Below, piece after piece: positions 1-64,000 of a DNA stretch of 64,000 nucleotides (the first letter of the stretch is position 1; each line of letters starts with the position of its first letter). The notes under the pieces were generated by a model that saw only the letters and a program-made list of their open reading frames with translations, had not been told where the DNA came from and ran no database searches. The stretch is from positions 124,001 through 188,000 of the forward strand of contig NZ_SWBO01000003.1 of NCBI RefSeq assembly GCF_005116475.1. Reading direction: 5' to 3'. A program made the position numbers and the translations under genes. This DNA is from Pedobacter cryotolerans (GTDB lineage Bacteria; Bacteroidota; Bacteroidia; Sphingobacteriales; Sphingobacteriaceae).

Positions 1-915
1 AACTACAGCAGAATCTATTCCGCCAGATAAACCTAAAACAGCTTTCGTAAAACCAGATTTTTTAAAATAATCTTGAATACCTAAAATTAAAGCATCGTGT
101 ATTTGTGCAATATCAGTTACTCTTTCTGCTGCCGGATATTTATTTTTAACGTTTTGTACTTCTTCTAAATCAAATACCTGAAGGTCTTCTTCAAAATATT
201 TCATTTCTGCTTTTACTTCTCCAGTTTCATCAAAAACTAAAGATCCACCATCAAAAATAATTTCAGTTTGTGCCCCAACCTGGTTTACATAAAACAAAGG
301 CAGCTGATATTTTTTTGCATTATCAGAAAGTACTTGGATCCGATCTTCATCATGGCGATAATTAAAAGGCGAAGCTGCAATATTGATCATCAAATCTGGC
401 GATTGTTTAATCAACTCATCCATCGGACAAGACACATACAATGGATTATCATTGATGTTCCATAAATCTTCACAAATGGTTAATGCAATTCTTTTGCCTT
501 TAAAATCTATGCACTGAAATGCTGTATTCGGCTCAAAGTAACGATACTCGTCAAATACATCATAAGTTGGCAATAAAGCTTTTTTGGTAATTGCCTTAAT
601 TTCGCCATTCTCAATAAAATAGGCTGCATTATATAAATCCTTACCTGCTAAAATTGGGTTTTTTATTGGTAAACCTACAATGCAAGCAATTTCGGCACAG
701 TGTTTAGCAATTTCATGAGCTGCCGCATCACACTGTGAGATGAAATCTTCGAATTCTAAAAAATCACGAGGCGGATAACCACAAATAGCCAATTCAGCAA
801 AAACTACAATATCTGCTCCTTTGGCTTTTGCCAATGCAATGTTTTCGATAATATGTTTTGTATTATTTTCGAAGTTACCAATGTGATAATTGAGTTGTGC
901 TAAGGCTATTTTCAT
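1..915 (-). CDS. nadE: NAD+ synthase, glutamine-hydrolysing (3' part missing)
   Basis: Makes NAD+ from deamido-NAD+ in the cytosol, using ammonia released from glutamine by its own amidase domain. The visible 305 residues hold the complete N-terminal nitrilase-type domain with its Glu-Lys-Cys triad (Glu in VFAELAICGYPP, Lys in the KKALLP stretch, Cys in TICEDLW). The first residues of the ATP-binding synthetase domain follow (LGLSGGIDSA, the SGGxDS pyrophosphate loop). The frame is still open at base 1, so the synthetase domain lies outside the window. Start ATG is at 915. It lies just downstream of the outer-membrane protein gene on the same strand (29 nt apart). Identification is firm. Confidence 0.95.
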   Translation of the reverse strand, partial: MKIALAQLNYHIGNFENNTKHIIENIALAKAKGADIVVFAELAICGYPPRDFLEFEDFISQCDAAAHEIAKHCAEIACIVGLPIKNPILAGKDLYNAAYFIENGEIKAITKKALLPTYDVFDEYRYFEPNTAFQCIDFKGKRIALTICEDLWNINDNPLYVSCPMDELIKQSPDLMINIAASPFNYRHDEDRIQVLSDNAKKYQLPLFYVNQVGAQTEIIFDGGSLVFDETGEVKAEMKYFEEDLQVFDLEEVQNVKNKYPAAERVTDIAQIHDALILGIQDYFKKSGFTKAVLGLSGGIDSAVV

Positions 916-944
916 ATCAAATGTGACAGTTTTTAGAAAAATTA

Positions 945-1586
945 TTAAAAGAATACGGCTACATTAATAGCTACATAATGATTTCTAACCGAATAGCTAT
1001 TTTCTGTTAATTTGGTAAACCCGTTGTTAAAAGTTAAACCTCCCATAATACTTGTTTTGTCATCAATTGCAAACTCACCACCTGCACCAATAACTAAACC
1101 CGCTCTGTAAAAATTAGTGAAATCAGTTGCATTAATATCATCAGCAACTACATTACCCCCTAATTTAGCGTCTTGTCTGGCGCCAATTCTAAAACCATTT
1201 GATAAGCCAAATTGACCATACCAACGGATATCATTAATTTCTCCTGTTTTTAGCTTAATAGTTAATGGAACTTCGATATACTGCATCATGTATTTTAAAT
1301 CGTAAGTACCTGGTGCGGTGTATTGCACTGGATTAATTTCAGTGCTTTTGCCATTAATCGTGGTAATGGTTAATCCTGTAGAAAAGCTGTAGTTTTCGGC
1401 AAAGTTAAAATCGCCTAACAAACCATAGGTAAAACCTAAGTTAGATCCGTTCCCTTTTCCGCCTTCGGCTTTAATAAATCCAAAATTTGGATGTGCAGTT
1501 AAACCCAATCTAAATCCATTTTTTTCTTGAGCGTTTGCATTGGCCGCAAAAAATAAGCAGGCAATTGCGATAAGTGTTTTTTTCAT
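945..1586 (-). CDS. outer-membrane beta-barrel protein (porin/PorT-like fold)
   Basis: 213 residues with a clear Sec signal peptide (about residues 1-19, ending ANAQ) and then alternating amphipathic strands ending in a terminal Phe (AVFF), as expected of an eight-strand outer-membrane barrel. The stretch MMQYIEVPLTIKLK resembles the conserved strand of the Bacteroidota PorT/Omp_b-brl family. PorT is a type IX secretion component, and gldB lies next door on the other strand, but generic porin-family barrels share this strand, so I do not assign porT. Gene start ATG 1586 is 25 nt from the divergent gldB start, so both promoters must lie in that short gap or overlap the coding regions. Confidence 0.75.
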   Translation of the reverse strand: MKKTLIAIACLFFAANANAQEKNGFRLGLTAHPNFGFIKAEGGKGNGSNLGFTYGLLGDFNFAENYSFSTGLTITTINGKSTEINPVQYTAPGTYDLKYMMQYIEVPLTIKLKTGEINDIRWYGQFGLSNGFRIGARQDAKLGGNVVADDINATDFTNFYRAGLVIGAGGEFAIDDKTSIMGGLTFNNGFTKLTENSYSVRNHYVAINVAVFF

Positions 1587-1598
1587 CGTACTTGTTAT

Positions 1599-1606
1599 TA
1601 TATTTG
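1599..1606 (+). promoter_or_regulatory. candidate -7 box of the gldB promoter
   Basis: TATATTTG fits the Bacteroidota sigma-A -7 consensus TAnnTTTG. Only 5 nt separate it from the gldB ATG at 1612, so a transcript started here would be nearly leaderless. No clear -33 TTG was found at the expected distance. Confidence 0.35.
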
Positions 1607-1611
1607 TTTAA

Positions 1612-2649
1612 ATGAATAAAAAGGGAAGATCTCTGCAAAGCTATCTATTTTTTTTGTGTGTAGCTGTAATTTTTTCTTGTAAACAAGATAAAAGACCAGA
1701 CATTAGCAATATAGACTTAGCTATTAAAGTTGAACGTTTTGATCAAGAATTGTATCAAGCGAAAAATAAAGATGTAAAACAAACTGACCTTATGTTTAGT
1801 AAAACTTATGGTTCTTTCTATGCTGATTACATCCAGAAAATGGTGGGCACACCAGAATTAACAGGAACAGAAGTGCTCAATATTTTGTATAAAGACCAAG
1901 CCTATGAAATGTTAAGTAAAGAAGTCGACAGTGTTTACCCCAACCTCAACAAAGTTGAAACTGAACTTACAGAAACCTTTAAATACATCAAATATTATTA
2001 TCCAAAAACAAAGGTTCCAAAATTTATTGCTTACCTATCGGGATTTGCCTACCAAGTGGTTTTAGCAGATGATTATATAGGCATAGGTTTAGATATGTTT
2101 TTAGGCAGCAACAGTAAGTTTTATCCGGCAATTGCACAAAGTGTACCTCTTTATGCTTCTAAAAGATTTACACCCGCTTACATCACGCCAAGAGTAGCAG
2201 AAGTTTTTGCTAGAGAAGAGCTTTTCCCTGAAATAGATGAAGACCGCACGCTGTTGGATAAAATGATATATAATGGTAAAATTTTATACTTTTTGGATCT
2301 GGTTTTACCTGCAAATACTCCAGATAGTTTAAAGATTGGCTATACAGTTAAACAACTAGATTGGGCTAAAAACTATGAAGGAAATATTTGGGGATTATTA
2401 TTGCAAAACGAACTGCTTTTTCAGACTGATATGCAAAAGATCCAACCTTTTCTCAGCGATGGACCGTTTACAAATGGTATAGGCAGCAAAAAAGAATCGG
2501 CACCAAAGTTGGGATACTTTATAGGTTGGCAAATCGTTAAAAAATACATGGCAGAAAATCCTAAAATTACCTTACAGCAATTGATGGAAAAAACAGATAC
2601 TCAGCAATTTTTAACTGAAGCTAAATACAAACCTAAAGAAAGTTTGTAA
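1612..2649 (+). CDS. gldB: gliding motility lipoprotein GldB
   Basis: 345-residue lipoprotein required for gliding and type IX secretion in Flavobacterium-type bacteria; its exact role is not settled in the family. The N-terminus has a hydrophobic segment and a lipobox (VIFSC, Cys about residue 23), so it should be lipidated and membrane-anchored. The body matches GldB in length and in its blocks (FDQELYQ near residue 45, YYPKTKVPKFIAYLSGF near 130, IGLDMFLG near 160, GYFIGWQIVKKYM near 305). The start ATG at 1612 is the first in frame. The gene stands alone on this strand, divergent from the barrel gene; the family is often found near nadE. Confidence 0.9.
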   Translation: MNKKGRSLQSYLFFLCVAVIFSCKQDKRPDISNIDLAIKVERFDQELYQAKNKDVKQTDLMFSKTYGSFYADYIQKMVGTPELTGTEVLNILYKDQAYEMLSKEVDSVYPNLNKVETELTETFKYIKYYYPKTKVPKFIAYLSGFAYQVVLADDYIGIGLDMFLGSNSKFYPAIAQSVPLYASKRFTPAYITPRVAEVFAREELFPEIDEDRTLLDKMIYNGKILYFLDLVLPANTPDSLKIGYTVKQLDWAKNYEGNIWGLLLQNELLFQTDMQKIQPFLSDGPFTNGIGSKKESAPKLGYFIGWQIVKKYMAENPKITLQQLMEKTDTQQFLTEAKYKPKESL

Positions 2650-2660
2650 TTTTCGGTTGG

Positions 2661-2679
2661 CAGTTTTCAGTTAACAGTT
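2661..2679. repeat. dispersed 19-bp repeat, copy 1
   Basis: cagttttcagttaacagtt lies between gldB and the patatin gene. The reverse complement of the stretch at 5557-5575 matches it in 18 of 19 bases, so this is a small dispersed repeat family of the core spacers. Confidence 0.6.
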
Positions 2680-2702
2680 ATCTCAAATGAACTAATGAAC
2701 CA

Positions 2703-3491
2703 ATGACAAAAATTAAATCAAAGAAAAAAATAGGCATTGTACTTTCTGGCGGAGGCATTAGAGGGATCGCACATTTAGGCGTTTTAAAAGCATTCTCTAA
2801 CTTAGGTCTTGAGTTTTGTCATGTTAGCGGTACTAGCGCTGGCTCAATTGCAGGTTCTTTTTTCGCAGCGGGTATCGATCCCGAAGAAGGGCTAAACATA
2901 TTCATCAAAACAAAATTACTTCGCTTTATTCGTCCAGCTTTAGGCTCTTTAGGCTTAATAAACATCGAAAATGTACGAGATATTTTAAAAGATTATTTCC
3001 CACACGATAAAATTGAAGACTTAAAAATTCCTTTAACCATTTGTGCAACCAATTTTAGCGAAGGCACACTTAGATATTTTACCGATGGCCCATTAATTAG
3101 AGCAATTTTAGCTTCAAGCTGTATCCCAGGCATTTTTAAACCCATCATGATTGACAACCACATGTATGTTGATGGCGGAATTTTAAACAACTTTCCAGTA
3201 GAGCCACTGCTTAACAATTGTGATTATATCATCGGTTCATCTTGTAACCACCTGAAACCTGTAGATAAAATCACCAAAATATCGAGCTTAATGCAAAGAG
3301 CAGGTATCATGTCCATCAATCATGATATGGAAAGAAAAGTTAAATTTTGCGATTTATTAATTGAACCCAAAGGAATGGGAGAAATTAGCACTTTCGATAT
3401 GAAAAAAGCAGAATCTATTTATTGGACAGCCCATGAAGAAACACTAAAAGCGATTAAAAACAGCGAGAGTTTTCAAGAGTTGATCCCCTAA
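2703..3491 (+). CDS. patatin-like phospholipase family protein
   Basis: 262-residue predicted lipid acyl hydrolase of the RssA/patatin type, cytosolic or membrane-associated; no signal peptide is visible. The family motifs are all present: oxyanion loop LSGGGIRGIAHLGVLKAF (residues 12-30), the nucleophile elbow GTSAGS with the catalytic Ser (about residue 44), and the catalytic Asp in DGG (about residue 158). Length is usual for the short bacterial members. It follows gldB by 53 nt on the same strand; the spacer contains a dispersed repeat, so co-transcription is uncertain. The physiological substrate cannot be read from sequence. Confidence 0.88.
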   Translation: MTKIKSKKKIGIVLSGGGIRGIAHLGVLKAFSNLGLEFCHVSGTSAGSIAGSFFAAGIDPEEGLNIFIKTKLLRFIRPALGSLGLINIENVRDILKDYFPHDKIEDLKIPLTICATNFSEGTLRYFTDGPLIRAILASSCIPGIFKPIMIDNHMYVDGGILNNFPVEPLLNNCDYIIGSSCNHLKPVDKITKISSLMQRAGIMSINHDMERKVKFCDLLIEPKGMGEISTFDMKKAESIYWTAHEETLKAIKNSESFQELIP

Positions 3492-3525
3492 ATCCATCTC
3501 CGAATAGAAATTTATTTTACTATTA

Positions 3526-3650
3526 TCGTCATTTCGAAATGAGCTTTTCGCGATTGAGAAATCTGTCAATTTTAGCACCACAAGCTCAACGTATTCTAGT
3601 AATTTTCAAACGAAGAGATCTCTCGTCGCTGCGCTCCATCGAGATGACGA
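3526..3650. repeat. palindromic spacer repeat (CATTTCGA/TCGAGATGACG family), locus 1
   Basis: The left arm begins cgtcatttcgaaatgagc and the right arm ends ccatcgagatgacg. The two ends are inverted copies of the same unit, so the whole could fold into a long stem. It sits between the convergent patatin and comB genes, where it may also end transcription. Variants of the same unit occur at 5640-5968, 11821-11890, 14186-14214 and 27540-27830. Confidence 0.65.
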
Positions 3651-3653
3651 AAC

Positions 3654-4370
3654 TTATAACATTAAAGGTATCAACCTCTCCCCTTCCAATACTGGTATAA
3701 CCTTACACATATCAACTTTTAAGCAAAACTTCACATCTTCTTCAATGTTTAGTTGCTCTAAGCGGTGATTGTGAGATGATTTTTTCAAATAACCCCTCAA
3801 ATCATCTTTAGCCAATACATACATATCTTCTGCGGCAACACAAGCATCATCAAAGTGTACAAAGTCTTTGCGCAACACATTTACTACAGCACCTGCAAAT
3901 AAGGTATCTTCTAAATTAAATTTATCCTTCCAACCAGCACAAAGCAGCAACACATCTTTATCTTGCACTTTTAGCCAATTACACAGTGAGGTTAAATTTA
4001 AAAAAGAACCAACAACAACTTGATGCGCTCTTTCTTGTGCCATGTGCATTGCTTTTGTGCCGTTAGTTGTAGTTAGCACAATAGTTTTACTAGCAACTTT
4101 TTCTTTTGTGTAAGAAAATGGTGAGTTGCCAAAATCATAACCTACAACCACTTCTCCATTCCGCTCTGCGGCTAAAAGATAACCCTTTTCGGCATAAGCC
4201 AAACAATCTTCTACCTGCGCAACCGGAATAATTGCTTCTGCCCCATTATCCATACCATAGGTGATAGATGATGTTGCTCTTAATATATCAATTACTACTA
4301 CAATACTATTTTCTATATTGTAAAGATGTAATAAAGCAGGCGTGAGGCAAACTTCGATGGTTCTAGACAT
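3654..4370 (-). CDS. comB: probable 2-phosphosulfolactate phosphatase (ComB family)
   Basis: 238 residues, the full length of the ComB family, which removes phosphate from 2-phosphosulfolactate in the archaeal coenzyme M route. In bacteria without coenzyme M the product may feed sulfolactate metabolism, so the in vivo reaction is an inference. Family blocks visible are VVIDILRATSSI (residues 25-36), AAERNGE followed by DFGNSP (about 68-83), LTTTNGTKA (about 99-107) and LCAGWKDKFNLEDTLFAG (about 143-160). Start ATG 4370 is directly preceded by the heptamer repeat array at 4377. No CoM pathway neighbours are present. Confidence 0.85.
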   Translation of the reverse strand: MSRTIEVCLTPALLHLYNIENSIVVVIDILRATSSITYGMDNGAEAIIPVAQVEDCLAYAEKGYLLAAERNGEVVVGYDFGNSPFSYTKEKVASKTIVLTTTNGTKAMHMAQERAHQVVVGSFLNLTSLCNWLKVQDKDVLLLCAGWKDKFNLEDTLFAGAVVNVLRKDFVHFDDACVAAEDMYVLAKDDLRGYLKKSSHNHRLEQLNIEEDVKFCLKVDMCKVIPVLEGERLIPLML

Positions 4371-4376
4371 GAAAAT

Positions 4377-4454
4377 GAGATGTGAGATGTGAGATGTGAG
4401 ATGTGAGTTTTAAGCGCCCGAAGTCTCAAATCTCACATCTAATGTCTCCTATCT
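4377..4454. repeat. 7-bp tandem repeat arrays in inverted orientation (GAGATGT/TCTCACA), locus 1
   Basis: Four copies of gagatgt run from 4377 to 4407. After a 16-nt spacer come four degenerate copies of tctcaca-type heptamers (4424-4454), the reverse complement of the first array. The two arrays could pair into a long imperfect stem. The right array ends at the gcvT stop codon. The same design occurs at 15113-15246 and 17547-17633. Confidence 0.7.
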
Positions 4455-5532
4455 ATTTATAAAACGGAAACTTAACTACTTTGGCTTTTACCTTGTTATT
4501 TCTAATTTCGATATAGATTTCTGTGCCTTCTTTAGCCAATTCTTTAGTTACATAACCCATACCTATTGCTTTTTGCAACGATGGCGATTGTGTACCAGAA
4601 GTTACTTTACCGATTACATTTCCTTCGGCATCAACAATTGGATAATCATGACGAGGAATACCTCTATCAATCATCTCAAAACCAATTAATTTACGCGAAA
4701 TACCTGCTTCTTTTTGCGCTTGTAAAGCTTCAGAATTGGTAAATGGTTTGGTAAATTTAGTAATCCAACCTAAGCCAGCTTCAATAGGCGAAGTTGTATC
4801 ATCAATATCATTGCCATACAAACAGAAACCCATTTCTAAACGTAAAGTATCACGAGCGGCTAACCCAATAGGTTTAATTCCGTACTCGGCACCAGCCGCA
4901 AAAATTGCATTCCACACCGCATCAGCATGTTCATTATCGAAATAAATCTCGAAACCACCTGCTCCAGTATAACCAGTTGCCGAAACTAAAACGTTATCAA
5001 TTCCTGCAAATTTTCCCTTTTTAAAGGTGTAATATTCCATCGATGCTAAATCAATATCGGTTAAACTTTGTAAAGCATCTGCCGCTTTCGGACCTTGAAC
5101 AGCTAATAAAGAAGTTTTATCAGAAATGTTGTGCATTTCTACATTGGCAGTATTAAACTTTTGGATCCAATTCCAATCTTTTTCAATATTGCTAGCGTTT
5201 ACTACCAACATGTAGCTCTTTTCATCAATACGGTAAACCAATAAATCATCTACAATACCGCCATCTTCATTTGGCAAACAAGAATATTGAATTTTGCCAT
5301 CGTGTAATTTAGAGGCATCGTTACTGGTCACTCTTTGTATTAAATCTAAAGCATTTTCTCCTTTTAAAATAAACTCACCCATGTGGCTCACATCAAAAAC
5401 ACCAACAGCATTTCTAACTGTAGCGTGCTCTACATTTATGCCTTCGTATTGCACAGGCATGTTGTAACCGGCAAAAGGCACCATTTTAGCACCTAATGAA
5501 ATATGTTTATCTGTTAATGCGGTATTCTTCAT
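4453..5532 (-). CDS. gcvT: aminomethyltransferase, glycine cleavage T protein
   Basis: 359 residues. Catalyses transfer of the aminomethyl carbon from the lipoyl H protein to tetrahydrofolate, releasing ammonia, in the cytosolic glycine cleavage system. The sequence shows the T-protein start ([18 protein letters not shown], residues 14-31), VSHMGEF (about 49-55), the folate-side [13 protein letters not shown] block (about 185-197), [18 protein letters not shown] (about 224-241) and the C-terminal barrel ([20 protein letters not shown]). Full length, no defects. The gcvH and gcvP genes are not in this window, which is common in Bacteroidota. It lies upstream of comB on the same strand with a repeat array between. 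Confidence 0.97.
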
Positions 5533-5556
5533 TTATTCTGTATTAGTATTTTTAAA

Positions 5557-5575
5557 AACTGTTAACTAAAAACTG
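5557..5575. repeat. dispersed 19-bp repeat, copy 2 (inverted relative to 2661-2679)
   Basis: aactgttaactaaaaactg is the reverse complement of the unit at 2661-2679 with one mismatch. It lies just upstream of gcvT, in the 478-bp gap between gcvT and the glycosyltransferase gene. Confidence 0.55.
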
Positions 5576-5639
5576 CTAACTAAATTGGGTGGCCTAAATT
5601 ACTAAGAATACAGCAATTTTTTTTGCCTTTTTTTGGCGT

Positions 5640-5968
5640 TTTGTCATTCTGAGCTTGCGAAAAATCTCTAAGCTAAAGCTGATTATTTCTGTTGAAAAAA
5701 ATAGAATAACAGCCACATAGAATTAGAAAATGTATATCGCTTTTTCATCGCAAATTCAGCCCCAATTCCGTTTCAATCTTTTTTTGCTGTCATCCTGAGC
5801 GTAGTCGAAGGAGCAAAAAAAGGATTTTCACTACAATTGGGTTTAGAGAACAAAGGGTTGTGATAATAGGGCAGTTTTTCCGTCAAGCAAAAAAATTGCC
5901 TGATATTATTGTCAATGCAGTTCTACTAACAAAATCAACATTGAGATTCCTCGTTCCTCTGAATGACA
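5640..5968. repeat. palindromic spacer repeats (CATTCTGAG family), locus 2
   Basis: The 478-bp gap 5533-6010 holds no gene that I can support. It contains three repeat units: gtcattctgagcttgcgaaa near 5643, gtcatcctgagcgtagtcga near 5790 and, inverted, cctcgttcctctgaatgac near 5947. The first and last could pair as the ends of one element, with the middle unit nested inside. Confidence 0.6.
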
Positions 5969-6010
5969 AAAACACCGTTTCACCTTAACAAACCTAACCT
6001 GCGGCTAAAA

Positions 6011-7213
6011 TTAGTTTAAAATCAAGTCTTCATAAATCCTCAACATCCGCTCTGCGTTTGTATTCATTTCATGATCTCTTTTAACAGTTTTACGGGCATT
6101 TTCTCCAATCTCTCGCCATCTGTTAGGTTTAGTGATACACTGTAATATAGAACGGTAAAATTCATCAGCAGTATCGGCAATTAAAATATCTTTACCGGGT
6201 TTGCAGTTGATTCCTTCGGCAGCCATAGTGGTTGCGATGATGCATTTTTCCATGGCCATACCCTCAATAATTTTTACCCGCATCCCACTTCCAGAAAGTA
6301 GCGGAACAATCATAATCGCTTTTGAGTTCATAAACTCAACCGCATCAAAAATTTCACCCTCTACAATTAAGTTTTCAGAATCGTAATCGAAAAACTGCTT
6401 TTGCATATTCTTACCAGCAATGTAAAAACGCAATTCGCCGTTTAGTTTCTCTATATCTGGCCAAATTTCATCTAAAAACCATTCTAAACCCTCTTTATTT
6501 GGTCGCCAATCCATTGCTCCTAAATGAAACAAAGTTGGGAAACTTGTTTTGCTGGTATCTACATTGTATTTATCAAAATCTATTGCTACAGGAAAAACTG
6601 CTAATTTTGTTTCGCAGCCCATTAATAAAATACTTTGTCTATCAGGCTCGCTTATCGCAAAAACCTGATGAAAACGATTAATTTGCTCGGTTTCGTAAAC
6701 CTTTAATCGCCTAGATAGAAACTCTAAATATTTTCTTCTTGGGGTAAATTGTTCTAAAACAGCTAGTTTTTCCCAAACATCAAATTCAATATTGTGCGCT
6801 CTGTAAATCAGCTTTGCTTTACTAAACTCTTTAACGGTATCTAAATAAGGTACTACAAAAAGTCCTTCAAATTGCACAACATCAAAATCGTGATCATGTA
6901 AAACGTGTTCTAAAAGTTTCGCTGCATCATCATCGTAAAAACGAGAAACGTTATAAGATTGGTTTGAAAAAATATTAAAAAATGCGCCCCAAATATTAAC
7001 CTCTGTATCGATATTGTAAGAATGAAAGTTAATTTTTTCGAACACCGGATCATAAATATCATCAACATCCACATTATGCTTTGCGGTGTTAATACTAAAC
7101 AACGTTACTTCAACTCCTAAATGCAGCAATCCTTTTATGGTATTGTAAACCACAATTGGGTAACCGCTATTTGGCGGAAATGGTACACGATTGGTTAATA
7201 TTAAAGCTTTCAC
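6011..7213 (-). CDS. glycosyltransferase of the GT-B (group 1/4) type
   Basis: 400-residue cytosolic or membrane-associated glycosyltransferase. The N-terminal Rossmann half opens with ALILTNRVPFPPNSGYPI, the usual start of group 4 donors-acceptor domains. The C-terminal half carries the nucleotide-sugar site (FHLGAMDWRPNKEGLEWFL about residue 228, then a PLLSGSGMRVKIIEGMA block near 310 with the conserved Glu). The start codon is GTG at 7213; there is no better upstream ATG in frame. Sugar donor and acceptor are unknown. It is 28 nt downstream of rnhB on the same strand, so the two are probably co-transcribed. Confidence 0.85.
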   Translation of the reverse strand: MKALILTNRVPFPPNSGYPIVVYNTIKGLLHLGVEVTLFSINTAKHNVDVDDIYDPVFEKINFHSYNIDTEVNIWGAFFNIFSNQSYNVSRFYDDDAAKLLEHVLHDHDFDVVQFEGLFVVPYLDTVKEFSKAKLIYRAHNIEFDVWEKLAVLEQFTPRRKYLEFLSRRLKVYETEQINRFHQVFAISEPDRQSILLMGCETKLAVFPVAIDFDKYNVDTSKTSFPTLFHLGAMDWRPNKEGLEWFLDEIWPDIEKLNGELRFYIAGKNMQKQFFDYDSENLIVEGEIFDAVEFMNSKAIMIVPLLSGSGMRVKIIEGMAMEKCIIATTMAAEGINCKPGKDILIADTADEFYRSILQCITKPNRWREIGENARKTVKRDHEMNTNAERMLRIYEDLILN

Positions 7214-7241
7214 ACATCGAAATTACAAATTTTAAATTTGC

Positions 7242-7841
7242 TTATAAAGAAAGAACCAATTGTGGGTCGCTAATATTAAAAGTTTTTCGGTGAAAAGGAG
7301 ATAATCCTATTTCCATAACTGCATTTCGGTGTTGGATGGTTGGATAACCTTTATTCTGTTTCCAATTGTAATGCGGAAAGTCATTGTGCAAGTTTGCCAT
7401 GTACTCATCTCGATGTGTTTTAGCTAAAATTGATGCCGCGGCAATATTTAAATATTTTCCATCGCCTTTTACAATACAACAATGTGGTATTTCGGCATAT
7501 TTTTTAAAACGATTTCCATCAATTACCAAGTGTTGCGGCACCACCATCAGCTTTGCTATAGCCCTGTGCATTGCCAAAAAAGAAGCATTTAAAATATTGA
7601 TTTGGTCAATTTCCTTATGATCCACAAAAGCTACTGCCCATGCTAAAGCTTCTCGTTCAATAATTGGTCTTAATTCATCACGTTGTTGATGGGTTAATTT
7701 TTTAGAATCGTTTAACCCTTCTAAGTAAAAATCTTTAGGCAAAATTACAGCAGCGGCTGATACTGGCCCAGCCAAGCAACCCCTACCCGCTTCGTCGCAA
7801 CCAGCTTCAATTAAATCGATGTTATAGCAATTGATTAACAC
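7242..7841 (-). CDS. rnhB: ribonuclease HII
   Basis: 199-residue cytosolic nuclease that cuts the RNA strand of RNA-DNA hybrids and misincorporated ribonucleotides. The hallmark motif CDEAGRG with the catalytic Asp-Glu pair is at residues 15-21, LNDSKKL at about 43-49, a further catalytic Asp lies in VIDG (about 107), and the C-terminal KGYPT and SPFHRKTF blocks are present. The start codon read here is GTG at 7841; a TAACTTTG box lies only 4 nt upstream, which would make the message leaderless. Downstream follows the GT-B glycosyltransferase. Confidence 0.95.
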
Positions 7842-7845
7842 CTAG

Positions 7846-7853
7846 CAAAGTTA
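7846..7853 (-). promoter_or_regulatory. candidate -7 box before rnhB
   Basis: TAACTTTG (minus strand) fits TAnnTTTG and ends 4 nt before the GTG start of rnhB. No -33 TTG at the standard distance was found. The spacer beyond it (7854-7964) is low-complexity with repeated aacttccc words. Confidence 0.3.
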
Positions 7854-7964
7854 AATAAATTAGTTTTAATGAAATGATGAATTGCTGATCTGTTTAGTTA
7901 AATGTTAAACCTTGTTAGTTTAACTTTTCAGCTTCCCAACTTCCCAAACTAACCAACTTCCCGA

Positions 7965-9107
7965 CTAAACTGTAACATTTTGTCCTTTAACATCAAAAGC
8001 ATCGCGTAAGCCGATGGCGATGAGATTAAAAGCATAAACCGTAAGCATAATGGCCAAACCTGGCAGCAAGGCTAAATAAGCAGCATCCATTATAATATAG
8101 CCATAATGTTCTTTTATCATGGTTCCCCAACTTGGCATAGGTGGTTGTGCACCAAACCCTAAAAAGCTCAATCCGGTTTCTAATAAAATAGCCGAAGCAA
8201 AGTTTGCTGATGCCACAACCAAAATCGGCCCTGCCACATTAGGTAAAATATGTTTAATGATGGTTCTTGATGTGGAAAATCCTAATGCTTTTGATGCCTC
8301 TACAAATTCTACCTCTTTTAACGACATTACTTGTCCGCGAACTAAACGGGCAACATCAACCCATGTTGAAAGGCCAACAGCGATAAATATTTGCCAAAAA
8401 CCTTTTCCTAATGCGAAAGAAATAGCAATTACCAGAAGCAATGAGGGTAAAGACCACACCACATTCATAAACCAGCTGATGCCGGCATCTACTTTACCAC
8501 CAAAGTAACCTGCTATTGCACCTAAGCTTACACCTATAAACAATGAGATGAGCACAGCCATAATGCCTACAGACAGCGAAACACGAATTCCTAAAATCAA
8601 TCTGCTGAGCATATCTCGCCCGTTAATATCTGTGCCTAAATAAAAAGTTTGTTCGTATATATTGTGTTTTTCCAATAGCATTTGTGTGTTGCCCAATTTA
8701 CTAGGCAATAAACAAGTAGCGCATAAATCTTTTAAATTATAAACACTTTCTTTTGCAGTTTCTTCATCTCCAATATATTCGTATGCATAAACTTTATTAT
8801 CCGCTATGCGATATGATGTAATAGGCACACTTCTAAAATTAGCTTTTTGGCCATAAAGCATCTTTTCGAAAAAATCTGCTTTTTCTACATTTTTTATACG
8901 TTCTGTTATTAAAAATTTAAACGTTCTACCAGGTTTTACTTTATTAAGCTGTAGCTGATAAGTGTTTGCGTAAGGTGTTTGATCTGGAATAATTGAATAA
9001 CCCAAAATACCCAGCAACATTAAAATGGATATGAAAATCAATCCCCCAAACGCAAGCCGATTGCGCTTAAATCTTTTCCATATTTTACTTGAAGGACTAT
9101 TATTCAT
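7965..9107 (-). CDS. ABC transporter permease, DppC/OppC type
   Basis: 380-residue inner-membrane permease of the dipeptide/oligopeptide/nickel family. One N-terminal membrane helix (about residues 18-38) is followed by a periplasmic insertion of roughly 110 residues, then five helices carrying the BPD_transp_1 domain. The coupling EAA loop reads EASKALGFSTSRTIIKHILP (about 264-283). The large N-terminal insertion is longer than in E. coli DppC/OppC. No partner permease, binding protein or ATPase gene lies adjacent, so the rest of the transporter must be encoded elsewhere and the substrate is unknown. It ends the minus-strand run that begins with the flippase-like gene. Confidence 0.85.
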   Translation of the reverse strand: MNNSPSSKIWKRFKRNRLAFGGLIFISILMLLGILGYSIIPDQTPYANTYQLQLNKVKPGRTFKFLITERIKNVEKADFFEKMLYGQKANFRSVPITSYRIADNKVYAYEYIGDEETAKESVYNLKDLCATCLLPSKLGNTQMLLEKHNIYEQTFYLGTDINGRDMLSRLILGIRVSLSVGIMAVLISLFIGVSLGAIAGYFGGKVDAGISWFMNVVWSLPSLLLVIAISFALGKGFWQIFIAVGLSTWVDVARLVRGQVMSLKEVEFVEASKALGFSTSRTIIKHILPNVAGPILVVASANFASAILLETGLSFLGFGAQPPMPSWGTMIKEHYGYIIMDAAYLALLPGLAIMLTVYAFNLIAIGLRDAFDVKGQNVTV

Positions 9108-9109
9108 TA

Positions 9110-10252
9110 TTAATTAACCAATCTTCCTTTCCAATCGTACTTACCAGAGCTGCCTAATATGCCAATATAAATGAAATATAAGATGTGAGGAATATTTAGG
9201 ATAGGCAGTAAAAATAACAATTGTTTTCGCTTAAAGAAATTTGTTATCCCGATTAGAAAAATAAGTTCGATGATAAATTTTAAAGCGAGCTGAATGAATA
9301 AAAATTGTAAACTATTTGAGGCAGGAAAAATTATGGCTAAAAATGCATTGATAAGAATACTTAAGTTAAACAACCAAATACTTGCGCCCAGAATAAGCAC
9401 TACTTTATCTTTATACTTTGTTGTTTTAGAAGCCCACCTTTTTCGTTGTTGCAAAAATTCGCTCAAGGTTGGCTTGGCATGGGTATACACAATTGCATCA
9501 GCATTTTTTAAAAAGCCAATTTTGCGATCGTACATTGCCGTCATTTTATGCAATAACAATTCATCATCTCCAGATGCTAAATCATCAATCCCTGTAAATC
9601 CGCCAACTTCAAAAAACGCCTCCTTTTCATAAGCCAAATTAGCTCCATTACAGGTGCTAGGGTTATTATTACCAATTGTAGAGGCTCCCAAACCTATTAA
9701 ATACGAGAACTCTAGGGTTTGCAATTTTTCAAAAAAACTTTTCTCCTCAAAATAGGCAACAGGCGATGAAATCATTTTATACCCATTGGTTTCATAACAA
9801 TTTACAATGGTTTTTAACCAATTAGTACCCATTCTACAATCTGCATCTGTAGTGATGATTAAATCTCCAACTGCCTCGGCAATAGCAGTTTGAATTGCCT
9901 TCTTTTTGTACGAATTTAAGGCATTAGCTTCATTTAGTGTAATCAATTTTACACCATCTTTGGCATAAGAAGAGATAATTTCGGAAGTTCTATCCGTAGA
10001 GTGATCATCTATTACAATAACTTCAACCAATGATTTATCGTAATCTTGTGCAATAATATCTGATAAAGTTTTACCAATTAATAATTCTTCGTTTCTTGCT
10101 GCTATAAGGATAGATACTTTAGTTTTTGCTTGATTATTATTTGGCTTAAAAACCTTAATAATTGCCCAACCTCTTATAAAAGTTGCCACAACAAATACAT
10201 AAATAAGGGTTAGAAAAATAGAAAAGTAACTAATTGCGGTTATGACTTCCAA
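9110..10252 (-). CDS. GT2 family glycosyltransferase, membrane-bound
   Basis: 380-residue processive-type glycosyltransferase with an N-terminal helix (about 6-28), a GT-A catalytic domain (VSILIAARNEELLIGKTL about 47-64; DDHSTD about 81-86; TTDADCRM with the DxD metal site about 132-139; QRKRWASK, the QxxRW acceptor motif, about 265-272) and three to four C-terminal helices. The apparent start is TTG at 10252, overlapping the end of the flippase-like gene by 23 nt, which suggests translational coupling. The pair plausibly makes and moves a lipid-linked sugar; the product is unknown. Confidence 0.85.
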   Translation of the reverse strand: MEVITAISYFSIFLTLIYVFVVATFIRGWAIIKVFKPNNNQAKTKVSILIAARNEELLIGKTLSDIIAQDYDKSLVEVIVIDDHSTDRTSEIISSYAKDGVKLITLNEANALNSYKKKAIQTAIAEAVGDLIITTDADCRMGTNWLKTIVNCYETNGYKMISSPVAYFEEKSFFEKLQTLEFSYLIGLGASTIGNNNPSTCNGANLAYEKEAFFEVGGFTGIDDLASGDDELLLHKMTAMYDRKIGFLKNADAIVYTHAKPTLSEFLQQRKRWASKTTKYKDKVVLILGASIWLFNLSILINAFLAIIFPASNSLQFLFIQLALKFIIELIFLIGITNFFKRKQLLFLLPILNIPHILYFIYIGILGSSGKYDWKGRLVN

Positions 10253-11231
10253 AGAAATTGAGTTTAAAAACGAAATAAGATCCTAATATAGCAGGAATTA
10301 TAATATTTATGAGCCAAATACTGGCAATACATGCTACAACTGCTGTGTTTTCTTGGGTTACGTACTTAAAGAAAAATATGGCGGTTATACTTCTAATGCC
10401 TATATCTAATAAATCTAACGATGGTAATGATGACTGTACAAAAAACAAAATACTAACCAGCATCACTACATCAAAAAAATTAATACTTGGAATTAGCCAC
10501 AAAAACATGATGAAGTATTGCGTACTAAAAACCAGATATCTTGCCAAACAAAAACCTAAAATTTTAAGCAATTCTAATTTTTTATACCTTGCCAAAATAG
10601 CATAAAACTTTTTATACTTGCGTGTAAAACGCATGGATAATAAAATGCCATTTAGCCATTTAATATTGAAATAAAAAATAATGAAAAATAAACAAAAAGC
10701 TATCGCAATAGCTAATACAGCTAAAAACAAACTGTGGTCTATTGCAGTAAAACGATAAACAAAAATACAGATTGCAATTGCTCCAAAAACATTAGTTAAA
10801 ACGAGTTGTCCGATATTACCAACCGCCATTGCAACTACTCCAATTATTCTTCTTTTTGGGGATAGAAAAAATACCCTTCCGCCATACTCCCCTAAACGAT
10901 TTGGTGTAAAAACTGCCCACGTTAAGCCACAAAAAACAGACTCAATGGCTAACCACAAGCTAATTGGCTCAACTTGTTTAATTAATCTTTTCCATTTTAA
11001 CGCCTCAATACCCCAATTCATCAACATCAATCCGATTACGCTAGAAAGCATTAACCAAATTTCCGCATGTGGCATTAAATCTATCAATTGTAAAAATGAT
11101 TTAAGGTCTTTATGCCCGATTAACTTCTCGTAAATAAACCAAAAAGCAAGTATTACAATCGCAATTTTAATAATGAGAGAAAATATCCTTTTATTTTTAG
11201 CTAACAAAATTTTTGCTTTTTGTGTGTACAA
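10230..11231 (-). CDS. flippase-like membrane protein (LPG synthase TM region / UPF0104 family)
   Basis: 333 residues with about eight predicted membrane helices and the family block FTPNRLGEYGGRVFFL (about residues 109-124), typical of the AglD/MprF transmembrane-region family. These proteins are thought to flip lipid-linked substrates; no soluble MprF synthase domain is attached, so lysyl-lipid synthesis is unlikely. The start codon is TTG at 11231; no ATG occurs before residue 53, which already lies past the first helix. The gene is divergent from ruvC with start codons only about 20 nt apart, and it overlaps the downstream GT2 gene. Confidence 0.75.
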   Translation of the reverse strand: MYTQKAKILLAKNKRIFSLIIKIAIVILAFWFIYEKLIGHKDLKSFLQLIDLMPHAEIWLMLSSVIGLMLMNWGIEALKWKRLIKQVEPISLWLAIESVFCGLTWAVFTPNRLGEYGGRVFFLSPKRRIIGVVAMAVGNIGQLVLTNVFGAIAICIFVYRFTAIDHSLFLAVLAIAIAFCLFFIIFYFNIKWLNGILLSMRFTRKYKKFYAILARYKKLELLKILGFCLARYLVFSTQYFIMFLWLIPSINFFDVVMLVSILFFVQSSLPSLDLLDIGIRSITAIFFFKYVTQENTAVVACIASIWLINIIIPAILGSYFVFKLNFFGSHNRN

Positions 11232-11251
11232 ATATGCTTAATATTGTTGTA

Positions 11252-11815
11252 ATGTTAATCGAAAAAAAGGAACGAGTAATTATGGGTATTGACCCTGGCA
11301 CAGCAATTATGGGCTATGGCATTGTATTAGAGAAAGGTAGCAAGATAGAATTAGTGAGTATGGGCATTGTTAGAATGGATCATTTAGATGATCATTTTTT
11401 AAAACTTCAACGCATTTTTGAAAAAACTATCGGATTAATTGACGAATATAAACCAGATGTTTTAGCCATTGAAGCTCCTTTTTACGGGAAAAACATACAA
11501 GTAATGTTAAAATTAGGTAGAGCACAAGGTATTGCGATGGCAGCCGCATTATCTCGAAACATTTCGGTAACAGAATACGCCCCCCGAAAAATTAAACAAT
11601 CTATTACAGGTAAAGGCACTGCTAGTAAAGAACAAGTTGCAGCTATGCTCCAAAGGCTTTTAAACTTCAAAGAAACTCCCGAATTTTTAGATGCTACTGA
11701 CGGTTTAGCGGTTGCTGTTTGCCACTCTTTTCAAAGAATAAATACAAGTAACAGTGGTAAATCTTACTCTGGTTGGGATGCTTTTGCTAAAGATAATAAG
11801 AAAAGGATCAAATAA
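11252..11815 (+). CDS. ruvC: crossover junction endodeoxyribonuclease RuvC
   Basis: Holliday-junction resolvase acting with RuvAB in recombination repair. Catalytic acids are visible: Asp in MGIDPGTAIMGYG, Glu in LAIEAPFYG and the paired Asp in DATDGLAVAVCH. From the ATG at 11252 the protein has 187 residues, the normal length. Earlier in-frame starts (TTG 11213, ATG 11234) would add residues unrelated to the family and overlap the divergent gene, so 11252 is preferred. It is transcribed alone; a palindromic repeat lies between it and the convergent DUF4349 gene. Confidence 0.93.
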   Translation: MLIEKKERVIMGIDPGTAIMGYGIVLEKGSKIELVSMGIVRMDHLDDHFLKLQRIFEKTIGLIDEYKPDVLAIEAPFYGKNIQVMLKLGRAQGIAMAAALSRNISVTEYAPRKIKQSITGKGTASKEQVAAMLQRLLNFKETPEFLDATDGLAVAVCHSFQRINTSNSGKSYSGWDAFAKDNKKRIK

Positions 11816-11820
11816 GTAAG

Positions 11821-11890
11821 CCATCGAACGAAACGTAGCGAGAAGATATCTATTTTTTAACATAAAGAATCTCCTCGCGAAAAGCTCGTT
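11821..11890. repeat. palindromic spacer repeat (CATCGAACGAAAC family), locus 3
   Basis: catcgaacgaaacgtagcga at the left end and cgcgaaaagctcgttggaaa at the right end are degraded relatives of the arms of the element at 3526-3650. It sits between convergent ruvC and the DUF4349 gene and could act as a bidirectional terminator. Confidence 0.45.
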
Positions 11891-11918
11891 GGAAAGGACG
11901 TTACCAATTAACTTGATC

Positions 11919-12776
11919 TTAAATTTTTCTGCTCCTCAAATAATATCTAATTCCAAAAAACAAAACAAATCCCATCACAACAAACATCCACAAATGTGAT
12001 AAAGCCAATATTAACTCTTTAAAATATTTCCATCCATCCATCATATTTAAACCTAAACGTTTAAAAAAGCCAGGTTTGTAATCAGATAAATTATCGTTGC
12101 CAACAATTAAGGTTTTCACTGTATTATCTTGATAAAAGTTTAAGGTTATTGTGCTGTACTTCACACGTTGGTCGATATTCATATTTTCTATCTTTTTATC
12201 AACGAAATCATCTTTTATGTAAAGAGAGGTTTCTACATTATTGCCTTTTCGCTTAGCGGTTTGGTTAATGGTATTTATTGCTTCACTTCTATTTTGGGCT
12301 TTTAGTTTATTAGATAAATAGGCAATACTCTGATCGTCCATTTTCATGGCTTGATTATCTACAAAAACGGCCATCTTAGCTACATCATTTGTAAACTGAT
12401 CCAATTTTTCAGAAGGTATTTTAGCAACCAACAAACCTTCCTTTTTGTAAGAAGTGATTTCCTTTAAGGAATCTATCGAAAATCTAACTTTAGTGGTCTC
12501 ATGGATATAACTGTTAATGGAAAATTCAGCTACTGTTCCACCTTGAGATTTTATTACCGAACTTAGTTTTTGTTTAATATCTTGAACATCCTTAACCCTA
12601 AACCGCATATCTGCAGTTTTTATGATTTTATCTGCTAAACTTGAAGAAGTATCTGCAGAAAGTTCAACTTCCATTACTTTTTCATTATTTGCTGAATCAG
12701 CATAGTCTTCTTTTTGTTCTCTGCTACAGCCGAACATGATTACCATGATAGCGGCACAACATACATATTTTTTCAT
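11919..12776 (-). CDS. DUF4349 domain lipoprotein
   Basis: 285 residues. A lipobox (IMFGC, Cys about residue 17) marks it as a lipoprotein; DUF4349 fills residues about 45-270 and starts with the characteristic IIKTADMRFRVKDV stretch. A helical, charged middle part (residues 140-200) looks coiled-coil-like, and a membrane helix lies near the C-terminus (about 257-280) before an RSRK tail. So it appears anchored at both ends, as usual for the family. The function of DUF4349 is not known. It appears to be a single-gene unit. Confidence 0.8.
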   Translation of the reverse strand: MKKYVCCAAIMVIMFGCSREQKEDYADSANNEKVMEVELSADTSSSLADKIIKTADMRFRVKDVQDIKQKLSSVIKSQGGTVAEFSINSYIHETTKVRFSIDSLKEITSYKKEGLLVAKIPSEKLDQFTNDVAKMAVFVDNQAMKMDDQSIAYLSNKLKAQNRSEAINTINQTAKRKGNNVETSLYIKDDFVDKKIENMNIDQRVKYSTITLNFYQDNTVKTLIVGNDNLSDYKPGFFKRLGLNMMDGWKYFKELILALSHLWMFVVMGFVLFFGIRYYLRSRKI

Positions 12777-12866
12777 CCTGTTTAAATTAGGTTGTTATTT
12801 TTTGACAGTGTTATTCCATAGCTTTTACTATGCAATTTCAGCATCAAAATTTTAAATAGTTAATTG

Positions 12867-12878
12867 TACCGGCCGGTA
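12867..12878. other. perfect 12-bp GC-rich palindrome
   Basis: taccggccggta lies in the otherwise AT-rich gap 12777-13001, about 90 nt upstream of the DUF4349 start. It is perfectly symmetric and could be a protein-binding site; no other copy was noticed in the window. The rest of this gap holds the terminator at 12940-12979 and nothing else that I can support. Confidence 0.3.
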
Positions 12879-12939
12879 TTGCTTAATACAAATAGGATGA
12901 AGAAGTAACCTTAAATCTTTAAACGTAACGGAAATGCTA

Positions 12940-12979
12940 CAAAAAAAGAAAATCCCCTTCAGTTAAACTAAAGAGGATT
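12940..12979 (-). terminator. rho-independent terminator after the small membrane protein gene
   Basis: On the minus strand the arms aatcctctt and aagggGATT pair over nine positions (one G-T) around an 11-nt loop and are followed by a T-rich run (ttttcttttttt). It lies 23 nt past the stop codon of the gene at 13002-13217. Confidence 0.7.
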
Positions 12980-13001
12980 AAATATTGTAAAAAAGTGTAT
13001 G

Positions 13002-13217
13002 TTATTTTGCGTCTAATATTTTAAAAACTGCTTTGCAGCATATAAAAGCACCAATAAAAAGAATTACCCATGATACAATCGATAAAATAGTTGAGTCGAA
13101 TGCAAAACGTAAAAATACTCCAATCATACTTACGATAACACCAACTGCAATTAACATATATATAGGAGTTTGATTAGCAGTTTCCATGCTTTTTTCTCTT
13201 TCTTCAGATTGATTCAT
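13002..13217 (-). CDS. small hypothetical membrane protein
   Basis: 71 residues: a polar N-terminus (about 18 residues), then two hydrophobic segments (about 19-37 and 43-66) with a Cys pair (AFICCKAV) and a short basic end. I do not recognise a family. It has a good promoter (13243-13274), a 25-nt leader and its own terminator, so it looks like a real single-gene unit, not a chance frame. Confidence 0.6.
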   Translation of the reverse strand: MNQSEEREKSMETANQTPIYMLIAVGVIVSMIGVFLRFAFDSTILSIVSWVILFIGAFICCKAVFKILDAK

Positions 13218-13242
13218 CTCTTTATGTTTTAAATTTATGGTA

Positions 13243-13274
13243 CAAAAATAATATTAATTAACTAAATAAAGCAA
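13243..13274 (-). promoter_or_regulatory. promoter of the small membrane protein gene
   Basis: On the minus strand TTG (13274-13272) is followed after 21 nt by TATTTTTG (13250-13243), matching the Bacteroidota -33 TTG / -7 TAnnTTTG layout with the right spacing. The ATG follows 25 nt later. Confidence 0.55.
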
Positions 13275-13278
13275 CAAA

Positions 13279-14049
13279 TTAGTAACTTTTAAGTTTCTCT
13301 AACCTTTGTTTTCCTTTATCGGCTTCGCTTAATTTATCTTCCTTATATAAAAGCTTTTCCCAATCGCCATACATTGGGTTTGGTAATACGATAAAACGCG
13401 TCCCGAACTGGTTTTGCATTAAGTTAACCTGTTCTTTGGTATCTTTTCCTTCACGATAAAAAACATTAGAAAAATCACTTAAATTATCGCCACATAATAA
13501 CAAAATGTTATACTTTTCTAAGATCTTTTGTCGGCGAGGTTCTTTATCTGAAGTAGTTGTTTTTAACACTAAATGTGCTTCATCTGCATTTGGAAAACCA
13601 AATTTCTGCAAGTTTTTTAAGGTGCCTGCATGGTCAGCTTCCTCTCTGTTAGTCACATAAAATACTTCAACATTTTTGCTTGCTGCAAATTTCAAAAACG
13701 ATAAAGCGCCTGGAACTGTATCCGCTTGTGCTAAAGCCGTCCATTCCGTCCAATCTTTTTGCACGTAACTTACTCCTTTTTTTATTTCATGACCTTGAAA
13801 AGCAGAGTTATCTAAAACTGTTTCATCAGCATCTACAATAACACAATTTGGCTTTGTATTAGCTTGGTTCCATAAGGCTTCTTTTAAAGATAACCTAGCA
13901 AAATTATAGGCCTGAAATGCTAAAGCTCTATACTCTCCGCTATGTTGTTGCCAAAGCACTGCATTTGTATAATCTCTTTCAGGAGTTTTTTGCGCAAAAG
14001 TTAAAATTGGCAAAATGCCAAAAGTTAGTATGAAGAGGTATTTTTTCAT
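13279..14049 (-). CDS. HAD-family acid phosphatase (class B / lipoprotein e(P4)-like 5'-nucleotidase)
   Basis: 256-residue exported phosphatase. A signal peptide (residues 1-19, ending TFAQ) lacks a lipobox Cys, so the protein should be soluble in the periplasm or sent outside. HAD motifs: VIVDADETVLDNS (DxDxT nucleophile, about residues 70-82), FYVTNRE (motif II, about 130-136), LKTTTSDKEPRR with the motif III Lys (about 163-174) and LLLCGDNLSDF (motif IV, about 184-194). The family removes phosphate from nucleotides such as NMN. Single gene; a perfect 10-bp inverted repeat lies 35 nt upstream of the ATG. Confidence 0.88.
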   Translation of the reverse strand: MKKYLFILTFGILPILTFAQKTPERDYTNAVLWQQHSGEYRALAFQAYNFARLSLKEALWNQANTKPNCVIVDADETVLDNSAFQGHEIKKGVSYVQKDWTEWTALAQADTVPGALSFLKFAASKNVEVFYVTNREEADHAGTLKNLQKFGFPNADEAHLVLKTTTSDKEPRRQKILEKYNILLLCGDNLSDFSNVFYREGKDTKEQVNLMQNQFGTRFIVLPNPMYGDWEKLLYKEDKLSEADKGKQRLEKLKSY

Positions 14050-14083
14050 TTGTGATTAAGTTAAATCCAATAAAAACATAATA

Positions 14084-14105
14084 ATTTTGGATTACAATCC
14101 AAAAT
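14084..14105. promoter_or_regulatory. perfect inverted repeat upstream of the acid phosphatase
   Basis: attttggatt and aatccaaaat are separated by 2 nt, a perfect 10-bp dyad 35-56 nt before the ATG at 14049. The short spacer favours a DNA operator over an RNA hairpin. Confidence 0.4.
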
Positions 14106-14143
14106 AATCATAATAATTCTAGATTGCGAATATATTGATCATT

Positions 14144-14177
14144 AAAAAACCCTTACCAATTAAGATAAGGGTTTTAA
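14144..14177 (-). terminator. rho-independent terminator of the atp operon
   Basis: On the minus strand aaaacccttatc pairs with the tggtaagggttttt side around a small AT loop, and the stem runs directly into a T tract. It lies 42 nt past the atpG stop, at the end of the eight-gene minus-strand operon. Confidence 0.75.
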
Positions 14178-14185
14178 AATTTTTG

Positions 14186-14214
14186 TCCTTCGACTACGCT
14201 CAGGATGACAATTA
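14186..14214. repeat. spacer repeat (CCTTCGACTACGCTCAGGATGAC unit), locus 4
   Basis: gtccttcgactacgctcagg followed by atgac matches, inverted, the unit at about 5790. It is a half-element lying between the atp terminator and the atpG stop codon. Confidence 0.55.
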
Positions 14215-14218
14215 TAGG

Positions 14219-15103
14219 CTATCCATTTAACGCAGCAGCACCACTTACAATCTCAGTCAACTCTGTGGTAATTGCAGCCTGACGAGCTTGGTTATAAGCT
14301 AATTTTAATGCTTTAATTAAATCGCCAGCATTTTCTGTTGCTTTATCCATAGATGTCATACGAGCACCGTGTTCTGAAGCATGAGAATCTAAAACTGCTT
14401 TATACAATTGAATTTTTATCGACTTAGGAATTAATTGCGTTACAATCTCTTCTTGGTTCGGTTCTAAAATGTAATCGATGTTAGTAGTTTTAACATCTGC
14501 TGATGTAGCTTCTGCTTTAGGCAAAGGTAACAATTGCTCAGTTGTTAAAATCTGTACAGCAGCATTTTTAAATCTGTTGTAAACAAGCTCAACTTTATCA
14601 AATTCACCTTTTGCAAAACCAGCCATAATCGAATCGGTAATTTTGCTAACGTTGTCGAAATTTAGAGCCATATAAACTTCGCTATTGTTGCCAATAACAT
14701 TGTAATTACGTTTCTCGTAAAAATCTTGAGCCTTTTTACCAACAGCAACAATACTTACGTTACCGTTTTTTAGTTGCTCACTATATTTTTCGGCAATTAA
14801 ATTATTAGTAGCTTTAATTACGTTCATGTTAAAAGCACCAGCCAAACCACGGTTTGATGATACCACAACCACTAATACTTTATTAGGCTCACGTTCCTGA
14901 ATATAAGGAGATGATGAACCTTCTAAACTTGCAGAAAGATTACCTAAAATCTCTTTCAGTTTAGTAGCATACGGGCGTAACTGTACAATAGCATTGGTAG
15001 CACGTTTTAACTTCGCAGCCGAAACCATTTTCATAGCTTTGGTAATCTGCTGGGTAGATTGTACCGATGATATACGAATTCTTACTTCTTTTAAATTAGC
15101 CAT
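14219..15103 (-). CDS. atpG: ATP synthase F1 subunit gamma
   Basis: 294-residue central rotor shaft of F1Fo ATP synthase. N-terminal helix KEVRIRISSVQSTQQITKAM (residues 5-24), the Rossmann-like middle (VVVVSSNRGLAGAFN about 79-93) and the C-terminal helix ending with the conserved ARQAAITTELTEIVSGA block (about 273-289) are all present. Last gene of the operon; a terminator follows. The 145-nt gap to atpA is filled with heptamer repeat arrays, an unusual insertion inside an ATP synthase operon. Confidence 0.97.
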   Translation of the reverse strand: MANLKEVRIRISSVQSTQQITKAMKMVSAAKLKRATNAIVQLRPYATKLKEILGNLSASLEGSSSPYIQEREPNKVLVVVVSSNRGLAGAFNMNVIKATNNLIAEKYSEQLKNGNVSIVAVGKKAQDFYEKRNYNVIGNNSEVYMALNFDNVSKITDSIMAGFAKGEFDKVELVYNRFKNAAVQILTTEQLLPLPKAEATSADVKTTNIDYILEPNQEEIVTQLIPKSIKIQLYKAVLDSHASEHGARMTSMDKATENAGDLIKALKLAYNQARQAAITTELTEIVSGAAALNG

Positions 15104-15112
15104 TCTTTATTT

Positions 15113-15246
15113 AGATGTGAGATGTGAGATATGAGATGTGAGACATTACTGCCCAATCTCAATTCTCAAATCTATTTTCTCAATTGCAGATATGAGATGC
15201 GAGAATAAGTACCTTCTCAATTCTCATATCTAACTTCTCATATCTC
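15113..15246. repeat. 7-bp repeat arrays (GAGATGT/TCTCATA), locus 2, between atpA and atpG
   Basis: Two successive hairpin-forming units fill this gap: gagatgtgagatatgagatg paired with the aatctcaattctcaaatct part, then agatatgagatgcgagaa paired with ttctcatatctaacttctc. The heptamer period and inverted halves match the arrays at 4377 and 17547. Confidence 0.7.
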
Positions 15247-15248
15247 AG

Positions 15249-16820
15249 TTAGTATTTACTTGAAATCTCTTTTGCTACTCTTTCTAACACTTCAACAGCA
15301 TCATCTAACTTACCAGCTTTTAAAGAAGCCAATGTTTCTGGATGACGTTGTTCTAATGCTAATAAAAACTCAGCTTCAAATTCTTTTACCTTGTTTACAG
15401 GTACAGAACGCATTAAGTTTTTAGTACCTAAATAGATAATTGCAACTTGTTTTTCTACTGTAAATGGAGAGAACTGTGCTTGCTTCAACATCTCTACGTT
15501 ACGAGCACCTTTATCTAAAACAGATTTTGTAGCTGCATCTAAATCAGAACCGAATTTAGAGAAAGCCTCTAGCTCACGGTATTGAGCCTGATCTAACTTT
15601 AAAGTACCAGCTACTTTTTTCATTGATTTGATTTGAGCATTACCACCCACACGAGATACCGAAATACCTACGTTAATAGCCGGACGAATACCAGAGTTAA
15701 ACAAGTTAGACTCTAAGAAAATCTGACCATCAGTAATCGAAATTACGTTAGTTGGAATGTATGCAGAAACGTCACCAGCTTGAGTTTCGATAATTGGCAA
15801 AGCAGTTAATGAACCACCACCTTTAACAATACCTTTTAATGATTCTGGTAAATCGTTCATCGCTTGTGCAATCTCATCGTTAGAGTTGATTTTTGCAGCA
15901 CGCTCTAACAAACGACTGTGTAAGTAAAACACGTCACCTGGATAAGCCTCACGACCTGGAGGACGACGCAATAACAATGAAACCTCGCGGTAAGCAACAG
16001 CTTGTTTAGACAAATCATCATAAACAATTAAAGCTGGGCGACCAGTATCACGGAAGAACTCACCAATTGCAGCACCAGCAAATGGAGCATAAAACTGCAA
16101 TGGAGCAGGTTCAGCTGCAGAAGCAGCAACAACAACAGTATAAGCCATTGCACCGTTTTCTTCTAAAGTACGTACAACGTTTGCAACTGTACTTGCTTTT
16201 TGACCACAAGCTACATATATACAGAATACAGGGTTACCTGCTTCGTAAAATTCTTTTTGATTGATGATAGTATCGATACAAACAGCAGTTTTACCAATCT
16301 GACGATCGCCAATAACCAACTCACGTTGACCACGACCAATTGGAATCATACCATCGATAGCTTTAATACCAGTTTGTAAAGGCTCAGTAACCGGCTGACG
16401 ATAAATTACACCTGGTGCTTTACGCTCCAAAGGCATTTCGTAAGTTTGTCCTAAGATTGGTCCTTTACCGTCGATAGGCTCGCCAAGTGTGTTTACAACA
16501 CGACCTAACATACCTTCACCAACTTTAATAGAGGCAATTTTTTTAGTACGTTTAATCGTATCACCTTCTTTAATCTCGTCAGATGGGCCTAATAAAACCA
16601 CACCTACGTTATCTTCTTCAAGGTTTAATACAATTCCTTGCAATCCGTTAGCAAACTCAACTAACTCGCCACTTTGAACTTTAGTTAAGCCGTAAACACG
16701 AGCAATACCATCACCCACTTGTAATACGGTACCAACTTCTTCCAATTCAGCTTCCGATTTAAAGCCTGACAATTGTTGTCTGATAATTGCCGAAACTTCG
16801 TCTGGTCTTACCTCTACCAT
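15249..16820 (-). CDS. atpA: ATP synthase F1 subunit alpha
   Basis: 523-residue non-catalytic nucleotide-binding subunit of the F1 hexamer. Visible features: the beta-barrel domain ([14 protein letters not shown], about 28-41), P-loop GDRQIGKT (about 171-178), the Walker B-like [15 protein letters not shown] (about 265-279) with the arginine-finger region at [14 protein letters not shown] (about 372-385). Full length. A GC-rich repeat lies between it and atpH. Confidence 0.98.
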
Positions 16821-16878
16821 AATTTTTATTTTGATTTCTTTTTGAAAATTTAAATCTTGTACTCTTTTGTTATTGTTG

Positions 16879-16942
16879 TCCCGCTATTCGCTTTACTTCG
16901 GGTAACCACAAGGGTTACCGCTACGTGCTCGCTGCTATCGGG
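16879..16942. repeat. GC-rich palindromic repeat inside the atp operon
   Basis: The 168-bp gap between atpA and atpH holds a GC-rich island in AT-rich surroundings, bounded by gtcccgctat and ctatcggg. At its centre ggtaacc (16901-16907) and ggttacc (16913-16919) form a perfect 7-bp stem with a 5-nt loop. The composition and symmetry look like a dispersed palindromic repeat inserted in the operon. Confidence 0.55.
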
Positions 16943-16988
16943 TTTATATTTTTGCGTTTAGTAGTGCTTCGGTAGCTTTTAATAGCAA

Positions 16989-17534
16989 TTAGGCAATACC
17001 TTGCGCAAATTCTTTCTTTAATTTATTCAATCCACTAGCAATACTCGCATCAAATTGTTTATCGCCAACTTTTAAAATAAACCCGCCAATTAATTTCTCG
17101 TCAACTTTTTCTTTAACGATCACTTCATTAGCCCCAATTTCCTTTTTAACTAATTCAACAATTTCAGCTTTGCTAGCTTCGGTTAATGCAATTGCAGATG
17201 TTACTTCAGCAGTAACAATACCTTTAATTGAATTGTATTGTGCAATAAATTGTTTAGCAGTATCAAACAAGATTGCAGAACGACCTTTATTTACCACTAA
17301 CTTTAAAAAGCTATTGGTAATTTGATGAACTTTACTACCAAAAACATCCTTTAAAATCCCTGATTTTTTATCTAAAGGAACAATTGGATTTTTTAAAATA
17401 GCTTCTAACTCACTGTTATCATCAACCACTTGTTCAAAAAACACCATATCGTTTTTAATCTCCTCCAAAGCATTTTGCTCTGTAGAAAGGTCAATTAACG
17501 ATTTTGCGTATCTAGCTCCTGCTTTACTTGACAT
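16989..17534 (-). CDS. atpH: ATP synthase F1 subunit delta
   Basis: 181-residue peripheral-stalk subunit linking F1 to subunit b. It starts MSSKAGARYAKSLIDLS at 17534 (the usual RYAxAL motif of the family) and ends with the GGFILKVGDKQFDASIASGLNKL block. The frame stays open upstream to 17591, but those codons translate the GAGATTT repeat array (peptide LKSQISNLK) and are not part of the protein. atpF lies 100 nt upstream. Confidence 0.95.
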   Translation of the reverse strand: MSSKAGARYAKSLIDLSTEQNALEEIKNDMVFFEQVVDDNSELEAILKNPIVPLDKKSGILKDVFGSKVHQITNSFLKLVVNKGRSAILFDTAKQFIAQYNSIKGIVTAEVTSAIALTEASKAEIVELVKKEIGANEVIVKEKVDEKLIGGFILKVGDKQFDASIASGLNKLKKEFAQGIA

Positions 17535-17546
17535 ATTTTTTTTTTT

Positions 17547-17633
17547 GAGATTTGAGATTTGAGATTTGAGATTTGAGAAATACTTCTCCATCTATGCCAG
17601 TCTCATATCTCACATCTAGTGTCTCAAATCTAA
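17547..17633. repeat. 7-bp repeat arrays (GAGATTT/TCTCATA), locus 3, between atpF and atpH
   Basis: Four gagattt copies (17547-17577) and an inverted set of tctcaca/tctcaaa heptamers (17602-17633) flank a short unique stretch, forming a potential long stem in the atp message. Read in frame it fakes an N-terminal extension of atpH. Confidence 0.7.
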
Positions 17634-17634
17634 C

Positions 17635-18129
17635 TTAGTTTAATTCAACATTCTTTAACAAGCTTGCAACCAAATCTTGTTGTTTTGCTTTATCATCTAA
17701 CTGGCTACGTAAAACACGTTCAGCAATATCTAAAGATAAAGCAGAAACTTGTCCTTTTAATTCTGCCAACGCTGCTTTCTTTTGATTTTCGATCTCGATA
17801 CGAGCTTTCTCAATCAATTTAGCACCTTCAGTTTGTGCAGAAGTTTTAGCTTCATTAACAATGCTATCCTTAAGAATTTTAGCTTCTTTTAAGATCTCAT
17901 CACGCTCAGCACGAGCTTGTTTCATTAACTCTTCGTTTTGAGAAGTTAAACGAGCCATTTCTTGTTTTGCTAATTCTGCTTTGTTTAAAGCATCATCAAT
18001 TGAGTTCTCACGCTCTTTGATGGCAGCCAAAACAGGCTTCCAAGCAAACTTGGTTAAAACAAACATCAACAATAAAAAAGCTATTGTTTGAAATACAACT
18101 AAACCAACTTCAGGTATTAATAAATCCAT
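17635..18129 (-). CDS. atpF: ATP synthase Fo subunit b
   Basis: 164 residues: an N-terminal membrane helix (about 7-27), then one long charged helix (about 35-155) that forms the peripheral stalk. The pattern KFAWKPVLAAIKERENSIDDAL (about 27-48, here in parts) is typical of subunit b. ATG 18129; 82 nt after atpE. Confidence 0.95.
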   Translation of the reverse strand: MDLLIPEVGLVVFQTIAFLLLMFVLTKFAWKPVLAAIKERENSIDDALNKAELAKQEMARLTSQNEELMKQARAERDEILKEAKILKDSIVNEAKTSAQTEGAKLIEKARIEIENQKKAALAELKGQVSALSLDIAERVLRSQLDDKAKQQDLVASLLKNVELN

Positions 18130-18211
18130 TTCTGTATATATTATAATTTTTTGTTTTCATTTCATTAATAAATACGTTGCAAAACAATCTTTTGCAACGT
18201 ATTTAATTTAG

Positions 18212-18436
<225 letters not shown>

Positions 18437-18453
18437 TTAAAAAAATATTCTAA

Positions 18454-19587
18454 TTAGTGGTGTTCTTCTACTGCCATACCTATAAACAAGGCAGATAAAA
18501 TGGTAAATATAAATGCTTGAATAAAGGCAACCATTAATTCAATCGCACCGATAAACATTGCGAAAGGAATAGATGCTGCAGTAACCCAGTAGCTATTAAA
18601 TACAAAGATTAAACAGATTAGCGCAAGCACTAAAATGTGACCAGCGGTAATGTTTGCGAACAAACGAATCATTAACGCAATTGGTTTAGTAAAAATACCA
18701 ATTAACTCTAAAGGCATTAAAAAGATTTTCATCGGAACTGGTACACCTGGCATCCAGAAAATATGACCCCAATAGTGTTTGTTACCGTTAAAAACAGTGA
18801 TCAAGAAAGTCATTGTAGCCAACACCATTGTTACCGCAATGTTACCCGTTAAGTTGGCACCACCTGGTAAAAAAGGAACCAAGCCCAACATATTGTTAAA
18901 CCAGATAAAGAAAAATACAGTTAACAAGTATGGCATAAAACGCTCATGTTTGTGACCTAGATTAGGCTTTGCAATATCATCACGTACAAAAAGAATAACT
19001 GGCTCTAACCAAGATTGTAAACCTTTTGGTGATTTACCTTTACGTTTTTTATAGCTATTTGCAACACTTAAAAACACAACTAACAATACTACTACAGAAA
19101 GCAATAATGTACAAGTGTTTTTAGTTAATGAAAAATCTAAAGGTCTAGCATTTTTAGCATGGTGTTTTTCATCTAAATCTACATACTGGCCATGCTCATT
19201 TGCAGCAGCCGATGCGAAATAAATTTTTTCATGCATTTTAACGAAACGTTGTCCGTCTTTTTCTACTACAACTTTAGCATCATTGTCATGATGAAAATCA
19301 TTGTCGTTAAAAGTTACAACTTTATTGTTAGCGAATAAAATAATAGGCAAACCAATATGGGTATCGCCAATTACATGCCAACTATGAGAATCGGCAATGT
19401 GATGCAAAGCAAATTTACCAATCTCAAACTTCTTTTTTTCTGTGGTTTCACCAGGCCCAACTTCAGCTTTATGAGTAGTATCAACTTGGGCGTTTGCACC
19501 AAGAGAAACCATCAAAAACGCCGAAAAAAGCGTAAAAACAACAATTAACCTTCTAAACTTAAACTCAAAAACGTGGCTACAATCCAT
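18454..19587 (-). CDS. atpB: ATP synthase Fo subunit a
   Basis: 377-residue stator subunit forming the proton half-channels. The catalytic Arg is in LMIRLFANITAGH (about residue 299). Unlike E. coli (271 residues) it has a roughly 140-residue N-terminal extension: a signal-peptide-like segment (ending LGANAQ, about residue 34) and a periplasmic His/Asp-rich part (HHIADSHSWH, DNDFHHDND). Extended forms are usual in Bacteroidota. Start ATG at 19587; 17 nt after the atpI-like gene. Confidence 0.95.
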   Translation of the reverse strand: MDCSHVFEFKFRRLIVVFTLFSAFLMVSLGANAQVDTTHKAEVGPGETTEKKKFEIGKFALHHIADSHSWHVIGDTHIGLPIILFANNKVVTFNDNDFHHDNDAKVVVEKDGQRFVKMHEKIYFASAAANEHGQYVDLDEKHHAKNARPLDFSLTKNTCTLLLSVVVLLVVFLSVANSYKKRKGKSPKGLQSWLEPVILFVRDDIAKPNLGHKHERFMPYLLTVFFFIWFNNMLGLVPFLPGGANLTGNIAVTMVLATMTFLITVFNGNKHYWGHIFWMPGVPVPMKIFLMPLELIGIFTKPIALMIRLFANITAGHILVLALICLIFVFNSYWVTAASIPFAMFIGAIELMVAFIQAFIFTILSALFIGMAVEEHH

Positions 19588-19604
19588 TTACTCGCAGATT
19601 TTTA

Positions 19605-19991
19605 CTATTTATTTTGGTGGCGCAAGTTACGTAACAAACCGTAAATTTCAAAGAAGGTGAACAATAAATATAAAGAAAAAAAATTAAACACAAAAACTAG
19701 GTCTTTTCCTTTGTTATTTAAGCTGTAAATCAGCACGAAAGCCATTGAGAAAAGCATCTTAATAGCAATTGAAGCCATAATGGCTAAAACACCTGTTTCT
19801 GGATTACGTTTAATGCCCAAAAATGCCAAGATATAAGCCAAAAAAGTTAATCCGCCGAGAAAACCAAAAACCAGCCAAAAGTTATTTGCTAATAGTTTAA
19901 CCGTTGGAAAAAGATAAGGTAATGCGATGGCTATGCCTGCTAATAGTGCAGTATATAACAAATAAGATAAAATGAACTTTGGTAAACTCAA
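19605..19991 (-). CDS. ATP-synthase-associated small membrane protein (AtpI-like)
   Basis: 128 residues with four predicted membrane helices (about 8-28, 33-53, 66-86, 95-115). Its place between atpZ and atpB, and its size and topology, fit the AtpI/subunit I role in assembling the c ring, but the sequence is divergent and I call it on context. A 208-bp structured gap separates it from atpZ. Confidence 0.65.
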   Translation of the reverse strand: MSLPKFILSYLLYTALLAGIAIALPYLFPTVKLLANNFWLVFGFLGGLTFLAYILAFLGIKRNPETGVLAIMASIAIKMLFSMAFVLIYSLNNKGKDLVFVFNFFSLYLLFTFFEIYGLLRNLRHQNK

Positions 19992-20040
19992 AATTTGTAT
20001 TTTTTTTACAAAGGTAAATAATTAATTGAGCTTGGTAGGG

Positions 20041-20199
20041 CAATATGCTATTTTGCCATTTTGTACTGCCTTTGTAAAATAAACCTTATTGAAGCGAAAA
20101 GCTACCGCGAGCGTGGCTCTTGTATGGGTGCGGTACTTGTAGCGCAAAGAAGGGCAAATTTTGCCAAAAGCTACACACACACATTTTCTACAAATTTTT
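20041..20199. other. structured spacer inside the atp leader region
   Basis: The 208-bp gap 19992-20199 has no coding sequence that I can support. It contains a GC-rich stretch with nested inverted repeats (gctac 20101-20105 with gtagc 20139-20143; taccgc 20103-20108 with gcggta 20130-20135) and a short dyad ggcaaattttgcc (20153-20165). It may be another inserted repeat or an RNA structure in the operon message. Confidence 0.4.
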
Positions 20200-20427
20200 C
20201 TACTTTTCTTTATTTAAAGATCTAATTACAGAAAATAAAGAAACCACAACGCCAACTAAACCCAAAATTGCTGTAAAAATCATTTTCGAGCCAGCTCTAT
20301 TTTCGTCAATTTTATAGCCAATAAAGCTAAAAACACCTATTGTTGCCAGCATTTGAAAGGCTATACCAGAATATTTTGCAAAATTGGTTGCCTTATTTTT
20401 GTTTTGATTGTTTTGGAGTTCGGCCAT
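20200..20427 (-). CDS. atpZ: AtpZ/AtpI-type ATP synthase accessory protein
   Basis: 75 residues with two membrane helices (about 22-40 and 48-68). The stretch YSGIAFQMLATIGVFSFIGYKID is the typical start of the AtpZ/AtpI (ATPase gene 1) family, thought to help assembly or carry Mg/Ca. First gene of the minus-strand atp operon atpZ-I-B-E-F-H-A-G; it is divergent from sprE with a 110-bp shared upstream region. Confidence 0.8.
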   Translation of the reverse strand: MAELQNNQNKNKATNFAKYSGIAFQMLATIGVFSFIGYKIDENRAGSKMIFTAILGLVGVVVSLFSVIRSLNKEK

Positions 20428-20462
20428 TTAAATTAAGGTAAGATTAAAATTATAGCTAAATA

Positions 20463-20494
20463 TTGAGATTTTATTGGCGAATAAAATATTTTTG
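20463..20494 (+). promoter_or_regulatory. candidate promoter of the sprE-pbp-uvrC unit
   Basis: TTG at 20463-20465, 21-nt spacer, TATTTTTG at 20487-20494: a full match to the Bacteroidota -33/-7 layout. Transcription would begin near 20500, about 38 nt before the TTG start codon of sprE. Confidence 0.5.
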
Positions 20495-20537
20495 CATACA
20501 TTTTGTTATATTGTAGGTAATACACAACTCTAATTTT

Positions 20538-23357
20538 TTGAACAAATTACTCAAACTTAGCATCCAAATTTTAACTGCTTGCGTTTGCATGGCTTTTTTT
20601 TATAGCTGTTCTACGCAAAAAGATAATGCCACCAACCGTGGTTTGCAAAATCTTTCTGCACGTTATAACTACATTTACAATTCAAATGTTTTATTAGATA
20701 CTTATCAGGAAAATCTTTCGCAAACGCATAAAGACAATTATGATAACTTTTTAGCTGTTTATATTGCCCCTGAAGCAATTGATTACTCGAGCACAGCTCT
20801 TGCAAATAGCGATAGTAAAGATTTAGGTGAAATTACCCAAAAGGCACAAACCATTGTTGCCGAAAAAGGATTAAGTAATTATGTTGATGATGCGTATATA
20901 CTTTTAGGGAAAACTAATTTTTATAGAGGTAACTTTTTTACTGCTGTGGAATATTTTGATTACACTGCCAGAGCTTACAAAAAAGATAATAATGTTTTTT
21001 TAAATGGTTTAAATTGGAAAGCTAGAAGTTTAATGCAATTAAATAATCCTGAGGCTGCATTAAAAGTGCTGGATTCGGTGATCTTTATTTTAGATTCTGT
21101 TAAAAAAGATAAAGCAGAACCATTAGCTACATTGGCTCAAATGAGCATTAATCAATTAGATTATAAAAAGGCGATTTTTTATTTAGAGGAAGCCACTAAA
21201 GAAAGTAATAAAATACATAGCAGAACCAGGTGGCCTTTTATTTTGGCCCAATTATATGAGCATGAAAAGGAATATGATGCCAGTTTAAAATATTATACCA
21301 AGGTTGAGAACAGTAACGCTCCTTTTCAAATGTATTTTAATGCTAAGCTGAGCAAAATCAGGATTTATGATTTTTTAAATGATCAATCGTCTGACAGAAA
21401 AACAGCTTTATTGAAATTGCTAAAGGATGATAAGAACCTAGATTATACCGATCAGATTTATTACGAGGTTGCTGAGGATTATTTGGGCGATAAAGATTAT
21501 AGCAAAGCCGAAGAATATTATAAGCTATCTATCAATAAAAGTTTAATTAACCCTTACCAAAAAGGGATTTCTTATTTAAAGTTGGCCGATTTATATTTTA
21601 AAGATTTGGGTAATTATGTAAATGCAAAACTTTATTATGATAGTGCTGCCACAACTTTACCAAAGAACTATAAGGGTTATGAAAGTATTGTTAAAAAAGC
21701 TCAGAACTTAGAATATTTAACAAAACGTTATCAAATAATTGCCATGCAAGATTCGTTGCAACTTTTTGCTAAGATGCCACAACAGGCCCGAGAAAAAGCC
21801 TTAGATGAATTATTTGAACCTAAAAAGGAAGAAGTTGTTGCTGATAAGAAGGCTAATAATGGCAAACTTTCAGTAGATAGATTAAATAGTTCTAACAAGC
21901 AAAATAACGGCAAATTTTACTTTAGCAATACTTCTGCAGTTAGTAATGGTTTCTCTGATTTTAGAAAAAGATGGGGAAATAGAGTTTTAGAAGATAATTG
22001 GCGCCAAAGTTTAAAATCATCAGCACAAGTTAATAAAGAAACACAAAATGCCGCAATTGGCAATTTACCAGCTACCGCAATTGAAAATACGGCTAGCATT
22101 AGCAAGGAAGAACAGATAAAAGCATATACTTTATTATTTCCTTTAAGTGCAGAGCGAATGGTAAAATCTGATCAGCAGATTATTGATGCTTATTATGAAA
22201 TTGCTAGCTTTTATCAGCAAGTATTAGAAGATGAAGCCGAAGCAACTAAGGTTTACGAAATTTTGTTAGCACGATACCCTCAAAATAATCATTTAGATGC
22301 GATTTATTATTCTTTATATTTAGATTACGCTAAAACTAATAAAGCAAAATCTGAAAGTTATAAAAATATGGTTTTGGCTAAATTTCCAAGTTCGGTTTAT
22401 GCAAAAACGATTTTAGACCCGAATTTTTCGGCTAAGCAAAATGCTTTAGATTTAGAGGTAAATAAAATCTATAATGTAGTTTTTGAGGATTATGAGCAAA
22501 AGCAATTCCCACAAGTAATAAATGGGGTTAATGAAGTTAATCAACGTTTTCCTGGCAATAGTTTACAAGCTCAATATGAGTATCTTAAAGCAATTTCGAT
22601 TGGTAGAACTCAACATGTTGATAGCTTAATTATCGCTTTCGAAAAAATTATAGCTGCTAACCCTAATGATGCTTTAATTACTCCTCTAGTTAAAGACCAC
22701 TTGGTTTATATAAATGAAAATTTAGCAAGTTATAAATCAAGACCAATTGCTTTAATTGATTTTGATGGTGCTGAACCACGATTTGTAAAACCTAAAGAAA
22801 TAATTGTTGTTGCTGCTAAACCAACGATAAAAGCAGATCCTGTAAAGGTACTGGTTGAGCAAGAGCCTAAAAAAGTTTTGCCAGAAAAAGTTATTGAAGT
22901 AATAGCACCACCCGTAACTCTGCCTGCAATAACAAAGCAAGCAGATACGTTAGCTGCTACTAAAAGCACTGTAACTGTTGCTAAGCCTATAGATAATTTA
23001 TTTAGCAAAGCTGAATCTAATACTTATTTCTACGTTGTTGCCGTTAGTGATGTTACCGTTAGCGTAAGTTCATCGAGATTTGGGGTTGGCCAATTTAACA
23101 GAGGAAATTTCTCTGGAACAGGATTAAAGCACCAGTTACAAGAATTAGATGAAGACCAATTGATTTACGTAGGAGATTTTGGCAGCGTAATTGATGTTAA
23201 AGGCTATAGTGAAGGGATTACACCTCAACTATCTCGTATCATGAAAGTTCCAGCAGCTAAATACACAGGTTTTTACATCAGTAAAGAAAACTTTGAAAAA
23301 ATAAAAAATAGAGAAACATTAAATAAGTACATTGAGTTTTTCAGAAACAATTTTTAA
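20538..23357 (+). CDS. sprE: type IX secretion lipoprotein SprE/PorW
   Basis: 939-residue TPR-rich lipoprotein needed for type IX secretion and gliding; PorW of Porphyromonas is thought to link the GldLM motor side with outer parts. The N-terminus has a hydrophobic stretch and lipobox (FFYSC, Cys about 24). NLSARYNYIYNSN (about 38-50) is the family start, followed by many TPR-like helix pairs (about 110-420 and 540-720) and a linker rich in Ala, Lys, Val and Pro (about 740-830). The closing 100 residues form a small domain (FYVVAVSD to ISKENFEKI). Start codon TTG at 20538. It is followed at 5 nt by pbp1A, so the three plus-strand genes are one operon. Confidence 0.88.
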   Translation: MNKLLKLSIQILTACVCMAFFYSCSTQKDNATNRGLQNLSARYNYIYNSNVLLDTYQENLSQTHKDNYDNFLAVYIAPEAIDYSSTALANSDSKDLGEITQKAQTIVAEKGLSNYVDDAYILLGKTNFYRGNFFTAVEYFDYTARAYKKDNNVFLNGLNWKARSLMQLNNPEAALKVLDSVIFILDSVKKDKAEPLATLAQMSINQLDYKKAIFYLEEATKESNKIHSRTRWPFILAQLYEHEKEYDASLKYYTKVENSNAPFQMYFNAKLSKIRIYDFLNDQSSDRKTALLKLLKDDKNLDYTDQIYYEVAEDYLGDKDYSKAEEYYKLSINKSLINPYQKGISYLKLADLYFKDLGNYVNAKLYYDSAATTLPKNYKGYESIVKKAQNLEYLTKRYQIIAMQDSLQLFAKMPQQAREKALDELFEPKKEEVVADKKANNGKLSVDRLNSSNKQNNGKFYFSNTSAVSNGFSDFRKRWGNRVLEDNWRQSLKSSAQVNKETQNAAIGNLPATAIENTASISKEEQIKAYTLLFPLSAERMVKSDQQIIDAYYEIASFYQQVLEDEAEATKVYEILLARYPQNNHLDAIYYSLYLDYAKTNKAKSESYKNMVLAKFPSSVYAKTILDPNFSAKQNALDLEVNKIYNVVFEDYEQKQFPQVINGVNEVNQRFPGNSLQAQYEYLKAISIGRTQHVDSLIIAFEKIIAANPNDALITPLVKDHLVYINENLASYKSRPIALIDFDGAEPRFVKPKEIIVVAAKPTIKADPVKVLVEQEPKKVLPEKVIEVIAPPVTLPAITKQADTLAATKSTVTVAKPIDNLFSKAESNTYFYVVAVSDVTVSVSSSRFGVGQFNRGNFSGTGLKHQLQELDEDQLIYVGDFGSVIDVKGYSEGITPQLSRIMKVPAAKYTGFYISKENFEKIKNRETLNKYIEFFRNNF

Positions 23358-23362
23358 TAAAA

Positions 23363-25591
23363 ATGAGCAAATCTACATCCCTTACAACAGAAGATATCAA
23401 GAAATATAACCGCAGGCTTTGGAAATTGCTGATTGGTGGAATGGTGTTTTTTGCCATATTTATTGTACTGATTGGCTTTGGCATTTTCGGGGAAATCCCT
23501 TCGTTTAGAGCAATTGAGCATCCAAAAAGTAATGAAGCTACAGAGGTTTTATCTGAAGACGGAAAAATTTTAGGCACTTACTTTGTTAAAAATAGATCGA
23601 ATGTAAATTACAGTCAGTTATCTCCTAATGTTGTAAATGCATTAATTGCTACAGAAGATATCAGATTTCGCTCGCACTCTGGTATAGATTTTAAAAGAAC
23701 ATTCACCATTTTCGCCTATGCTTTAATGGGCAAAAAACAAGGCGGCAGCACCATAACACAGCAGCTGGCTTTAAACTTGTTTTCTGAAGAAGGAAGACAA
23801 AAAAACTACTTAAAAAGAATTATCCAAAAATTTCAGGAATGGGTAATTGCGGTAAAACTTGAGCGTAATTACACAAAAGAAGAAATCATTACCATGTATT
23901 TAAACACGGTAGATTTTGGCAACCAAGCTTTCGGTATTAAATCTGCTGCTAGAGTTTATTTTAATACTACTCCCGATAAATTAACCATACCGCAAGCAGC
24001 AGTTTTGGTGGGTATACAAAGAGGTGTAACTAGGTATTCTCCAACCAAAAACCCAGAGCGTTCACAAACAAGAAGAAATACAGTAATGGCGTTAATGGTT
24101 CAAGAAAACTACATGACGCAGCAAGAGTTTGATTTAGCCAAAGATAAACCGCTTAACTTACAATTTAGAGCTGCCACCAATTACGAGGGTATTGCTCCGT
24201 ATTTTAGAGCGGTATTAAAATCGGAGGTAAGAAAAATTTTAGAAGAAAGATCTATCACTAAAAATGGAATTCCTTACGATTTAGATAGAGATGGCTTAAA
24301 AATTACCACCACCATTAATTACGATATGCAGGTTTATGCAGAGCAAGCGCAAAAAGAATACATGAAAGTGCTACAAGCTCAATTTACCAGAAGTTGGAAA
24401 GGAAGAAATCCGTTTAAAGGAATGGAAATGCAGATTGAGCAAGGTGTAAAAAGATCTGATCGCTATAAAGCACTCAAATCTGAAGGTAAAACAGACGATG
24501 AAATTACTGAAGATTTTAATACCCCTAGTAAATTGACCATTTTTACTTGGAAAGGTAACATCGATACTTTAATGAAACCTATTGATTCGGTAAAATATTA
24601 TAAGCTATTATTGCGCAATGCGATGATGGCTATGGATCCTAAAACCGGTCATATTAAAGCATGGGTTGGTGGTATCAATTTCGAACATTTTAAATACGAT
24701 CAGGTTAAGATGGGTATGCGCCAAGTAGGTTCTACTGCTAAACCTTTTACTTACACCGTTGCTATAGAAAATGGCATGTCGCCTTGTTTAACTGTTCCAA
24801 ATGTTCCAGTTACCATTTCAAATCCTGGTAGTCCCGATTGGACACCACGTTCTTCAGGAACCTTACCTGGCTCAATTACCTTACAAAAAGCGTTAGCTTA
24901 TTCTCAAAATTACATAGCTGCATATTTAATGCAGCAAGTTGGGGCTACAGCAGTTGCCAATGAGATTAAAAAAATGGGCATCACCTCTGATGTTCCAGTT
25001 GTACCTTCCATCGCATTAGGCTCTTTTGATGCTTCAATTTTTGACATGGTGGGTGCTTACGGAATTTTCGCCAATAAAGGCGCTTGGACACAACCTACAT
25101 ACATCTTAAAAATTGAAGACAAGAATGGAGTAGTTTTATATGATAGCAAACCTGTTATTAAAGTAGTTTTAAACGAAGAAGTTGCTTATGTAATGACACG
25201 TATGTTACGTGGTGTGGTAACTGGTGGCACTGGTTACCGCTTAATAGGTAAATATGGCATTACAGCGCCAACTGGCGGAAAAACAGGAACAACGCAGAAT
25301 AACTCTGATGGTTGGTTTATGTCGATAACGCCTGATTTAGTGGCTGGTGTTTGGACAGGTTGTGAGGATAGAGCATTTCACTTTACGAGTACTAGGGACG
25401 GTGAAGGAGCCAATTCTGCTTTACCCATTTATGCTGGGTTTATGAAAAGAGTTTATGCTAATCCGAATTTAAAAATAAGCAAAGCTGATTTTGAACCACC
25501 AGCAGGAGGTGTATCAATTGTGTACGACTGCAACCAATATTTTGCACCAGAACAAACCACACCAGAGCTTGATAAAAAATTAGGTTTCTAA
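23363..25591 (+). CDS. class A penicillin-binding protein (PBP1A type)
   Basis: 742-residue bifunctional peptidoglycan glycosyltransferase/transpeptidase. One N-terminal membrane anchor (about 22-44). GT51 domain about 60-240 with ATEDIRFRSHSGID (catalytic Glu) and GGSTITQQLALNL. Transpeptidase domain about 420-690 with the SxxK serine in GSTAKPFTY, SQN in AYSQNYIA and KTGTTQNNSDGW (KTG). All catalytic motifs are intact. It sits between sprE and uvrC in one apparent operon. Confidence 0.94.
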   Translation: MSKSTSLTTEDIKKYNRRLWKLLIGGMVFFAIFIVLIGFGIFGEIPSFRAIEHPKSNEATEVLSEDGKILGTYFVKNRSNVNYSQLSPNVVNALIATEDIRFRSHSGIDFKRTFTIFAYALMGKKQGGSTITQQLALNLFSEEGRQKNYLKRIIQKFQEWVIAVKLERNYTKEEIITMYLNTVDFGNQAFGIKSAARVYFNTTPDKLTIPQAAVLVGIQRGVTRYSPTKNPERSQTRRNTVMALMVQENYMTQQEFDLAKDKPLNLQFRAATNYEGIAPYFRAVLKSEVRKILEERSITKNGIPYDLDRDGLKITTTINYDMQVYAEQAQKEYMKVLQAQFTRSWKGRNPFKGMEMQIEQGVKRSDRYKALKSEGKTDDEITEDFNTPSKLTIFTWKGNIDTLMKPIDSVKYYKLLLRNAMMAMDPKTGHIKAWVGGINFEHFKYDQVKMGMRQVGSTAKPFTYTVAIENGMSPCLTVPNVPVTISNPGSPDWTPRSSGTLPGSITLQKALAYSQNYIAAYLMQQVGATAVANEIKKMGITSDVPVVPSIALGSFDASIFDMVGAYGIFANKGAWTQPTYILKIEDKNGVVLYDSKPVIKVVLNEEVAYVMTRMLRGVVTGGTGYRLIGKYGITAPTGGKTGTTQNNSDGWFMSITPDLVAGVWTGCEDRAFHFTSTRDGEGANSALPIYAGFMKRVYANPNLKISKADFEPPAGGVSIVYDCNQYFAPEQTTPELDKKLGF

Positions 25592-25616
25592 ATTATCCTA
25601 CATCCCTATTTATTAA

Positions 25617-27431
25617 ATGAGTGCTTTCGATTATAAAAAGGCATTGGCCGATATTCCTCATAAACCTGGTGTTTACCAATATTACGATGCCGATGATGTG
25701 CTAATTTATATTGGTAAAGCCAAAGATTTGCGCAATCGTGTAGGTTCTTACTTTAATCAGGAAAACAATCAGTTTAATGGCAAAACTCGTGTACTTGTTT
25801 CAAAAATAAGGCGCATAAGTTTTACAATTGTTGATACTGAAATTGATGCTTGGCTTTTAGAAAATAGCTTAATAAAAAAGCATCAGCCTCGCTATAACAT
25901 TATGCTTAAAGATGATAAAACCTATCCATGGATTATCATTAAAAAAGAACAGTTTCCGCGTATTTATTGGACCAGAAAATACATTAAGGATGGCTCAACC
26001 TATTTTGGCCCTTATGCCTCTGTTGGCATGATGCACACTATTTTAGATTTAATTAAAGAAACTTATACCTTAAGAACTTGCAATCTGCCACTAACTCCAC
26101 AAAACATAAACGAAGGAAAGTTTAAAGTTTGTTTAGAATATCAAATTGGCAATTGCAAAGGTCCGTGCCAAAATTACCAAAGCAAAGCTGATTACGACCA
26201 AAATATTGAAGAGATTAAAGATATTTTAAACGGCAAAATTGGCAATGTAATTAAAACAGTAAAACAGGTAGTTAAAACCGCTTCAGAAGATTTAAATTTT
26301 GAATTGGCACATGCTTATCAAAAAAAATTAGGTGTTTTAGAAAAGTACCAAAGTAAATCTACCGTTGTAAATAGCGCCATAACTAATATCGATGTGGTTA
26401 GTATTGCTTCTGATGAAAGGTATGCTTTTGTAAATTACCTAAAAGTGATGAACGGAAGTATCATCCAAACGCAAACTATAGAAATTAAAAAGCGTTTAGA
26501 TGAAAGTGATGAAGAACTTTTAACCATCGCAATTACCGAGTTTAGAACAAAGTTTAAAAGCACATCTAGGGAAATCGTTGTCCCGTTTAATGTTTCTTTA
26601 GATGATGAAAACTTAAAACTGATTGTTCCAAAGTTGGGAGAAAAGAAAAAGCTTTTAGAATTATCGCAAAAAAATGTGTTGTTTTTTAAACGGGAAAAGC
26701 TAAATCAATACGAAAAGTTAAATCCAGATTTAAGAACAGATCGCATTTTAACACAAATGCAAAAGGATTTAAGGTTAACACAATTGCCACATCATATCGA
26801 ATGTTTTGATAACTCTAACTTTCAAGGTAAATATCCAGTATCTGCAATTGTAGTTTTTAAGGATGCCAAACCGAGCAAAAAAGATTATCGCCATTTTAAT
26901 GTGAAAACGGTTGAAGGCCCAAATGATTTTGCCACGATGGAAGAGGCCGTTTATAGGCGATATAAGAGAATGTTAGATGAAGAGGGAACATTGCCTCAAC
27001 TCATCATCATTGATGGTGGTAAAGGTCAATTATCATCAGCAGTGAGTAGTTTAAAAAAATTAGGTATTGCAAACAGAGTAACCATTATCGGTATTGCTAA
27101 AAGATTAGAAGAATTATATTATCCTGGCGACAGTTTACCTTTGTATTTAGATAAGAAATCTGAGACTTTAAAAATCATTCAGCAGTTGCGAGATGAAGCA
27201 CACCGCTTTGGCATAACCTTTCACCGCAAAAAAAGAGATCAGGGAACTTTAAAAACTGAATTAGAATTAATACCCGGAATAGGTAAAACCACTGCCGACA
27301 GGCTGTTGGTTAAGTTTAAATCTGTTAAAAAGATTAAAGAAGCTAGTGAAAAAGATTTAAGCGAGGTGTTAAATAAAAAACAGATGCAAACGCTGAACAG
27401 CTTTTTTAATGAGCAAAAAGAGAATGTATAA
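25617..27431 (+). CDS. uvrC: excinuclease ABC subunit C
   Basis: 604 residues; makes both incisions in nucleotide excision repair. N-terminal GIY-YIG nuclease (PGVYQYYDADDVLIYIGKAK, about 18-37), Cys-containing linker (CLEYQIGNCKGPC, about 179-191), UvrB-interacting UVR region (about 205-240), RNase H-like endonuclease domain (HIECFDNSNFQG about 395-406; IIDGGKGQL about 463-471) and a C-terminal helix-hairpin-helix (LIPGIGKTTADRLL). Full length. 25 nt downstream of the penicillin-binding protein gene. Confidence 0.96.
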   Translation: MSAFDYKKALADIPHKPGVYQYYDADDVLIYIGKAKDLRNRVGSYFNQENNQFNGKTRVLVSKIRRISFTIVDTEIDAWLLENSLIKKHQPRYNIMLKDDKTYPWIIIKKEQFPRIYWTRKYIKDGSTYFGPYASVGMMHTILDLIKETYTLRTCNLPLTPQNINEGKFKVCLEYQIGNCKGPCQNYQSKADYDQNIEEIKDILNGKIGNVIKTVKQVVKTASEDLNFELAHAYQKKLGVLEKYQSKSTVVNSAITNIDVVSIASDERYAFVNYLKVMNGSIIQTQTIEIKKRLDESDEELLTIAITEFRTKFKSTSREIVVPFNVSLDDENLKLIVPKLGEKKKLLELSQKNVLFFKREKLNQYEKLNPDLRTDRILTQMQKDLRLTQLPHHIECFDNSNFQGKYPVSAIVVFKDAKPSKKDYRHFNVKTVEGPNDFATMEEAVYRRYKRMLDEEGTLPQLIIIDGGKGQLSSAVSSLKKLGIANRVTIIGIAKRLEELYYPGDSLPLYLDKKSETLKIIQQLRDEAHRFGITFHRKKRDQGTLKTELELIPGIGKTTADRLLVKFKSVKKIKEASEKDLSEVLNKKQMQTLNSFFNEQKENV

Positions 27432-27539
27432 AGTTATAGAGTTGGTTTATATCTCGTAATTGCGTTTCAAAATAATTTCATTAAAATCTTTCTAAAGTCT
27501 AAAATTGCTTTATCCTGAGAATAGTTCTATATAAACTTT

Positions 27540-27830
27540 TGTCATTCCGAGCTTGCTAATATTAATATTATTTTAGATTAATTTTAGGCCGTTTGTAATG
27601 AGTTACGTCACCCTGAATTTATTTCAGGGTCAGTTTTACTTAACAGATGCTGAAATAAATTCAGCATGACGTGTCGGATAAGGATAGAAGCCCAAAAATG
27701 GTAATTTTATTAATCGAGTTCAGGTTGCTAGAAATTTACTCTACAAATAACAAGGTTAAATCAGAATGAGGAAGACAAGATAGAAAGTCTAGTTCGAGAT
27801 TCTTCACTGCGTTCAGAATGACAAATTGTG
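27540..27830. repeat. cluster of palindromic spacer repeats between convergent uvrC and gldN, locus 5
   Basis: The 554-bp gap 27432-27985 holds no gene. It has a gtcattccgagcttgc unit at 27541 and an inverted pair at 27607-27627 and 27650-27670 (19 of 21 bases match when one is reversed). Each arm of that pair also has its own small dyad, CTGAA/TTCAG. A ttcactgcgttcagaatgac unit lies near 27803. Translation of the last unit gives the spurious peptide CHSERSEESR often seen in Bacteroidota genomes. Confidence 0.65.
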
Positions 27831-27904
27831 TCTAAAAAAATTATTAAAGTTTTGTTGATGCTAATTATTTTGCAATAAATTTTTACTCGCAATGACGTAC
27901 TGGC

Positions 27905-27938
27905 TACAAAAAAGGAGCAAATATAAATCTGCTCCTTT
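27905..27938 (-). terminator. rho-independent terminator of the gldKLMN operon
   Basis: Perfect 9-bp stem (aaaggagca 27911-27919 with tgctccttt 27930-27938), 10-nt loop, followed on the minus strand by a run of T. It lies about 50 nt past the gldN stop. Confidence 0.75.
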
Positions 27939-27952
27939 GTATAAATCATGCT

Positions 27953-27985
27953 TAGCCCTCTCCTTTGGGGAGGGTTGGGTGGGGA
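27953..27985. repeat. GC-rich hairpin repeat next to the gldN stop
   Basis: ccctctcc (27956-27963) pairs with ggggaggg (27967-27974) over 8 bp with one G-T pair, then gttgggtgggg follows. Composition is out of keeping with the surroundings and resembles a dispersed CCCTCC-type palindrome of Bacteroidota. Confidence 0.5.
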
Positions 27986-28909
27986 TTAATACTCCCAAAG
28001 ACCTTGCTCAAAATCAGCCATTGCTCTTTTAATACGCTCAGCTTCTAATAATCTATCTTTAGGGTTAAATAATAAGTCTTCAATTCTATTGTCTGCAGAA
28101 TTCGATGTTTTTGTAATATTGCTAAAAAATAATCTTCTTACAAAAACATCATCAAAATTAATTCCTGAGTTATCATTTTGGTTATTGGCAATTTTGTGCT
28201 TTACTAAAATCTCACGTAAATCGTCAAAGTAAATCCAACCAGCAACAGTTCTTAAAGTATCTGCCAATGGTTTTCCAGTTGTAGGGTCGGCTACTGGATT
28301 TCCATTGTTATCAACTTGAGTTTTCACATCAATTCTTACTGGTGCAATACCGATAATACGAGGTTCAAAAATACCTCTTCTGATATCCATGATCCAATCT
28401 TCCTTAATTCTTAAAGTGGTAAAACTAGCTGCAAAAAATTCGTTATTCGCTCTGTTTACTTCATTAGTGCCTGGATTAACACCTAAAAATGCGGTATCTG
28501 CTGCAGAACTATTGGTAACATTTGGGTCATTACCTTTCGTCTGACCCATAGGATCACCTTTAAAATCCTCATCTTCACTTGAGTAAAGATCAAGTTCTCC
28601 CGCACTTATTGCATTGTAGATAATACCCAACAAATTAACTTTCGGAGAAGCTAAAATTTGGTTGCCACGATCTCTTAAATCAATTTCACGCCAAACACGT
28701 TTTGTGTAAGCTACATCTTCCTTTCTTACTTCTGCATAAGGCACCACAGTATCAGCCTCACTTACTTCTCGGTAAATGAAACCATCTTGCTTAGGTACCT
28801 TCTTTTTAACAACTTTTTTTGCTACAGGGGGCAATGCAGTTCCTTGCGTTTGCGCAAATGCAAAAACTGTACTGAAAGCGAAGAATGATACAAATATTAA
28901 TTTCTTCAT
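27986..28909 (-). CDS. gldN: type IX secretion ring protein GldN (PorN)
   Basis: 307 residues with a signal peptide (1-19, ending AFAQ), so periplasmic. GldN/PorN forms, with GldK/PorK, the ring under the outer membrane that surrounds the translocon. Family blocks: VWREIDLRDRGNQ (about 73-85), FEPRIIGIAPVRID (about 182-195), GWIYFDDLREILVKH (about 221-235) and the closing DRLLEAERIKRAMADFEQGLWEY. Last gene of gldKLMN; 6 nt after gldM. Confidence 0.95.
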   Translation of the reverse strand: MKKLIFVSFFAFSTVFAFAQTQGTALPPVAKKVVKKKVPKQDGFIYREVSEADTVVPYAEVRKEDVAYTKRVWREIDLRDRGNQILASPKVNLLGIIYNAISAGELDLYSSEDEDFKGDPMGQTKGNDPNVTNSSAADTAFLGVNPGTNEVNRANNEFFAASFTTLRIKEDWIMDIRRGIFEPRIIGIAPVRIDVKTQVDNNGNPVADPTTGKPLADTLRTVAGWIYFDDLREILVKHKIANNQNDNSGINFDDVFVRRLFFSNITKTSNSADNRIEDLLFNPKDRLLEAERIKRAMADFEQGLWEY

Positions 28910-28915
28910 AATTTT

Positions 28916-30451
28916 TTAGTTTACGGTAAACACCATTGAATTTAGGGTTGGTGTACGTCCATCTGGCATTGCAGCTTGAATATTATCAATATAAACAACC
29001 GATTTGAATGGCAAGTTAGACAGCGCATTCTTAGCAGCTGCATTAAAATTATCACCTTGGCAATAGAAAACTTGCGCATCCTGACGAGGTCTAACTACAG
29101 TTACGTTAAACTTGGTAACTCTTGCTTTAATATCAAATTCAAAATTCTCCAGAACAGCTAAAACTTGATTTTCTCTAGCTAAAACATTTCCAGAAATGAT
29201 GCCACCCATTTTACCAGCAAATTTTGCTGTTGGATTAGGAACAGCTTTAACTCTAAATTTATTGGTGCCTAGGTTTAATGATTTCCCATCGGCACTTGCG
29301 GAAACACTGATAGAAACTTCACTACCAATCATACCACCTCCAACGTTAACCATAAAATTTCCACCTGATCCAGAAATTGATCCACCACTCATGCTTGCCT
29401 TAATGCTTTCCAGAGGAAAACCTGGAGCAGAAATAGAAAATGGATTAGGAATACCTGCGTAAATTACGTTTAAGTTTTTAGAGGCAACCGTAGCAGATGG
29501 TTTTGCAACTTGATAAGTTATTGGTTGTGTTTCGTAAGTTTTAACTTCGCCATTGGCCTGTTTAACTCTAATTGTACCTTTCCAAGTGAAAGAACCTACG
29601 GATCCTGTTCCTCCAGTATAAGTACCAACTCCGTCTTTAACAGCTAATGAACTACCACCTACTGTAATTTCTGGATTTGATTTAGAATCACTGGCAGTTA
29701 AAAACACTTCTGCTTTGTACGGCTGACCTTGAATAACATAACTCCCAGAAGGCACTGCAACTGCTTTAAATTTATCTAAAGTCATTTGCGTTGGGTTTAA
29801 CTCTCCAAAAATCTTTTTTACAATTTCGGCTTCAGCATTCTGTATATCAGACTGAATTTTAGTTAAAATGGTATTGGCAGCTGTTAAAGGAATACCTTCG
29901 CCAAAATTAACATCTTCCCATTTTTTGCCAGTACCAGTTTTAACAGGATCTTTAGCTTCTAACGAAAATGAAACATTAGCACGATCTTTAGGCTCAAGTA
30001 AAGCAATCAGTTTTGCTCTAGTCTCATTTATTTTAGCCTTTAACTTTGCACCCTCTTTTCTATTTATCATGATATTATTGGCAATATCTTGATTTTCACG
30101 AAGTACAAAATCTCCGGTTTCTGGGTCTATTCCATCACCAGCTGTTTCAAATTCCTTCTTTAATCTGATAATATCTTTATTTAAATCATCAGCATAAGCT
30201 TTAGCCTGCTGAGCTTTATCCCAAAGTGGTTTGGCTCGTTCTGGTTTATTTTTCAGTTCTGTATTTTGAAATGCACTAAAAACCTGATCTAAGCTAGAGC
30301 TTACATTGGTTCTAGAATCATCCAAACTATCGTTTATGTTCTTAAAAGCATTTAAGATTGTATCTGAAACGTTTAAAGCAAGCATTGCAAGCAATACCAG
30401 ATACATCATATTGATCATCTTCTGCCTTGTCGTTTCTTTTCCTCCAGCCAT
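28916..30451 (-). CDS. gldM: type IX secretion motor subunit GldM
   Basis: 511 residues. One N-terminal membrane helix (about 12-32, MINMMYLVLLAMLALNVSDT region) is followed by a long periplasmic part of helical and Ig-like domains (about 40-511) that reaches the outer-membrane ring. With GldL it forms the proton-driven rotary motor of gliding/T9SS. The start MAGGKETTRQKM is the family consensus. 40 nt after gldL. Confidence 0.96.
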   Translation of the reverse strand: MAGGKETTRQKMINMMYLVLLAMLALNVSDTILNAFKNINDSLDDSRTNVSSSLDQVFSAFQNTELKNKPERAKPLWDKAQQAKAYADDLNKDIIRLKKEFETAGDGIDPETGDFVLRENQDIANNIMINRKEGAKLKAKINETRAKLIALLEPKDRANVSFSLEAKDPVKTGTGKKWEDVNFGEGIPLTAANTILTKIQSDIQNAEAEIVKKIFGELNPTQMTLDKFKAVAVPSGSYVIQGQPYKAEVFLTASDSKSNPEITVGGSSLAVKDGVGTYTGGTGSVGSFTWKGTIRVKQANGEVKTYETQPITYQVAKPSATVASKNLNVIYAGIPNPFSISAPGFPLESIKASMSGGSISGSGGNFMVNVGGGMIGSEVSISVSASADGKSLNLGTNKFRVKAVPNPTAKFAGKMGGIISGNVLARENQVLAVLENFEFDIKARVTKFNVTVVRPRQDAQVFYCQGDNFNAAAKNALSNLPFKSVVYIDNIQAAMPDGRTPTLNSMVFTVN

Positions 30452-30490
30452 GTGTAATTAGATTTTTGTTACGTTTAAATAAATTATTTA

Positions 30491-31303
30491 CTAATTAGTA
30501 CGTGGTTGGTTCATAGCGGTTAACATATTGCCATAAATTGCATTTAACGACGATAAGTTTTTAGCCAATTTTCCTACTTCTTCTTTAAATTGTTTCGAAT
30601 CTTCCATAGATTCGTTAAAGTTGTTCATAGTTAAGGCAAGGTTCTGATAGAACTTATTCATCGATTTTAAATGAGCACTTGAATCTTGTAATTCTAATTC
30701 ATAAACCGCATTTAAAGCAGATAAATTTTTGGCCAAGTTATTTACTTGTTCATGGTAAGCTTTAGAATCTACATTACTTTCGCCCATTTCTACCAACTGA
30801 GCAGTAGCTTTACCAAAAGCAGTGCTTAAATTATCAAAGCTTGATGAAGCTGTTTTCACTTTACCAGTAAATTCATTGGTAGCCAATGCAGCATCACTAA
30901 CATTAGAAATTGTGGCTACTTTATCTCCAAACGTGCGTAAACCTGTACCTAAACTTTCAATTAATTCAGGACCAATTTTGGCATCTGTTAACATTTTGTC
31001 TAATGCAGCTGTTGATGAACCGCCAAAGGCAGGAGCAGCTTGTCTGATTGTTGCTTTTGGCAATTCGCCACTAAACCCATCAGCTAATTCTGGATAAACT
31101 CTTTCCCAAGGCAATTCTGGCTCAGGTGGATAAAAAGCAGTTAAAGCAAATAGAATTGCTTCGGTTACTAAACCAACACCAATTACATAATTTGCGTATA
31201 CTCCACCTAAGTGTAAAATTTTTGCCAATGCGCCTAAAATAACTACACTCGCCCCTAATGATATTGCTACGTGTAACCACCCTGGTTGTCCTTTTGCTGC
31301 CAT
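30491..31303 (-). CDS. gldL: type IX secretion motor subunit GldL
   Basis: 270-residue inner-membrane stator of the GldLM motor. Two membrane helices (about 10-30 and 38-58, SLGASVVILGALAKILH and YVIGVGLVTEAILFAL); the Glu in helix 2 (TEAIL) is the candidate proton carrier. The rest is cytoplasmic and coiled-coil-like. The start chosen is ATG 31303 (MAAKGQPGWLHV). The frame is open up to 31387 but that extension overlaps the gldK end and reads as polar non-family sequence. Confidence 0.94.
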   Translation of the reverse strand: MAAKGQPGWLHVAISLGASVVILGALAKILHLGGVYANYVIGVGLVTEAILFALTAFYPPEPELPWERVYPELADGFSGELPKATIRQAAPAFGGSSTAALDKMLTDAKIGPELIESLGTGLRTFGDKVATISNVSDAALATNEFTGKVKTASSSFDNLSTAFGKATAQLVEMGESNVDSKAYHEQVNNLAKNLSALNAVYELELQDSSAHLKSMNKFYQNLALTMNNFNESMEDSKQFKEEVGKLAKNLSSLNAIYGNMLTAMNQPRTN

Positions 31304-31350
31304 AATTTGTTTAAAATTTTCGTTTTTCTTTTGTTTGGTTGATTGATTTT

Positions 31351-32691
31351 TTAGTTTAATGCGTTTCCAGGGAAATCTGATACACAACGGAAGCCGATGT
31401 ATGATCTTGCTTTATCTTGGTATTCGTAAGTGGCTACTGAATTTTGTAAAAAGAAGCCCATGTCTTTCCATGAACCACCTCTAACTACCTTAGCTCCTTT
31501 AGCAACATTGGTATAGTTCGGACTAAAATCTTGCAATAAGCTAGTTGCAGACCTATTGTGTGCACTGATAGTCCACTCGGCAACATTACCCGCCATGTTA
31601 TACAAACCATAATCATTAGGTAAATAGGCTTTTGCATCAACAGTGTACAAACCACCATCATCTGTATAATTACCTCTACCAACTTTAAAGTTTGCTTGCA
31701 AACATCCTTTTGTATTTTTGATATATGGACCGCCCCATGGATATTTAGTTTGGGTTCTTCCGCCTCTTGCGGCATATTCAAACTCTTGTTCTGTTGGTAA
31801 GCGATACCTTAAACGACCATTTTCAGGTTGTTTTCTTGCTGCTGCAACATTTCTGTATAAAGCGGTTCTCCAATAAGAAAATGCATTTGCTTGATCCCAA
31901 CTTACACCAACAACTGGGTAAGTATCGTAAGACGGGTGATTGAAATATGCATCAACCATCGGGTCGTTTTGAGAGTAAGAGAAATCTAATTTCCAAACTA
32001 AGGTATCTGGATAAACACTTACAGAAGGGTGCTCATTAGCTTTACCTGGAGTTGGATTGTCAGTGTAAGTTTGGATATAATCTTGTCTGCTCGAATTTGG
32101 ATTTTTTCTACCAGCTGCCTCTAAATTATGATCTAAATAACTGAAAGCATATCTTAATTTTCTTACATCAATCTCATTTTTTCCTGGCAAGGCATCATTA
32201 CCAGAGTAATACATATTTTGCAATTTTGCTTTATAAGTACTGTTTTTACCCCATAATACTTTTCCATCTCCAACCTTTTTCCAATCTATATTGTCTTGAC
32301 CTGTTACTGCTGGGCCGCCTGCTGTTGCCGCTGCTTGAGCTTTATATAACGTTGGTGCACCAGATTTTCCTAATGAAGTTATGGCTACTGAATCTCTCAC
32401 CCAATTTACAAATTGACGATATTCTGCATTGGTAATCTCGGTTTGGTCCATGTAAAACGCAGGGAATGAAGTCATTCTACTGGTGTTGCCAGAGTAAAAG
32501 GTTTGGTCTTCATCAGTCATCCCTATTAAAGTTCTGCCTGCCGGGATAAATACCATGCCCATTGGGATAGTTTTATTCTTAAATTTTCTGTTGTAAGCTC
32601 CAACTAATTCTCCAGATTGGCTACCGCCCTTGGAACAACTTGCTAAAAAGCCACAAACAATGAAAAAACCAAAAAGGTATATGTTTCTCAT
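31351..32691 (-). CDS. gldK: type IX secretion ring lipoprotein GldK (PorK)
   Basis: 446-residue outer-membrane lipoprotein of the periplasmic T9SS ring. Signal with lipobox (LASC, Cys about 19) and a formylglycine-generating-enzyme-like fold (about 40-440: MVFIPAGRTLIGM, TEITNAEYRQFVNWV, YRLPTEQEFEYAARGG, MAGNVAEWT, VRGGSWKD). The fold is used structurally, not for sulfatase maturation, in this family. First gene of gldK-L-M-N; a perfect inverted repeat lies about 63 nt upstream. Confidence 0.96.
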   Translation of the reverse strand: MRNIYLFGFFIVCGFLASCSKGGSQSGELVGAYNRKFKNKTIPMGMVFIPAGRTLIGMTDEDQTFYSGNTSRMTSFPAFYMDQTEITNAEYRQFVNWVRDSVAITSLGKSGAPTLYKAQAAATAGGPAVTGQDNIDWKKVGDGKVLWGKNSTYKAKLQNMYYSGNDALPGKNEIDVRKLRYAFSYLDHNLEAAGRKNPNSSRQDYIQTYTDNPTPGKANEHPSVSVYPDTLVWKLDFSYSQNDPMVDAYFNHPSYDTYPVVGVSWDQANAFSYWRTALYRNVAAARKQPENGRLRYRLPTEQEFEYAARGGRTQTKYPWGGPYIKNTKGCLQANFKVGRGNYTDDGGLYTVDAKAYLPNDYGLYNMAGNVAEWTISAHNRSATSLLQDFSPNYTNVAKGAKVVRGGSWKDMGFFLQNSVATYEYQDKARSYIGFRCVSDFPGNALN

Positions 32692-32753
32692 AAATTCAAT
32701 TAATGCAGTATTGTAATTATTTTATAGCAATTTTATTGAATATCCATGACATT

Positions 32754-32779
32754 AGCAATTATTTACAGAAATAATTGCT
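32754..32779. promoter_or_regulatory. perfect 11-bp inverted repeat upstream of gldK
   Basis: agcaattattt and aaataattgct flank a 4-nt loop (acag) in the 241-bp gap between gldK and hemD. There is no T tract after it in either direction that would mark a terminator, so it may be an operator or a 5' leader hairpin of the gldKLMN transcript. Confidence 0.4.
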
Positions 32780-32932
32780 GTGTTATGCTCATCTATTTTC
32801 TTTTAAAGCAAAAAAATAACATTAAATTAATGATAATTAACTATTTGTGAAATTTTTTAACCTTAAATAAAACCACATTAAGAAACTCAAAAAGCTAATT
32901 TCAGACAAACTAACGCAAGAAATTGTGATATA

Positions 32933-33703
32933 TTATTTGTTAGATTTTTTAATGTAGTTTTCAATTGCCATTATCATTGAAGGAGCTTCTGGACTTGGTG
33001 CCGCAATATCAACAATTTGGCCAGCGTCTGTTGCGGCCTTATGTGTATTTAAACCGAAAGCAGCTATCCTCGTGTTGTTCTGTTTAAAGTCTGGAAAATT
33101 AGTGTAAAGAGATTGGATGCTGGAAGGACTAAAGAAACCAATAACGTCATAAAAAACTTCTGCTAAATCAGATAAATCACTTACTACAGTTTTAAACAGG
33201 ACTGCTTTAACAAAATCGTAACCGTTTTTTTGTAAAAAGTTCATCGTGTCTTCAGTTGCAACATCAGAACATGGATATAAAAACTTTTCGTTTGCGTGTT
33301 TTTTAAGTACTTCTGCTAGGTCTGAAGCTGTTTGCTTACCAAAAAATATTTTACGCTTTCTATACTGGATGTATTTCTGCAAATAAAGTGCTGTAGATTC
33401 AGAGATGCAAAAATATTTAAGATCAGCTGGAACTTCATAACGCATCTCTTCGCAAATTCTGAAAAAATGATCTACTGCGTTGCGGCTGGTAAAAACAACT
33501 GCTGTAAAATCGGCCAAATTGATTTTATCTTTCCTAAAATCCCTAGCCGGAACCCCTTCTACATGAATAAAAGACCTGAAATCAATTTTCAAATTGTACT
33601 TTTTAGCCAGATCAAAATAAGGTGACTTCTCTGTCTCTGGTTTTGGTAAAGTAATCAGTATACTTTTTACTTTTCTTAACCTATCTTCGTTCTTTTCCTG
33701 CAT
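32933..33703 (-). CDS. hemD: uroporphyrinogen-III synthase
   Basis: 256 residues. Cyclises hydroxymethylbilane to uroporphyrinogen III in haem synthesis. The two-domain fold is recognisable: VKSILITLPKPETEKSPYFDLAKK (about 11-34, here split by short gaps), FTAVVFTSRNAVDHFF (about 67-82), and IGFFSPSSIQSL (about 188-199) for the second domain. The family is poorly conserved, but this form, next to a DUF4271 gene and gldK, is characteristic of Bacteroidota. 16 nt downstream of the DUF4271 gene. Confidence 0.88.
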   Translation of the reverse strand: MQEKNEDRLRKVKSILITLPKPETEKSPYFDLAKKYNLKIDFRSFIHVEGVPARDFRKDKINLADFTAVVFTSRNAVDHFFRICEEMRYEVPADLKYFCISESTALYLQKYIQYRKRKIFFGKQTASDLAEVLKKHANEKFLYPCSDVATEDTMNFLQKNGYDFVKAVLFKTVVSDLSDLAEVFYDVIGFFSPSSIQSLYTNFPDFKQNNTRIAAFGLNTHKAATDAGQIVDIAAPSPEAPSMIMAIENYIKKSNK

Positions 33704-33719
33704 TTTAACTTATTACCGC

Positions 33720-34682
33720 TTAAAATCCTATTGTCTTGATTAATATTAATATAGGGCAAATTTCGAGGGTGCAAAAGTACAAAAATAAATACACTTTTGA
33801 AAACCTATAATGAGATAAAATATTTACTCCTGCTCTTATAAACTGAAAAACAAATATGATACTTACTAAAGTTATAGCTATATAAATGTAAATATTAGTG
33901 TGTTTTAGTGGTGTTAGTGCGAATGCAACCACTAAAGGTGTAAACAATAAAGAACAATTAAAATAACTTAAATATAATATGGAAACGTATTCATTAACTG
34001 GTTTTTGAAAATTAAAAATAACACCCAATAACCTAAGCATTAATATTTTTAATACATATAATACGATAATAATTACAGAAATGGTAAGGTAAGACTGAAT
34101 ACCATTGGCTATAAAACTTCCATTTTGATTTTTCGCAACCAAATAAAAGAACATTCCTATGATGAAGCCAAACTGTATAAAAAGCAATAAAAAGGGCCAA
34201 GAAGTAAACAAATTATCTTCCTTATTTAAATTACTAAGTGCTCTGTTACTAAAAAATGATTGAATAATTGCGACTAACTGCTTGGAGAAATTTTGTTTAA
34301 GTACTGCAAACAATATCAATAAAAATGCTACAAAGGCAACAACCCAAATTTCACCCTTAGGTAAAGCTAATCCATCTTGTAAAACACTTCTTTTTATAGA
34401 ATTGAGTCTAAAACTTCTGTTTAATTCTTCCAAATCAAGGTTTGGGAAACCGAATCCTTTACTTAAGCTGTCGGTTATAAATGCAGAAGCAGTAGAATCT
34501 AATGGTTTTAAAAATTTTGGCGTAATTGTATCCAGCACTAATACAGCAGCTGTATCTACACTATCAGTAAATAAACTAACATTTTGAAGACTATCTACAG
34601 GTATTTGAGTTTGCTTGGCATTTGCCGAAATAGCAAATAGGCCAATTAACAAAAAACCAAATAATAAATCCTTCTTTAACAT
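33720..34682 (-). CDS. DUF4271 domain membrane protein
   Basis: 320 residues from ATG 34682 (MLKKDLLFG); the open frame reaches a TTG at 34700, which adds six unlikely residues. Signal peptide (to about ANAKQ, residue 23), a periplasmic stretch of about 80 residues, then six membrane helices forming DUF4271. Function unknown; it is regularly paired with hemD in Bacteroidota, which suggests but does not prove a role linked to haem or to the envelope. A TAnnTTTG box (TAAATTTG) lies 37 nt upstream. Confidence 0.8.
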   Translation of the reverse strand: MLKKDLLFGFLLIGLFAISANAKQTQIPVDSLQNVSLFTDSVDTAAVLVLDTITPKFLKPLDSTASAFITDSLSKGFGFPNLDLEELNRSFRLNSIKRSVLQDGLALPKGEIWVVAFVAFLLILFAVLKQNFSKQLVAIIQSFFSNRALSNLNKEDNLFTSWPFLLLFIQFGFIIGMFFYLVAKNQNGSFIANGIQSYLTISVIIIVLYVLKILMLRLLGVIFNFQKPVNEYVSILYLSYFNCSLLFTPLVVAFALTPLKHTNIYIYIAITLVSIIFVFQFIRAGVNILSHYRFSKVYLFLYFCTLEICPILILIKTIGF

Positions 34683-35216
34683 CGTAAAATACAACAGCAA
34701 CAGCTTGATTGATAATTTGCAAATTTACTGCTTTATTCTCTTGTTTTCCTAAGGTGTAACCTCAATAAATTATATTTGTAAAATGGCAGGGATTGAAGTA
34801 AATAAAGACTATCAGACACTTAGCCGGCACGAGTAACAAATAAGTAACACAATGCCAGCCAAATATGTGTTCTTACGGATGAAAAACAGAGGCTTTTTTT
34901 AAAGGTAAATTATTTCAAGAAAATATTCGAAAATAATTTAAGAAGCATAAACTACTAGGAGTTATAGATGCTTTGAAGTTGATTAGTCTGGCTGCATCAA
35001 ACAACTAAGTCCGTAGCAACGTCAAATTTAAATCGAATGGATTACATTAACACCGTAGGAGCAATAGCAAAAACGATAGTTTTTGCAGGCCGCAAATGAG
35101 CGGTGGGCAGATCGGTACTAAAATAGGCTTTGATTCCTTTTTTTGCTATCGAAATAGAAGGTGGCAACCTAATAGGCAGTCCCTTGCCCTATTGCCATAT
35201 AGTGTTATTGGAATAC
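34683..35216. other. 534-bp gap at the core/metal-island border
   Basis: No full gene is visible. Composition changes from AT-rich core to a mixed, GC-richer tract after about 34815. A TATATTTG box at 34771-34778 is followed 4 nt later by an ATG (34783) opening only 17 codons (ending at 34836), which may be the beginning of a chromosomal gene cut off by insertion. A second short frame (35038-35100) with the peptide GAIAKTIVFAGRK is also too short to call. I found no integrase, inverted repeats of an insertion sequence or att direct repeats within the window. Confidence 0.4.
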
Positions 35217-36272
35217 CTAGAATTTTTTCCTGAACCAAAAGGCAAGATTCACTAATGCGATCAGTGCTGGAACTTCAACAAGTGGACCGATCACGCCTGC
35301 AAATGCTTGACCTGAATTAATCCCAAATACACCTATCGCAACCGCAATGGCCAGTTCGAAGTTGTTTCCCGTTGCAGTAAACGCAATCGACGTACTCATT
35401 GAATAATCCGCTCCAAAGTATTTCCCTGCAAAAAAGCTCACCACGAACATAATTGAGAAGTAGATCACAAGCGGTATCGCAATTCGAACGACATCCATCG
35501 GAATCTGCACAATTAGGTTTCCCTTAAGACTGAACATAGTTACGATAGTGAAAAGCAAGGCGATCAAGGTAATCGGCGATATCATCGGCACAAACTTGTT
35601 CTGGAACCAATCTTCACCTTTCAATTTGATCAAACCATATCTGCTGATGATACCCATTGCAAATGGCAGTCCCAAATAGATGCCCACGCTTTTGGCTATC
35701 TCACCAATCGTAATATTTACTTCTAGGCTTTTCAGCCCGAAGTAAGGTGGTAATACCGTAATGAAAACATAGGCAAAAACACTGTACAACAATACCTGAA
35801 AGATACTGTTGAGCGCTATAAGCCCTGCCGCATATTCACGGTTTCCTTCTGCCAGCTCATTCCAGACCACGACCATTGCTATACAACGGGCAAGTCCGAT
35901 CAGGATGAGACCGACCATATACTCTGGATAATCCCTTAAGAAAGTTATGGCCAAAAAGAACATCAGAAGTGGTCCGATTACCCAGTTCAGCACCAGTGAA
36001 ACGGTTAGGACTTTTGTATCCTTGAATACTTCGCCCATCTGTTCATATCTTACTTTCGCAAGGGGCGGATACATCATCAGGATCAGTCCTATGGCGAGCG
36101 GTATATTGGTTGTCCCAGATGAAAAGGAATTGATGGTATCAGATGAAGAAGGGATAAAATAGCCAATCCCAACCCCGATCGCCATGGCAGTGAATATCCA
36201 AAGGGTCAGATAACGATCTAGGAAACCAAGTTTTTTCCTCTCTAGGGCGGGTGCACAATTGTTTGCCGACAT
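35217..36272 (-). CDS. acr3: ACR3-family arsenite efflux permease
   Basis: 351 residues, ten predicted membrane helices; exports As(III) using the proton-motive force. The family signature with the essential Cys is in [18 protein letters not shown] (about residues 125-142), and [19 protein letters not shown] (about 297-315) is the second conserved helix. Codons are richer in GC than the core genes. Last gene of the arsenic operon; arsC ends 1 nt upstream. Confidence 0.95.
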
Positions 36273-36273
36273 C

Positions 36274-36693
36274 TTAACGTTTTAAGTTTTCATTGACAAA
36301 ATTCTGAGCGTACTTTCTGATCATTTCCCTTACCTCACGGAATTGTTCCATCACCTCTTCATCACTACCTTTAGCTTTTGCTGGATCGGGAAAATTATAA
36401 TGCAGCTTTACCGCATTGATAGGAAAATACGGACAACTTTCTTTTGCGTTATCACAAACAGTAATCACATAATCGAAATCCATGTCCATATATTCATCTA
36501 TATTATTAGAGGTGTGTCCAGAAATATCTATCCCATCTCTTTTCATAATTTCGATGGCTTTTGGATTCACTCCATGGGTTTCTATTCCCGCACTGTAGAT
36601 TTCCGCCCTGTCTCCAGCGAAATACCTTAAATAACCTTCGGCAATCTGGCTTCTGCAACTGTTTCCAGTGCACAGCACTAATACTTTCTTCAT
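36274..36693 (-). CDS. arsC: arsenate reductase, thioredoxin-coupled (LMW phosphatase fold)
   Basis: 139 residues; reduces arsenate to arsenite for export by Acr3. P-loop CTGNSCRS (residues 8-15) holds the nucleophilic Cys, and the two further redox Cys are in [16 protein letters not shown] (about 77-92). The three-Cys set is that of thioredoxin-dependent ArsC and excludes a plain tyrosine phosphatase. 17 nt after the acetyltransferase gene. Confidence 0.95.
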
Positions 36694-36710
36694 AAATAGT
36701 TTTTTATAAT

Positions 36711-37196
36711 TTAACTGATAATTTTACTTCTTCTTTCCAGCAGCACCGTATCTCGCCAACCCCCATTCTGCTTACCAATCTTTTCCCGAACACCAAGTGT
36801 CCGAAACCCAGCTTTTTCATGGATACGAAGGCTACCTTCATTCTCCGGAAAAATTCCGGCCTGCAGAGTCCATATCCCCTCTACTTTACTCAATTTTACA
36901 AGTTCTTCCAAAAGTGCAAGGCCAATGCCCTTGCCTGACTGTCCTGGCTCAACATAAACGCTCACTTCTGCTACGCCAGCGTACACACAACGTGACGAAA
37001 CTGGAGTCAATGCTGCCCAGCCAATCACTTTATCATTTTCTTCGGCAACAATCCTACAATTAACAAGATGCGAGCCATCCCACTCTTCCCAAGACGGTGC
37101 ACCGGTCTGGAATGTAGCATTACCAGTAGCGATGCCCTTTTCATAGATCAACTTGACCTGCTCCCAATCTGAATCTAGTAGGTTCCTGATTTCCAT
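36711..37196 (-). CDS. GNAT acetyltransferase, ArsN1/phosphinothricin-type
   Basis: 161-residue cytosolic GNAT enzyme. Acetyl-CoA site VEPGQSGKGIGLALLEELV (about 92-110), plus the family pieces YEKGIATGNATFQT (about 18-31) and EKAGFRTLGVREKIGKQNG (about 130-148). ArsN1 relatives acetylate organoarsenicals such as arsinothricin; the location in an ars operon supports that, but close relatives acetylate phosphinothricin or Met sulfone, so the substrate is inferred. Confidence 0.85.
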   Translation of the reverse strand: MEIRNLLDSDWEQVKLIYEKGIATGNATFQTGAPSWEEWDGSHLVNCRIVAEENDKVIGWAALTPVSSRCVYAGVAEVSVYVEPGQSGKGIGLALLEELVKLSKVEGIWTLQAGIFPENEGSLRIHEKAGFRTLGVREKIGKQNGGWRDTVLLERRSKIIS

Positions 37197-37206
37197 GTCA
37201 AGCGAA

Positions 37207-37674
37207 TTAACAGCAACCGCTACCAGGAGTACAATTGTTTACTGCACCTGCCAGGTTAACCATTCCTTTTCTCGGAGCACCTTCAACGCCACAAGCCTCC
37301 TTTGCAAGACAGGTGGTCTGCTTTGCAAGTAACAGAAAGTTCGTTCCATCAAATCCAAGGTCATATTTGCCAATGGTACCCGACTGGTATTCCACTTCGA
37401 TTTCCAGATCTTCCATGCCCAATACTTTTTCCGAAAGCGCTATGATTCCCAATAGCTTTCCTGCTTTCAAACGGTGCTCATAGTCATCTGCATCCCATAA
37501 CTGGAAGTTTGCTACTTTTTCATGTCGTACCTTACCACCGCAGTCGATAAAGTCTTTTGTAATGATTCCCACTTCTGTAACATGGAAATGTTCGGGCACC
37601 ATTCCCCCATTTTCTACGTGAAAATTTACCTCTTCGGCAGTAGTTAAGATTTCTTTGATTTCTGATAGTTTCAT
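37207..37674 (-). CDS. DUF6428-type Cys-rich protein of ars operons
   Basis: 155 residues without signal peptide. N-terminal and middle parts (VNFHVENGGMVPEHFHVTEVG, seen in two pieces at about 16-36; KYDLGFDGTNFLLL about 103-116) resemble the family found in Bacteroidota ars operons. The C-terminus is rich in Cys: TTCLAKEACG and CTPGSGCC at the very end, a possible As(III) or metal site. First gene of the acr3 operon, directly behind an ArsR-type operator. Function not established. Confidence 0.7.
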   Translation of the reverse strand: MKLSEIKEILTTAEEVNFHVENGGMVPEHFHVTEVGIITKDFIDCGGKVRHEKVANFQLWDADDYEHRLKAGKLLGIIALSEKVLGMEDLEIEVEYQSGTIGKYDLGFDGTNFLLLAKQTTCLAKEACGVEGAPRKGMVNLAGAVNNCTPGSGCC

Positions 37675-37686
37675 AATTTATCTATT

Positions 37687-37702
37687 ATAGTAATATTGCA
37701 AT
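37687..37702. promoter_or_regulatory. ArsR-type operator before the DUF6428-arsN-arsC-acr3 operon
   Basis: atagtaatattgcaat matches the reverse complement of the dyad in front of arsR (38070-38085) in 14 of 16 positions, and lies 12 nt upstream of the DUF6428 start codon. Confidence 0.6.
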
Positions 37703-37731
37703 TTAACGATTGAAATAGGCAAACAAAATGC

Positions 37732-38061
37732 TTAACAGCAGACCGTTTCACCTTTGTAGGAGCCTAAAAAACCACCGAACTGCTCTTCCAATATCTTCCA
37801 TGTTTTAGGATTGATGCAATAGCATACACTTACGCCCTCTATTGTGCCCTGTATAATTTTTGCTGTTTTAAGTTCTTTCAGGTGCTGGGAGATTGTGGCC
37901 TGTGCCAGTCCAAGTTCGCCAACCAAGTCACCGCAAATGCAGGTGTTGGATATAATGATCCTTTGAAGGATGGCGATACGTGCAGGATGTGCAATTGCTT
38001 TCAAAAGTGTTGAAAGTTGATTCTGCTCCTGTGTGAATATTTCTGTTTTTGTAAGTCCCAT
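37732..38061 (-). CDS. arsR: ArsR-family metalloregulator
   Basis: 109 residues from ATG 38061 (MGLTKTEIFTQEQNQL); a TTG-initiated extension to 38076 would run into the operator. Winged helix-turn-helix with the recognition helix in AQATISQHLKELK (about 56-68). The CxC-like pair in SNTCICGDLV (about 41-50), and the CC at the C-terminus, are candidate As(III) ligands. Represses its own and the acr3 operon until As(III) binds; operators lie before both. Confidence 0.93.
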   Translation of the reverse strand: MGLTKTEIFTQEQNQLSTLLKAIAHPARIAILQRIIISNTCICGDLVGELGLAQATISQHLKELKTAKIIQGTIEGVSVCYCINPKTWKILEEQFGGFLGSYKGETVCC

Positions 38062-38069
38062 AATTATAT

Positions 38070-38085
38070 ATCGCAATATTACGAT
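38070..38085. promoter_or_regulatory. ArsR-type operator before arsR
   Basis: atcgcaatattacgat is an interrupted palindrome (ATCGyAATATTrCGAT) 8 nt upstream of the arsR ATG. It overlaps a TAATATTG stretch that could serve as the -7 box, so a bound repressor would block transcription. Confidence 0.65.
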
Positions 38086-38244
38086 ACATTTTTATTTAAT
38101 CCAAATTTTTCGACATATATAGTATATTCTATTACAGAATTATGATTAAGCTTTGGAGAAAGCTACTAGTTAGCTGAATTACAACTTAAGATCCTAATAT
38201 CCAATATAATGCTTATCATAGCAAAAAATCGGTTAAACTCTTTG

Positions 38245-38733
38245 CTATTCAAGAGATTCCAACTTGGCTTTCATAACGTCTATTTCCTCTTGTTGGCTTT
38301 TAATGATTTCCTGTTGCAGTTTCTTTATTTCTGGGTCATTTGATTTTGATTGCTCACTCATTAAAATTGCCGCTGCATGATGCGGGATCATTCCCTTTAA
38401 AAATTGTTTATCCGAAACCGCGGTTTGAGATTGGATTAACAAGAAGAATGCAATTAAGCCTACTGAGCATATCGTAATCAAACTTATATTGAGCTTTTTA
38501 TTACCATACATTTTCCCCATTAAAATAAGTTCAATGATAATCATGGGCATCGTCATCAGCCCAGCCATATAAAACTGGTTAATATTCGGGTATACATTTG
38601 CAAAGTTATTTACCATTGAGTACATCAGAACGTACATCGCTATGAAAGAAAGTACTGCCATAATGAGCAGCTTTTTGTAATGGTCGCCATGATTTTGCGA
38701 CATTTCCATTTGCTTGTGATCTTTATGTTCCAT
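38245..38733 (-). CDS. DUF305 membrane protein of copper cluster
   Basis: 162 residues: a His/Met-rich start (HKQMEMSQNHGDH), three membrane helices (about 23-43, 52-70, 80-100) and a C-terminal DUF305 segment with MIPHHAAAILM (about 115-125). DUF305 members sit in copper clusters and are thought to bind Cu through the HH/Met motif. Last gene of the second copper operon, 32 nt after copA. Exact function unknown. Confidence 0.82.
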   Translation of the reverse strand: MEHKDHKQMEMSQNHGDHYKKLLIMAVLSFIAMYVLMYSMVNNFANVYPNINQFYMAGLMTMPMIIIELILMGKMYGNKKLNISLITICSVGLIAFFLLIQSQTAVSDKQFLKGMIPHHAAAILMSEQSKSNDPEIKKLQQEIIKSQQEEIDVMKAKLESLE

Positions 38734-38765
38734 AATTAATATGATTTATTGCCTTTATATAAAAA

Positions 38766-41318
38766 CTAATCAATCTTCGCACTTCTAAGCCGCAATGAGT
38801 TTAGAATAACAGATACTGAACTAAGACTCATGGCAAGTGCAGCTATCATTGGTGATAATAAAATTCCAAAAAACGGATATAAAAGTCCTGCGGCCACAGG
38901 TATTCCCAATACATTATATCCAAGGGCGAAGAAGAGATTTCCCTTAATATTACCCATTACTTTGTGGCTTAACAATCGTGCTTTTGCTATTCCATTTAAA
39001 TCTCCCTTTACAAGCGTAATTGCTGCACTTTCAATGGCGACATCGGTTCCTGTACCCATAGCGATACCAATATCTGCCTGTGATAGTGCGGGTGCATCAT
39101 TAATTCCATCGCCAGCCATAGCTACCTTTTTCCCTTGGGCCTGTAGTTTTTTGATTTCGTTCAGTTTATCCTCTGGTAGCATCCCGGCTTTGAAGCCATC
39201 TAAATTCAAGGTTCCGCTAACTGCCCTTGCCGTATCCTCATTGTCGCCAGTAAACATAATTACCTCCAAGCCTTCATCCTGAAGTTTTTTGATAGCGGTT
39301 GCACTGGAAGCTTTGATTTTATCAGAGATTACCACAAAGCCAACAGCTTTATTTCCAACGGCTAAATAAGAAACCGTCTTGCCCTGTTTTTGAGCAGCTT
39401 TGACCTGCTCTTGCAATTCGGAATCAATTTTGGCCTTAACGTGTTCCATTAATTTCTGATTACCCAAAGCAAGTTTTTCTTCCTTCAATATACCAGTTAC
39501 ACCTTTGCCGGTTACAGCTTCAAAATTTGAAATTGGTTGAACTTTTACTTTGTTTTCTTCCCCATAACGTAATGTTGCCTGCGCTAAAGGATGTTCACTG
39601 CTACTATTTAGCGCCACTATTCTTTCAAGGACTTTCTTTTCATCAAAATCTGTATCGGCGCTAACAACACTCTCAACTGAAGGTTTTCCTTCGGTAACCG
39701 TTCCTGTTTTGTCAATGATCACCACATCAATGGCATTCATTTTTTCAAGAGATTCCGCATTCTTGATCAATATGCCAGACTGGGCGCCTTTACCCACGCC
39801 AACCATTATAGACATTGGTGTAGCGAGACCTAGTGCACACGGACAGGCAATGATCAATACGGCAATGGCATTTACAAAAGCATATACATAAGAAGGTTCT
39901 GGGCCATATATTGCCCATACGATGAATGTTATCATGGCAATCAATACCACCACAGGCACAAAATATCCCGAAATCCTATCTGCCATTTTTTGGATAGGCG
40001 CTTTTGAACGACTAGCGGAATTAACCATTTCGATGATCTGAGAAAGCAGTGTTTCCGAACCTACCTTTTCGGCAAGCATGATAAAGGTCTTGTTGCCATT
40101 GATGGTTCCTGAGCTGATTTTGTCCCCAATCTTTTTCTCGACGGGAACAGGTTCGCCAGAGATCATGGATTCGTCTATAATGGCTTCTCCCGTTTTGATG
40201 CTGCCATCGACAGGTATTTTTTCACCGGGCTTCACCCTAAGCAGGTCTCCCTTTTGGATGTCATCAATGGAAACGGTTGTCTCTTTATCTCCTACAACTC
40301 TTGTGGCTGTATTTGGGGCTAATTTTAATAGCTCTTTAATGGCGCTATTAGTTTTACCATGTGCCCTGGCTTCTAAAAGTTGTCCTAATAAAACCAGTGT
40401 CAAGATCACGGTTGCAGCCTCAAAATAAACATAGACCGTACCGTGATGGGTCTTGAACTGCTCTGGAAAAATATCGGGAAAAAGCAGGGCGACAAGACTA
40501 AAAAGCCAAGCCACCCCCGCACCAATACCAATCAGGGTAAACATATTCAGTTTCCATGTAATTATAGATTGCCATGCACGCTGAAAGAACATCCATGTTG
40601 CATAAAAAACCACAGGTATAGAAAATGCAAACTGAACCCAGTTCCAATATTTTAGCTCCATTAACTTAAAGATCGGATTACCGGGTATCATTTCTGACAT
40701 TGCGATTAAAAAAATGGGAACGGTAAAAACGGTAGCAATCCTAAATTTACGCAACAACGCTTCGTAGGTTTTATCTTCCTCCTCCAAATCAACACCCATC
40801 GGCACCAAATCCATTCCACATATAGGGCATGCACCAGGCTGATCTCTGATGATCTCGGGATGCATAGGACAGGTAAATTTCGTTGTTTGTTTTAATTCAG
40901 GTTGCTTTAATAAATCCATCCCGCAAACTGGGCAATGACCTGGTTTATCATAGGTTTTATCCCCTTCACAATGCATAGGGCAATAATATACTCCGCTAGT
41001 TTCATTTTTATGAGCCTTTAATGGAGCATTATCATGACGATGATGGACAGAATTAGAATGCTCCTGATGCCCGTGATTATGCATTTGTTTATCCTCTGTA
41101 ATCTTATGTGATCCCGACATTTGAATCGTGTAATTTCCAGCAGCGGAAAGAGTTTCTTGCAATTTTTCGGTTGGAATGTGCTTATCCATTGTGATTGTTG
41201 CTTCCGAAGTTTCCAAGGTAACCTTTGCAGAAACACCATCAATTCCGTTCAATGCGTTTTCAACCTTTGTTCTACAACCCTGACAGGTCATTCCGGTTAT
41301 TTTATAAATATGCTTCAT
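38766..41318 (-). CDS. copA: copper-translocating P1B-type ATPase
   Basis: 850 residues; pumps Cu(I) out of the cytosol using ATP. Domains in order: HMA domain (GMTCQGCRTKVENAL, about 8-22), His-rich linker, two HMBD zinc-ribbon-like modules (YYCPMHCE to CPVCGMDLL about 110-138; FTCPMHPE to CPICGMDLVPM about 147-174), membrane helices, actuator domain (DESMISGEPVPVEK), CPC ion motif ACPCALGLATP, phosphorylation site DKTGTVTEG, SEHPLAQA and GDGINDAPAL. Cu(I)-type CPC-helix context. 20 nt after the oxidase gene. Confidence 0.96.
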   Translation of the reverse strand: MKHIYKITGMTCQGCRTKVENALNGIDGVSAKVTLETSEATITMDKHIPTEKLQETLSAAGNYTIQMSGSHKITEDKQMHNHGHQEHSNSVHHRHDNAPLKAHKNETSGVYYCPMHCEGDKTYDKPGHCPVCGMDLLKQPELKQTTKFTCPMHPEIIRDQPGACPICGMDLVPMGVDLEEEDKTYEALLRKFRIATVFTVPIFLIAMSEMIPGNPIFKLMELKYWNWVQFAFSIPVVFYATWMFFQRAWQSIITWKLNMFTLIGIGAGVAWLFSLVALLFPDIFPEQFKTHHGTVYVYFEAATVILTLVLLGQLLEARAHGKTNSAIKELLKLAPNTATRVVGDKETTVSIDDIQKGDLLRVKPGEKIPVDGSIKTGEAIIDESMISGEPVPVEKKIGDKISSGTINGNKTFIMLAEKVGSETLLSQIIEMVNSASRSKAPIQKMADRISGYFVPVVVLIAMITFIVWAIYGPEPSYVYAFVNAIAVLIIACPCALGLATPMSIMVGVGKGAQSGILIKNAESLEKMNAIDVVIIDKTGTVTEGKPSVESVVSADTDFDEKKVLERIVALNSSSEHPLAQATLRYGEENKVKVQPISNFEAVTGKGVTGILKEEKLALGNQKLMEHVKAKIDSELQEQVKAAQKQGKTVSYLAVGNKAVGFVVISDKIKASSATAIKKLQDEGLEVIMFTGDNEDTARAVSGTLNLDGFKAGMLPEDKLNEIKKLQAQGKKVAMAGDGINDAPALSQADIGIAMGTGTDVAIESAAITLVKGDLNGIAKARLLSHKVMGNIKGNLFFALGYNVLGIPVAAGLLYPFFGILLSPMIAALAMSLSSVSVILNSLRLRSAKID

Positions 41319-41338
41319 AACGTGATGATTTTAATAAG

Positions 41339-43966
41339 TTAATAGTTTAAGGTTAGTCCGGCACCATAGCCCATGTCACTGTCATAGTGGGTAGATAGGC
41401 CAAAATATTTGGTAACGATATATCTAAATCCGGCCATGTACTCCTTATCTGTATTGACCATGAACTGAAAACGAAGTCTTTTGGAAATAGGAACATCTTC
41501 CCGCATCAGCTGGAACCTCACATTTCCTTTATGATCCACAGAAGCATCTGCGATAATTAACATCGGCAGCGTATATTGCACCCCTAAATGAAATACCTGT
41601 CTAAAGTTCTTGGTATTGCGTTGCCCGAAAACGTTGTTGCCCGGTGATAGGGATTGTCCAAAAATATTTTTGTCAAATGGATCAATAGTCCTTTTTCTAA
41701 AGTCCCAACCCACGTAAGGTAATAGCCATTGATTTCGCCCGATATACCTTCCAAAGTGACTTTCACTTTCATAACCCATTTCTTTATCAAAGCCAATTCT
41801 CCATTCTGTTGTGAAACGATAGCGGGTATTGGCCAGCATAATTTCACCATCGCTACCATTGGTTTCTATTCCAACCCTTGCCATGGGATGAAATTCCCGG
41901 TCATCGCTGAACAATTTGCGCTGTGCTAATTTAGGATCAGGAATTTCAGGATTAGGTGGGGAGTTTTCATAGCTGAAGACACGTCCCATACCGCTCATCA
42001 TGTGGTAGAGGATATGGCAATGGAAAAACCAATCACCTCCGGGTTCCGTAGCAGCAAATTCAATGGTGTCCCTTTCCATTGGCATAATGTCCAACACGTT
42101 TTTCATAGGTGCGTTTTCACCCTGTTCGTTAACTACCCTAAAATCATGACCATGAAGGTGCATAGGATGGCGCATCATACTATTGTTGAATAGGATAATC
42201 CTTACATTTTCACCTTTCTTGATGAGGATTTTATCGCTTTCAGAAACCGTTTTGTTATCCAAAGACCATACATAACGGTTCATATTCCCGGTAAGGTCAA
42301 ACTTCAATTCTTTCCATGGCCCTTTAGGTAAAGTTGTTTTCTTCGGATCACGAAGCATTCCATAGTTTAACGTAATGATGTCCGGGTTATCAGAGGCCAT
42401 ATTCATTCCTGCCATACTTTTATCGTTCGGCATTTGCATACCCGGCATTGCTGCTTTTTTGTTTTCTTTTTTCGGATTTTCCTCGCCTGTTACCTCCGGA
42501 TACATCACTGTATTCATATCCATAATCTGGTTCTGCATTTTCATGCCCTCCATTTCGATCATGTTGCCACTCATGTCCATCATGTCGTTCATCATTTTCA
42601 TTCCTGCAAAATATTTCAGTTTAGGTAGCTTCTGGGCAGGAACTTTTTCTCCCTCGCCCAGCCATAAGGAAGCCGATTTGGTGCGGTCTTCAGGCGTTAC
42701 TAAAAATTCATAGCTCTTATTTTCTGGTATGGTAACCACGACATCATAGGTTTCTGATACGGCTATGATCAGCCGATCCACCTCAACAGGCTCTACATCA
42801 TTTCCATCGGTAGCCACTACGGTGATCTTACCCCCGGCATAAGTTAGCCAGAAGTAATCAGACGCGCCACCATTAGCAATACGAAGCCTTACTTTGTCGC
42901 CTGCTTTAAACTGGGGCTGCTGGTTTTGGTTCTTGCCATTGATTAGAAAGGCATCATAATAGACATCACTAACATCCATAGCATTCATGCGCTTCCACTC
43001 GTTGTTGATTTTGGTTTTGAAGTGTCCTGTCCTGATTGCCTCGGCATAACTTTGGGTCGTTCCTTTTTTAATGGCAAACCAATCATTGGCATTCTTCAAG
43101 CTTCGGTGTACTTCTTCTGGTTTCATATCCGTCCATTCACTCAATACTACCGGAATGGTTGGAATGTCCCATTCTTTCTTTTTGTTCATAATGAATGCAC
43201 CGTACATACCAATCTGCTCCTGCAATCCACTATGGCTGTGATACCAGTGTGTTCCATTCTGAATGATAGGGAATTTATAGATATAGGTTGAATGGGGCTT
43301 AATAGGCATTTGCGTAAGGAAGGGAACTCCATCCATTTTATTGGGTAAAAACAGGCCATGCCAGTGCAAAGCTGTCTCCTCATCCAGGTTATTGTGTACA
43401 TAGATCAATGCCGTATCACCTTCGGTAAAGGTTAAGGTTGGCATTGGTATCTGTCCGTTTACTGCAATTGCCCGTTTTGTTTTCTTTCCGAATGTTACGG
43501 TTGTGTCGGCAATGTAAAGATCATAGCGGACGGTGCGAGGCGGCGCAGTACTTGAAATGGTTTTAATTGGTCCTAAATTTAACTTCGCCTTTTTAATGTT
43601 TTCCATGGTGACACTGTTATCTCCCATATCCATCCCGGCCATGTCTTCCATTCCATCATCCTTTTTGGGCATCTCCTTCATAGGCATTTTCATATCTCCC
43701 ATATCTGAAGTCTTTGCAGGCTGCGATTTTTTATCTGGAGCGGAAGCTTTCGGTTTAACAGTTTTTGCTTTTTGAACAACGAGCTTCATACCACATTTCG
43801 GACAATTGCCAGGCTTGCTAGATTGTATTTCTGGGTGCATGGTACAGGTATAAATAACCTCGGCCGGTTTTTCACTTTCCTTTTTTGGCATTTTCATTCC
43901 CTTCATATCCTGAGCAGAAACCGCCGAATAGAGGATCAATAAAAAGGCCGTTAATATATTTTTCAT
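41339..43966 (-). CDS. multicopper oxidase fused to a CopB-like outer-membrane barrel
   Basis: 875-residue exported protein (signal peptide 1-18, SAVSAQ). Order: HMBD module (YTCTMHPEI to CPKCGMKLV, about 39-65), Met-rich segment, cupredoxin domains with HWHGLF and HWYHSHSG, a second Met-rich insertion (about 455-530), and the C-terminal copper motifs HPMHLHGHDF and HCHILYHMMSGM (from about 649), so all four copper-binding motifs are present. From about 690 to the end the sequence reads as a CopB-type copper-resistance barrel (FHPMARVGIETNG ... GYGAGLTLNY, final Tyr). It probably oxidises Cu(I) at the outer membrane. Normally CopA-like oxidase and CopB are separate proteins. Confidence 0.88.
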   Translation of the reverse strand: MKNILTAFLLILYSAVSAQDMKGMKMPKKESEKPAEVIYTCTMHPEIQSSKPGNCPKCGMKLVVQKAKTVKPKASAPDKKSQPAKTSDMGDMKMPMKEMPKKDDGMEDMAGMDMGDNSVTMENIKKAKLNLGPIKTISSTAPPRTVRYDLYIADTTVTFGKKTKRAIAVNGQIPMPTLTFTEGDTALIYVHNNLDEETALHWHGLFLPNKMDGVPFLTQMPIKPHSTYIYKFPIIQNGTHWYHSHSGLQEQIGMYGAFIMNKKKEWDIPTIPVVLSEWTDMKPEEVHRSLKNANDWFAIKKGTTQSYAEAIRTGHFKTKINNEWKRMNAMDVSDVYYDAFLINGKNQNQQPQFKAGDKVRLRIANGGASDYFWLTYAGGKITVVATDGNDVEPVEVDRLIIAVSETYDVVVTIPENKSYEFLVTPEDRTKSASLWLGEGEKVPAQKLPKLKYFAGMKMMNDMMDMSGNMIEMEGMKMQNQIMDMNTVMYPEVTGEENPKKENKKAAMPGMQMPNDKSMAGMNMASDNPDIITLNYGMLRDPKKTTLPKGPWKELKFDLTGNMNRYVWSLDNKTVSESDKILIKKGENVRIILFNNSMMRHPMHLHGHDFRVVNEQGENAPMKNVLDIMPMERDTIEFAATEPGGDWFFHCHILYHMMSGMGRVFSYENSPPNPEIPDPKLAQRKLFSDDREFHPMARVGIETNGSDGEIMLANTRYRFTTEWRIGFDKEMGYESESHFGRYIGRNQWLLPYVGWDFRKRTIDPFDKNIFGQSLSPGNNVFGQRNTKNFRQVFHLGVQYTLPMLIIADASVDHKGNVRFQLMREDVPISKRLRFQFMVNTDKEYMAGFRYIVTKYFGLSTHYDSDMGYGAGLTLNY

Positions 43967-43976
43967 AATTTGATGA

Positions 43977-44444
43977 TTAAAGATTTTTTTTATTTAGGCT
44001 ATCCTTTGATATTTGAACCCAACCAATTATTTGCATTTTTTCTGCATCGCTCAAAATAGCATTTCTATGGATGAGGGTATATGAAGATAAAGGCATAGTA
44101 CCATCTTTTAAACTGTTTTCTATGGAGCGTAGTTTACTTTGCTGTCTTCTTGCCGTATAGGAACCAAACTCATTAAAATTTAATTCAGCTTTACCAGATT
44201 TTACATGATCGTCCAAGAACCAATTCAAAGGTTGCACATTGGCATACCATGGGTATTGGGTGTTGTTACTATGGCAATCATAGCAAGCTTTTTTCAGAAT
44301 TCCTTGTACATCATCTGGCATGGCAACCATTTTAGAAATATCATTTGGCATAACCTGCCCACTTTTGTTGCGGGCAGGTTGTACAAATTGGATAATTACA
44401 AGGATTACCAATAATCCAAGAAGTATTTTTTTTATGCCTTTCAT
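43977..44444 (-). CDS. haem-binding domain protein (CxxCH)
   Basis: 155 residues from ATG 44444 (MKGIKKILLGLLVIL); upstream in-frame starts overlap the preceding gene. One N-terminal membrane anchor or signal (about 4-22) and a Haem_bd domain with CYDCHSNNTQYPWY (CxxCH at about 56-60) and the closing LIHRNAILSDAEKMQIIGW. It is probably a membrane-tethered mono-haem protein that takes electrons in the periplasm, perhaps from the neighbouring oxidase; that link is inference from position only. Confidence 0.82.
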   Translation of the reverse strand: MKGIKKILLGLLVILVIIQFVQPARNKSGQVMPNDISKMVAMPDDVQGILKKACYDCHSNNTQYPWYANVQPLNWFLDDHVKSGKAELNFNEFGSYTARRQQSKLRSIENSLKDGTMPLSSYTLIHRNAILSDAEKMQIIGWVQISKDSLNKKNL

Positions 44445-44449
44445 GGCTA

Positions 44450-45022
44450 CTATTTTAATTCCTCTTGAACCTTTCCGCAAGTTGGCATCGCTTTTCCAAG
44501 ATAAGGGTTTTTAATATCCTTCACTTCGCTCAACCAGATTGCTCCTTTATTGTCATTAAACATCGGGCAGTGATCTACATATAGTTGTTGATTAGCTCCT
44601 AATAATTTCACAAGATCATACATGTCCTTGCTCAACATATCAAAATGTTCACGCTGATGTGCAATGTTTCCGACATTAGCTCCAATATGTTCGGCATGTT
44701 CTTTGCCATCATCATATATGTCGGTATAAGCTTTATCCTGCTCTGGCGTTAAAGATTTTTTATCAAAAGAAGCGAAACCAGCTACCATTTCATTTCCAGC
44801 AGCTGCTGCATCTTTATCATTGTCAGTTGTAAGGGCATTCTTTAATTTGATATATGAACTTAACAACGCAGCAGTGGAAGCACCTTTTTCTGAAGCCCCT
44901 GCTACAACAGTATTAGTTCCTGTAGAGTCTGAGGTAGTTGCTGTTTGAGTTTTATTACTGCCGTTGGAACAGGCTGTTAGAAATAGTAGAGAAATAGCTG
45001 AGCTATAAATTAATGTTTTCAT
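44450..45022 (-). CDS. DUF3347 lipoprotein, copy A
   Basis: 190 residues with lipobox LTAC (Cys about 18), a Ser/Thr-rich linker and a DUF3347 domain (about 55-190). Conserved putative copper ligands are visible: AHQREHF (about 127-133), DHCPMF (about 156-161), and KAMPTCG near the end. The family also occurs as a C-terminal domain of CusB-type adaptors, which supports a role as periplasmic copper chaperone. 5 nt before the haem-binding protein gene. Confidence 0.85.
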   Translation of the reverse strand: MKTLIYSSAISLLFLTACSNGSNKTQTATTSDSTGTNTVVAGASEKGASTAALLSSYIKLKNALTTDNDKDAAAAGNEMVAGFASFDKKSLTPEQDKAYTDIYDDGKEHAEHIGANVGNIAHQREHFDMLSKDMYDLVKLLGANQQLYVDHCPMFNDNKGAIWLSEVKDIKNPYLGKAMPTCGKVQEELK

Positions 45023-45179
45023 CGTATTTTAATTAAAATATTTTTAAATTGTTGATTATCTGTTTAGGGAACAATTGCATTTGTATAACCCTAGAACAGA
45101 ATTATTTGATAAAATTCGAAGTTAATTGTACAGCTACTTGCACCCAAATAAGGTGAAACTGTATAATTAACAAACAGAA

Positions 45180-45668
45180 TTACTTTAAAGTTTCCTTTAT
45201 CGCTCCGCAGGTTAACATTTGTTTTCCGAAATAGGGGTTTTTAATTGCTGTGTTATCAGAAAGCCAATAGCTTTTTTTCATTGGGCAGTAGTCATAATAG
45301 ACTGGCGCTTTGGTCAATTTTACAGCTTTAGCTAATTTGAAAAGGTTGGCAGAAAAATTAGCAAAGTGTTCTCTTTGATGTACGATTTCCTTTGTCTCTG
45401 AGATATGTTTAGCATCAAATTCAAGTTTATCCTGAAGCCCCATAAAAGAGGTCATTTCTTCCTTTGGCATTGATTTCATATCCATACTGCTCAATACTTT
45501 AGAAAATTCGCTTGCTTTTGATGCGGCTAAAGTTGCATCGGAATTTACCAACGCATTTTTGATGTCGTAGTAAGCCGTTAATAAAGATTGTGTTTGGCTG
45601 TTTTGGGCAAAAACAGGTTTGATCCATGCAGTTGCAACTAAGGCAACTACTAAAAATATTTTTTTCAT
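45180..45668 (-). CDS. DUF3347 protein, copy B
   Basis: 162 residues, Sec signal peptide (1-21, ending VFAQ), no lipobox, so soluble in the periplasm. DUF3347 (about 25-162) with HQREHFANFS, YYDYCPMKKSYWLS and FGKQMLTCG carrying the same His/Met/Cys pattern as copy A. First effector gene behind the hairpin at 45702-45721. The 157-bp gap after it (45023-45179) shows no gene and no clear promoter. Confidence 0.85.
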   Translation of the reverse strand: MKKIFLVVALVATAWIKPVFAQNSQTQSLLTAYYDIKNALVNSDATLAASKASEFSKVLSSMDMKSMPKEEMTSFMGLQDKLEFDAKHISETKEIVHQREHFANFSANLFKLAKAVKLTKAPVYYDYCPMKKSYWLSDNTAIKNPYFGKQMLTCGAIKETLK

Positions 45669-45701
45669 GATGTGATAATTTAATGTTTATACTAATTTTT
45701 A

Positions 45702-45721
45702 GACATAGCAATAGCTATGTC
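45702..45721. other. hairpin between the HYC_CC_PP-like gene and DUF3347 copy B
   Basis: gacatagcaatagctatgtc: perfect 8-bp stem, 4-nt loop, 33 nt before the DUF3347 start. A near copy (gacacagcaaagctatgtc) is at 54265-54283 in the equivalent place of the other copper operon. No strong T tract follows on the minus strand, so it is not a classical terminator. Confidence 0.6.
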
Positions 45722-45777
45722 TAATGTATTTGTCCGCTAACAGTAGTAAACTGGCTGTTTAGCAAGCTCATTAAATC

Positions 45778-46212
45778 TTATATCTGAAAACTTTGAATGC
45801 TTATTCGAATATCTTCGTTAGGGGGTCGACACCTATGGTTTACGTAACCACTTTGATCTGGTGCGATACTGATTACTGTAACTAATAAAGTATAAGCGTA
45901 ATTGGCAAGCCCTACTACAGGTAAACTAACCAGTACTTTAGCACTTTCTGGGATGAGTTTACTTTGGATAGTCAGCTCATTTACCAGCTTTTTACAACAA
46001 GGATCTTCGTTTGAAGAATTCAGTCCTGGTATCGAGGTAATCTCATGGTCCTCTGCATGATTGTGCTCATGATCTTTGTGTTCATGAACAGCCGCTTTTG
46101 TATGGGAATGAGTATCATTATCATGATTCTCCTCCATTGCCAAAGCACAGCCAAAACCCACAACAGTATTGAGCAAAAATATAACTAACAGAAAGATAGC
46201 TTTACTTTTCAT
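45778..46212 (-). CDS. small secreted His/Cys-rich protein, HYC_CC_PP-like
   Basis: 144 residues: signal peptide (about 1-25, ending ALAM), a His-rich part (HDNDTHSHTK, HEHKDHEHNHAEDHE; about 30-58), a Cys pair (EDPCCKKLVNEL, about 71-82) and a C-terminal HRCRPPNEDIRI. The CC and PP positions and size resemble the HYC_CC_PP family represented by the gene at 54319, although the HYC motif itself is missing. First gene of the second copper operon. Probably a periplasmic metal-binding protein; true role unknown. Confidence 0.6.
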   Translation of the reverse strand: MKSKAIFLLVIFLLNTVVGFGCALAMEENHDNDTHSHTKAAVHEHKDHEHNHAEDHEITSIPGLNSSNEDPCCKKLVNELTIQSKLIPESAKVLVSLPVVGLANYAYTLLVTVISIAPDQSGYVNHRCRPPNEDIRISIQSFQI

Positions 46213-46219
46213 GACTATG

Positions 46220-46281
46220 CAAATCTATATAAAGATGCAAAATTAAATTTATATTATTCTACCTATTAGTTATATAATTAT
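46220..46281 (-). promoter_or_regulatory. promoter with tandem operator-like repeats, second copper operon
   Basis: On the minus strand two AATnATATAA copies (AATTATATAA and AATAATATAA) are spaced 21 nt apart within 46281-46248, followed after exactly 20 nt by the -7 box TAGATTTG (46227-46220), which lies 7 nt before the ATG. The same layout and 26 of 34 bases of the repeat block recur at 54726-54787. Confidence 0.6.
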
Positions 46282-46306
46282 GCTGCTACCCATTTAGAGT
46301 AGCAGC
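46282..46306 (-). terminator. hairpin after the cus operon (possible terminator)
   Basis: gctgctac and gtagcagc form a perfect 8-bp stem with a 9-nt loop, 18 nt past the stop of DUF3347 copy C and directly next to the tandem repeats of the following promoter. No T run follows, so termination efficiency is doubtful. Confidence 0.4.
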
Positions 46307-46324
46307 GTTTAAATCCATCTATTC

Positions 46325-46891
46325 TTATTTCAATGTTTCTTTTACTTCGCCACAAGTCATCATGCTTTCGCCGAAATAAGGGTTTCTGATTTCTTTTTGA
46401 TTACTTAACCAAGCCGCACCTTTATCATTTAGTGCCATAGGGCAGTATTCTACATAGATTTCGCCAGAGTTTAAGCCAGCGCTTTTTACTCTTTCTATAA
46501 AATCAGTACTCAAATCAGCATACAAAGTTCTTTGGGATTCAATATCTTTAGCTGCACCTATTTTAGCTGCTAATGTAGCTAATGAACCACCATTATTTAG
46601 TGCTTTTGAACCCAGTTCGATAGCATTAACTGCTACTTTTGCCTCGATCATATCACCATTTACAAGTGCATTGGTAAGATGTACATAATGTTGGTAAACT
46701 GCATTTAATTTATCGTCTTTTAAACTAACGCTTACAGCTGTTTTTTCCACAGGAGCCGCATCGTGACCTTCGCCTGCCGCATGGTTATGACCTGCATGTG
46801 CATCTTCAGCTACTGGTTTATCACTGTTTCCACAAGCTGCAAATAGCATTACTGCAACTAAAATCATTACAAAATTGGTTATTGTTTTCAT
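46325..46891 (-). CDS. DUF3347 lipoprotein, copy C
   Basis: 188 residues, lipobox FAAC (Cys about 20), His-rich linker (DAHAGHNHAAGEGHD, about 30-44), then DUF3347 with YVEYCPMALND and ESMMTCGEVKE. The His of the REHF motif in copies A and B is replaced here (ESQRTLY), so the metal site may differ. Last gene of the cus operon, 24 nt after the HMBD adaptor gene. Confidence 0.82.
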   Translation of the reverse strand: MKTITNFVMILVAVMLFAACGNSDKPVAEDAHAGHNHAAGEGHDAAPVEKTAVSVSLKDDKLNAVYQHYVHLTNALVNGDMIEAKVAVNAIELGSKALNNGGSLATLAAKIGAAKDIESQRTLYADLSTDFIERVKSAGLNSGEIYVEYCPMALNDKGAAWLSNQKEIRNPYFGESMMTCGEVKETLK

Positions 46892-46915
46892 TTTTTTTGG
46901 TTTTATAATTAATAT

Positions 46916-48145
46916 TTATGATTTACTTAGTTTAAGCCCTTCAACAGGGTTTTTTCCTCTTTTAAGGATATACTCGCTATACAATAGATATGCTCCAGTT
47001 ACTACTACCTGATCTCCTTTTTTCAATCCTTCGGCAATCTCAACCTGATCATCGTTTTCTTGCCCAGTTTTTACAAGCTTGGCTTCAAAATTGTCTTTTC
47101 CGCTTTTAACCCAAACGTGCATTCCTTTTCCATCTCTTATTACAGCATCTACCGGCAAAGTCAATACATTAGTTTGACTTGCAGAAGGTAAAAAGACGTT
47201 GGCTTGTAAGCCTGGTTGCCATTGATTTGATGGATTAGGGATAGTCCCTCTAATTTGTGTAAGCTGTGAACCTGATTGTAAAGCTGGTGTAATAAAGCTA
47301 ATGATCATTTCTTGTGGCTTATCTTCCCAACCTGCAACCACCACCTTAACCTTTTGACCCTGTTTTATGTTTTTAGCCTCATTTGGATAAACATCCGCTT
47401 CGACCCATAACTGACCATAGCCTTCCAGTCTTATTATCGAGCCTCCTTCTTGCACATACTGCCCCTGCGTTACGGATAACTCTGCCACAATACCACTTTG
47501 CGGTGCATAAAATACAATAAATGGATCCTTTTTCTGTGTTTTTAACAATTGCTGAACCTGACTTTCAGATTGACCATATAACAACAATTTCTGTTTAGCC
47601 GCAGCAACTAGCTGACTCTCTATTTTATCGCCCTGAAATTGTTTCTGTTGTGCTACAGCCATTAAATACTCCTGTTGCAGGGTAGCCAATTGCTCAGAAT
47701 ACAATTGATACAAAGGCTGCCCTTTACTTACCTTAACTCCAGTTTCTCTTACATATAATCGCTCTATTCTACCTGCAATTCTACTAGAGATATAGCTACT
47801 TTGTTCAGGATCAACAGTTAGTCTTCCATTTAGCTGTTTACCACCAGAAAAGCTATTTTCACCTATGATTAGGGTAGTTATATTGGCTAATGCCTGGCGT
47901 TTCTCATCTACTTTCAGTGCTTTATCATTACTGTTTTTTTCAAAAGGCACTAAATCCATCCCACAAATGGGACAAGTACCCATTTCATTTTTAATTACCT
48001 GCGGGTGCATAGGACAAGTAAAAGTCTGCACCTTTTCTTTTGCAGCCCCCTCTACAGGTTTTTTCTCATTGCTACACGCTGCAATAAATACCGATGGAAG
48101 CACCGCCATTAAGGCAATTTTCTTTATAAATAATTTACGTTCCAT
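46916..48145 (-). CDS. RND efflux adaptor, CusB-type with HMBD module
   Basis: 409 residues from ATG 48145 (MERKLFIKK); the open frame to 48193 overlaps the preceding gene. Lipoprotein signal (FIAAC), an HMBD module (FTCPMHPQV to CPICGMDLVPF, about 40-66), then a membrane fusion protein: RIERLYVRETGVKVSKGQPLY (lipoyl half, given here in part), a coiled-coil hairpin (about 160-215), the second lipoyl half with FYAPQSGIVAEL and a beta-barrel domain. Delivers Cu to the CusA pump. Second of two tandem adaptors. Confidence 0.9.
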   Translation of the reverse strand: MERKLFIKKIALMAVLPSVFIAACSNEKKPVEGAAKEKVQTFTCPMHPQVIKNEMGTCPICGMDLVPFEKNSNDKALKVDEKRQALANITTLIIGENSFSGGKQLNGRLTVDPEQSSYISSRIAGRIERLYVRETGVKVSKGQPLYQLYSEQLATLQQEYLMAVAQQKQFQGDKIESQLVAAAKQKLLLYGQSESQVQQLLKTQKKDPFIVFYAPQSGIVAELSVTQGQYVQEGGSIIRLEGYGQLWVEADVYPNEAKNIKQGQKVKVVVAGWEDKPQEMIISFITPALQSGSQLTQIRGTIPNPSNQWQPGLQANVFLPSASQTNVLTLPVDAVIRDGKGMHVWVKSGKDNFEAKLVKTGQENDDQVEIAEGLKKGDQVVVTGAYLLYSEYILKRGKNPVEGLKLSKS

Positions 48146-48149
48146 AATT

Positions 48150-49361
48150 TTATTTTTTAATGAAGCTTTCACTATCAACCAGGTATGCTGCATTTTTACT
48201 TACCTCCCAATTGCTAATATCTTCTGTAATTTGTACCATCCCGGCTATGGTAACGCCTGTTTTTACCGCTTTTGGAATAACTACATTACCTTCTTTTTTA
48301 AAGAGCACTTTTTTGTCTCCTAATGATACTATTGCAGATTCTGGTAGCCACCATGAAGCAGCTAACAATACAGGTATTTTAGCAGTAAGAAGTTCCCCAA
48401 TCCTAAAATTCGATTTGTTGAGATAGGTTCTGGCAATAGTAAAGTTTTCGCCATTTTTAAAAACAGGCTGTATCATTCCAATAGTTGCGTTCTGAGCCGT
48501 GCTTTTATCGGCAGTTTTATAAAACATCAACTTATCGCCTTTTTTAATAAGCGATGCCAAGTCAGGTTTAAAGGAAAACTCTGCAAGCATACTACTGGCA
48601 TTATAAATCGTAAAAAGCGATTGTCCAGCACTTACATACTGTCCTTCTCGTAACATCACCGGAGAATTTACTGGAGTACTTGCCACTGGTGCAGCAGCTG
48701 TCGTAGATCCACCAGCCATACTACTCATTCCATCTCCACCAGAAGATGGGGCAGCAGCAGATGGGGCCACAATCTGGGCCGCAGCAGATTTTTCAAGAAT
48801 ATATCCATCTGCATTGCTATAAACAGGAATACGATAATTAACTTTTCTTGTTTTTAACAACTGATTAACTGTCGAATTATTCATCCCCAATAATATCAAC
48901 CGTTGTTTAGCTCGTTCTAGCATAGACTGATCTGTTTCAGAACGTTGCAAAAAAAGCAATTCCTGTTGAGCAGCAGCCAAATCTGGAGAATAAACTTCCA
49001 TAATTAACTGCCCTTTGCGAACGGGTTGGTAATTGTATTTAATCAACAAACGCTCTATTCTTCCACCAACCCTGCTTGCTACACTATGCTCATTACGTGT
49101 ATCGTAATTAATTATGCCATGCACTTCTTCCGTAAATATTCTTGTACCATACTCGGCTTTAATTACTGGCAATGTTGATACAACCTGTGCATTTGTAGGT
49201 TTAAGCAGGTGAGAAAGATTACTGTCTATTTTTACTGCGCCAAGATCATCATGGGCGTCGTTTTTAACAGCTTTATTCCTATTACAAGAACTGATTACCA
49301 TTATGCCAGCCATCATCAACAAAGCAAAGCTAAAGGGGTTAACGATATATTTCTTTCTCAT
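48150..49361 (-). CDS. RND efflux adaptor subunit (first of the cus operon)
   Basis: 403-residue lipoprotein (lipobox ISSC, Cys about 26). MFP layout: RIERLLIKYNYQPVRKGQLI (about 101-120), coiled-coil hairpin with QQELLFLQRSE, a Gly/Ser/Met/Ala-rich insertion (GGDGMSSMAGGSTTAAAP, about 208-225) that looks flexible, then IMPACT-type barrel parts. No HMBD. Overlaps the TolC gene by 23 nt and is followed by the second adaptor at 4 nt: tight translational coupling. Confidence 0.88.
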   Translation of the reverse strand: MRKKYIVNPFSFALLMMAGIMVISSCNRNKAVKNDAHDDLGAVKIDSNLSHLLKPTNAQVVSTLPVIKAEYGTRIFTEEVHGIINYDTRNEHSVASRVGGRIERLLIKYNYQPVRKGQLIMEVYSPDLAAAQQELLFLQRSETDQSMLERAKQRLILLGMNNSTVNQLLKTRKVNYRIPVYSNADGYILEKSAAAQIVAPSAAAPSSGGDGMSSMAGGSTTAAAPVASTPVNSPVMLREGQYVSAGQSLFTIYNASSMLAEFSFKPDLASLIKKGDKLMFYKTADKSTAQNATIGMIQPVFKNGENFTIARTYLNKSNFRIGELLTAKIPVLLAASWWLPESAIVSLGDKKVLFKKEGNVVIPKAVKTGVTIAGMVQITEDISNWEVSKNAAYLVDSESFIKK

Positions 49362-50589
49362 AATCTACAATCATTAAGTAAAGTTTCAGTTTTTCATCTA
49401 GCACATTCGTCTGCATCATGGTTAATGCTTCCCACGAATCGATTACTTCTGGTAATTCCATTTTATTCTCACGGTAGCTTAAAAAGTTAACATCTAGTGT
49501 TTTTTGTAAACTCGGAATAATTTTATCTTCCATTACCTTGATCCGCTTTTGCATAGACTGGATTTCGAATTGCATACCGTATAACATCCCCTGCGTTTCT
49601 TGAAGCATAGCCGCTTTCTCTTTTGCCATAGCCTGCACTTCATATTGCATTCCTTTTACTTCAGATTTATACATTTTTGAAGACCATGGCGCAATTGGGA
49701 TACTTACCATTCCCATAATGCTAAAAGCTTTAGGCATTGCTTTTGTTAAAGGAGACATGTGATCAAACCTTAGCTTAAAATCGGGCCTGCTTTGCTTTTT
49801 CATTGCTTCGATATTCAACTGCATAGATTGTATGCTATAATCCATTTTCTTAATATCGTTTCTAGCTAAGGCCAAACTACCTGTATCAATAGCTCTTGCA
49901 GCCACAAAAACTGGCTGATAGGTGGTATCAATAGCAAAATCTGCATTTCCCTGTTGGTTCATCAAACTATTTAGCCAAGCCCTACTTCTAGCTATATCAC
50001 CCTCCTGCATGATGATCATGTTTCGGTTCTCTTCCAGTTTGGCGGTAGTTTTATATACGCTACTTAATTTCGACTGGTTAAAAGGGTACCTGATCTCTTC
50101 GATCTTTTTCATGGTTTGCATAATCTTTTCATTCTGCGTCAATACCCTAATCTTTTGTTGCGCAACCAACCATCCAAAATACAATCGCTTTGCTTGCGCC
50201 TTGTATTCATTTAAGGTAACTCCCCGAGTTTCGTTTTCTACTTTACCCTTAGATTCGATATAGCGTTTGTTCGCATTTTGTTTAACCGGATTAGGAATAT
50301 CTTGCTCTAATTGTAGCATTAAAGAACCTTTATCACTTTCATCCATAATCATTTGACCAGGGTAGGGAGTCATAAACGTACCCACACCTACCATTGGAGC
50401 CATCCAAGCCGTTGCTGCTTTAGCCGTATGTTTGTAGCTTTCTGCTTTTAACCCATAAGATTGCAACAATAGATTATTCTTATCTATTCTTTGTAAAACC
50501 GTATCTAATGTGAGCACCTGTTTTTGTTGCGCTAATGAATAAAATGGCAATAGCAGTAGTATCAACTTTATTTTTTTAATGCTGTACAT
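49339..50589 (-). CDS. TolC-family outer-membrane efflux protein
   Basis: 416 residues from ATG 50589 (MYSIKKIKLI), signal peptide to about SLAQ. Long amphipathic helices and the repeat organisation of TolC/CusC are visible. It is strikingly rich in Met (for instance MAPMVGVGTFM and PGQMIMDESDKGSLM), as in copper channels. Starts inside the end of the CusA C-half gene (14-nt overlap). Outer-membrane channel of the Cu efflux complex. Confidence 0.85.
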   Translation of the reverse strand: MYSIKKIKLILLLLPFYSLAQQKQVLTLDTVLQRIDKNNLLLQSYGLKAESYKHTAKAATAWMAPMVGVGTFMTPYPGQMIMDESDKGSLMLQLEQDIPNPVKQNANKRYIESKGKVENETRGVTLNEYKAQAKRLYFGWLVAQQKIRVLTQNEKIMQTMKKIEEIRYPFNQSKLSSVYKTTAKLEENRNMIIMQEGDIARSRAWLNSLMNQQGNADFAIDTTYQPVFVAARAIDTGSLALARNDIKKMDYSIQSMQLNIEAMKKQSRPDFKLRFDHMSPLTKAMPKAFSIMGMVSIPIAPWSSKMYKSEVKGMQYEVQAMAKEKAAMLQETQGMLYGMQFEIQSMQKRIKVMEDKIIPSLQKTLDVNFLSYRENKMELPEVIDSWEALTMMQTNVLDEKLKLYLMIVDYEKEIYR

Positions 50590-52513
50590 CGTGAACCTCC
50601 AATTTTCCATATTTCCTCAATTCGTATTCTTTAGACATTAAAAAGATGAGCGGAGTAACTAGTAAGATGTGCGTAGAGGAAGTAAGTACTCCACCTATCA
50701 TGGGCAACACAATGGGTTGCATTACATCTACTCCAACTCCAGTAGCCCATAATACGGGCACCAAACCAAACAGCGACACACAAACCGTCATTAGTTTCGG
50801 CCTTAACCGTTTGGCAGCACCATGAATTACATATTCTCTCAAATCTTCTTTTGTGATGGTCTCACTTGAATTTCCTTTTAATTTAATCAGTTGCTGCATG
50901 GCATCATTCAGGTAAATGACCATCACAATCCCCGTTTCGACGGCAATACCGAATAATGCAATAAAACCTACGGCTACACCCACAGATAAGTTTACATCCC
51001 AGAAGTAGATCATATAAGCCCCGCCTATTAAAGCAAATGGAACCGTTATCAAGCTTAAAAAGGCTTCTCTTACCGAGTGGAAAGCGAAATACAAGGAGAA
51101 GAAAATTATGACCAAAACAACGGGAGCTATCCACATTAAGGTTTGCTTACCGCGGATAAGGTTTTCATATTGCCCGCTCCATTCCAAGAAATAACCTTCT
51201 GGAAGCACTCCTTTTTCTTTGTTTAGCTTTTCCATTGCGTCTTTAACTGTGCTGCCTAAATCCCGATCTCGCACATTAAACATCACCGCACCACGCAAAA
51301 TGGCGTTATCGGAATTGATCATCGGTGGCCCGTCTTCAAATTTCACATCGGCTACGGCTGACAGGGGAATTTCGCCAAAGGTGGTAGACTGAATAGGAAT
51401 ACGCTGAATACGCTCTACACTGTTTCTATATTCTTGTGCTAAACGCACGCTAATAGAAAAACGTTGTCTACCCTCAATGGTATTGCCAATGGTTGCGCCA
51501 CCTAATGCACTTTCTACCACTTGGTTTACATCATCAACGTTTAAACCATAACGTGCCAGCTCTTCTCTTTTTATATCGATAGCCATGTATTTTCCACCCG
51601 TAATTGGTTCTACAAATAAATCGCTAACACCAGGCGTGCCTTCTAATGCGGCTTTCACTTTTTCAGATACAGCAGCAATGGTATCTAAATTTTGTCCAAA
51701 AACCTTAATCCCAACATCGGTACGAATACCTGTAGCCAACATATTTATTCTGTTAATAATCGGCTGTGTCCAACCATTTACCACACCCGGAATTTGCAGT
51801 TTAGCATCTAGCTCGGTTACAATATCTTTTTTGGTGATGCCTTTACGCCAGTCACTTTTAGGTTTTAAAGTAATAATGGTCTCAATCATACTAATTGGTG
51901 AATTATCGGTGGCTGTATTAGCCCTGCCTGCCTTTCCCAAAACCTTATCAACCTCCGGCACCGATTTAATAATCTTGTCCTGTACCTGCAATATTCGCTT
52001 TGCTTCTGCATTAGATACGTCGGGCAAGGTAACTGGCATAAAAAGAATACTTTGCTCATCTAATGGTGGAATAAACTCTGTTCCTAGGTTTTTAAGCAAT
52101 GGAATGGTAATTAACAAAGCAATAATGTTAACGGCAATTGTCGTTTTTCGCCATTTTAAAACAGTCCTAATAATTGGCTCGTAAACCTTTTCTAATATTC
52201 TGTTTACAGGGTTTGCATGGTCTGGCTTAAATTTTCCCTTCATAAAAAAGGAAATCAGCACAGGTGCCAGTGTAATTACCAACAAAGCATCTACAATCAT
52301 GATAAATGTTTTGGTATATGCTAGTGGGTGGAACAGTTTACCTTCCTGTCCGGTTAACATAAATACGGGTAAAAAAGAGGTAATGATAATGACTGTTGCA
52401 AAGAACACCCCTCTTGAAACCTGTTTACTGGATTTGGTAATCACCGCAAGGCGATCTTCTTCACTTATCCAATCTGGAGATTTTTTAAATATATTTTTAA
52501 ACCACTTGATCAT
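50576..52513 (-). CDS. cusA: CusA-type RND permease, C-terminal half (split gene)
   Basis: 645 residues covering a CusA-type pump from the cytoplasmic loop after TM4 to the C-terminus. It begins MIKWFKNIFKKSPDW, then TM5 (VSRGVFFATVIIITSFLPVF) and on. Of the three Met that bind Cu in E. coli CusA, two are at matching places (INMLATGI and GPPMINSD) and the third is Leu (RYGLNV). It starts in an ATGA overlap with the stop of the N-half. All parts of the pump are present across the two genes. Confidence 0.88.
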   Translation of the reverse strand: MIKWFKNIFKKSPDWISEEDRLAVITKSSKQVSRGVFFATVIIITSFLPVFMLTGQEGKLFHPLAYTKTFIMIVDALLVITLAPVLISFFMKGKFKPDHANPVNRILEKVYEPIIRTVLKWRKTTIAVNIIALLITIPLLKNLGTEFIPPLDEQSILFMPVTLPDVSNAEAKRILQVQDKIIKSVPEVDKVLGKAGRANTATDNSPISMIETIITLKPKSDWRKGITKKDIVTELDAKLQIPGVVNGWTQPIINRINMLATGIRTDVGIKVFGQNLDTIAAVSEKVKAALEGTPGVSDLFVEPITGGKYMAIDIKREELARYGLNVDDVNQVVESALGGATIGNTIEGRQRFSISVRLAQEYRNSVERIQRIPIQSTTFGEIPLSAVADVKFEDGPPMINSDNAILRGAVMFNVRDRDLGSTVKDAMEKLNKEKGVLPEGYFLEWSGQYENLIRGKQTLMWIAPVVLVIIFFSLYFAFHSVREAFLSLITVPFALIGGAYMIYFWDVNLSVGVAVGFIALFGIAVETGIVMVIYLNDAMQQLIKLKGNSSETITKEDLREYVIHGAAKRLRPKLMTVCVSLFGLVPVLWATGVGVDVMQPIVLPMIGGVLTSSTHILLVTPLIFLMSKEYELRKYGKLEVHDVQH

Positions 52514-53808
52514 GATGTTGTTGTTTTATTTTGGTCCTTTTCCCATAACTCGTAGCGTTCTGTCAAATGCTTATATGCATTTTCGCTCATAATAATACCG
52601 TTATCTACAATTACACCTATAGCCAGTGCAATACCAGTTAGCGACATAATGTTAGATGAAATATCAAAAGCATTGAGCAGGATAAAGCTTGCCGCAATGG
52701 TAATTGGAATTTGTATGATAATACTTAATGCGCTGCGCCAATGAAATAGAAATACAAATACAATAAGCGATACCACAATCATCTCTTCTATTAATGTATT
52801 TTTAATCGAATCGACGGATTCTTTAATTAACTCGCCCCGATCATATACAATATCAAATTTCACGCCCTTAGGTAATCCTTTTGATACTTCTTTCATTTTT
52901 GCTTTTACTTTATCGATTACCTCTGCCGCATTTTCGCCGTAACGCATTACCACAATTCCGCCTGCACGTTCTCCCTTGCCATCCTGATCAAATATGCCCA
53001 ATCTAGTTTCTCCTGTCATTTGCACAGTAGCAATATCTGAGACCTTTATAGGCGTGCCATTTTGGTTCTTTACAGGGATATTTGAGATTTCTTCGAGGGA
53101 TTTGAGGTAACCAGAAGTTTTGATAATATAGCCCATATCGCTCATTTCGAACTTACGCCCCCCAGATTCGTTATTGTTACTTCTTACAGCAGCAATTACC
53201 TGAGGCACACTGAGTTTGTAATACAGTAGTTTATTAGGATCTATTGAAATTTGATATTGTTTTTGAAAACCACCAAATGAAGCGATCTCGCTCACTCCAG
53301 GAACATTTTGCAATGCAAATTTCACGTACCAATCTTGTATGGCACGTTGCTCACCCAAATCCATATCTGGGGCATCCAAGGTGTACCACAACACATGCCC
53401 TACACCTGTACCATCTGGCCCTAATTGTGGCGCAACACCTTCTGGTAAAGTTTTGGATATTGTACTAATTCGCTCCATTACACGCTCTCTGGCCCAGTAT
53501 ACATCTACATCATCCTCAAAGATTACGTAAATGAAACTCATCCCGAACATAGAGGAGCCCCTTACATATTTGATTTTGGGAATACCTTGCAAATTGGTAA
53601 CCAGTGGATAGGTAACCTGGTCTTCTATCAATTGTGGTGATCTACCCATCCATTCGGTAAATACAATTACCTGATTTTCTGAAAGGTCTGGAATTGCATC
53701 TATCGGGTTTTTTTGTACCGAGAATACTCCCCATATAAATAATCCGGCAGAAAGCACTAGCACAATAAACCGATTGCGCATAGACCATTCTATAATTTTA
53801 TGTACCAT
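52510..53808 (-). CDS. cusA: CusA-type RND permease, N-terminal half (split gene)
   Basis: 432 residues from ATG 53808 (MVHKIIEWSMRNRF); a TTG at 53823 adds five residues and is less likely. Contains TM1, the first periplasmic porter part (DAIPDLSENQVIVFTEW, in part; EDDVDVYWARERV) and TM2-TM4 ending IGVIVDNGIIMSENAYKHL, then a short tail and stop. In other heavy-metal pumps the chain continues here. The stop overlaps the next start as ATGA, so the halves are coupled; together they give about 1077 residues, the normal length. Confidence 0.88.
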   Translation of the reverse strand: MVHKIIEWSMRNRFIVLVLSAGLFIWGVFSVQKNPIDAIPDLSENQVIVFTEWMGRSPQLIEDQVTYPLVTNLQGIPKIKYVRGSSMFGMSFIYVIFEDDVDVYWARERVMERISTISKTLPEGVAPQLGPDGTGVGHVLWYTLDAPDMDLGEQRAIQDWYVKFALQNVPGVSEIASFGGFQKQYQISIDPNKLLYYKLSVPQVIAAVRSNNNESGGRKFEMSDMGYIIKTSGYLKSLEEISNIPVKNQNGTPIKVSDIATVQMTGETRLGIFDQDGKGERAGGIVVMRYGENAAEVIDKVKAKMKEVSKGLPKGVKFDIVYDRGELIKESVDSIKNTLIEEMIVVSLIVFVFLFHWRSALSIIIQIPITIAASFILLNAFDISSNIMSLTGIALAIGVIVDNGIIMSENAYKHLTERYELWEKDQNKTTTS

Positions 53809-53853
53809 CTTTATTTTTTTCAAATCGGCGCCTGATTACTCAGGCACCTGATG

Positions 53854-54222
53854 TTAATGTTTGTGATCTGATTCTGGCTGTTTTGCCGGCTGACTTGCTC
53901 TATCATATTTACAACAGCCTGGAAGTTTAGTATAAACTGCATCATTAGCTTTAAATTTTGGCGTATCATGTCCTACATCAGCGATCTTACGCTGTACATC
54001 ATCTAACTTAATTTTACTAGCATCATAATTGATGGTTAGCATTTTGGTTTTTGCACTCCACTCTGCAGTAGTAACGCCCTCTACTTTTACAGCTGCTTCT
54101 ATGCGTTTTTTACACATACCACAATTACCAGATACTTTAACACTGTCTGTTTTAGACTGCGCAAAAGTTGCACTGCCAAGGAAAGCCAACATGGCTACCA
54201 TAGAGAATCGTAATGATTTCAT
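53854..54222 (-). CDS. secreted HMA-domain copper-binding protein
   Basis: 122 residues with a signal peptide (to about TFAQ, residue 22) and one heavy-metal-associated domain (VKVSGNCGMCKKRIEAAV, about 28-45; CxxC motif GNCGMC). A His/Cys tail with PGCCKYD and SDHKH adds possible ligands. Periplasmic analogue of MerP/CopZ that could hand Cu(I) to the adaptor or pump. 45 nt before cusA; 42 nt behind a conserved hairpin. Confidence 0.9.
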   Translation of the reverse strand: MKSLRFSMVAMLAFLGSATFAQSKTDSVKVSGNCGMCKKRIEAAVKVEGVTTAEWSAKTKMLTINYDASKIKLDDVQRKIADVGHDTPKFKANDAVYTKLPGCCKYDRASQPAKQPESDHKH

Positions 54223-54264
54223 AATAAATTGATTTGAAATAAAAATTTGGATATAAAAATTTTG

Positions 54265-54283
54265 GACACAGCAAAGCTATGTC
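54265..54283. other. hairpin between the HYC_CC_PP gene and the HMA gene
   Basis: gacacagcaaagctatgtc: 8-bp stem with one G-T pair in the message (9 bp if the flanking g/c pair is included) and a 3-nt loop. Near-identical to 45702-45721 in the matching place of the other copper operon. On the minus strand it is followed by aaaattttt, which is a weak terminator tail at best. Confidence 0.6.
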
Positions 54284-54318
54284 CGGTACACGAATGTGTA
54301 GGACTGCGGTATTAAAGC

Positions 54319-54717
54319 CTAAATTCTATAGGTACAGTTACGGATAAAGACGGGAACACTCAGCCACTCTGGTGGGGCATTACTGAAGACAGTATTTGTT
54401 TTCTGAGCTGATAAAGCAATCTGATAGGTGTTGCTTTTAAATGTGTGCTGGAAAACTGCTGGAAACTGTTTAAATTCGTAAACAAGCTGAGTCGACTTTT
54501 TAGATTGGTCTATCTTCGCCTGTTTATAATCGTTTTTGCAACATGAATTTTTCTCCGTTGCATTTTTAGTCATTCCGCAAAACTCACAATTGCCTTCATC
54601 TGACGTAGTCAAACCCCATTTAACAAGTTCTCCCATGCAATAATGAAAATGCACAGTTGCCCCGCTGGAAGTTCCCAGATAGAAGAAAGCAACAAAGGTC
54701 AGCAGTATTCTTTTCAT
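54319..54717 (-). CDS. HYC_CC_PP family small secreted protein
   Basis: 132 residues, signal peptide (1-18). Contains the three name-giving motifs of the family: HFHYCMGELVKWG (about 24-36), ENSCCKND region (CC about 58-59), and NAPPEW (about 114-119), with further Cys at NCEFCGM (about 43-49) and FIRNCTYRI. Function unknown; the family is confined to Bacteroidota and occurs with metal (mostly copper) efflux genes. Leader gene of the cus operon, starting 8 nt after a -7 box with tandem operator-like repeats. Confidence 0.78.
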   Translation of the reverse strand: MKRILLTFVAFFYLGTSSGATVHFHYCMGELVKWGLTTSDEGNCEFCGMTKNATEKNSCCKNDYKQAKIDQSKKSTQLVYEFKQFPAVFQHTFKSNTYQIALSAQKTNTVFSNAPPEWLSVPVFIRNCTYRI

Positions 54718-54725
54718 TATCTGGG

Positions 54726-54787
54726 CAAATATAAGCTACTTTAGTGATTTTTTGTTATATAATTCCACTTATTAATTATATCATTCC
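54726..54787 (-). promoter_or_regulatory. promoter with tandem operator-like repeats, cus operon
   Basis: On the minus strand two GGAATnATATAA copies spaced 21 nt apart occupy 54787-54754, then exactly 20 nt, then the -7 box TATATTTG (54733-54726), 8 nt before the ATG. The second copy covers the -33 position, as for an activator touching RNA polymerase. The remaining gap to the ATPase stop (54788-54978) shows no gene. Confidence 0.62.
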
Positions 54788-54978
54788 TTAATCATTCTAT
54801 TTTAGTCAACCAGTTATAGAAGATTAATTATAGAATCTATTGAAGAAAATCTATTACGCAAATCCTTCGAATCACATGCTCTAAAATAGACCCATTTTTA
54901 CAATACCTGTGCTTGACATCTTTCTTTTAGCTTTCTGCTTAGGTTATCTGATATTTTTTTATGCACAGCTTTGCGTGA

Positions 54979-56991
54979 TTAAATTGTTTTCTTCTGGATC
55001 CTGATCGCATTCAATATTGCAAGGAATGCAACACCCACATCGGCAATCACCGCTTCCCATAGATTGGCTACTCCAAAAGCACCCAATGATAGCACTGCTA
55101 CCTTCACGGTCATAGCTAGGATAATATTCTGCCAAACAATATTGCGTGTTAGTTTTCCAATCCTCAAGGCAGATACAATCTTCAAAATTTGGTCATTTTG
55201 AATCACGATATCAGCGGTTTCAATTGCGGCATCACTACCCAGTCCACCCATTGCAATTCCTGCATCAGCCAAGGCAATAACGGGAGCATCATTAACCCCA
55301 TCTCCCACAAATGCAATATGTCTTCCTTCTTTTATCAATGCTTCTACTTTTTCGACCTTACCTTCGGGTAACAGATCGCCAAATGCATTGTCGATACCTA
55401 ATTTTTTCGCCACGTAATCAACCACTGCCTGCTTATCTCCAGAAAACATAACGGTTTTTATATTCAGCTCATGCATCTGTTTGATGGCTTCAGCCGCATC
55501 TTCCTTAATTTCATCAGCGATGGTAATATAACCGGCGTATTTTTTATCTACTGCAATCACAACCATTGTGTCTACAATTTCTTCAATCTCTTTTGGGTAA
55601 TCAACTTTATATTTTTTTAACAGTTTTAGATTGCCGGCAAGCACATCTTTGCCATTTACTTTACCTATCAATCCATGGCCCGAAATTTCTTCCACCGCTG
55701 TTGCTTTTCCGCTATCAGCATCTTTTCCCGCAAATTCAATAATAGCCTGCCCGACTGGGTGAGTAGAATTTTTTTCCAGGATCGCCGCTAACTTGACCAG
55801 TTGTTTTTCAGTCAATCCAACAGGCACTACCTTTTGCACCTTAAATACACCTTTGGTAAGCGTACCTGTTTTGTCCATAACAATGGTGTCGATCTTTGTC
55901 ATTACGTCCAAGAAATTACCTCCCTTAAACAGAATTCCATTTTTTGAAGCAAGACCAATCCCACCAAAGTATCCCAATGGAATGGAAACCACCAGCGCAC
56001 AAGGGCAACTTATGACCAGGAAAACCAGGGCACGATATAGCCACTGGTTGAAAACATAATCAGCTACAAAAAAATAGGGAACCAAAGCTAATGCTAGGGC
56101 TAAGAAAAAAACAATAGGTGTATAAACTTTTGCAAATTTGGAGATAAATAATTGGGTCTGTGATTTGCGTGAGGATGCATCCTGAACCATTTCAAGTATC
56201 TTGCTCAACTTACTGTCCTTGAATAGCGCAGTTACCTTGATCTCTGAAACAGTGTTTAGATTGATCATTCCTGCTAGCACCGCTTCACCCTTATATTTAC
56301 TATCGGGACGGCTTTCACCCGTAAGAGCCGCAGTATTGAAAGAGCCCTTGTCAGAAATAAGTTCACCATCAAGCGCCACCTTTTCTCCAGCCTTTACCTG
56401 TATGGTTTCTTCCAGTTCAACTTTGGCAGAGGGAACAACCAGTGTTTTTCCATCCCTGATAACGGTAACCTCATCTGGTCGTATATCTAGCAATGCTTTG
56501 ATGCTTGCCGTTGCCCTATCTACCGCAGAATCCTGGAACCATTCTCCTATTGAATAGAATACCATTACTGCTACGCCCTCCGAATATTCACCGATATAGA
56601 AAGCGCCTAATGTGGCAACGCTCATCAGCACAAACTCATTGAATATGTCTCCGCGTATCGCCTTACGAAAGGCAAGTACAAGTACGTTCCAACCAGCCAA
56701 GAGATAGGCTACACCATTAACCGCTAAAGAAACCCATTTTGAAAGTTTGATGCCAAATCCATAGTCTGCAACCAGTACACATATTAATATGAAAAGGCCT
56801 ACCAGAAGACCTAAATGCGCTCGCCACCCGGCCTGTTCGGGCCCTGCAATCCCATGGTCATGTCCATCATCATCCCCGTGATCTTCTTCGGCATCATTAT
56901 GTATTGCTTTATCCCGTTGCGGTTTGGATTTAGCATTCTTTACCGGACTTTTTGCTTTACCTTTTTTATTGTTATCGCTATGTTTTTTCAT
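54979..56991 (-). CDS. P1B-type ATPase, Zn/Cd/Pb type
   Basis: 670 residues; exports divalent soft metals from the cytosol. There is no HMA domain; instead a Lys-rich start and an Asp/His cluster (HNDAEEDHGDDDGHDHG, about 31-47). Then six to eight membrane helices with SCPCALVVSIPLG (CPC motif), actuator AALTGESRP, DKTGTLTKG, THPVGQAI, GDGVNDAPVIALADAG, and a C-terminal helix IADVGVAFLAILNA with the Asp that marks the ZntA/CadA subgroup. Last gene of the Czc operon, 18 nt after the 58-residue gene. Confidence 0.93.
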   Translation of the reverse strand: MKKHSDNNKKGKAKSPVKNAKSKPQRDKAIHNDAEEDHGDDDGHDHGIAGPEQAGWRAHLGLLVGLFILICVLVADYGFGIKLSKWVSLAVNGVAYLLAGWNVLVLAFRKAIRGDIFNEFVLMSVATLGAFYIGEYSEGVAVMVFYSIGEWFQDSAVDRATASIKALLDIRPDEVTVIRDGKTLVVPSAKVELEETIQVKAGEKVALDGELISDKGSFNTAALTGESRPDSKYKGEAVLAGMINLNTVSEIKVTALFKDSKLSKILEMVQDASSRKSQTQLFISKFAKVYTPIVFFLALALALVPYFFVADYVFNQWLYRALVFLVISCPCALVVSIPLGYFGGIGLASKNGILFKGGNFLDVMTKIDTIVMDKTGTLTKGVFKVQKVVPVGLTEKQLVKLAAILEKNSTHPVGQAIIEFAGKDADSGKATAVEEISGHGLIGKVNGKDVLAGNLKLLKKYKVDYPKEIEEIVDTMVVIAVDKKYAGYITIADEIKEDAAEAIKQMHELNIKTVMFSGDKQAVVDYVAKKLGIDNAFGDLLPEGKVEKVEALIKEGRHIAFVGDGVNDAPVIALADAGIAMGGLGSDAAIETADIVIQNDQILKIVSALRIGKLTRNIVWQNIILAMTVKVAVLSLGAFGVANLWEAVIADVGVAFLAILNAIRIQKKTI

Positions 56992-57009
56992 TATAGTATT
57001 TGTTAAGGG

Positions 57010-57186
57010 TTAACCTTCCGAATCCATAAACCAATTTTCTGCTTCCTCAATCGCCTTTTTAATAGCAAGGTTTCTATTGGTTTTGAGCTGATCTTGTCTA
57101 TCTTTCAAAATCTCCAATGCCTTTGCTCTTACATTAGGCTTCAGGTCTTTTAGTTCAAGGTCGATATCTTCAAATTGATTTTTCAT
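57010..57186 (-). CDS. 58-residue hypothetical protein in the czc operon
   Basis: MKNQFEDIDLELKDLKPNVR begins a 58-residue, highly charged, probably all-helical protein with no signal peptide or Cys, ending ENWFMDSEG. ATG 57186, stop 57012-57010. It lies between czcB (70 nt) and the P-type ATPase (18 nt) on the same strand. I do not recognise a family. Helical cytosolic composition suggests a small accessory or regulatory peptide; that is a guess. Confidence 0.65.
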   Translation of the reverse strand: MKNQFEDIDLELKDLKPNVRAKALEILKDRQDQLKTNRNLAIKKAIEEAENWFMDSEG

Positions 57187-57256
57187 TTTCTTTGCTTACC
57201 GATTTAATTTTCTATTTCGCCTTTTTTAATCAAAGGCATTTATACTATTCCTTCAT

Positions 57257-58456
57257 CTATTCTTCTTCACCTCCACCACTAGCCTTAGATTGAAGGTAGA
57301 AAGCACCCTTTGTTACAACCCTGGCTTTTGCGGACAGTTCCTCGATTGGAATAACCTGTACATATCCCTGTTCGCTTACCCCGGTCTTTACTTCAGCCCT
57401 AATGAAATTGAAGGTTTTAGCATCATCTTTTTTATCATTTTCAGCTACGACAAAGATGTACTGTTTACCTTCTGACCTTACTATGGCATCAACAGGTAGA
57501 GCAGACATCAGTTTACTGCCCGTACTAATGAGTGCAGTTACATACATACCTGGTATGAGGTTCTTGTTTTTTGCATTATCAATTACCGCATGGACAATAA
57601 CACCTTTACTTTCATTTTCGAAAGATTTATTGATGCCGTTAATTCGTCCGCTAATCAATTGATTTTCTTGGTTCGTCAACTGGAAACTTACCTTTTGGCC
57701 AACCTTTACAGCCATCAGGTCTTTTTCAAAAACCGTAAGGTCGCAATGGATCTTGGAATTATCTACAACCTCCATGATTGATGTGCCAGGTTGTACAAAT
57801 GCACCAGTATTTGCTGTAATCTGACCAACCGTTCCATTTATTGGCGATAACACCGGAAATTGGGAGATAATTTTTTCTCCTGCAATACTAGATGGTGGAA
57901 CACCTAGTTGTCTGAGCTGGCTTTCATAGGCAGTTAATCTTGACTTTTCCGCATTATAGGTTGCCTGTGCAGATTGGAACGATTTTCCCGTTCCCGCATC
58001 TGCAGCCTGTAATTGTTTCTGACGCTCGTATTCTGCCTGTACATACACAAAGCTATTTTTGCTTGCCAGATAGTCCTGTTGGATCTTGATCAGGTCTTGG
58101 TTATTGATAGTGGCCAGAACCTGTCCTTTCCTAACCTGTTGGCCTTCCAGTACATTGATCCTTGTAATGATACCCCCAGAAAGGATGCTTACATCAGCCT
58201 TGTTCTGCGGTGGTACTGCAAGTTGTCCATTCGCCTTAACTACAGCATCAAGGTTCTTCTGCTCGATATTCCCAATAGTTATTCCGACAGTTTCCATTTG
58301 TTCGCTTGTAAGTTCAAGCGCATTTGATTCTTCCTTGGTCTCTTCTTTAACGGCTTCATTCTTTTCGGCATTCTTTGGATCACTTGAACATGCGGCAAAT
58401 GATGCCAATCCTATCAAAGCGATGAAATAAAGTGTTCTTATTTTAATATGATACAT
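57257..58456 (-). CDS. czcB: RND efflux adaptor, CzcB type
   Basis: 399-residue lipoprotein (lipobox FAAC, Cys about 23). MFP layout: ISGGIITRINVLEGQQVRKGQ (in part, about 87-107), coiled-coil hairpin (about 115-185), second lipoyl half with FPVLSPINGTVGQI (about 200-213), barrel and membrane-proximal domains; ends with EEE. Bridges CzcA and its outer-membrane channel. 2 nt after the czcA fusion gene. No His-rich metal domain typical of some CzcB. Confidence 0.93.
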   Translation of the reverse strand: MYHIKIRTLYFIALIGLASFAACSSDPKNAEKNEAVKEETKEESNALELTSEQMETVGITIGNIEQKNLDAVVKANGQLAVPPQNKADVSILSGGIITRINVLEGQQVRKGQVLATINNQDLIKIQQDYLASKNSFVYVQAEYERQKQLQAADAGTGKSFQSAQATYNAEKSRLTAYESQLRQLGVPPSSIAGEKIISQFPVLSPINGTVGQITANTGAFVQPGTSIMEVVDNSKIHCDLTVFEKDLMAVKVGQKVSFQLTNQENQLISGRINGINKSFENESKGVIVHAVIDNAKNKNLIPGMYVTALISTGSKLMSALPVDAIVRSEGKQYIFVVAENDKKDDAKTFNFIRAEVKTGVSEQGYVQVIPIEELSAKARVVTKGAFYLQSKASGGGEEE

Positions 58457-58458
58457 AA

Positions 58459-61400
58459 TTAGTTTCCTTTTAGATACTGTAACTGAATAACTGATTGGTT
58501 AAGTTGGCTTAGTGCCTCGATGTAGGCAAGTTTGGTCTGAACGGCACCAGATATATGTTGTATATATTCCATATATCCTATTTCTCCCAGGTTGAAGGAT
58601 ACCTGCGCAATCCTCGATTGCTCGTCGGCCAACTTAAGGCCTGAGCTTCTGTAATAATCGACCAGTTTTCTGAAAGTGTTATAATGTTCCAGTTCCTGAT
58701 TATAGGCCAAGCTGATCTGTGACTGTGTATTTTCAAGATTGGACTTGGCAATCTCGATACCGATTTTCTCGGCATTTACCCTCGAACGGCCTGCACCATT
58801 AAAAATCGGGACAGCGACACCAAACTGGATTCCCGCTATGCGGGTGCCTGGCGAATATGTCCGTGTTATATTTGCAGGGTTAAAACCAGAAATAAGCAAT
58901 TGCTGATTATAGCCCAAGGTGAATTCGGGCAATGATTTCGATCTTTCTACGGCAAGCCTTGCATTTGCTACTTCAATGTTCTGCAGATCGACCCTTGCCT
59001 GAGGGTTTGTTGATGGATCGATTGCAATCGTAACTGGTAGGGAAGCGATAAGATTGTCTTCTCCCACTGTCAAAGTTCCAACCATATTCAACAGCTGCCT
59101 AAGGGTATATTCGCTATTTTTTAGTTCTGCTTCAGCACTGGTTTTTAGTGCCTGAACTTCCTGGAACTTAGTTGTTGCGCTGAGCAGTTCAAGTTTTGAT
59201 GTTTCCCCCGCTTTTAGCCTAATTTCTGCCTTCTTTACAAAGTTGTTATAGATACTGTCCTGATACTTGAGCACACGCACCGTTTCCCTGTTCAAAAGAT
59301 AACTGTACCACGCATTTTTAACGTTTCTGGTTATTTCTGATTCTAAAGACCGATTGGCCCGTTCTGCCAAGATAGTCTGCTGGTTCAACAGCTTGCGGTT
59401 GTTCTTATAAAGGCCGGGCCATGCAAGATTCTGGCTTATCCCCAGGGAATTGTCCATGTTGCCACCGCTTGTAGGGTCTTGTGTTAACAATAGCTCCGTC
59501 TTTGGGATATCGATGGCAGATTTTTGGAGCGACCGTGACTGTTCTATCGTTAGCCGTGAAGTCTTTAATTGTATATTTTGTTTCAATGCCATTGAAATCG
59601 CACTGTCCAAGGTCAAAGGCTCATTCTTCTGGGCTTTTGAGGTAGTTGTAAAGAAGGCCGAAAGCCCAACGATAAGCAATATTGCCACCGGTTTTGGAAT
59701 GGAAATCTTCAAGCCGTCTTTCTTATGAAATAATAGGTATAAACAAGGAAGTACAAATAAAGTTAGCAGGGTTGCCGTGATCAGTCCGCCAATAACAACG
59801 GTTGCCAGTGGCTTCTGAACCTCGGCGCCAGCGCTTGAAGATAATGCCATTGGAAGAAAACCCAGTGAGGCAACAGCGGCAGTCATCAGTACAGGACGTA
59901 ATCTTGTTTTTGTTCCTTCCAGTACACGCTGGTAAATATCCGTTACTCCTTCATCTCTTAACTGATTGAAGTAGCCGATAAGAACTATCCCATTGAGAAC
60001 CGCAACACCGAACAGCGCGATAAACCCTACTCCAGCTGATATACTGAATGGCATTCCACGTAGCAACAATGCGGCTATGCCGCCAATGGATGCCAGGGGA
60101 ACCGCGGTAAAGATAAGCAGGCTGTCTTTTACAGACCTGAAAGTTACGTACAGTAATAACAGGATAAGAATTAGGGCAGCAGGTACGGCGATGGATAACC
60201 TGGTCTTTGCGGCCTGTAGGTTCTGGAACTGGCCACCGTAGGTGATGTAATATCCACTGGGCAATTTCAGTTCGTTGTCCAGTTTTTTCTGTATGTCTTG
60301 CACCGTGCTTTCTACATCTCTTCCCTTCACGTTGAATCCGACGTAGATTCTTCTGTTCCCGTCTTCCCGTGAAATTTGTGCCGGTGCATCCTTAAAGTCG
60401 ATTGATGCTACTTGGTTTAAGGGCACCTTATTGCCAGAGGGAAGGGGTATCAATAGGTTTTCGACACCTGAAATATTTTCACGGAGCTCCCTGTTCAATC
60501 TAATCACCACATCAAAACGTTTTTCACCTTCAAAAACTACACCAGCTACACTGCCCGCAAATGCGGTCTTTAGTATCATATTTACATCACCGATGTTAAG
60601 CCCATATTGGGCCATCTTGTCGCGGTTATAGGCAACCTGTATCTGCGGAAGACCATCTACCTTTTCTATGAAAGGCTCATTAACACCTTCAACCGGGGAT
60701 ATGATCTTGGCAATTTTATTTGCCTGTGCTGCCAGTACCTCAAGGTCATTGCCATAGATTTTAATGGCCACATCTTGCCTTATTCCAGTCATTAGTTCAT
60801 TGAAACGCATCTGCATGGGCTGGGTGATCTCGACATTCAGTCCTGGGATTATGGATAGTTCTTCTTCCATTTTCTCCATCATTTCCTCCCTTGAGCTGGC
60901 AGATGTCCACTGCTCTTTAGGTTTCATCGAAAGCATCATATCGCCCCTTTCCATTGGCATCGGGTCGGTTGGGATTTCCGAGCTGCCGATACGGGTAACC
61001 GCCTGTTTGACTTCTGGGAATTTGTTCTTTAGCAGTTTCTCGGCTTTTCCGAATGCGCTTACCACCTCGGTAAGTGATGTTCCCTGTGCCATTGAAATCT
61101 CAACGGTCAGATCGCCCTCTTCCAATGTTGGGATAAATTCACCACCCATGTTCGAGAATGCCCATAAAGAGATTGCAAACAACACAACTACCACCGCAAC
61201 CACAGATTTTTTGACCTTTAAAAGCCTGATCAATGCTCTTTGATATGCCCTTTGCAGATATTCGATCAACTTGTCCGAGAAGTTGTGTTTGTGCGTGGTG
61301 TTTTTGGACAGGAATAGTGCGCTCGCCATAGGGACATAGGTAAGCGATAATATGAATGCCCCAATTATTGCGAACACTACCGTCTGCGCCATGGGCTTGA

Positions 61401-62826
61401 ACATTTTTCCTTCAATTCCAACTAAGGCTAACAAAGGAAGATATACGATGAGGATAATGATCTCGCCAAAGGCCGCACTTTTCCTGATCTTTGATGATGC
61501 TTCAAAAACGGCCTCATCCATCTGCCTGCGATCAAGTCTTTTTACACCTGGAAAAAGGTTGTTTTCCGTTAGCCGGAAAATAATCGCCTCGACGATAATT
61601 ACAGCACCGTCCACAATGAGCCCAAAATCTATTGCGCCCAAGCTCATCAGGTTTCCCGAGACATTGAATAACTTCATCATGGAAAAGGCAAAAAGCATCG
61701 CAAGGGGAATAACCGATGCCACTACAAGTCCTGCGCGCCAGTTTCCCAATAATAGAACGAGTACCAACACCACAATAAGCGCACCTTCCAACAGGTTCTG
61801 CTTAACCGTTCCGATTGCACGGCCTACAAGCTCGGTTCGGTCGATAAACGGTTCGATCACTACTCCTTCTGGCAATGATTTTTGTACTTGGGTCATTCGT
61901 TCCTTTACGTTTTCGATAACCTCGCTGAAGTTTTCGCCCTTAAGCATTAAGGTTACACCTGCCACGACTTCGCCCTCGCCATTGCGGGTAACTGCTCCGT
62001 ACCTTGTTGCGCTTCCAAACTGTACCGTAGCAACGTCCCGGATCAGAATTGGCGTACCTCCAACATTTTTGACAACGATTTTTCGGATGTCTTCAAGGTT
62101 TTGGACCTGCCCAAGCCCTCTGATGAAATAGGCATTTTTTTGCTGTTCGATATACGAGCCGCCCGTGTTCTCATTGTTCTTTTCAAGGGATTCGTAGATT
62201 TCTGGAATGGTGATCCCCAGGGAATTAAGCTTATCGTTGTCGAGTGCGATTTCATATTGCTTTACAAATCCGCCCCAGCCGCTAACCTCTGCCACACCAA
62301 CTGTTCCGGCAAGCTGTGTCCTTACCAGCCAATCCTGCAAAGTCCTGAGGTCAGTAGCAGAGTATTTATCTTCATAGCCTTTTTTTGTGTGGATCACATA
62401 CTGGTATATTTCCCCAAGGCCTGTGGTAATCGGGGCGAGCATTGGCTCTCCCAATCCCGATGGGATAGAATTTTCGGCTTCCTTGAGCTGCGCATTTACC
62501 TGCGATCTTGCCCAATAGATGTCTATATCATCTTTAAAGACGATTGTAATTACTGATATGCCAGAACGGGATATGGAACGTTTTTCTATGATCCCTGAAA
62601 TGTTTGCCATTGAAAGTTCAATGGGAGCTGTAATGAACTGCTCAACTTCCTGGGCACCAAGGCTGGGTGCTTGGGTAATAATTTGAACCTGGTTATTTGT
62701 AATATCGGGCTGGGCGTCTATCGGCAAATGATAGGCAGAATAAATACCTAGCAGAACCAATGCGAGTGTTGCCAACCCAATGGTTATTTTGTTCTTGATG
62801 GAGAACGAGATTATTTTTTCAAACAT
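58459..62826 (-). CDS. czcA: CzcA-type RND pump fused to a TolC/CzcC-type channel
   Basis: 1455 residues from ATG 62826 (MFEKIISFSIKNK). Residues about 1-1030 are a complete heavy-metal RND permease (YHLPIDAQPDITNNQVQI, in part; VIVEAI and GVAVLNGIVLIGYF membrane signatures). The Met ligands of CusA are absent (APAQISRED, LMTGIRQDV), so divalent metals are likely. After a Lys-rich joint comes a hydrophobic segment ending TTTSKAQ (about 1045-1062), like an internal signal peptide, then a TolC domain to the end (LTLDSAISMALKQN, LAWPGLYK, YTLRQLLNMV). Bacteroidota have such fusions; how the two parts reach two membranes is the open point. Confidence 0.92.
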   Translation of the reverse strand: MFEKIISFSIKNKITIGLATLALVLLGIYSAYHLPIDAQPDITNNQVQIITQAPSLGAQEVEQFITAPIELSMANISGIIEKRSISRSGISVITIVFKDDIDIYWARSQVNAQLKEAENSIPSGLGEPMLAPITTGLGEIYQYVIHTKKGYEDKYSATDLRTLQDWLVRTQLAGTVGVAEVSGWGGFVKQYEIALDNDKLNSLGITIPEIYESLEKNNENTGGSYIEQQKNAYFIRGLGQVQNLEDIRKIVVKNVGGTPILIRDVATVQFGSATRYGAVTRNGEGEVVAGVTLMLKGENFSEVIENVKERMTQVQKSLPEGVVIEPFIDRTELVGRAIGTVKQNLLEGALIVVLVLVLLLGNWRAGLVVASVIPLAMLFAFSMMKLFNVSGNLMSLGAIDFGLIVDGAVIIVEAIIFRLTENNLFPGVKRLDRRQMDEAVFEASSKIRKSAAFGEIIILIVYLPLLALVGIEGKMFKPMAQTVVFAIIGAFILSLTYVPMASALFLSKNTTHKHNFSDKLIEYLQRAYQRALIRLLKVKKSVVAVVVVLFAISLWAFSNMGGEFIPTLEEGDLTVEISMAQGTSLTEVVSAFGKAEKLLKNKFPEVKQAVTRIGSSEIPTDPMPMERGDMMLSMKPKEQWTSASSREEMMEKMEEELSIIPGLNVEITQPMQMRFNELMTGIRQDVAIKIYGNDLEVLAAQANKIAKIISPVEGVNEPFIEKVDGLPQIQVAYNRDKMAQYGLNIGDVNMILKTAFAGSVAGVVFEGEKRFDVVIRLNRELRENISGVENLLIPLPSGNKVPLNQVASIDFKDAPAQISREDGNRRIYVGFNVKGRDVESTVQDIQKKLDNELKLPSGYYITYGGQFQNLQAAKTRLSIAVPAALILILLLLYVTFRSVKDSLLIFTAVPLASIGGIAALLLRGMPFSISAGVGFIALFGVAVLNGIVLIGYFNQLRDEGVTDIYQRVLEGTKTRLRPVLMTAAVASLGFLPMALSSSAGAEVQKPLATVVIGGLITATLLTLFVLPCLYLLFHKKDGLKISIPKPVAILLIVGLSAFFTTTSKAQKNEPLTLDSAISMALKQNIQLKTSRLTIEQSRSLQKSAIDIPKTELLLTQDPTSGGNMDNSLGISQNLAWPGLYKNNRKLLNQQTILAERANRSLESEITRNVKNAWYSYLLNRETVRVLKYQDSIYNNFVKKAEIRLKAGETSKLELLSATTKFQEVQALKTSAEAELKNSEYTLRQLLNMVGTLTVGEDNLIASLPVTIAIDPSTNPQARVDLQNIEVANARLAVERSKSLPEFTLGYNQQLLISGFNPANITRTYSPGTRIAGIQFGVAVPIFNGAGRSRVNAEKIGIEIAKSNLENTQSQISLAYNQELEHYNTFRKLVDYYRSSGLKLADEQSRIAQVSFNLGEIGYMEYIQHISGAVQTKLAYIEALSQLNQSVIQLQYLKGN

Positions 62827-62836
62827 GGAAATTTTA

Positions 62837-62899
62837 TTAATACGTAGAGATAACCTAACAGAAAATCTGGAAGGTAACAATTGGAATATTACGTATTAA
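62837..62899. promoter_or_regulatory. 10-bp inverted repeat spanning the DUF6660-czcA spacer
   Basis: ttaatacgta (62837-62846) and tacgtattaa (62890-62899) are perfect inverted copies 43 nt apart. One arm covers the stop codon of the leader gene, the other ends 10 nt before the czcA start, so pairing in the message could mask the ribosome-binding region. Confidence 0.5.
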
Positions 62900-63213
62900 G
62901 CAATTTGGGGAGGCTGATAGATCTCGATAAATTGTTCTGCAATTGCTGGCATTTTGTATTCAACAAAAGTTACAGCGGCTTCCTTAACAACAAAGTTAAG
63001 TTCTTGGGATGGGATAAAATGCCTTGAAGCTGAACAGCAGGCGCATGTGCAAAATGGCGTACACGTCTCCTGACTGAAATTTTTATCACCACCACTATCT
63101 TTATAAACAATAGAAGTATTTACCGAGTCAGAAGCAAAATCGTCCATGTCACGGCAAGGAGCCATGATAAGTAGGGTCATGTACAAACTGAATATGATAG
63201 CCAGATACTTCAT
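62896..63213 (-). CDS. small secreted Cys-rich protein (DUF6660-like), leader of the czc operon
   Basis: 105 residues: signal peptide (about 1-18, IMAPC), a Cys cluster CTPFCTCACCSAS (about 51-63) and an end IYQPPQIA. Resembles the DUF6660 family found before CzcA-type pumps in Bacteroidota. The Cys cluster plus the PP end recall the HYC_CC_PP genes that lead the copper operons, though sequence similarity is low. Function unknown; possibly a periplasmic metal-binding or sensor protein. Confidence 0.7.
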   Translation of the reverse strand: MKYLAIIFSLYMTLLIMAPCRDMDDFASDSVNTSIVYKDSGGDKNFSQETCTPFCTCACCSASRHFIPSQELNFVVKEAAVTFVEYKMPAIAEQFIEIYQPPQIA

Positions 63214-63219
63214 TCAATA

Positions 63220-63227
63220 CAAAGATA
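63220..63227 (-). promoter_or_regulatory. candidate -7 box before the czc operon
   Basis: TATCTTTG (minus strand) fits TAnnTTTG and ends 6 nt before the ATG at 63213. Exactly 20 nt upstream of it lies AATATAAA, the same octamer as the end of the second repeat at 46248-46255, but no first copy is present. The remaining gap to 63417 holds nothing I can support. Confidence 0.4.
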
Positions 63228-63417
63228 TGAAATATATTTTTTAAATATTTATATTCCTTTTTGACGCTCGGCTTTCCTTTTTTAACATTCTGATAAGACC
63301 CACAGGCAGTTGGGCACAGCGTTAAGGCAGGTGTTATAGTTACCCGATTTTCCATATTTACCATAACAGACAAGGGAAGAATTGTATTTGTCGTTGCTCT
63401 AAACCGAGAAACAGGCC

Positions 63418-64000
63418 TTACATTCCGAGGCCTCTGTTGTTATCTTCACCTTTGGACCGTTGAATCCACTCAGATGCATCTTGCTGTTTGTGGATAGATT
63501 TTGCTTCCATCGGATCAAAAACCCGTTGTGGGTACATGGTCATCTGTCCCAGTCTCTTTTCAATGGACTTCCAATTGTATGAACTGCCCATCATCTGGAT
63601 CGGATCATGGAAATCGATATCCTTGTGATAGTCCAATGCTTTTATCAGCATGGCAGGATTACGGTTTCCATACTTTTCACAAAAGGCATCTACCATCGTA
63701 GAAAGGCTCATTGAGGAGGAAAGGTAAGCTACATCGATAAAATCCTTCAACCTAGTGCCATTTCCCGAAATGGAATTCAGTTTCATTGCCGCGATATCTT
63801 CCGGCGAGGCCATCCGAACGCCCTCTTCTAACATTAGTTCTCGGACTAGGGGATAATTGTGGGTAATCAGGTCGACCTGCACACCATCTATGCTCCCTTT
63901 GAGCGTATTTCTGGATTGGAAATTCAGTTGGAACGGGTACTTGGTTTCGATCTCCATCAACAGCTGCTCGGCGTCAAAGGATTTTTGCGAAAAAAGGTCG
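63418..64000 (-). CDS. AbiEii-type nucleotidyltransferase (5' end beyond window)
   Basis: The frame is open to base 64000. The first visible residues DLFSQKSFD are the end of the nucleotidyltransferase metal motif (vDiDLF), so the true start is outside. Further family blocks: GVQVDLITHNYPLV, MASPEDIAAMKLNSISG and RLKDFIDVAYL. AbiEii proteins are toxins of type IV toxin-antitoxin systems or stand-alone domain proteins; the antitoxin AbiEi was not seen in the window (it may lie upstream). The presence fits a mobile island. Confidence 0.8.
   Translation of the reverse strand, partial: DLFSQKSFDAEQLLMEIETKYPFQLNFQSRNTLKGSIDGVQVDLITHNYPLVRELMLEEGVRMASPEDIAAMKLNSISGNGTRLKDFIDVAYLSSSMSLSTMVDAFCEKYGNRNPAMLIKALDYHKDIDFHDPIQMMGSSYNWKSIEKRLGQMTMYPQRVFDPMEAKSIHKQQDASEWIQRSKGEDNNRGLGM

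Follow-up and report, generated by a model that had tools for sequence, protein, structure and literature searches.

Two sets of copper genes lie on the minus strand of a 64,000-nt stretch of the Pedobacter cryotolerans genome (contig NZ_SWBO01000003.1, positions 124,001 to 188,000), the whole of which is called the window here. An original prediction, made from the DNA alone, held that the two operons share one promoter design with 21-nt direct repeats and that a single copper-responsive regulator, encoded outside the window, controls both. The question raised by this locus is which protein would read these repeats.

Promoter layout and genes of the two operons

Direct reading of the minus strand confirmed the paired motif ahead of both operons, with two copies of AATNATATAA per promoter, at a period of 21 nt, before the genes that begin at 54717 and 46212. 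Site A has the form AATGATATAA-N11-AATTATATAA (54785-54755, minus strand), with half-site 1 at 54776-54785 and half-site 2, 21 nt from it and kept in the relative G115, at 54755-54764. Site B has the form AATTATATAA-N11-AATAATATAA (46279-46249, minus strand), with half-sites at 46270-46279 and 46249-46258, the latter reading AATTATATAA in four aligned relatives. Pattern scans recovered the same half-sites, whose A+T content is 90-100%. At both sites, 21 nt separate half-site 2 from a TAnnTTTG box, TATATTTG at 54726-54733 for site A and TAGATTTG at 46220-46227 for site B, both also found in the composite scan. These boxes are of the Bacteroidota -7 type, for which PMC10620806 quotes the consensus TAnnTTTG. 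A recount agreed with the earlier figure of 26 identical positions between the two 34-nt blocks, each of which is indeed followed by 20 nt and then the box. By our own reading, both promoters lack a good -33 element where one would be expected. Provided that the box is centred on -7, the second half-site falls at about -43 to -34, because it ends 21-22 nt before the box, and the first lies two turns upstream.

Operon A begins with a gene for a HYC_CC_PP family protein (54319-54717; NF047658, 48.3 bits, cut-off 28), followed by those for an HMA domain protein (53854-54222; PF00403), a CusA-like RND pump, an outer membrane efflux protein (49339-50610; PF02321), a CusB/HlyD-type adaptor (48150-49361; PF16576) and a CusB-type adaptor with a heavy metal binding domain (46916-48193; PF16576 and PF19335). 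The last gene before site B encodes a DUF3347 protein (46325-46891; PF11827). The CusA-type pump is split into two overlapping reading frames on the minus strand, an N-terminal part at 52510-53823 (positions 1-417 of the PF00873 profile) and a C-terminal part at 50576-52513 (positions 417-1019). A two-frame pump also occurs in relatives (loci L145, L146, L151, L152, L156, L158, L159 and L160), which makes a sequencing error an unlikely source of the split. Operon B comprises genes for a small His-rich secreted-type protein (45778-46212), a DUF3347 protein (45180-45668; PF11827), a multicopper oxidase (41339-43966; TIGR01480, 377 bits, under the cut-off of 479) and a copper-exporting P-type ATPase (38766-41318; TIGR01511, 575.6 bits, cut-off 397). 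A HYC_CC_PP gene had been proposed behind site A, and this holds for the first gene of operon A. The first gene of operon B, which had been called HYC_CC_PP-like, gave no match to the NCBIfam HYC_CC_PP model at E 0.1 and resembles LpqS and CopL weakly, in both cases under the curated cut-offs. Elsewhere in the window, a minus-strand reading frame of 1473 aa (58459-62880) resembles, when its translation is read by eye, a fusion between a CzcA-type pump and an outer membrane efflux protein.

Occurrence of the site in this genome and its relatives

When the window was scanned for the pair with up to 3 mismatches, 5 matches were obtained against 0.94 expected; these are sites A and B, two opposite-strand matches where these sites lie and one shifted match that overlaps. 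Across the whole 4.25-Mb genome the exact pair occurs twice, at sites A and B, the next-best matches being six with 2 mismatches, and at up to 3 mismatches the count (82) is level with that of a reversed control (86). Once TAnnTTTG at 21 nt is added to the pair, a scan with up to 3 mismatches returns the two sites alone from the 4.25 Mb, both exact, and the control returns none. A third, weaker site (contig C1, 80215-80245), one of the six with 2 mismatches, has a box 22 nt away and precedes genes for an HMA-MauE protein and a DUF305 protein. Inspection by eye showed repeats resembling it ahead of the HMA-MauE gene in the genome G125 and in five named Pedobacter loci.

The sites are conserved before orthologous copper operons, as the original prediction would have it. 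In the close relative G115, in which protein identity over both operons is 81-98% by BLAST, both sites stand before the same genes, site B exact and site A with 1 mismatch. There, the gene for an AraC-type protein with an HMA-like N-terminus, here termed HMA-AraC, lies directly upstream of the orthologous operon and site A. The similarity between the two site A promoters begins at the first half-site, and farther upstream the sequences are dissimilar. The window has a Zn/Cd-type P-type ATPase gene upstream of operon A (54979-56991), and G115 has a CopA-type ATPase gene together with the HMA-AraC gene at the matching place (L145:3546-6770). Site B, behind three kinds of upstream sequence, has been retained in five aligned genomes, with 1 mismatch in one of them (G145).

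Within the family, the pair was found with at most 1 mismatch in 67 of 151 genomes, and among the matches listed at this tolerance there are at least 95 pair sites, compared with 22 for the reversed pattern. Pair and box together, with up to 3 mismatches, have a match in 245 of 399 family genomes. In 30 of these composite loci, drawn from a longer list and unselected for gene content, BLAST identified a copper-type gene as the next gene in 21, which speaks against the pair standing chiefly before unrelated genes. With at most 1 mismatch the proportion is nine in ten, and the tenth locus has an HMA frame some 380 nt downstream, recognised by eye. Some composite sites with 2-3 mismatches precede genes that by eye are unrelated, such as those for a hydrolase-like protein or a membrane protein, so weak single matches are untrustworthy. 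In one genome (G150:C141:10829-10985), pair matches spaced at 21 nt point to a 21-nt unit in tandem array, which fits the pattern by its own period.

An HMA-AraC protein as candidate regulator

An HTH_18 search of the genome for AraC-type proteins gave 21 matches, none of which lies inside the window; for this class of protein, the earlier statement that the window encodes no such regulator stands. Judged from its sequence, one of them, the 187-aa HMA-AraC protein encoded at C1:77812-78375, is very probably the missing regulator. Its gene is the sole match in this genome at E 1e-15 (G115 has two) and sits in a copper gene cluster, 1.8 kb from the weaker site at C1:80215-80245. The protein has the N-terminus MKLFIKNMVCDRCKMVV, with a CxxC at positions 10 and 13, and scores 62.1 bits against PF12833 (cut-off 33.6), which places it among proteins with an AraC/XylS helix-turn-helix. 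The AlphaFold2 model is confident and has two domains, with a mean pLDDT of 91 overall and block means of 92-95 for residues 1-60. Residues 1-63 have a predicted beta-alpha-beta-beta-alpha-beta fold matched by Cu(I) chaperones, Atx1 and CopZ among them; the structure matches (2xmv, 6ff2 and 4y2i) have Z scores of 7.6-7.9, which are middling, ACT domains reaching about 7 too. Residues 65-180, approximately, match the DNA-binding domains of AraC, MarA and Rns with Z scores of 11.9-13.6, and SoxS is also among the matches. An alignment profile of the protein finds AraC-type domains (best 1e-11), the tandem HMA domains of CopA (1p6t; E 2e-7 for the whole chain, with single stretches all above 0.01) and CopZ (6ff2; E 3e-4, with one stretch under 0.01). 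The single sequence gave no match to the Pfam HMA model PF00403 at E 0.1, and reached E 0.029 with the NCBIfam CopZ model, under its cut-off.

Residues K6, N7, M8, V9, C10, R12 and C13 are invariant in an alignment of HMA-AraC with 31 homologues (alignment A1; 32 of 41 proteins). The CxxC is present in 192 of 200 homologues, the other 8 having SxxC (L287, L293, L298, L313, L320, L327, L328 and L330); a repeat was found behind 2 of these 8 variant genes, both times with 3 mismatches, and the variant may sense a different signal. Pfam reports AraC-type helix-turn-helix domains alone (HTH_18 and HTH_AraC) and the N-terminus is HMA-like. A response regulator, an alternative raised earlier, finds no support, as Pfam shows no receiver domain in the protein, and by Pfam it also lacks the DNA-binding domains of the MerR/CueR, CsoR or CopY families. 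Homologues were found at E 1e-15 in 124 of 151 family genomes, in a search that scored up to 22 first-look candidates per genome and yielded at least 150 matches, 150 of which were listed. Among named genomes, at least 564 stretches were confirmed and the best 80 were used; the genera include Pedobacter, Flavobacterium, Chryseobacterium, Dysgonomonas, Prevotella, Niabella, Mariniphaga, Pontibacter and Rhodohalobacter, and six Pedobacter loci among the best have 61-68% identity to HMA-AraC.

An AraC-type gene does co-occur with the sites, both in its linkage to them and in their adjacency to its stop codon. For 14 of the 95 listed family sites with at most 1 mismatch, a listed HMA-AraC gene is found no more than 10 kb away, a lower bound, against about 0.46 expected if genomes of 4.5 Mb are assumed, and site and gene share the strand in all 14. 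The order HMA-AraC, site, CopA or HMA gene is frequent. Adjacency was assessed over 180 nt that span the HMA-AraC stop codon of the named loci and extend beyond it, 77 of the 80 regions being left after removal of near-duplicates. Half-sites of the form AATNNYRYAA occur at 21 nt in 44 of these 77. Dinucleotide shuffles give 1.4 and other periods 0-16, the count falling sharply at 20 and 22. As this form had been picked by eye from HMA-AraC loci and the window, the period test was rerun with the motif of the original prediction alone, which gave 22 of 77 loci at 21 nt and 0-1 at each of 22 other periods. A second set of family loci (74 of 80 regions after near-duplicate removal) gave 36 at 21 nt against 1-15 at other periods with AATNNYRYAA, and 12 against 0-2 with the original motif; this set is not fully blind, L255 being the same gene as the earlier L157 and the sites of L305 and L322 being already listed.

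A site with at most 2 mismatches is found right behind HMA-AraC in 97 of 193 distinct regions. TTTG follows the second half-site at 25 or 26 nt in 88 of these sites, one of which has a second TTTG at 30, and is absent between 20 and 30 nt in the other 9. The second letter of the box is A in 87 of the 88 and the first is T in just 37, the box behind adjacent sites being NAnnTTTG rather than TAnnTTTG. Other lineages have the half-sites AATCTTACAA and AATTCCACAA in an unchanged register. After 44 adjacent sites, with those near the region end admitted without a check for the box, the following reading frame is copper-type in 37 cases and of another kind in 4, none being found in 3. Equivalent stretches after the other genes at these loci contained a site and box together in 13 of 1118 cases, against 40 of 77 behind HMA-AraC; by our own reading, at least 10 of those 13 precede HMA-type genes or, once, the gene of a small Cys-rich protein. 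At locus L243, the repeat and box stand before a small Cys-rich reading frame (MTDFKNCIAACLACLIACEKC...) that by eye is like copper storage proteins.

Other counts need more care. A composite site is present in 73 of the 124 genomes with an HMA-AraC gene and in 5 of the 27 without one (p 2e-4; 151 genomes, seven of the 27 assigned by elimination), an association given little weight because the genomes that lack the gene are small, at 3.7 Mb or less. When 11 of these 27 were searched again by alignment, matches were obtained in 4, to open frames of 276-333 aa that are longer than HMA-AraC and were matched in their C-terminal part. A search out to 1.5 kb from each of the 30 closest HMA-AraC genes found the original motif, with up to 4 mismatches and a nearly complete box, at 8 of them, against 1 of 21 AraC loci of this genome. 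Sites are few at this distance because the gene lies inside an operon in this genus, and wider regions together with AATNNYRYAA resolved the matter. Against the proposed link stands the HMA-AraC operon of this genome itself, which has no good site in front (4 mismatches by our own count). Autoregulation through such a site has no support in this genus. About half of the genes have no adjacent site, for which their place within operons may be no more than a partial explanation.

Co-variation of protein and site, and competing readings

The variable residues of the protein were compared with the variable bases of the site in 59 distinct protein-site pairs (of 63, near-duplicates removed), which amounts to 1518 tests; the four half-sites of the window were kept out. 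The top five results all concern residue 157 or 160, which lie in a predicted helix (155-166) that, by comparison with AraC proteins, would be the recognition helix of the second helix-turn-helix. The two highest link residue 157 to base 6 and residue 160 to base 8. All 33 pairs with His at 157 have T at base 6 of half-site 2, compared with 7 of 26 for other residues (p 4.7e-10), and T at base 8 of half-site 1 occurs in 25 of 27 pairs in which residue 160 is not Asn and in 6 of 32 in which it is (p 7.8e-9). On a protein tree built without columns 150-170, the two residues have changed at least 11 and at least 12 times, respectively. A correlated-evolution fit, run on this quick and weakly supported tree, gave likelihood ratios of 33.1 for 157 with base 6 (p 1e-6) and 26.8 for 160 with base 8 (p 2e-5); four of six control pairs had p > 0.05 and two fell below (0.004 and 0.03), and a test on independent pairs had just 1-3 of them on supported branches, too few to count either way. 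In the second set (34 of 38 pairs after near-duplicate removal, those already used being excluded), H157 goes with T in 16 of 16 pairs and other residues in 7 of 18 (p 1.3e-4). There the link of 160 with base 8 is weak (p 0.026). Higher scores are reached there by residues 126 and 151, which is attributed to shared ancestry within one family. The HMA-AraC of the window genome has H157 and A160, from which T is predicted at bases 6 and 8, and all four half-sites of the window have T there.

Taken together, these data suggest, with a probability that we put at about 85%, that the 21-nt direct repeats are the operator of HMA-AraC acting as a copper-sensing activator of the AraC type, and they support the earlier view of one shared regulator for both operons. 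We hardly credit the repeats as AT-rich promoter sequence, a UP element or curved DNA with no dedicated regulator: the half-sites of the window are rich enough in A+T for it, yet the exact 21-nt period with its drop at 20 and 22 lies far above dinucleotide shuffles, AATCTTACAA and AATTCCACAA keep the register elsewhere, and the composite is unique to these two operons genome-wide. It is improbable, though less so, that the protein bound to the repeats is a response regulator or a different AraC protein, HMA-AraC being a mere neighbour. There are 20 further HTH_18 matches in the genome, the HMA-AraC operon is without a good site of its own, and a draft genome that is 92% complete (G032) has a site before CopA, with no HMA-AraC gene found in it. 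What stands against such a regulator is that the recognition helix of HMA-AraC co-varies with the half-site bases, that the site adjoins the HMA-AraC stop codon in many Bacteroidota, and that a single weak site was found at the 21 AraC-type loci of the genome, one of them being HMA-AraC itself.

A larger share of the doubt, amounting still to an unlikely outcome, concerns what HMA-AraC would do once it binds the repeats, as it could answer to a different thiophilic metal (silver or gold, for instance) or to thiol stress in place of copper, or be a repressor released by metal. HMA folds do bind other soft metals, GolB and MerP appear beside copper chaperones in the structure comparison, and SxxC replaces CxxC in a few homologues. 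The genes behind the sites are nevertheless mostly of copper type (21 of 30 and 37 of 44), and the HMA matches of the profile are mainly to CopA, copper-transporting ATPase 2 and CopZ; as for a repressor, the half-sites lie upstream of the -7 box and not over it, which suits an activator.

As an activator, HMA-AraC would place two subunits side by side on the half-sites, on one face of the helix, with the nearer subunit adjoining the -33 region. Cytoplasmic Cu(I) bound at the CxxC of the HMA domain would favour dimer formation or an active posture, RNA polymerase would be drawn to promoters without a good -33 element, and the efflux, oxidase and ATPase genes would be turned on. The protein would in this case be a class-II-like activator of the AraC type, responding to cytoplasmic Cu(I); we infer activation from the position of the half-sites, like that at AraC I1-I2, and from the want of a good -33 element, while the HMA domain and target genes suggest copper as the signal.

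AraC regulators are well known, as are HMA domains. In Escherichia coli, AraC occupies two direct-repeat half-sites with a 21-bp period at araI1-I2, the second beside the -35 region. HMA-AraC shares this repeat geometry and a matching DNA-binding domain (2k9s, Z 11.9), but it has an HMA-like sensor of about 63 residues where AraC has a sugar-binding domain, and its sites differ in half-site sequence and belong to -33/-7 promoters. With the HMA metallochaperones and the N-terminal domains of CopA (Atx1, CopZ, CopA), it shares the fold of residues 1-63 (Z 7-8), the CxxC and the profile matches to CopA and CopZ, although here the domain is joined to one that binds DNA. Bacterial copper regulators include CueR, of the MerR type, CsoR, CopY and CusR; these likewise control copper efflux and oxidase genes, whereas their DNA-binding domains are of other families, and none is known to be of the AraC type with an HMA sensor. 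A search of full-text literature, whose coverage excludes most subscription papers and preprints, returned no description of an HMA-AraC copper regulator or operator in Bacteroidota.

It seems likely, if somewhat less so than the reading of these two promoters, that HMA-AraC represents a copper-sensor class found across the Bacteroidota, built from a Cu(I)-chaperone domain joined to an AraC domain that reads 21-bp repeats in register with the -7 element, residues 157 and 160 serving as a code for bases 6 and 8. If this is true, copper control in many Bacteroidota would depend on a sensor architecture unlike those of CueR, CsoR, CopY and CusRS, with a recognisable operator, and a metallochaperone domain would be at work as the sensing part of an AraC-type switch. 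In Flavobacterium, Pedobacter, Prevotella and their relatives, it would then be possible to read copper regulons from the sequence.
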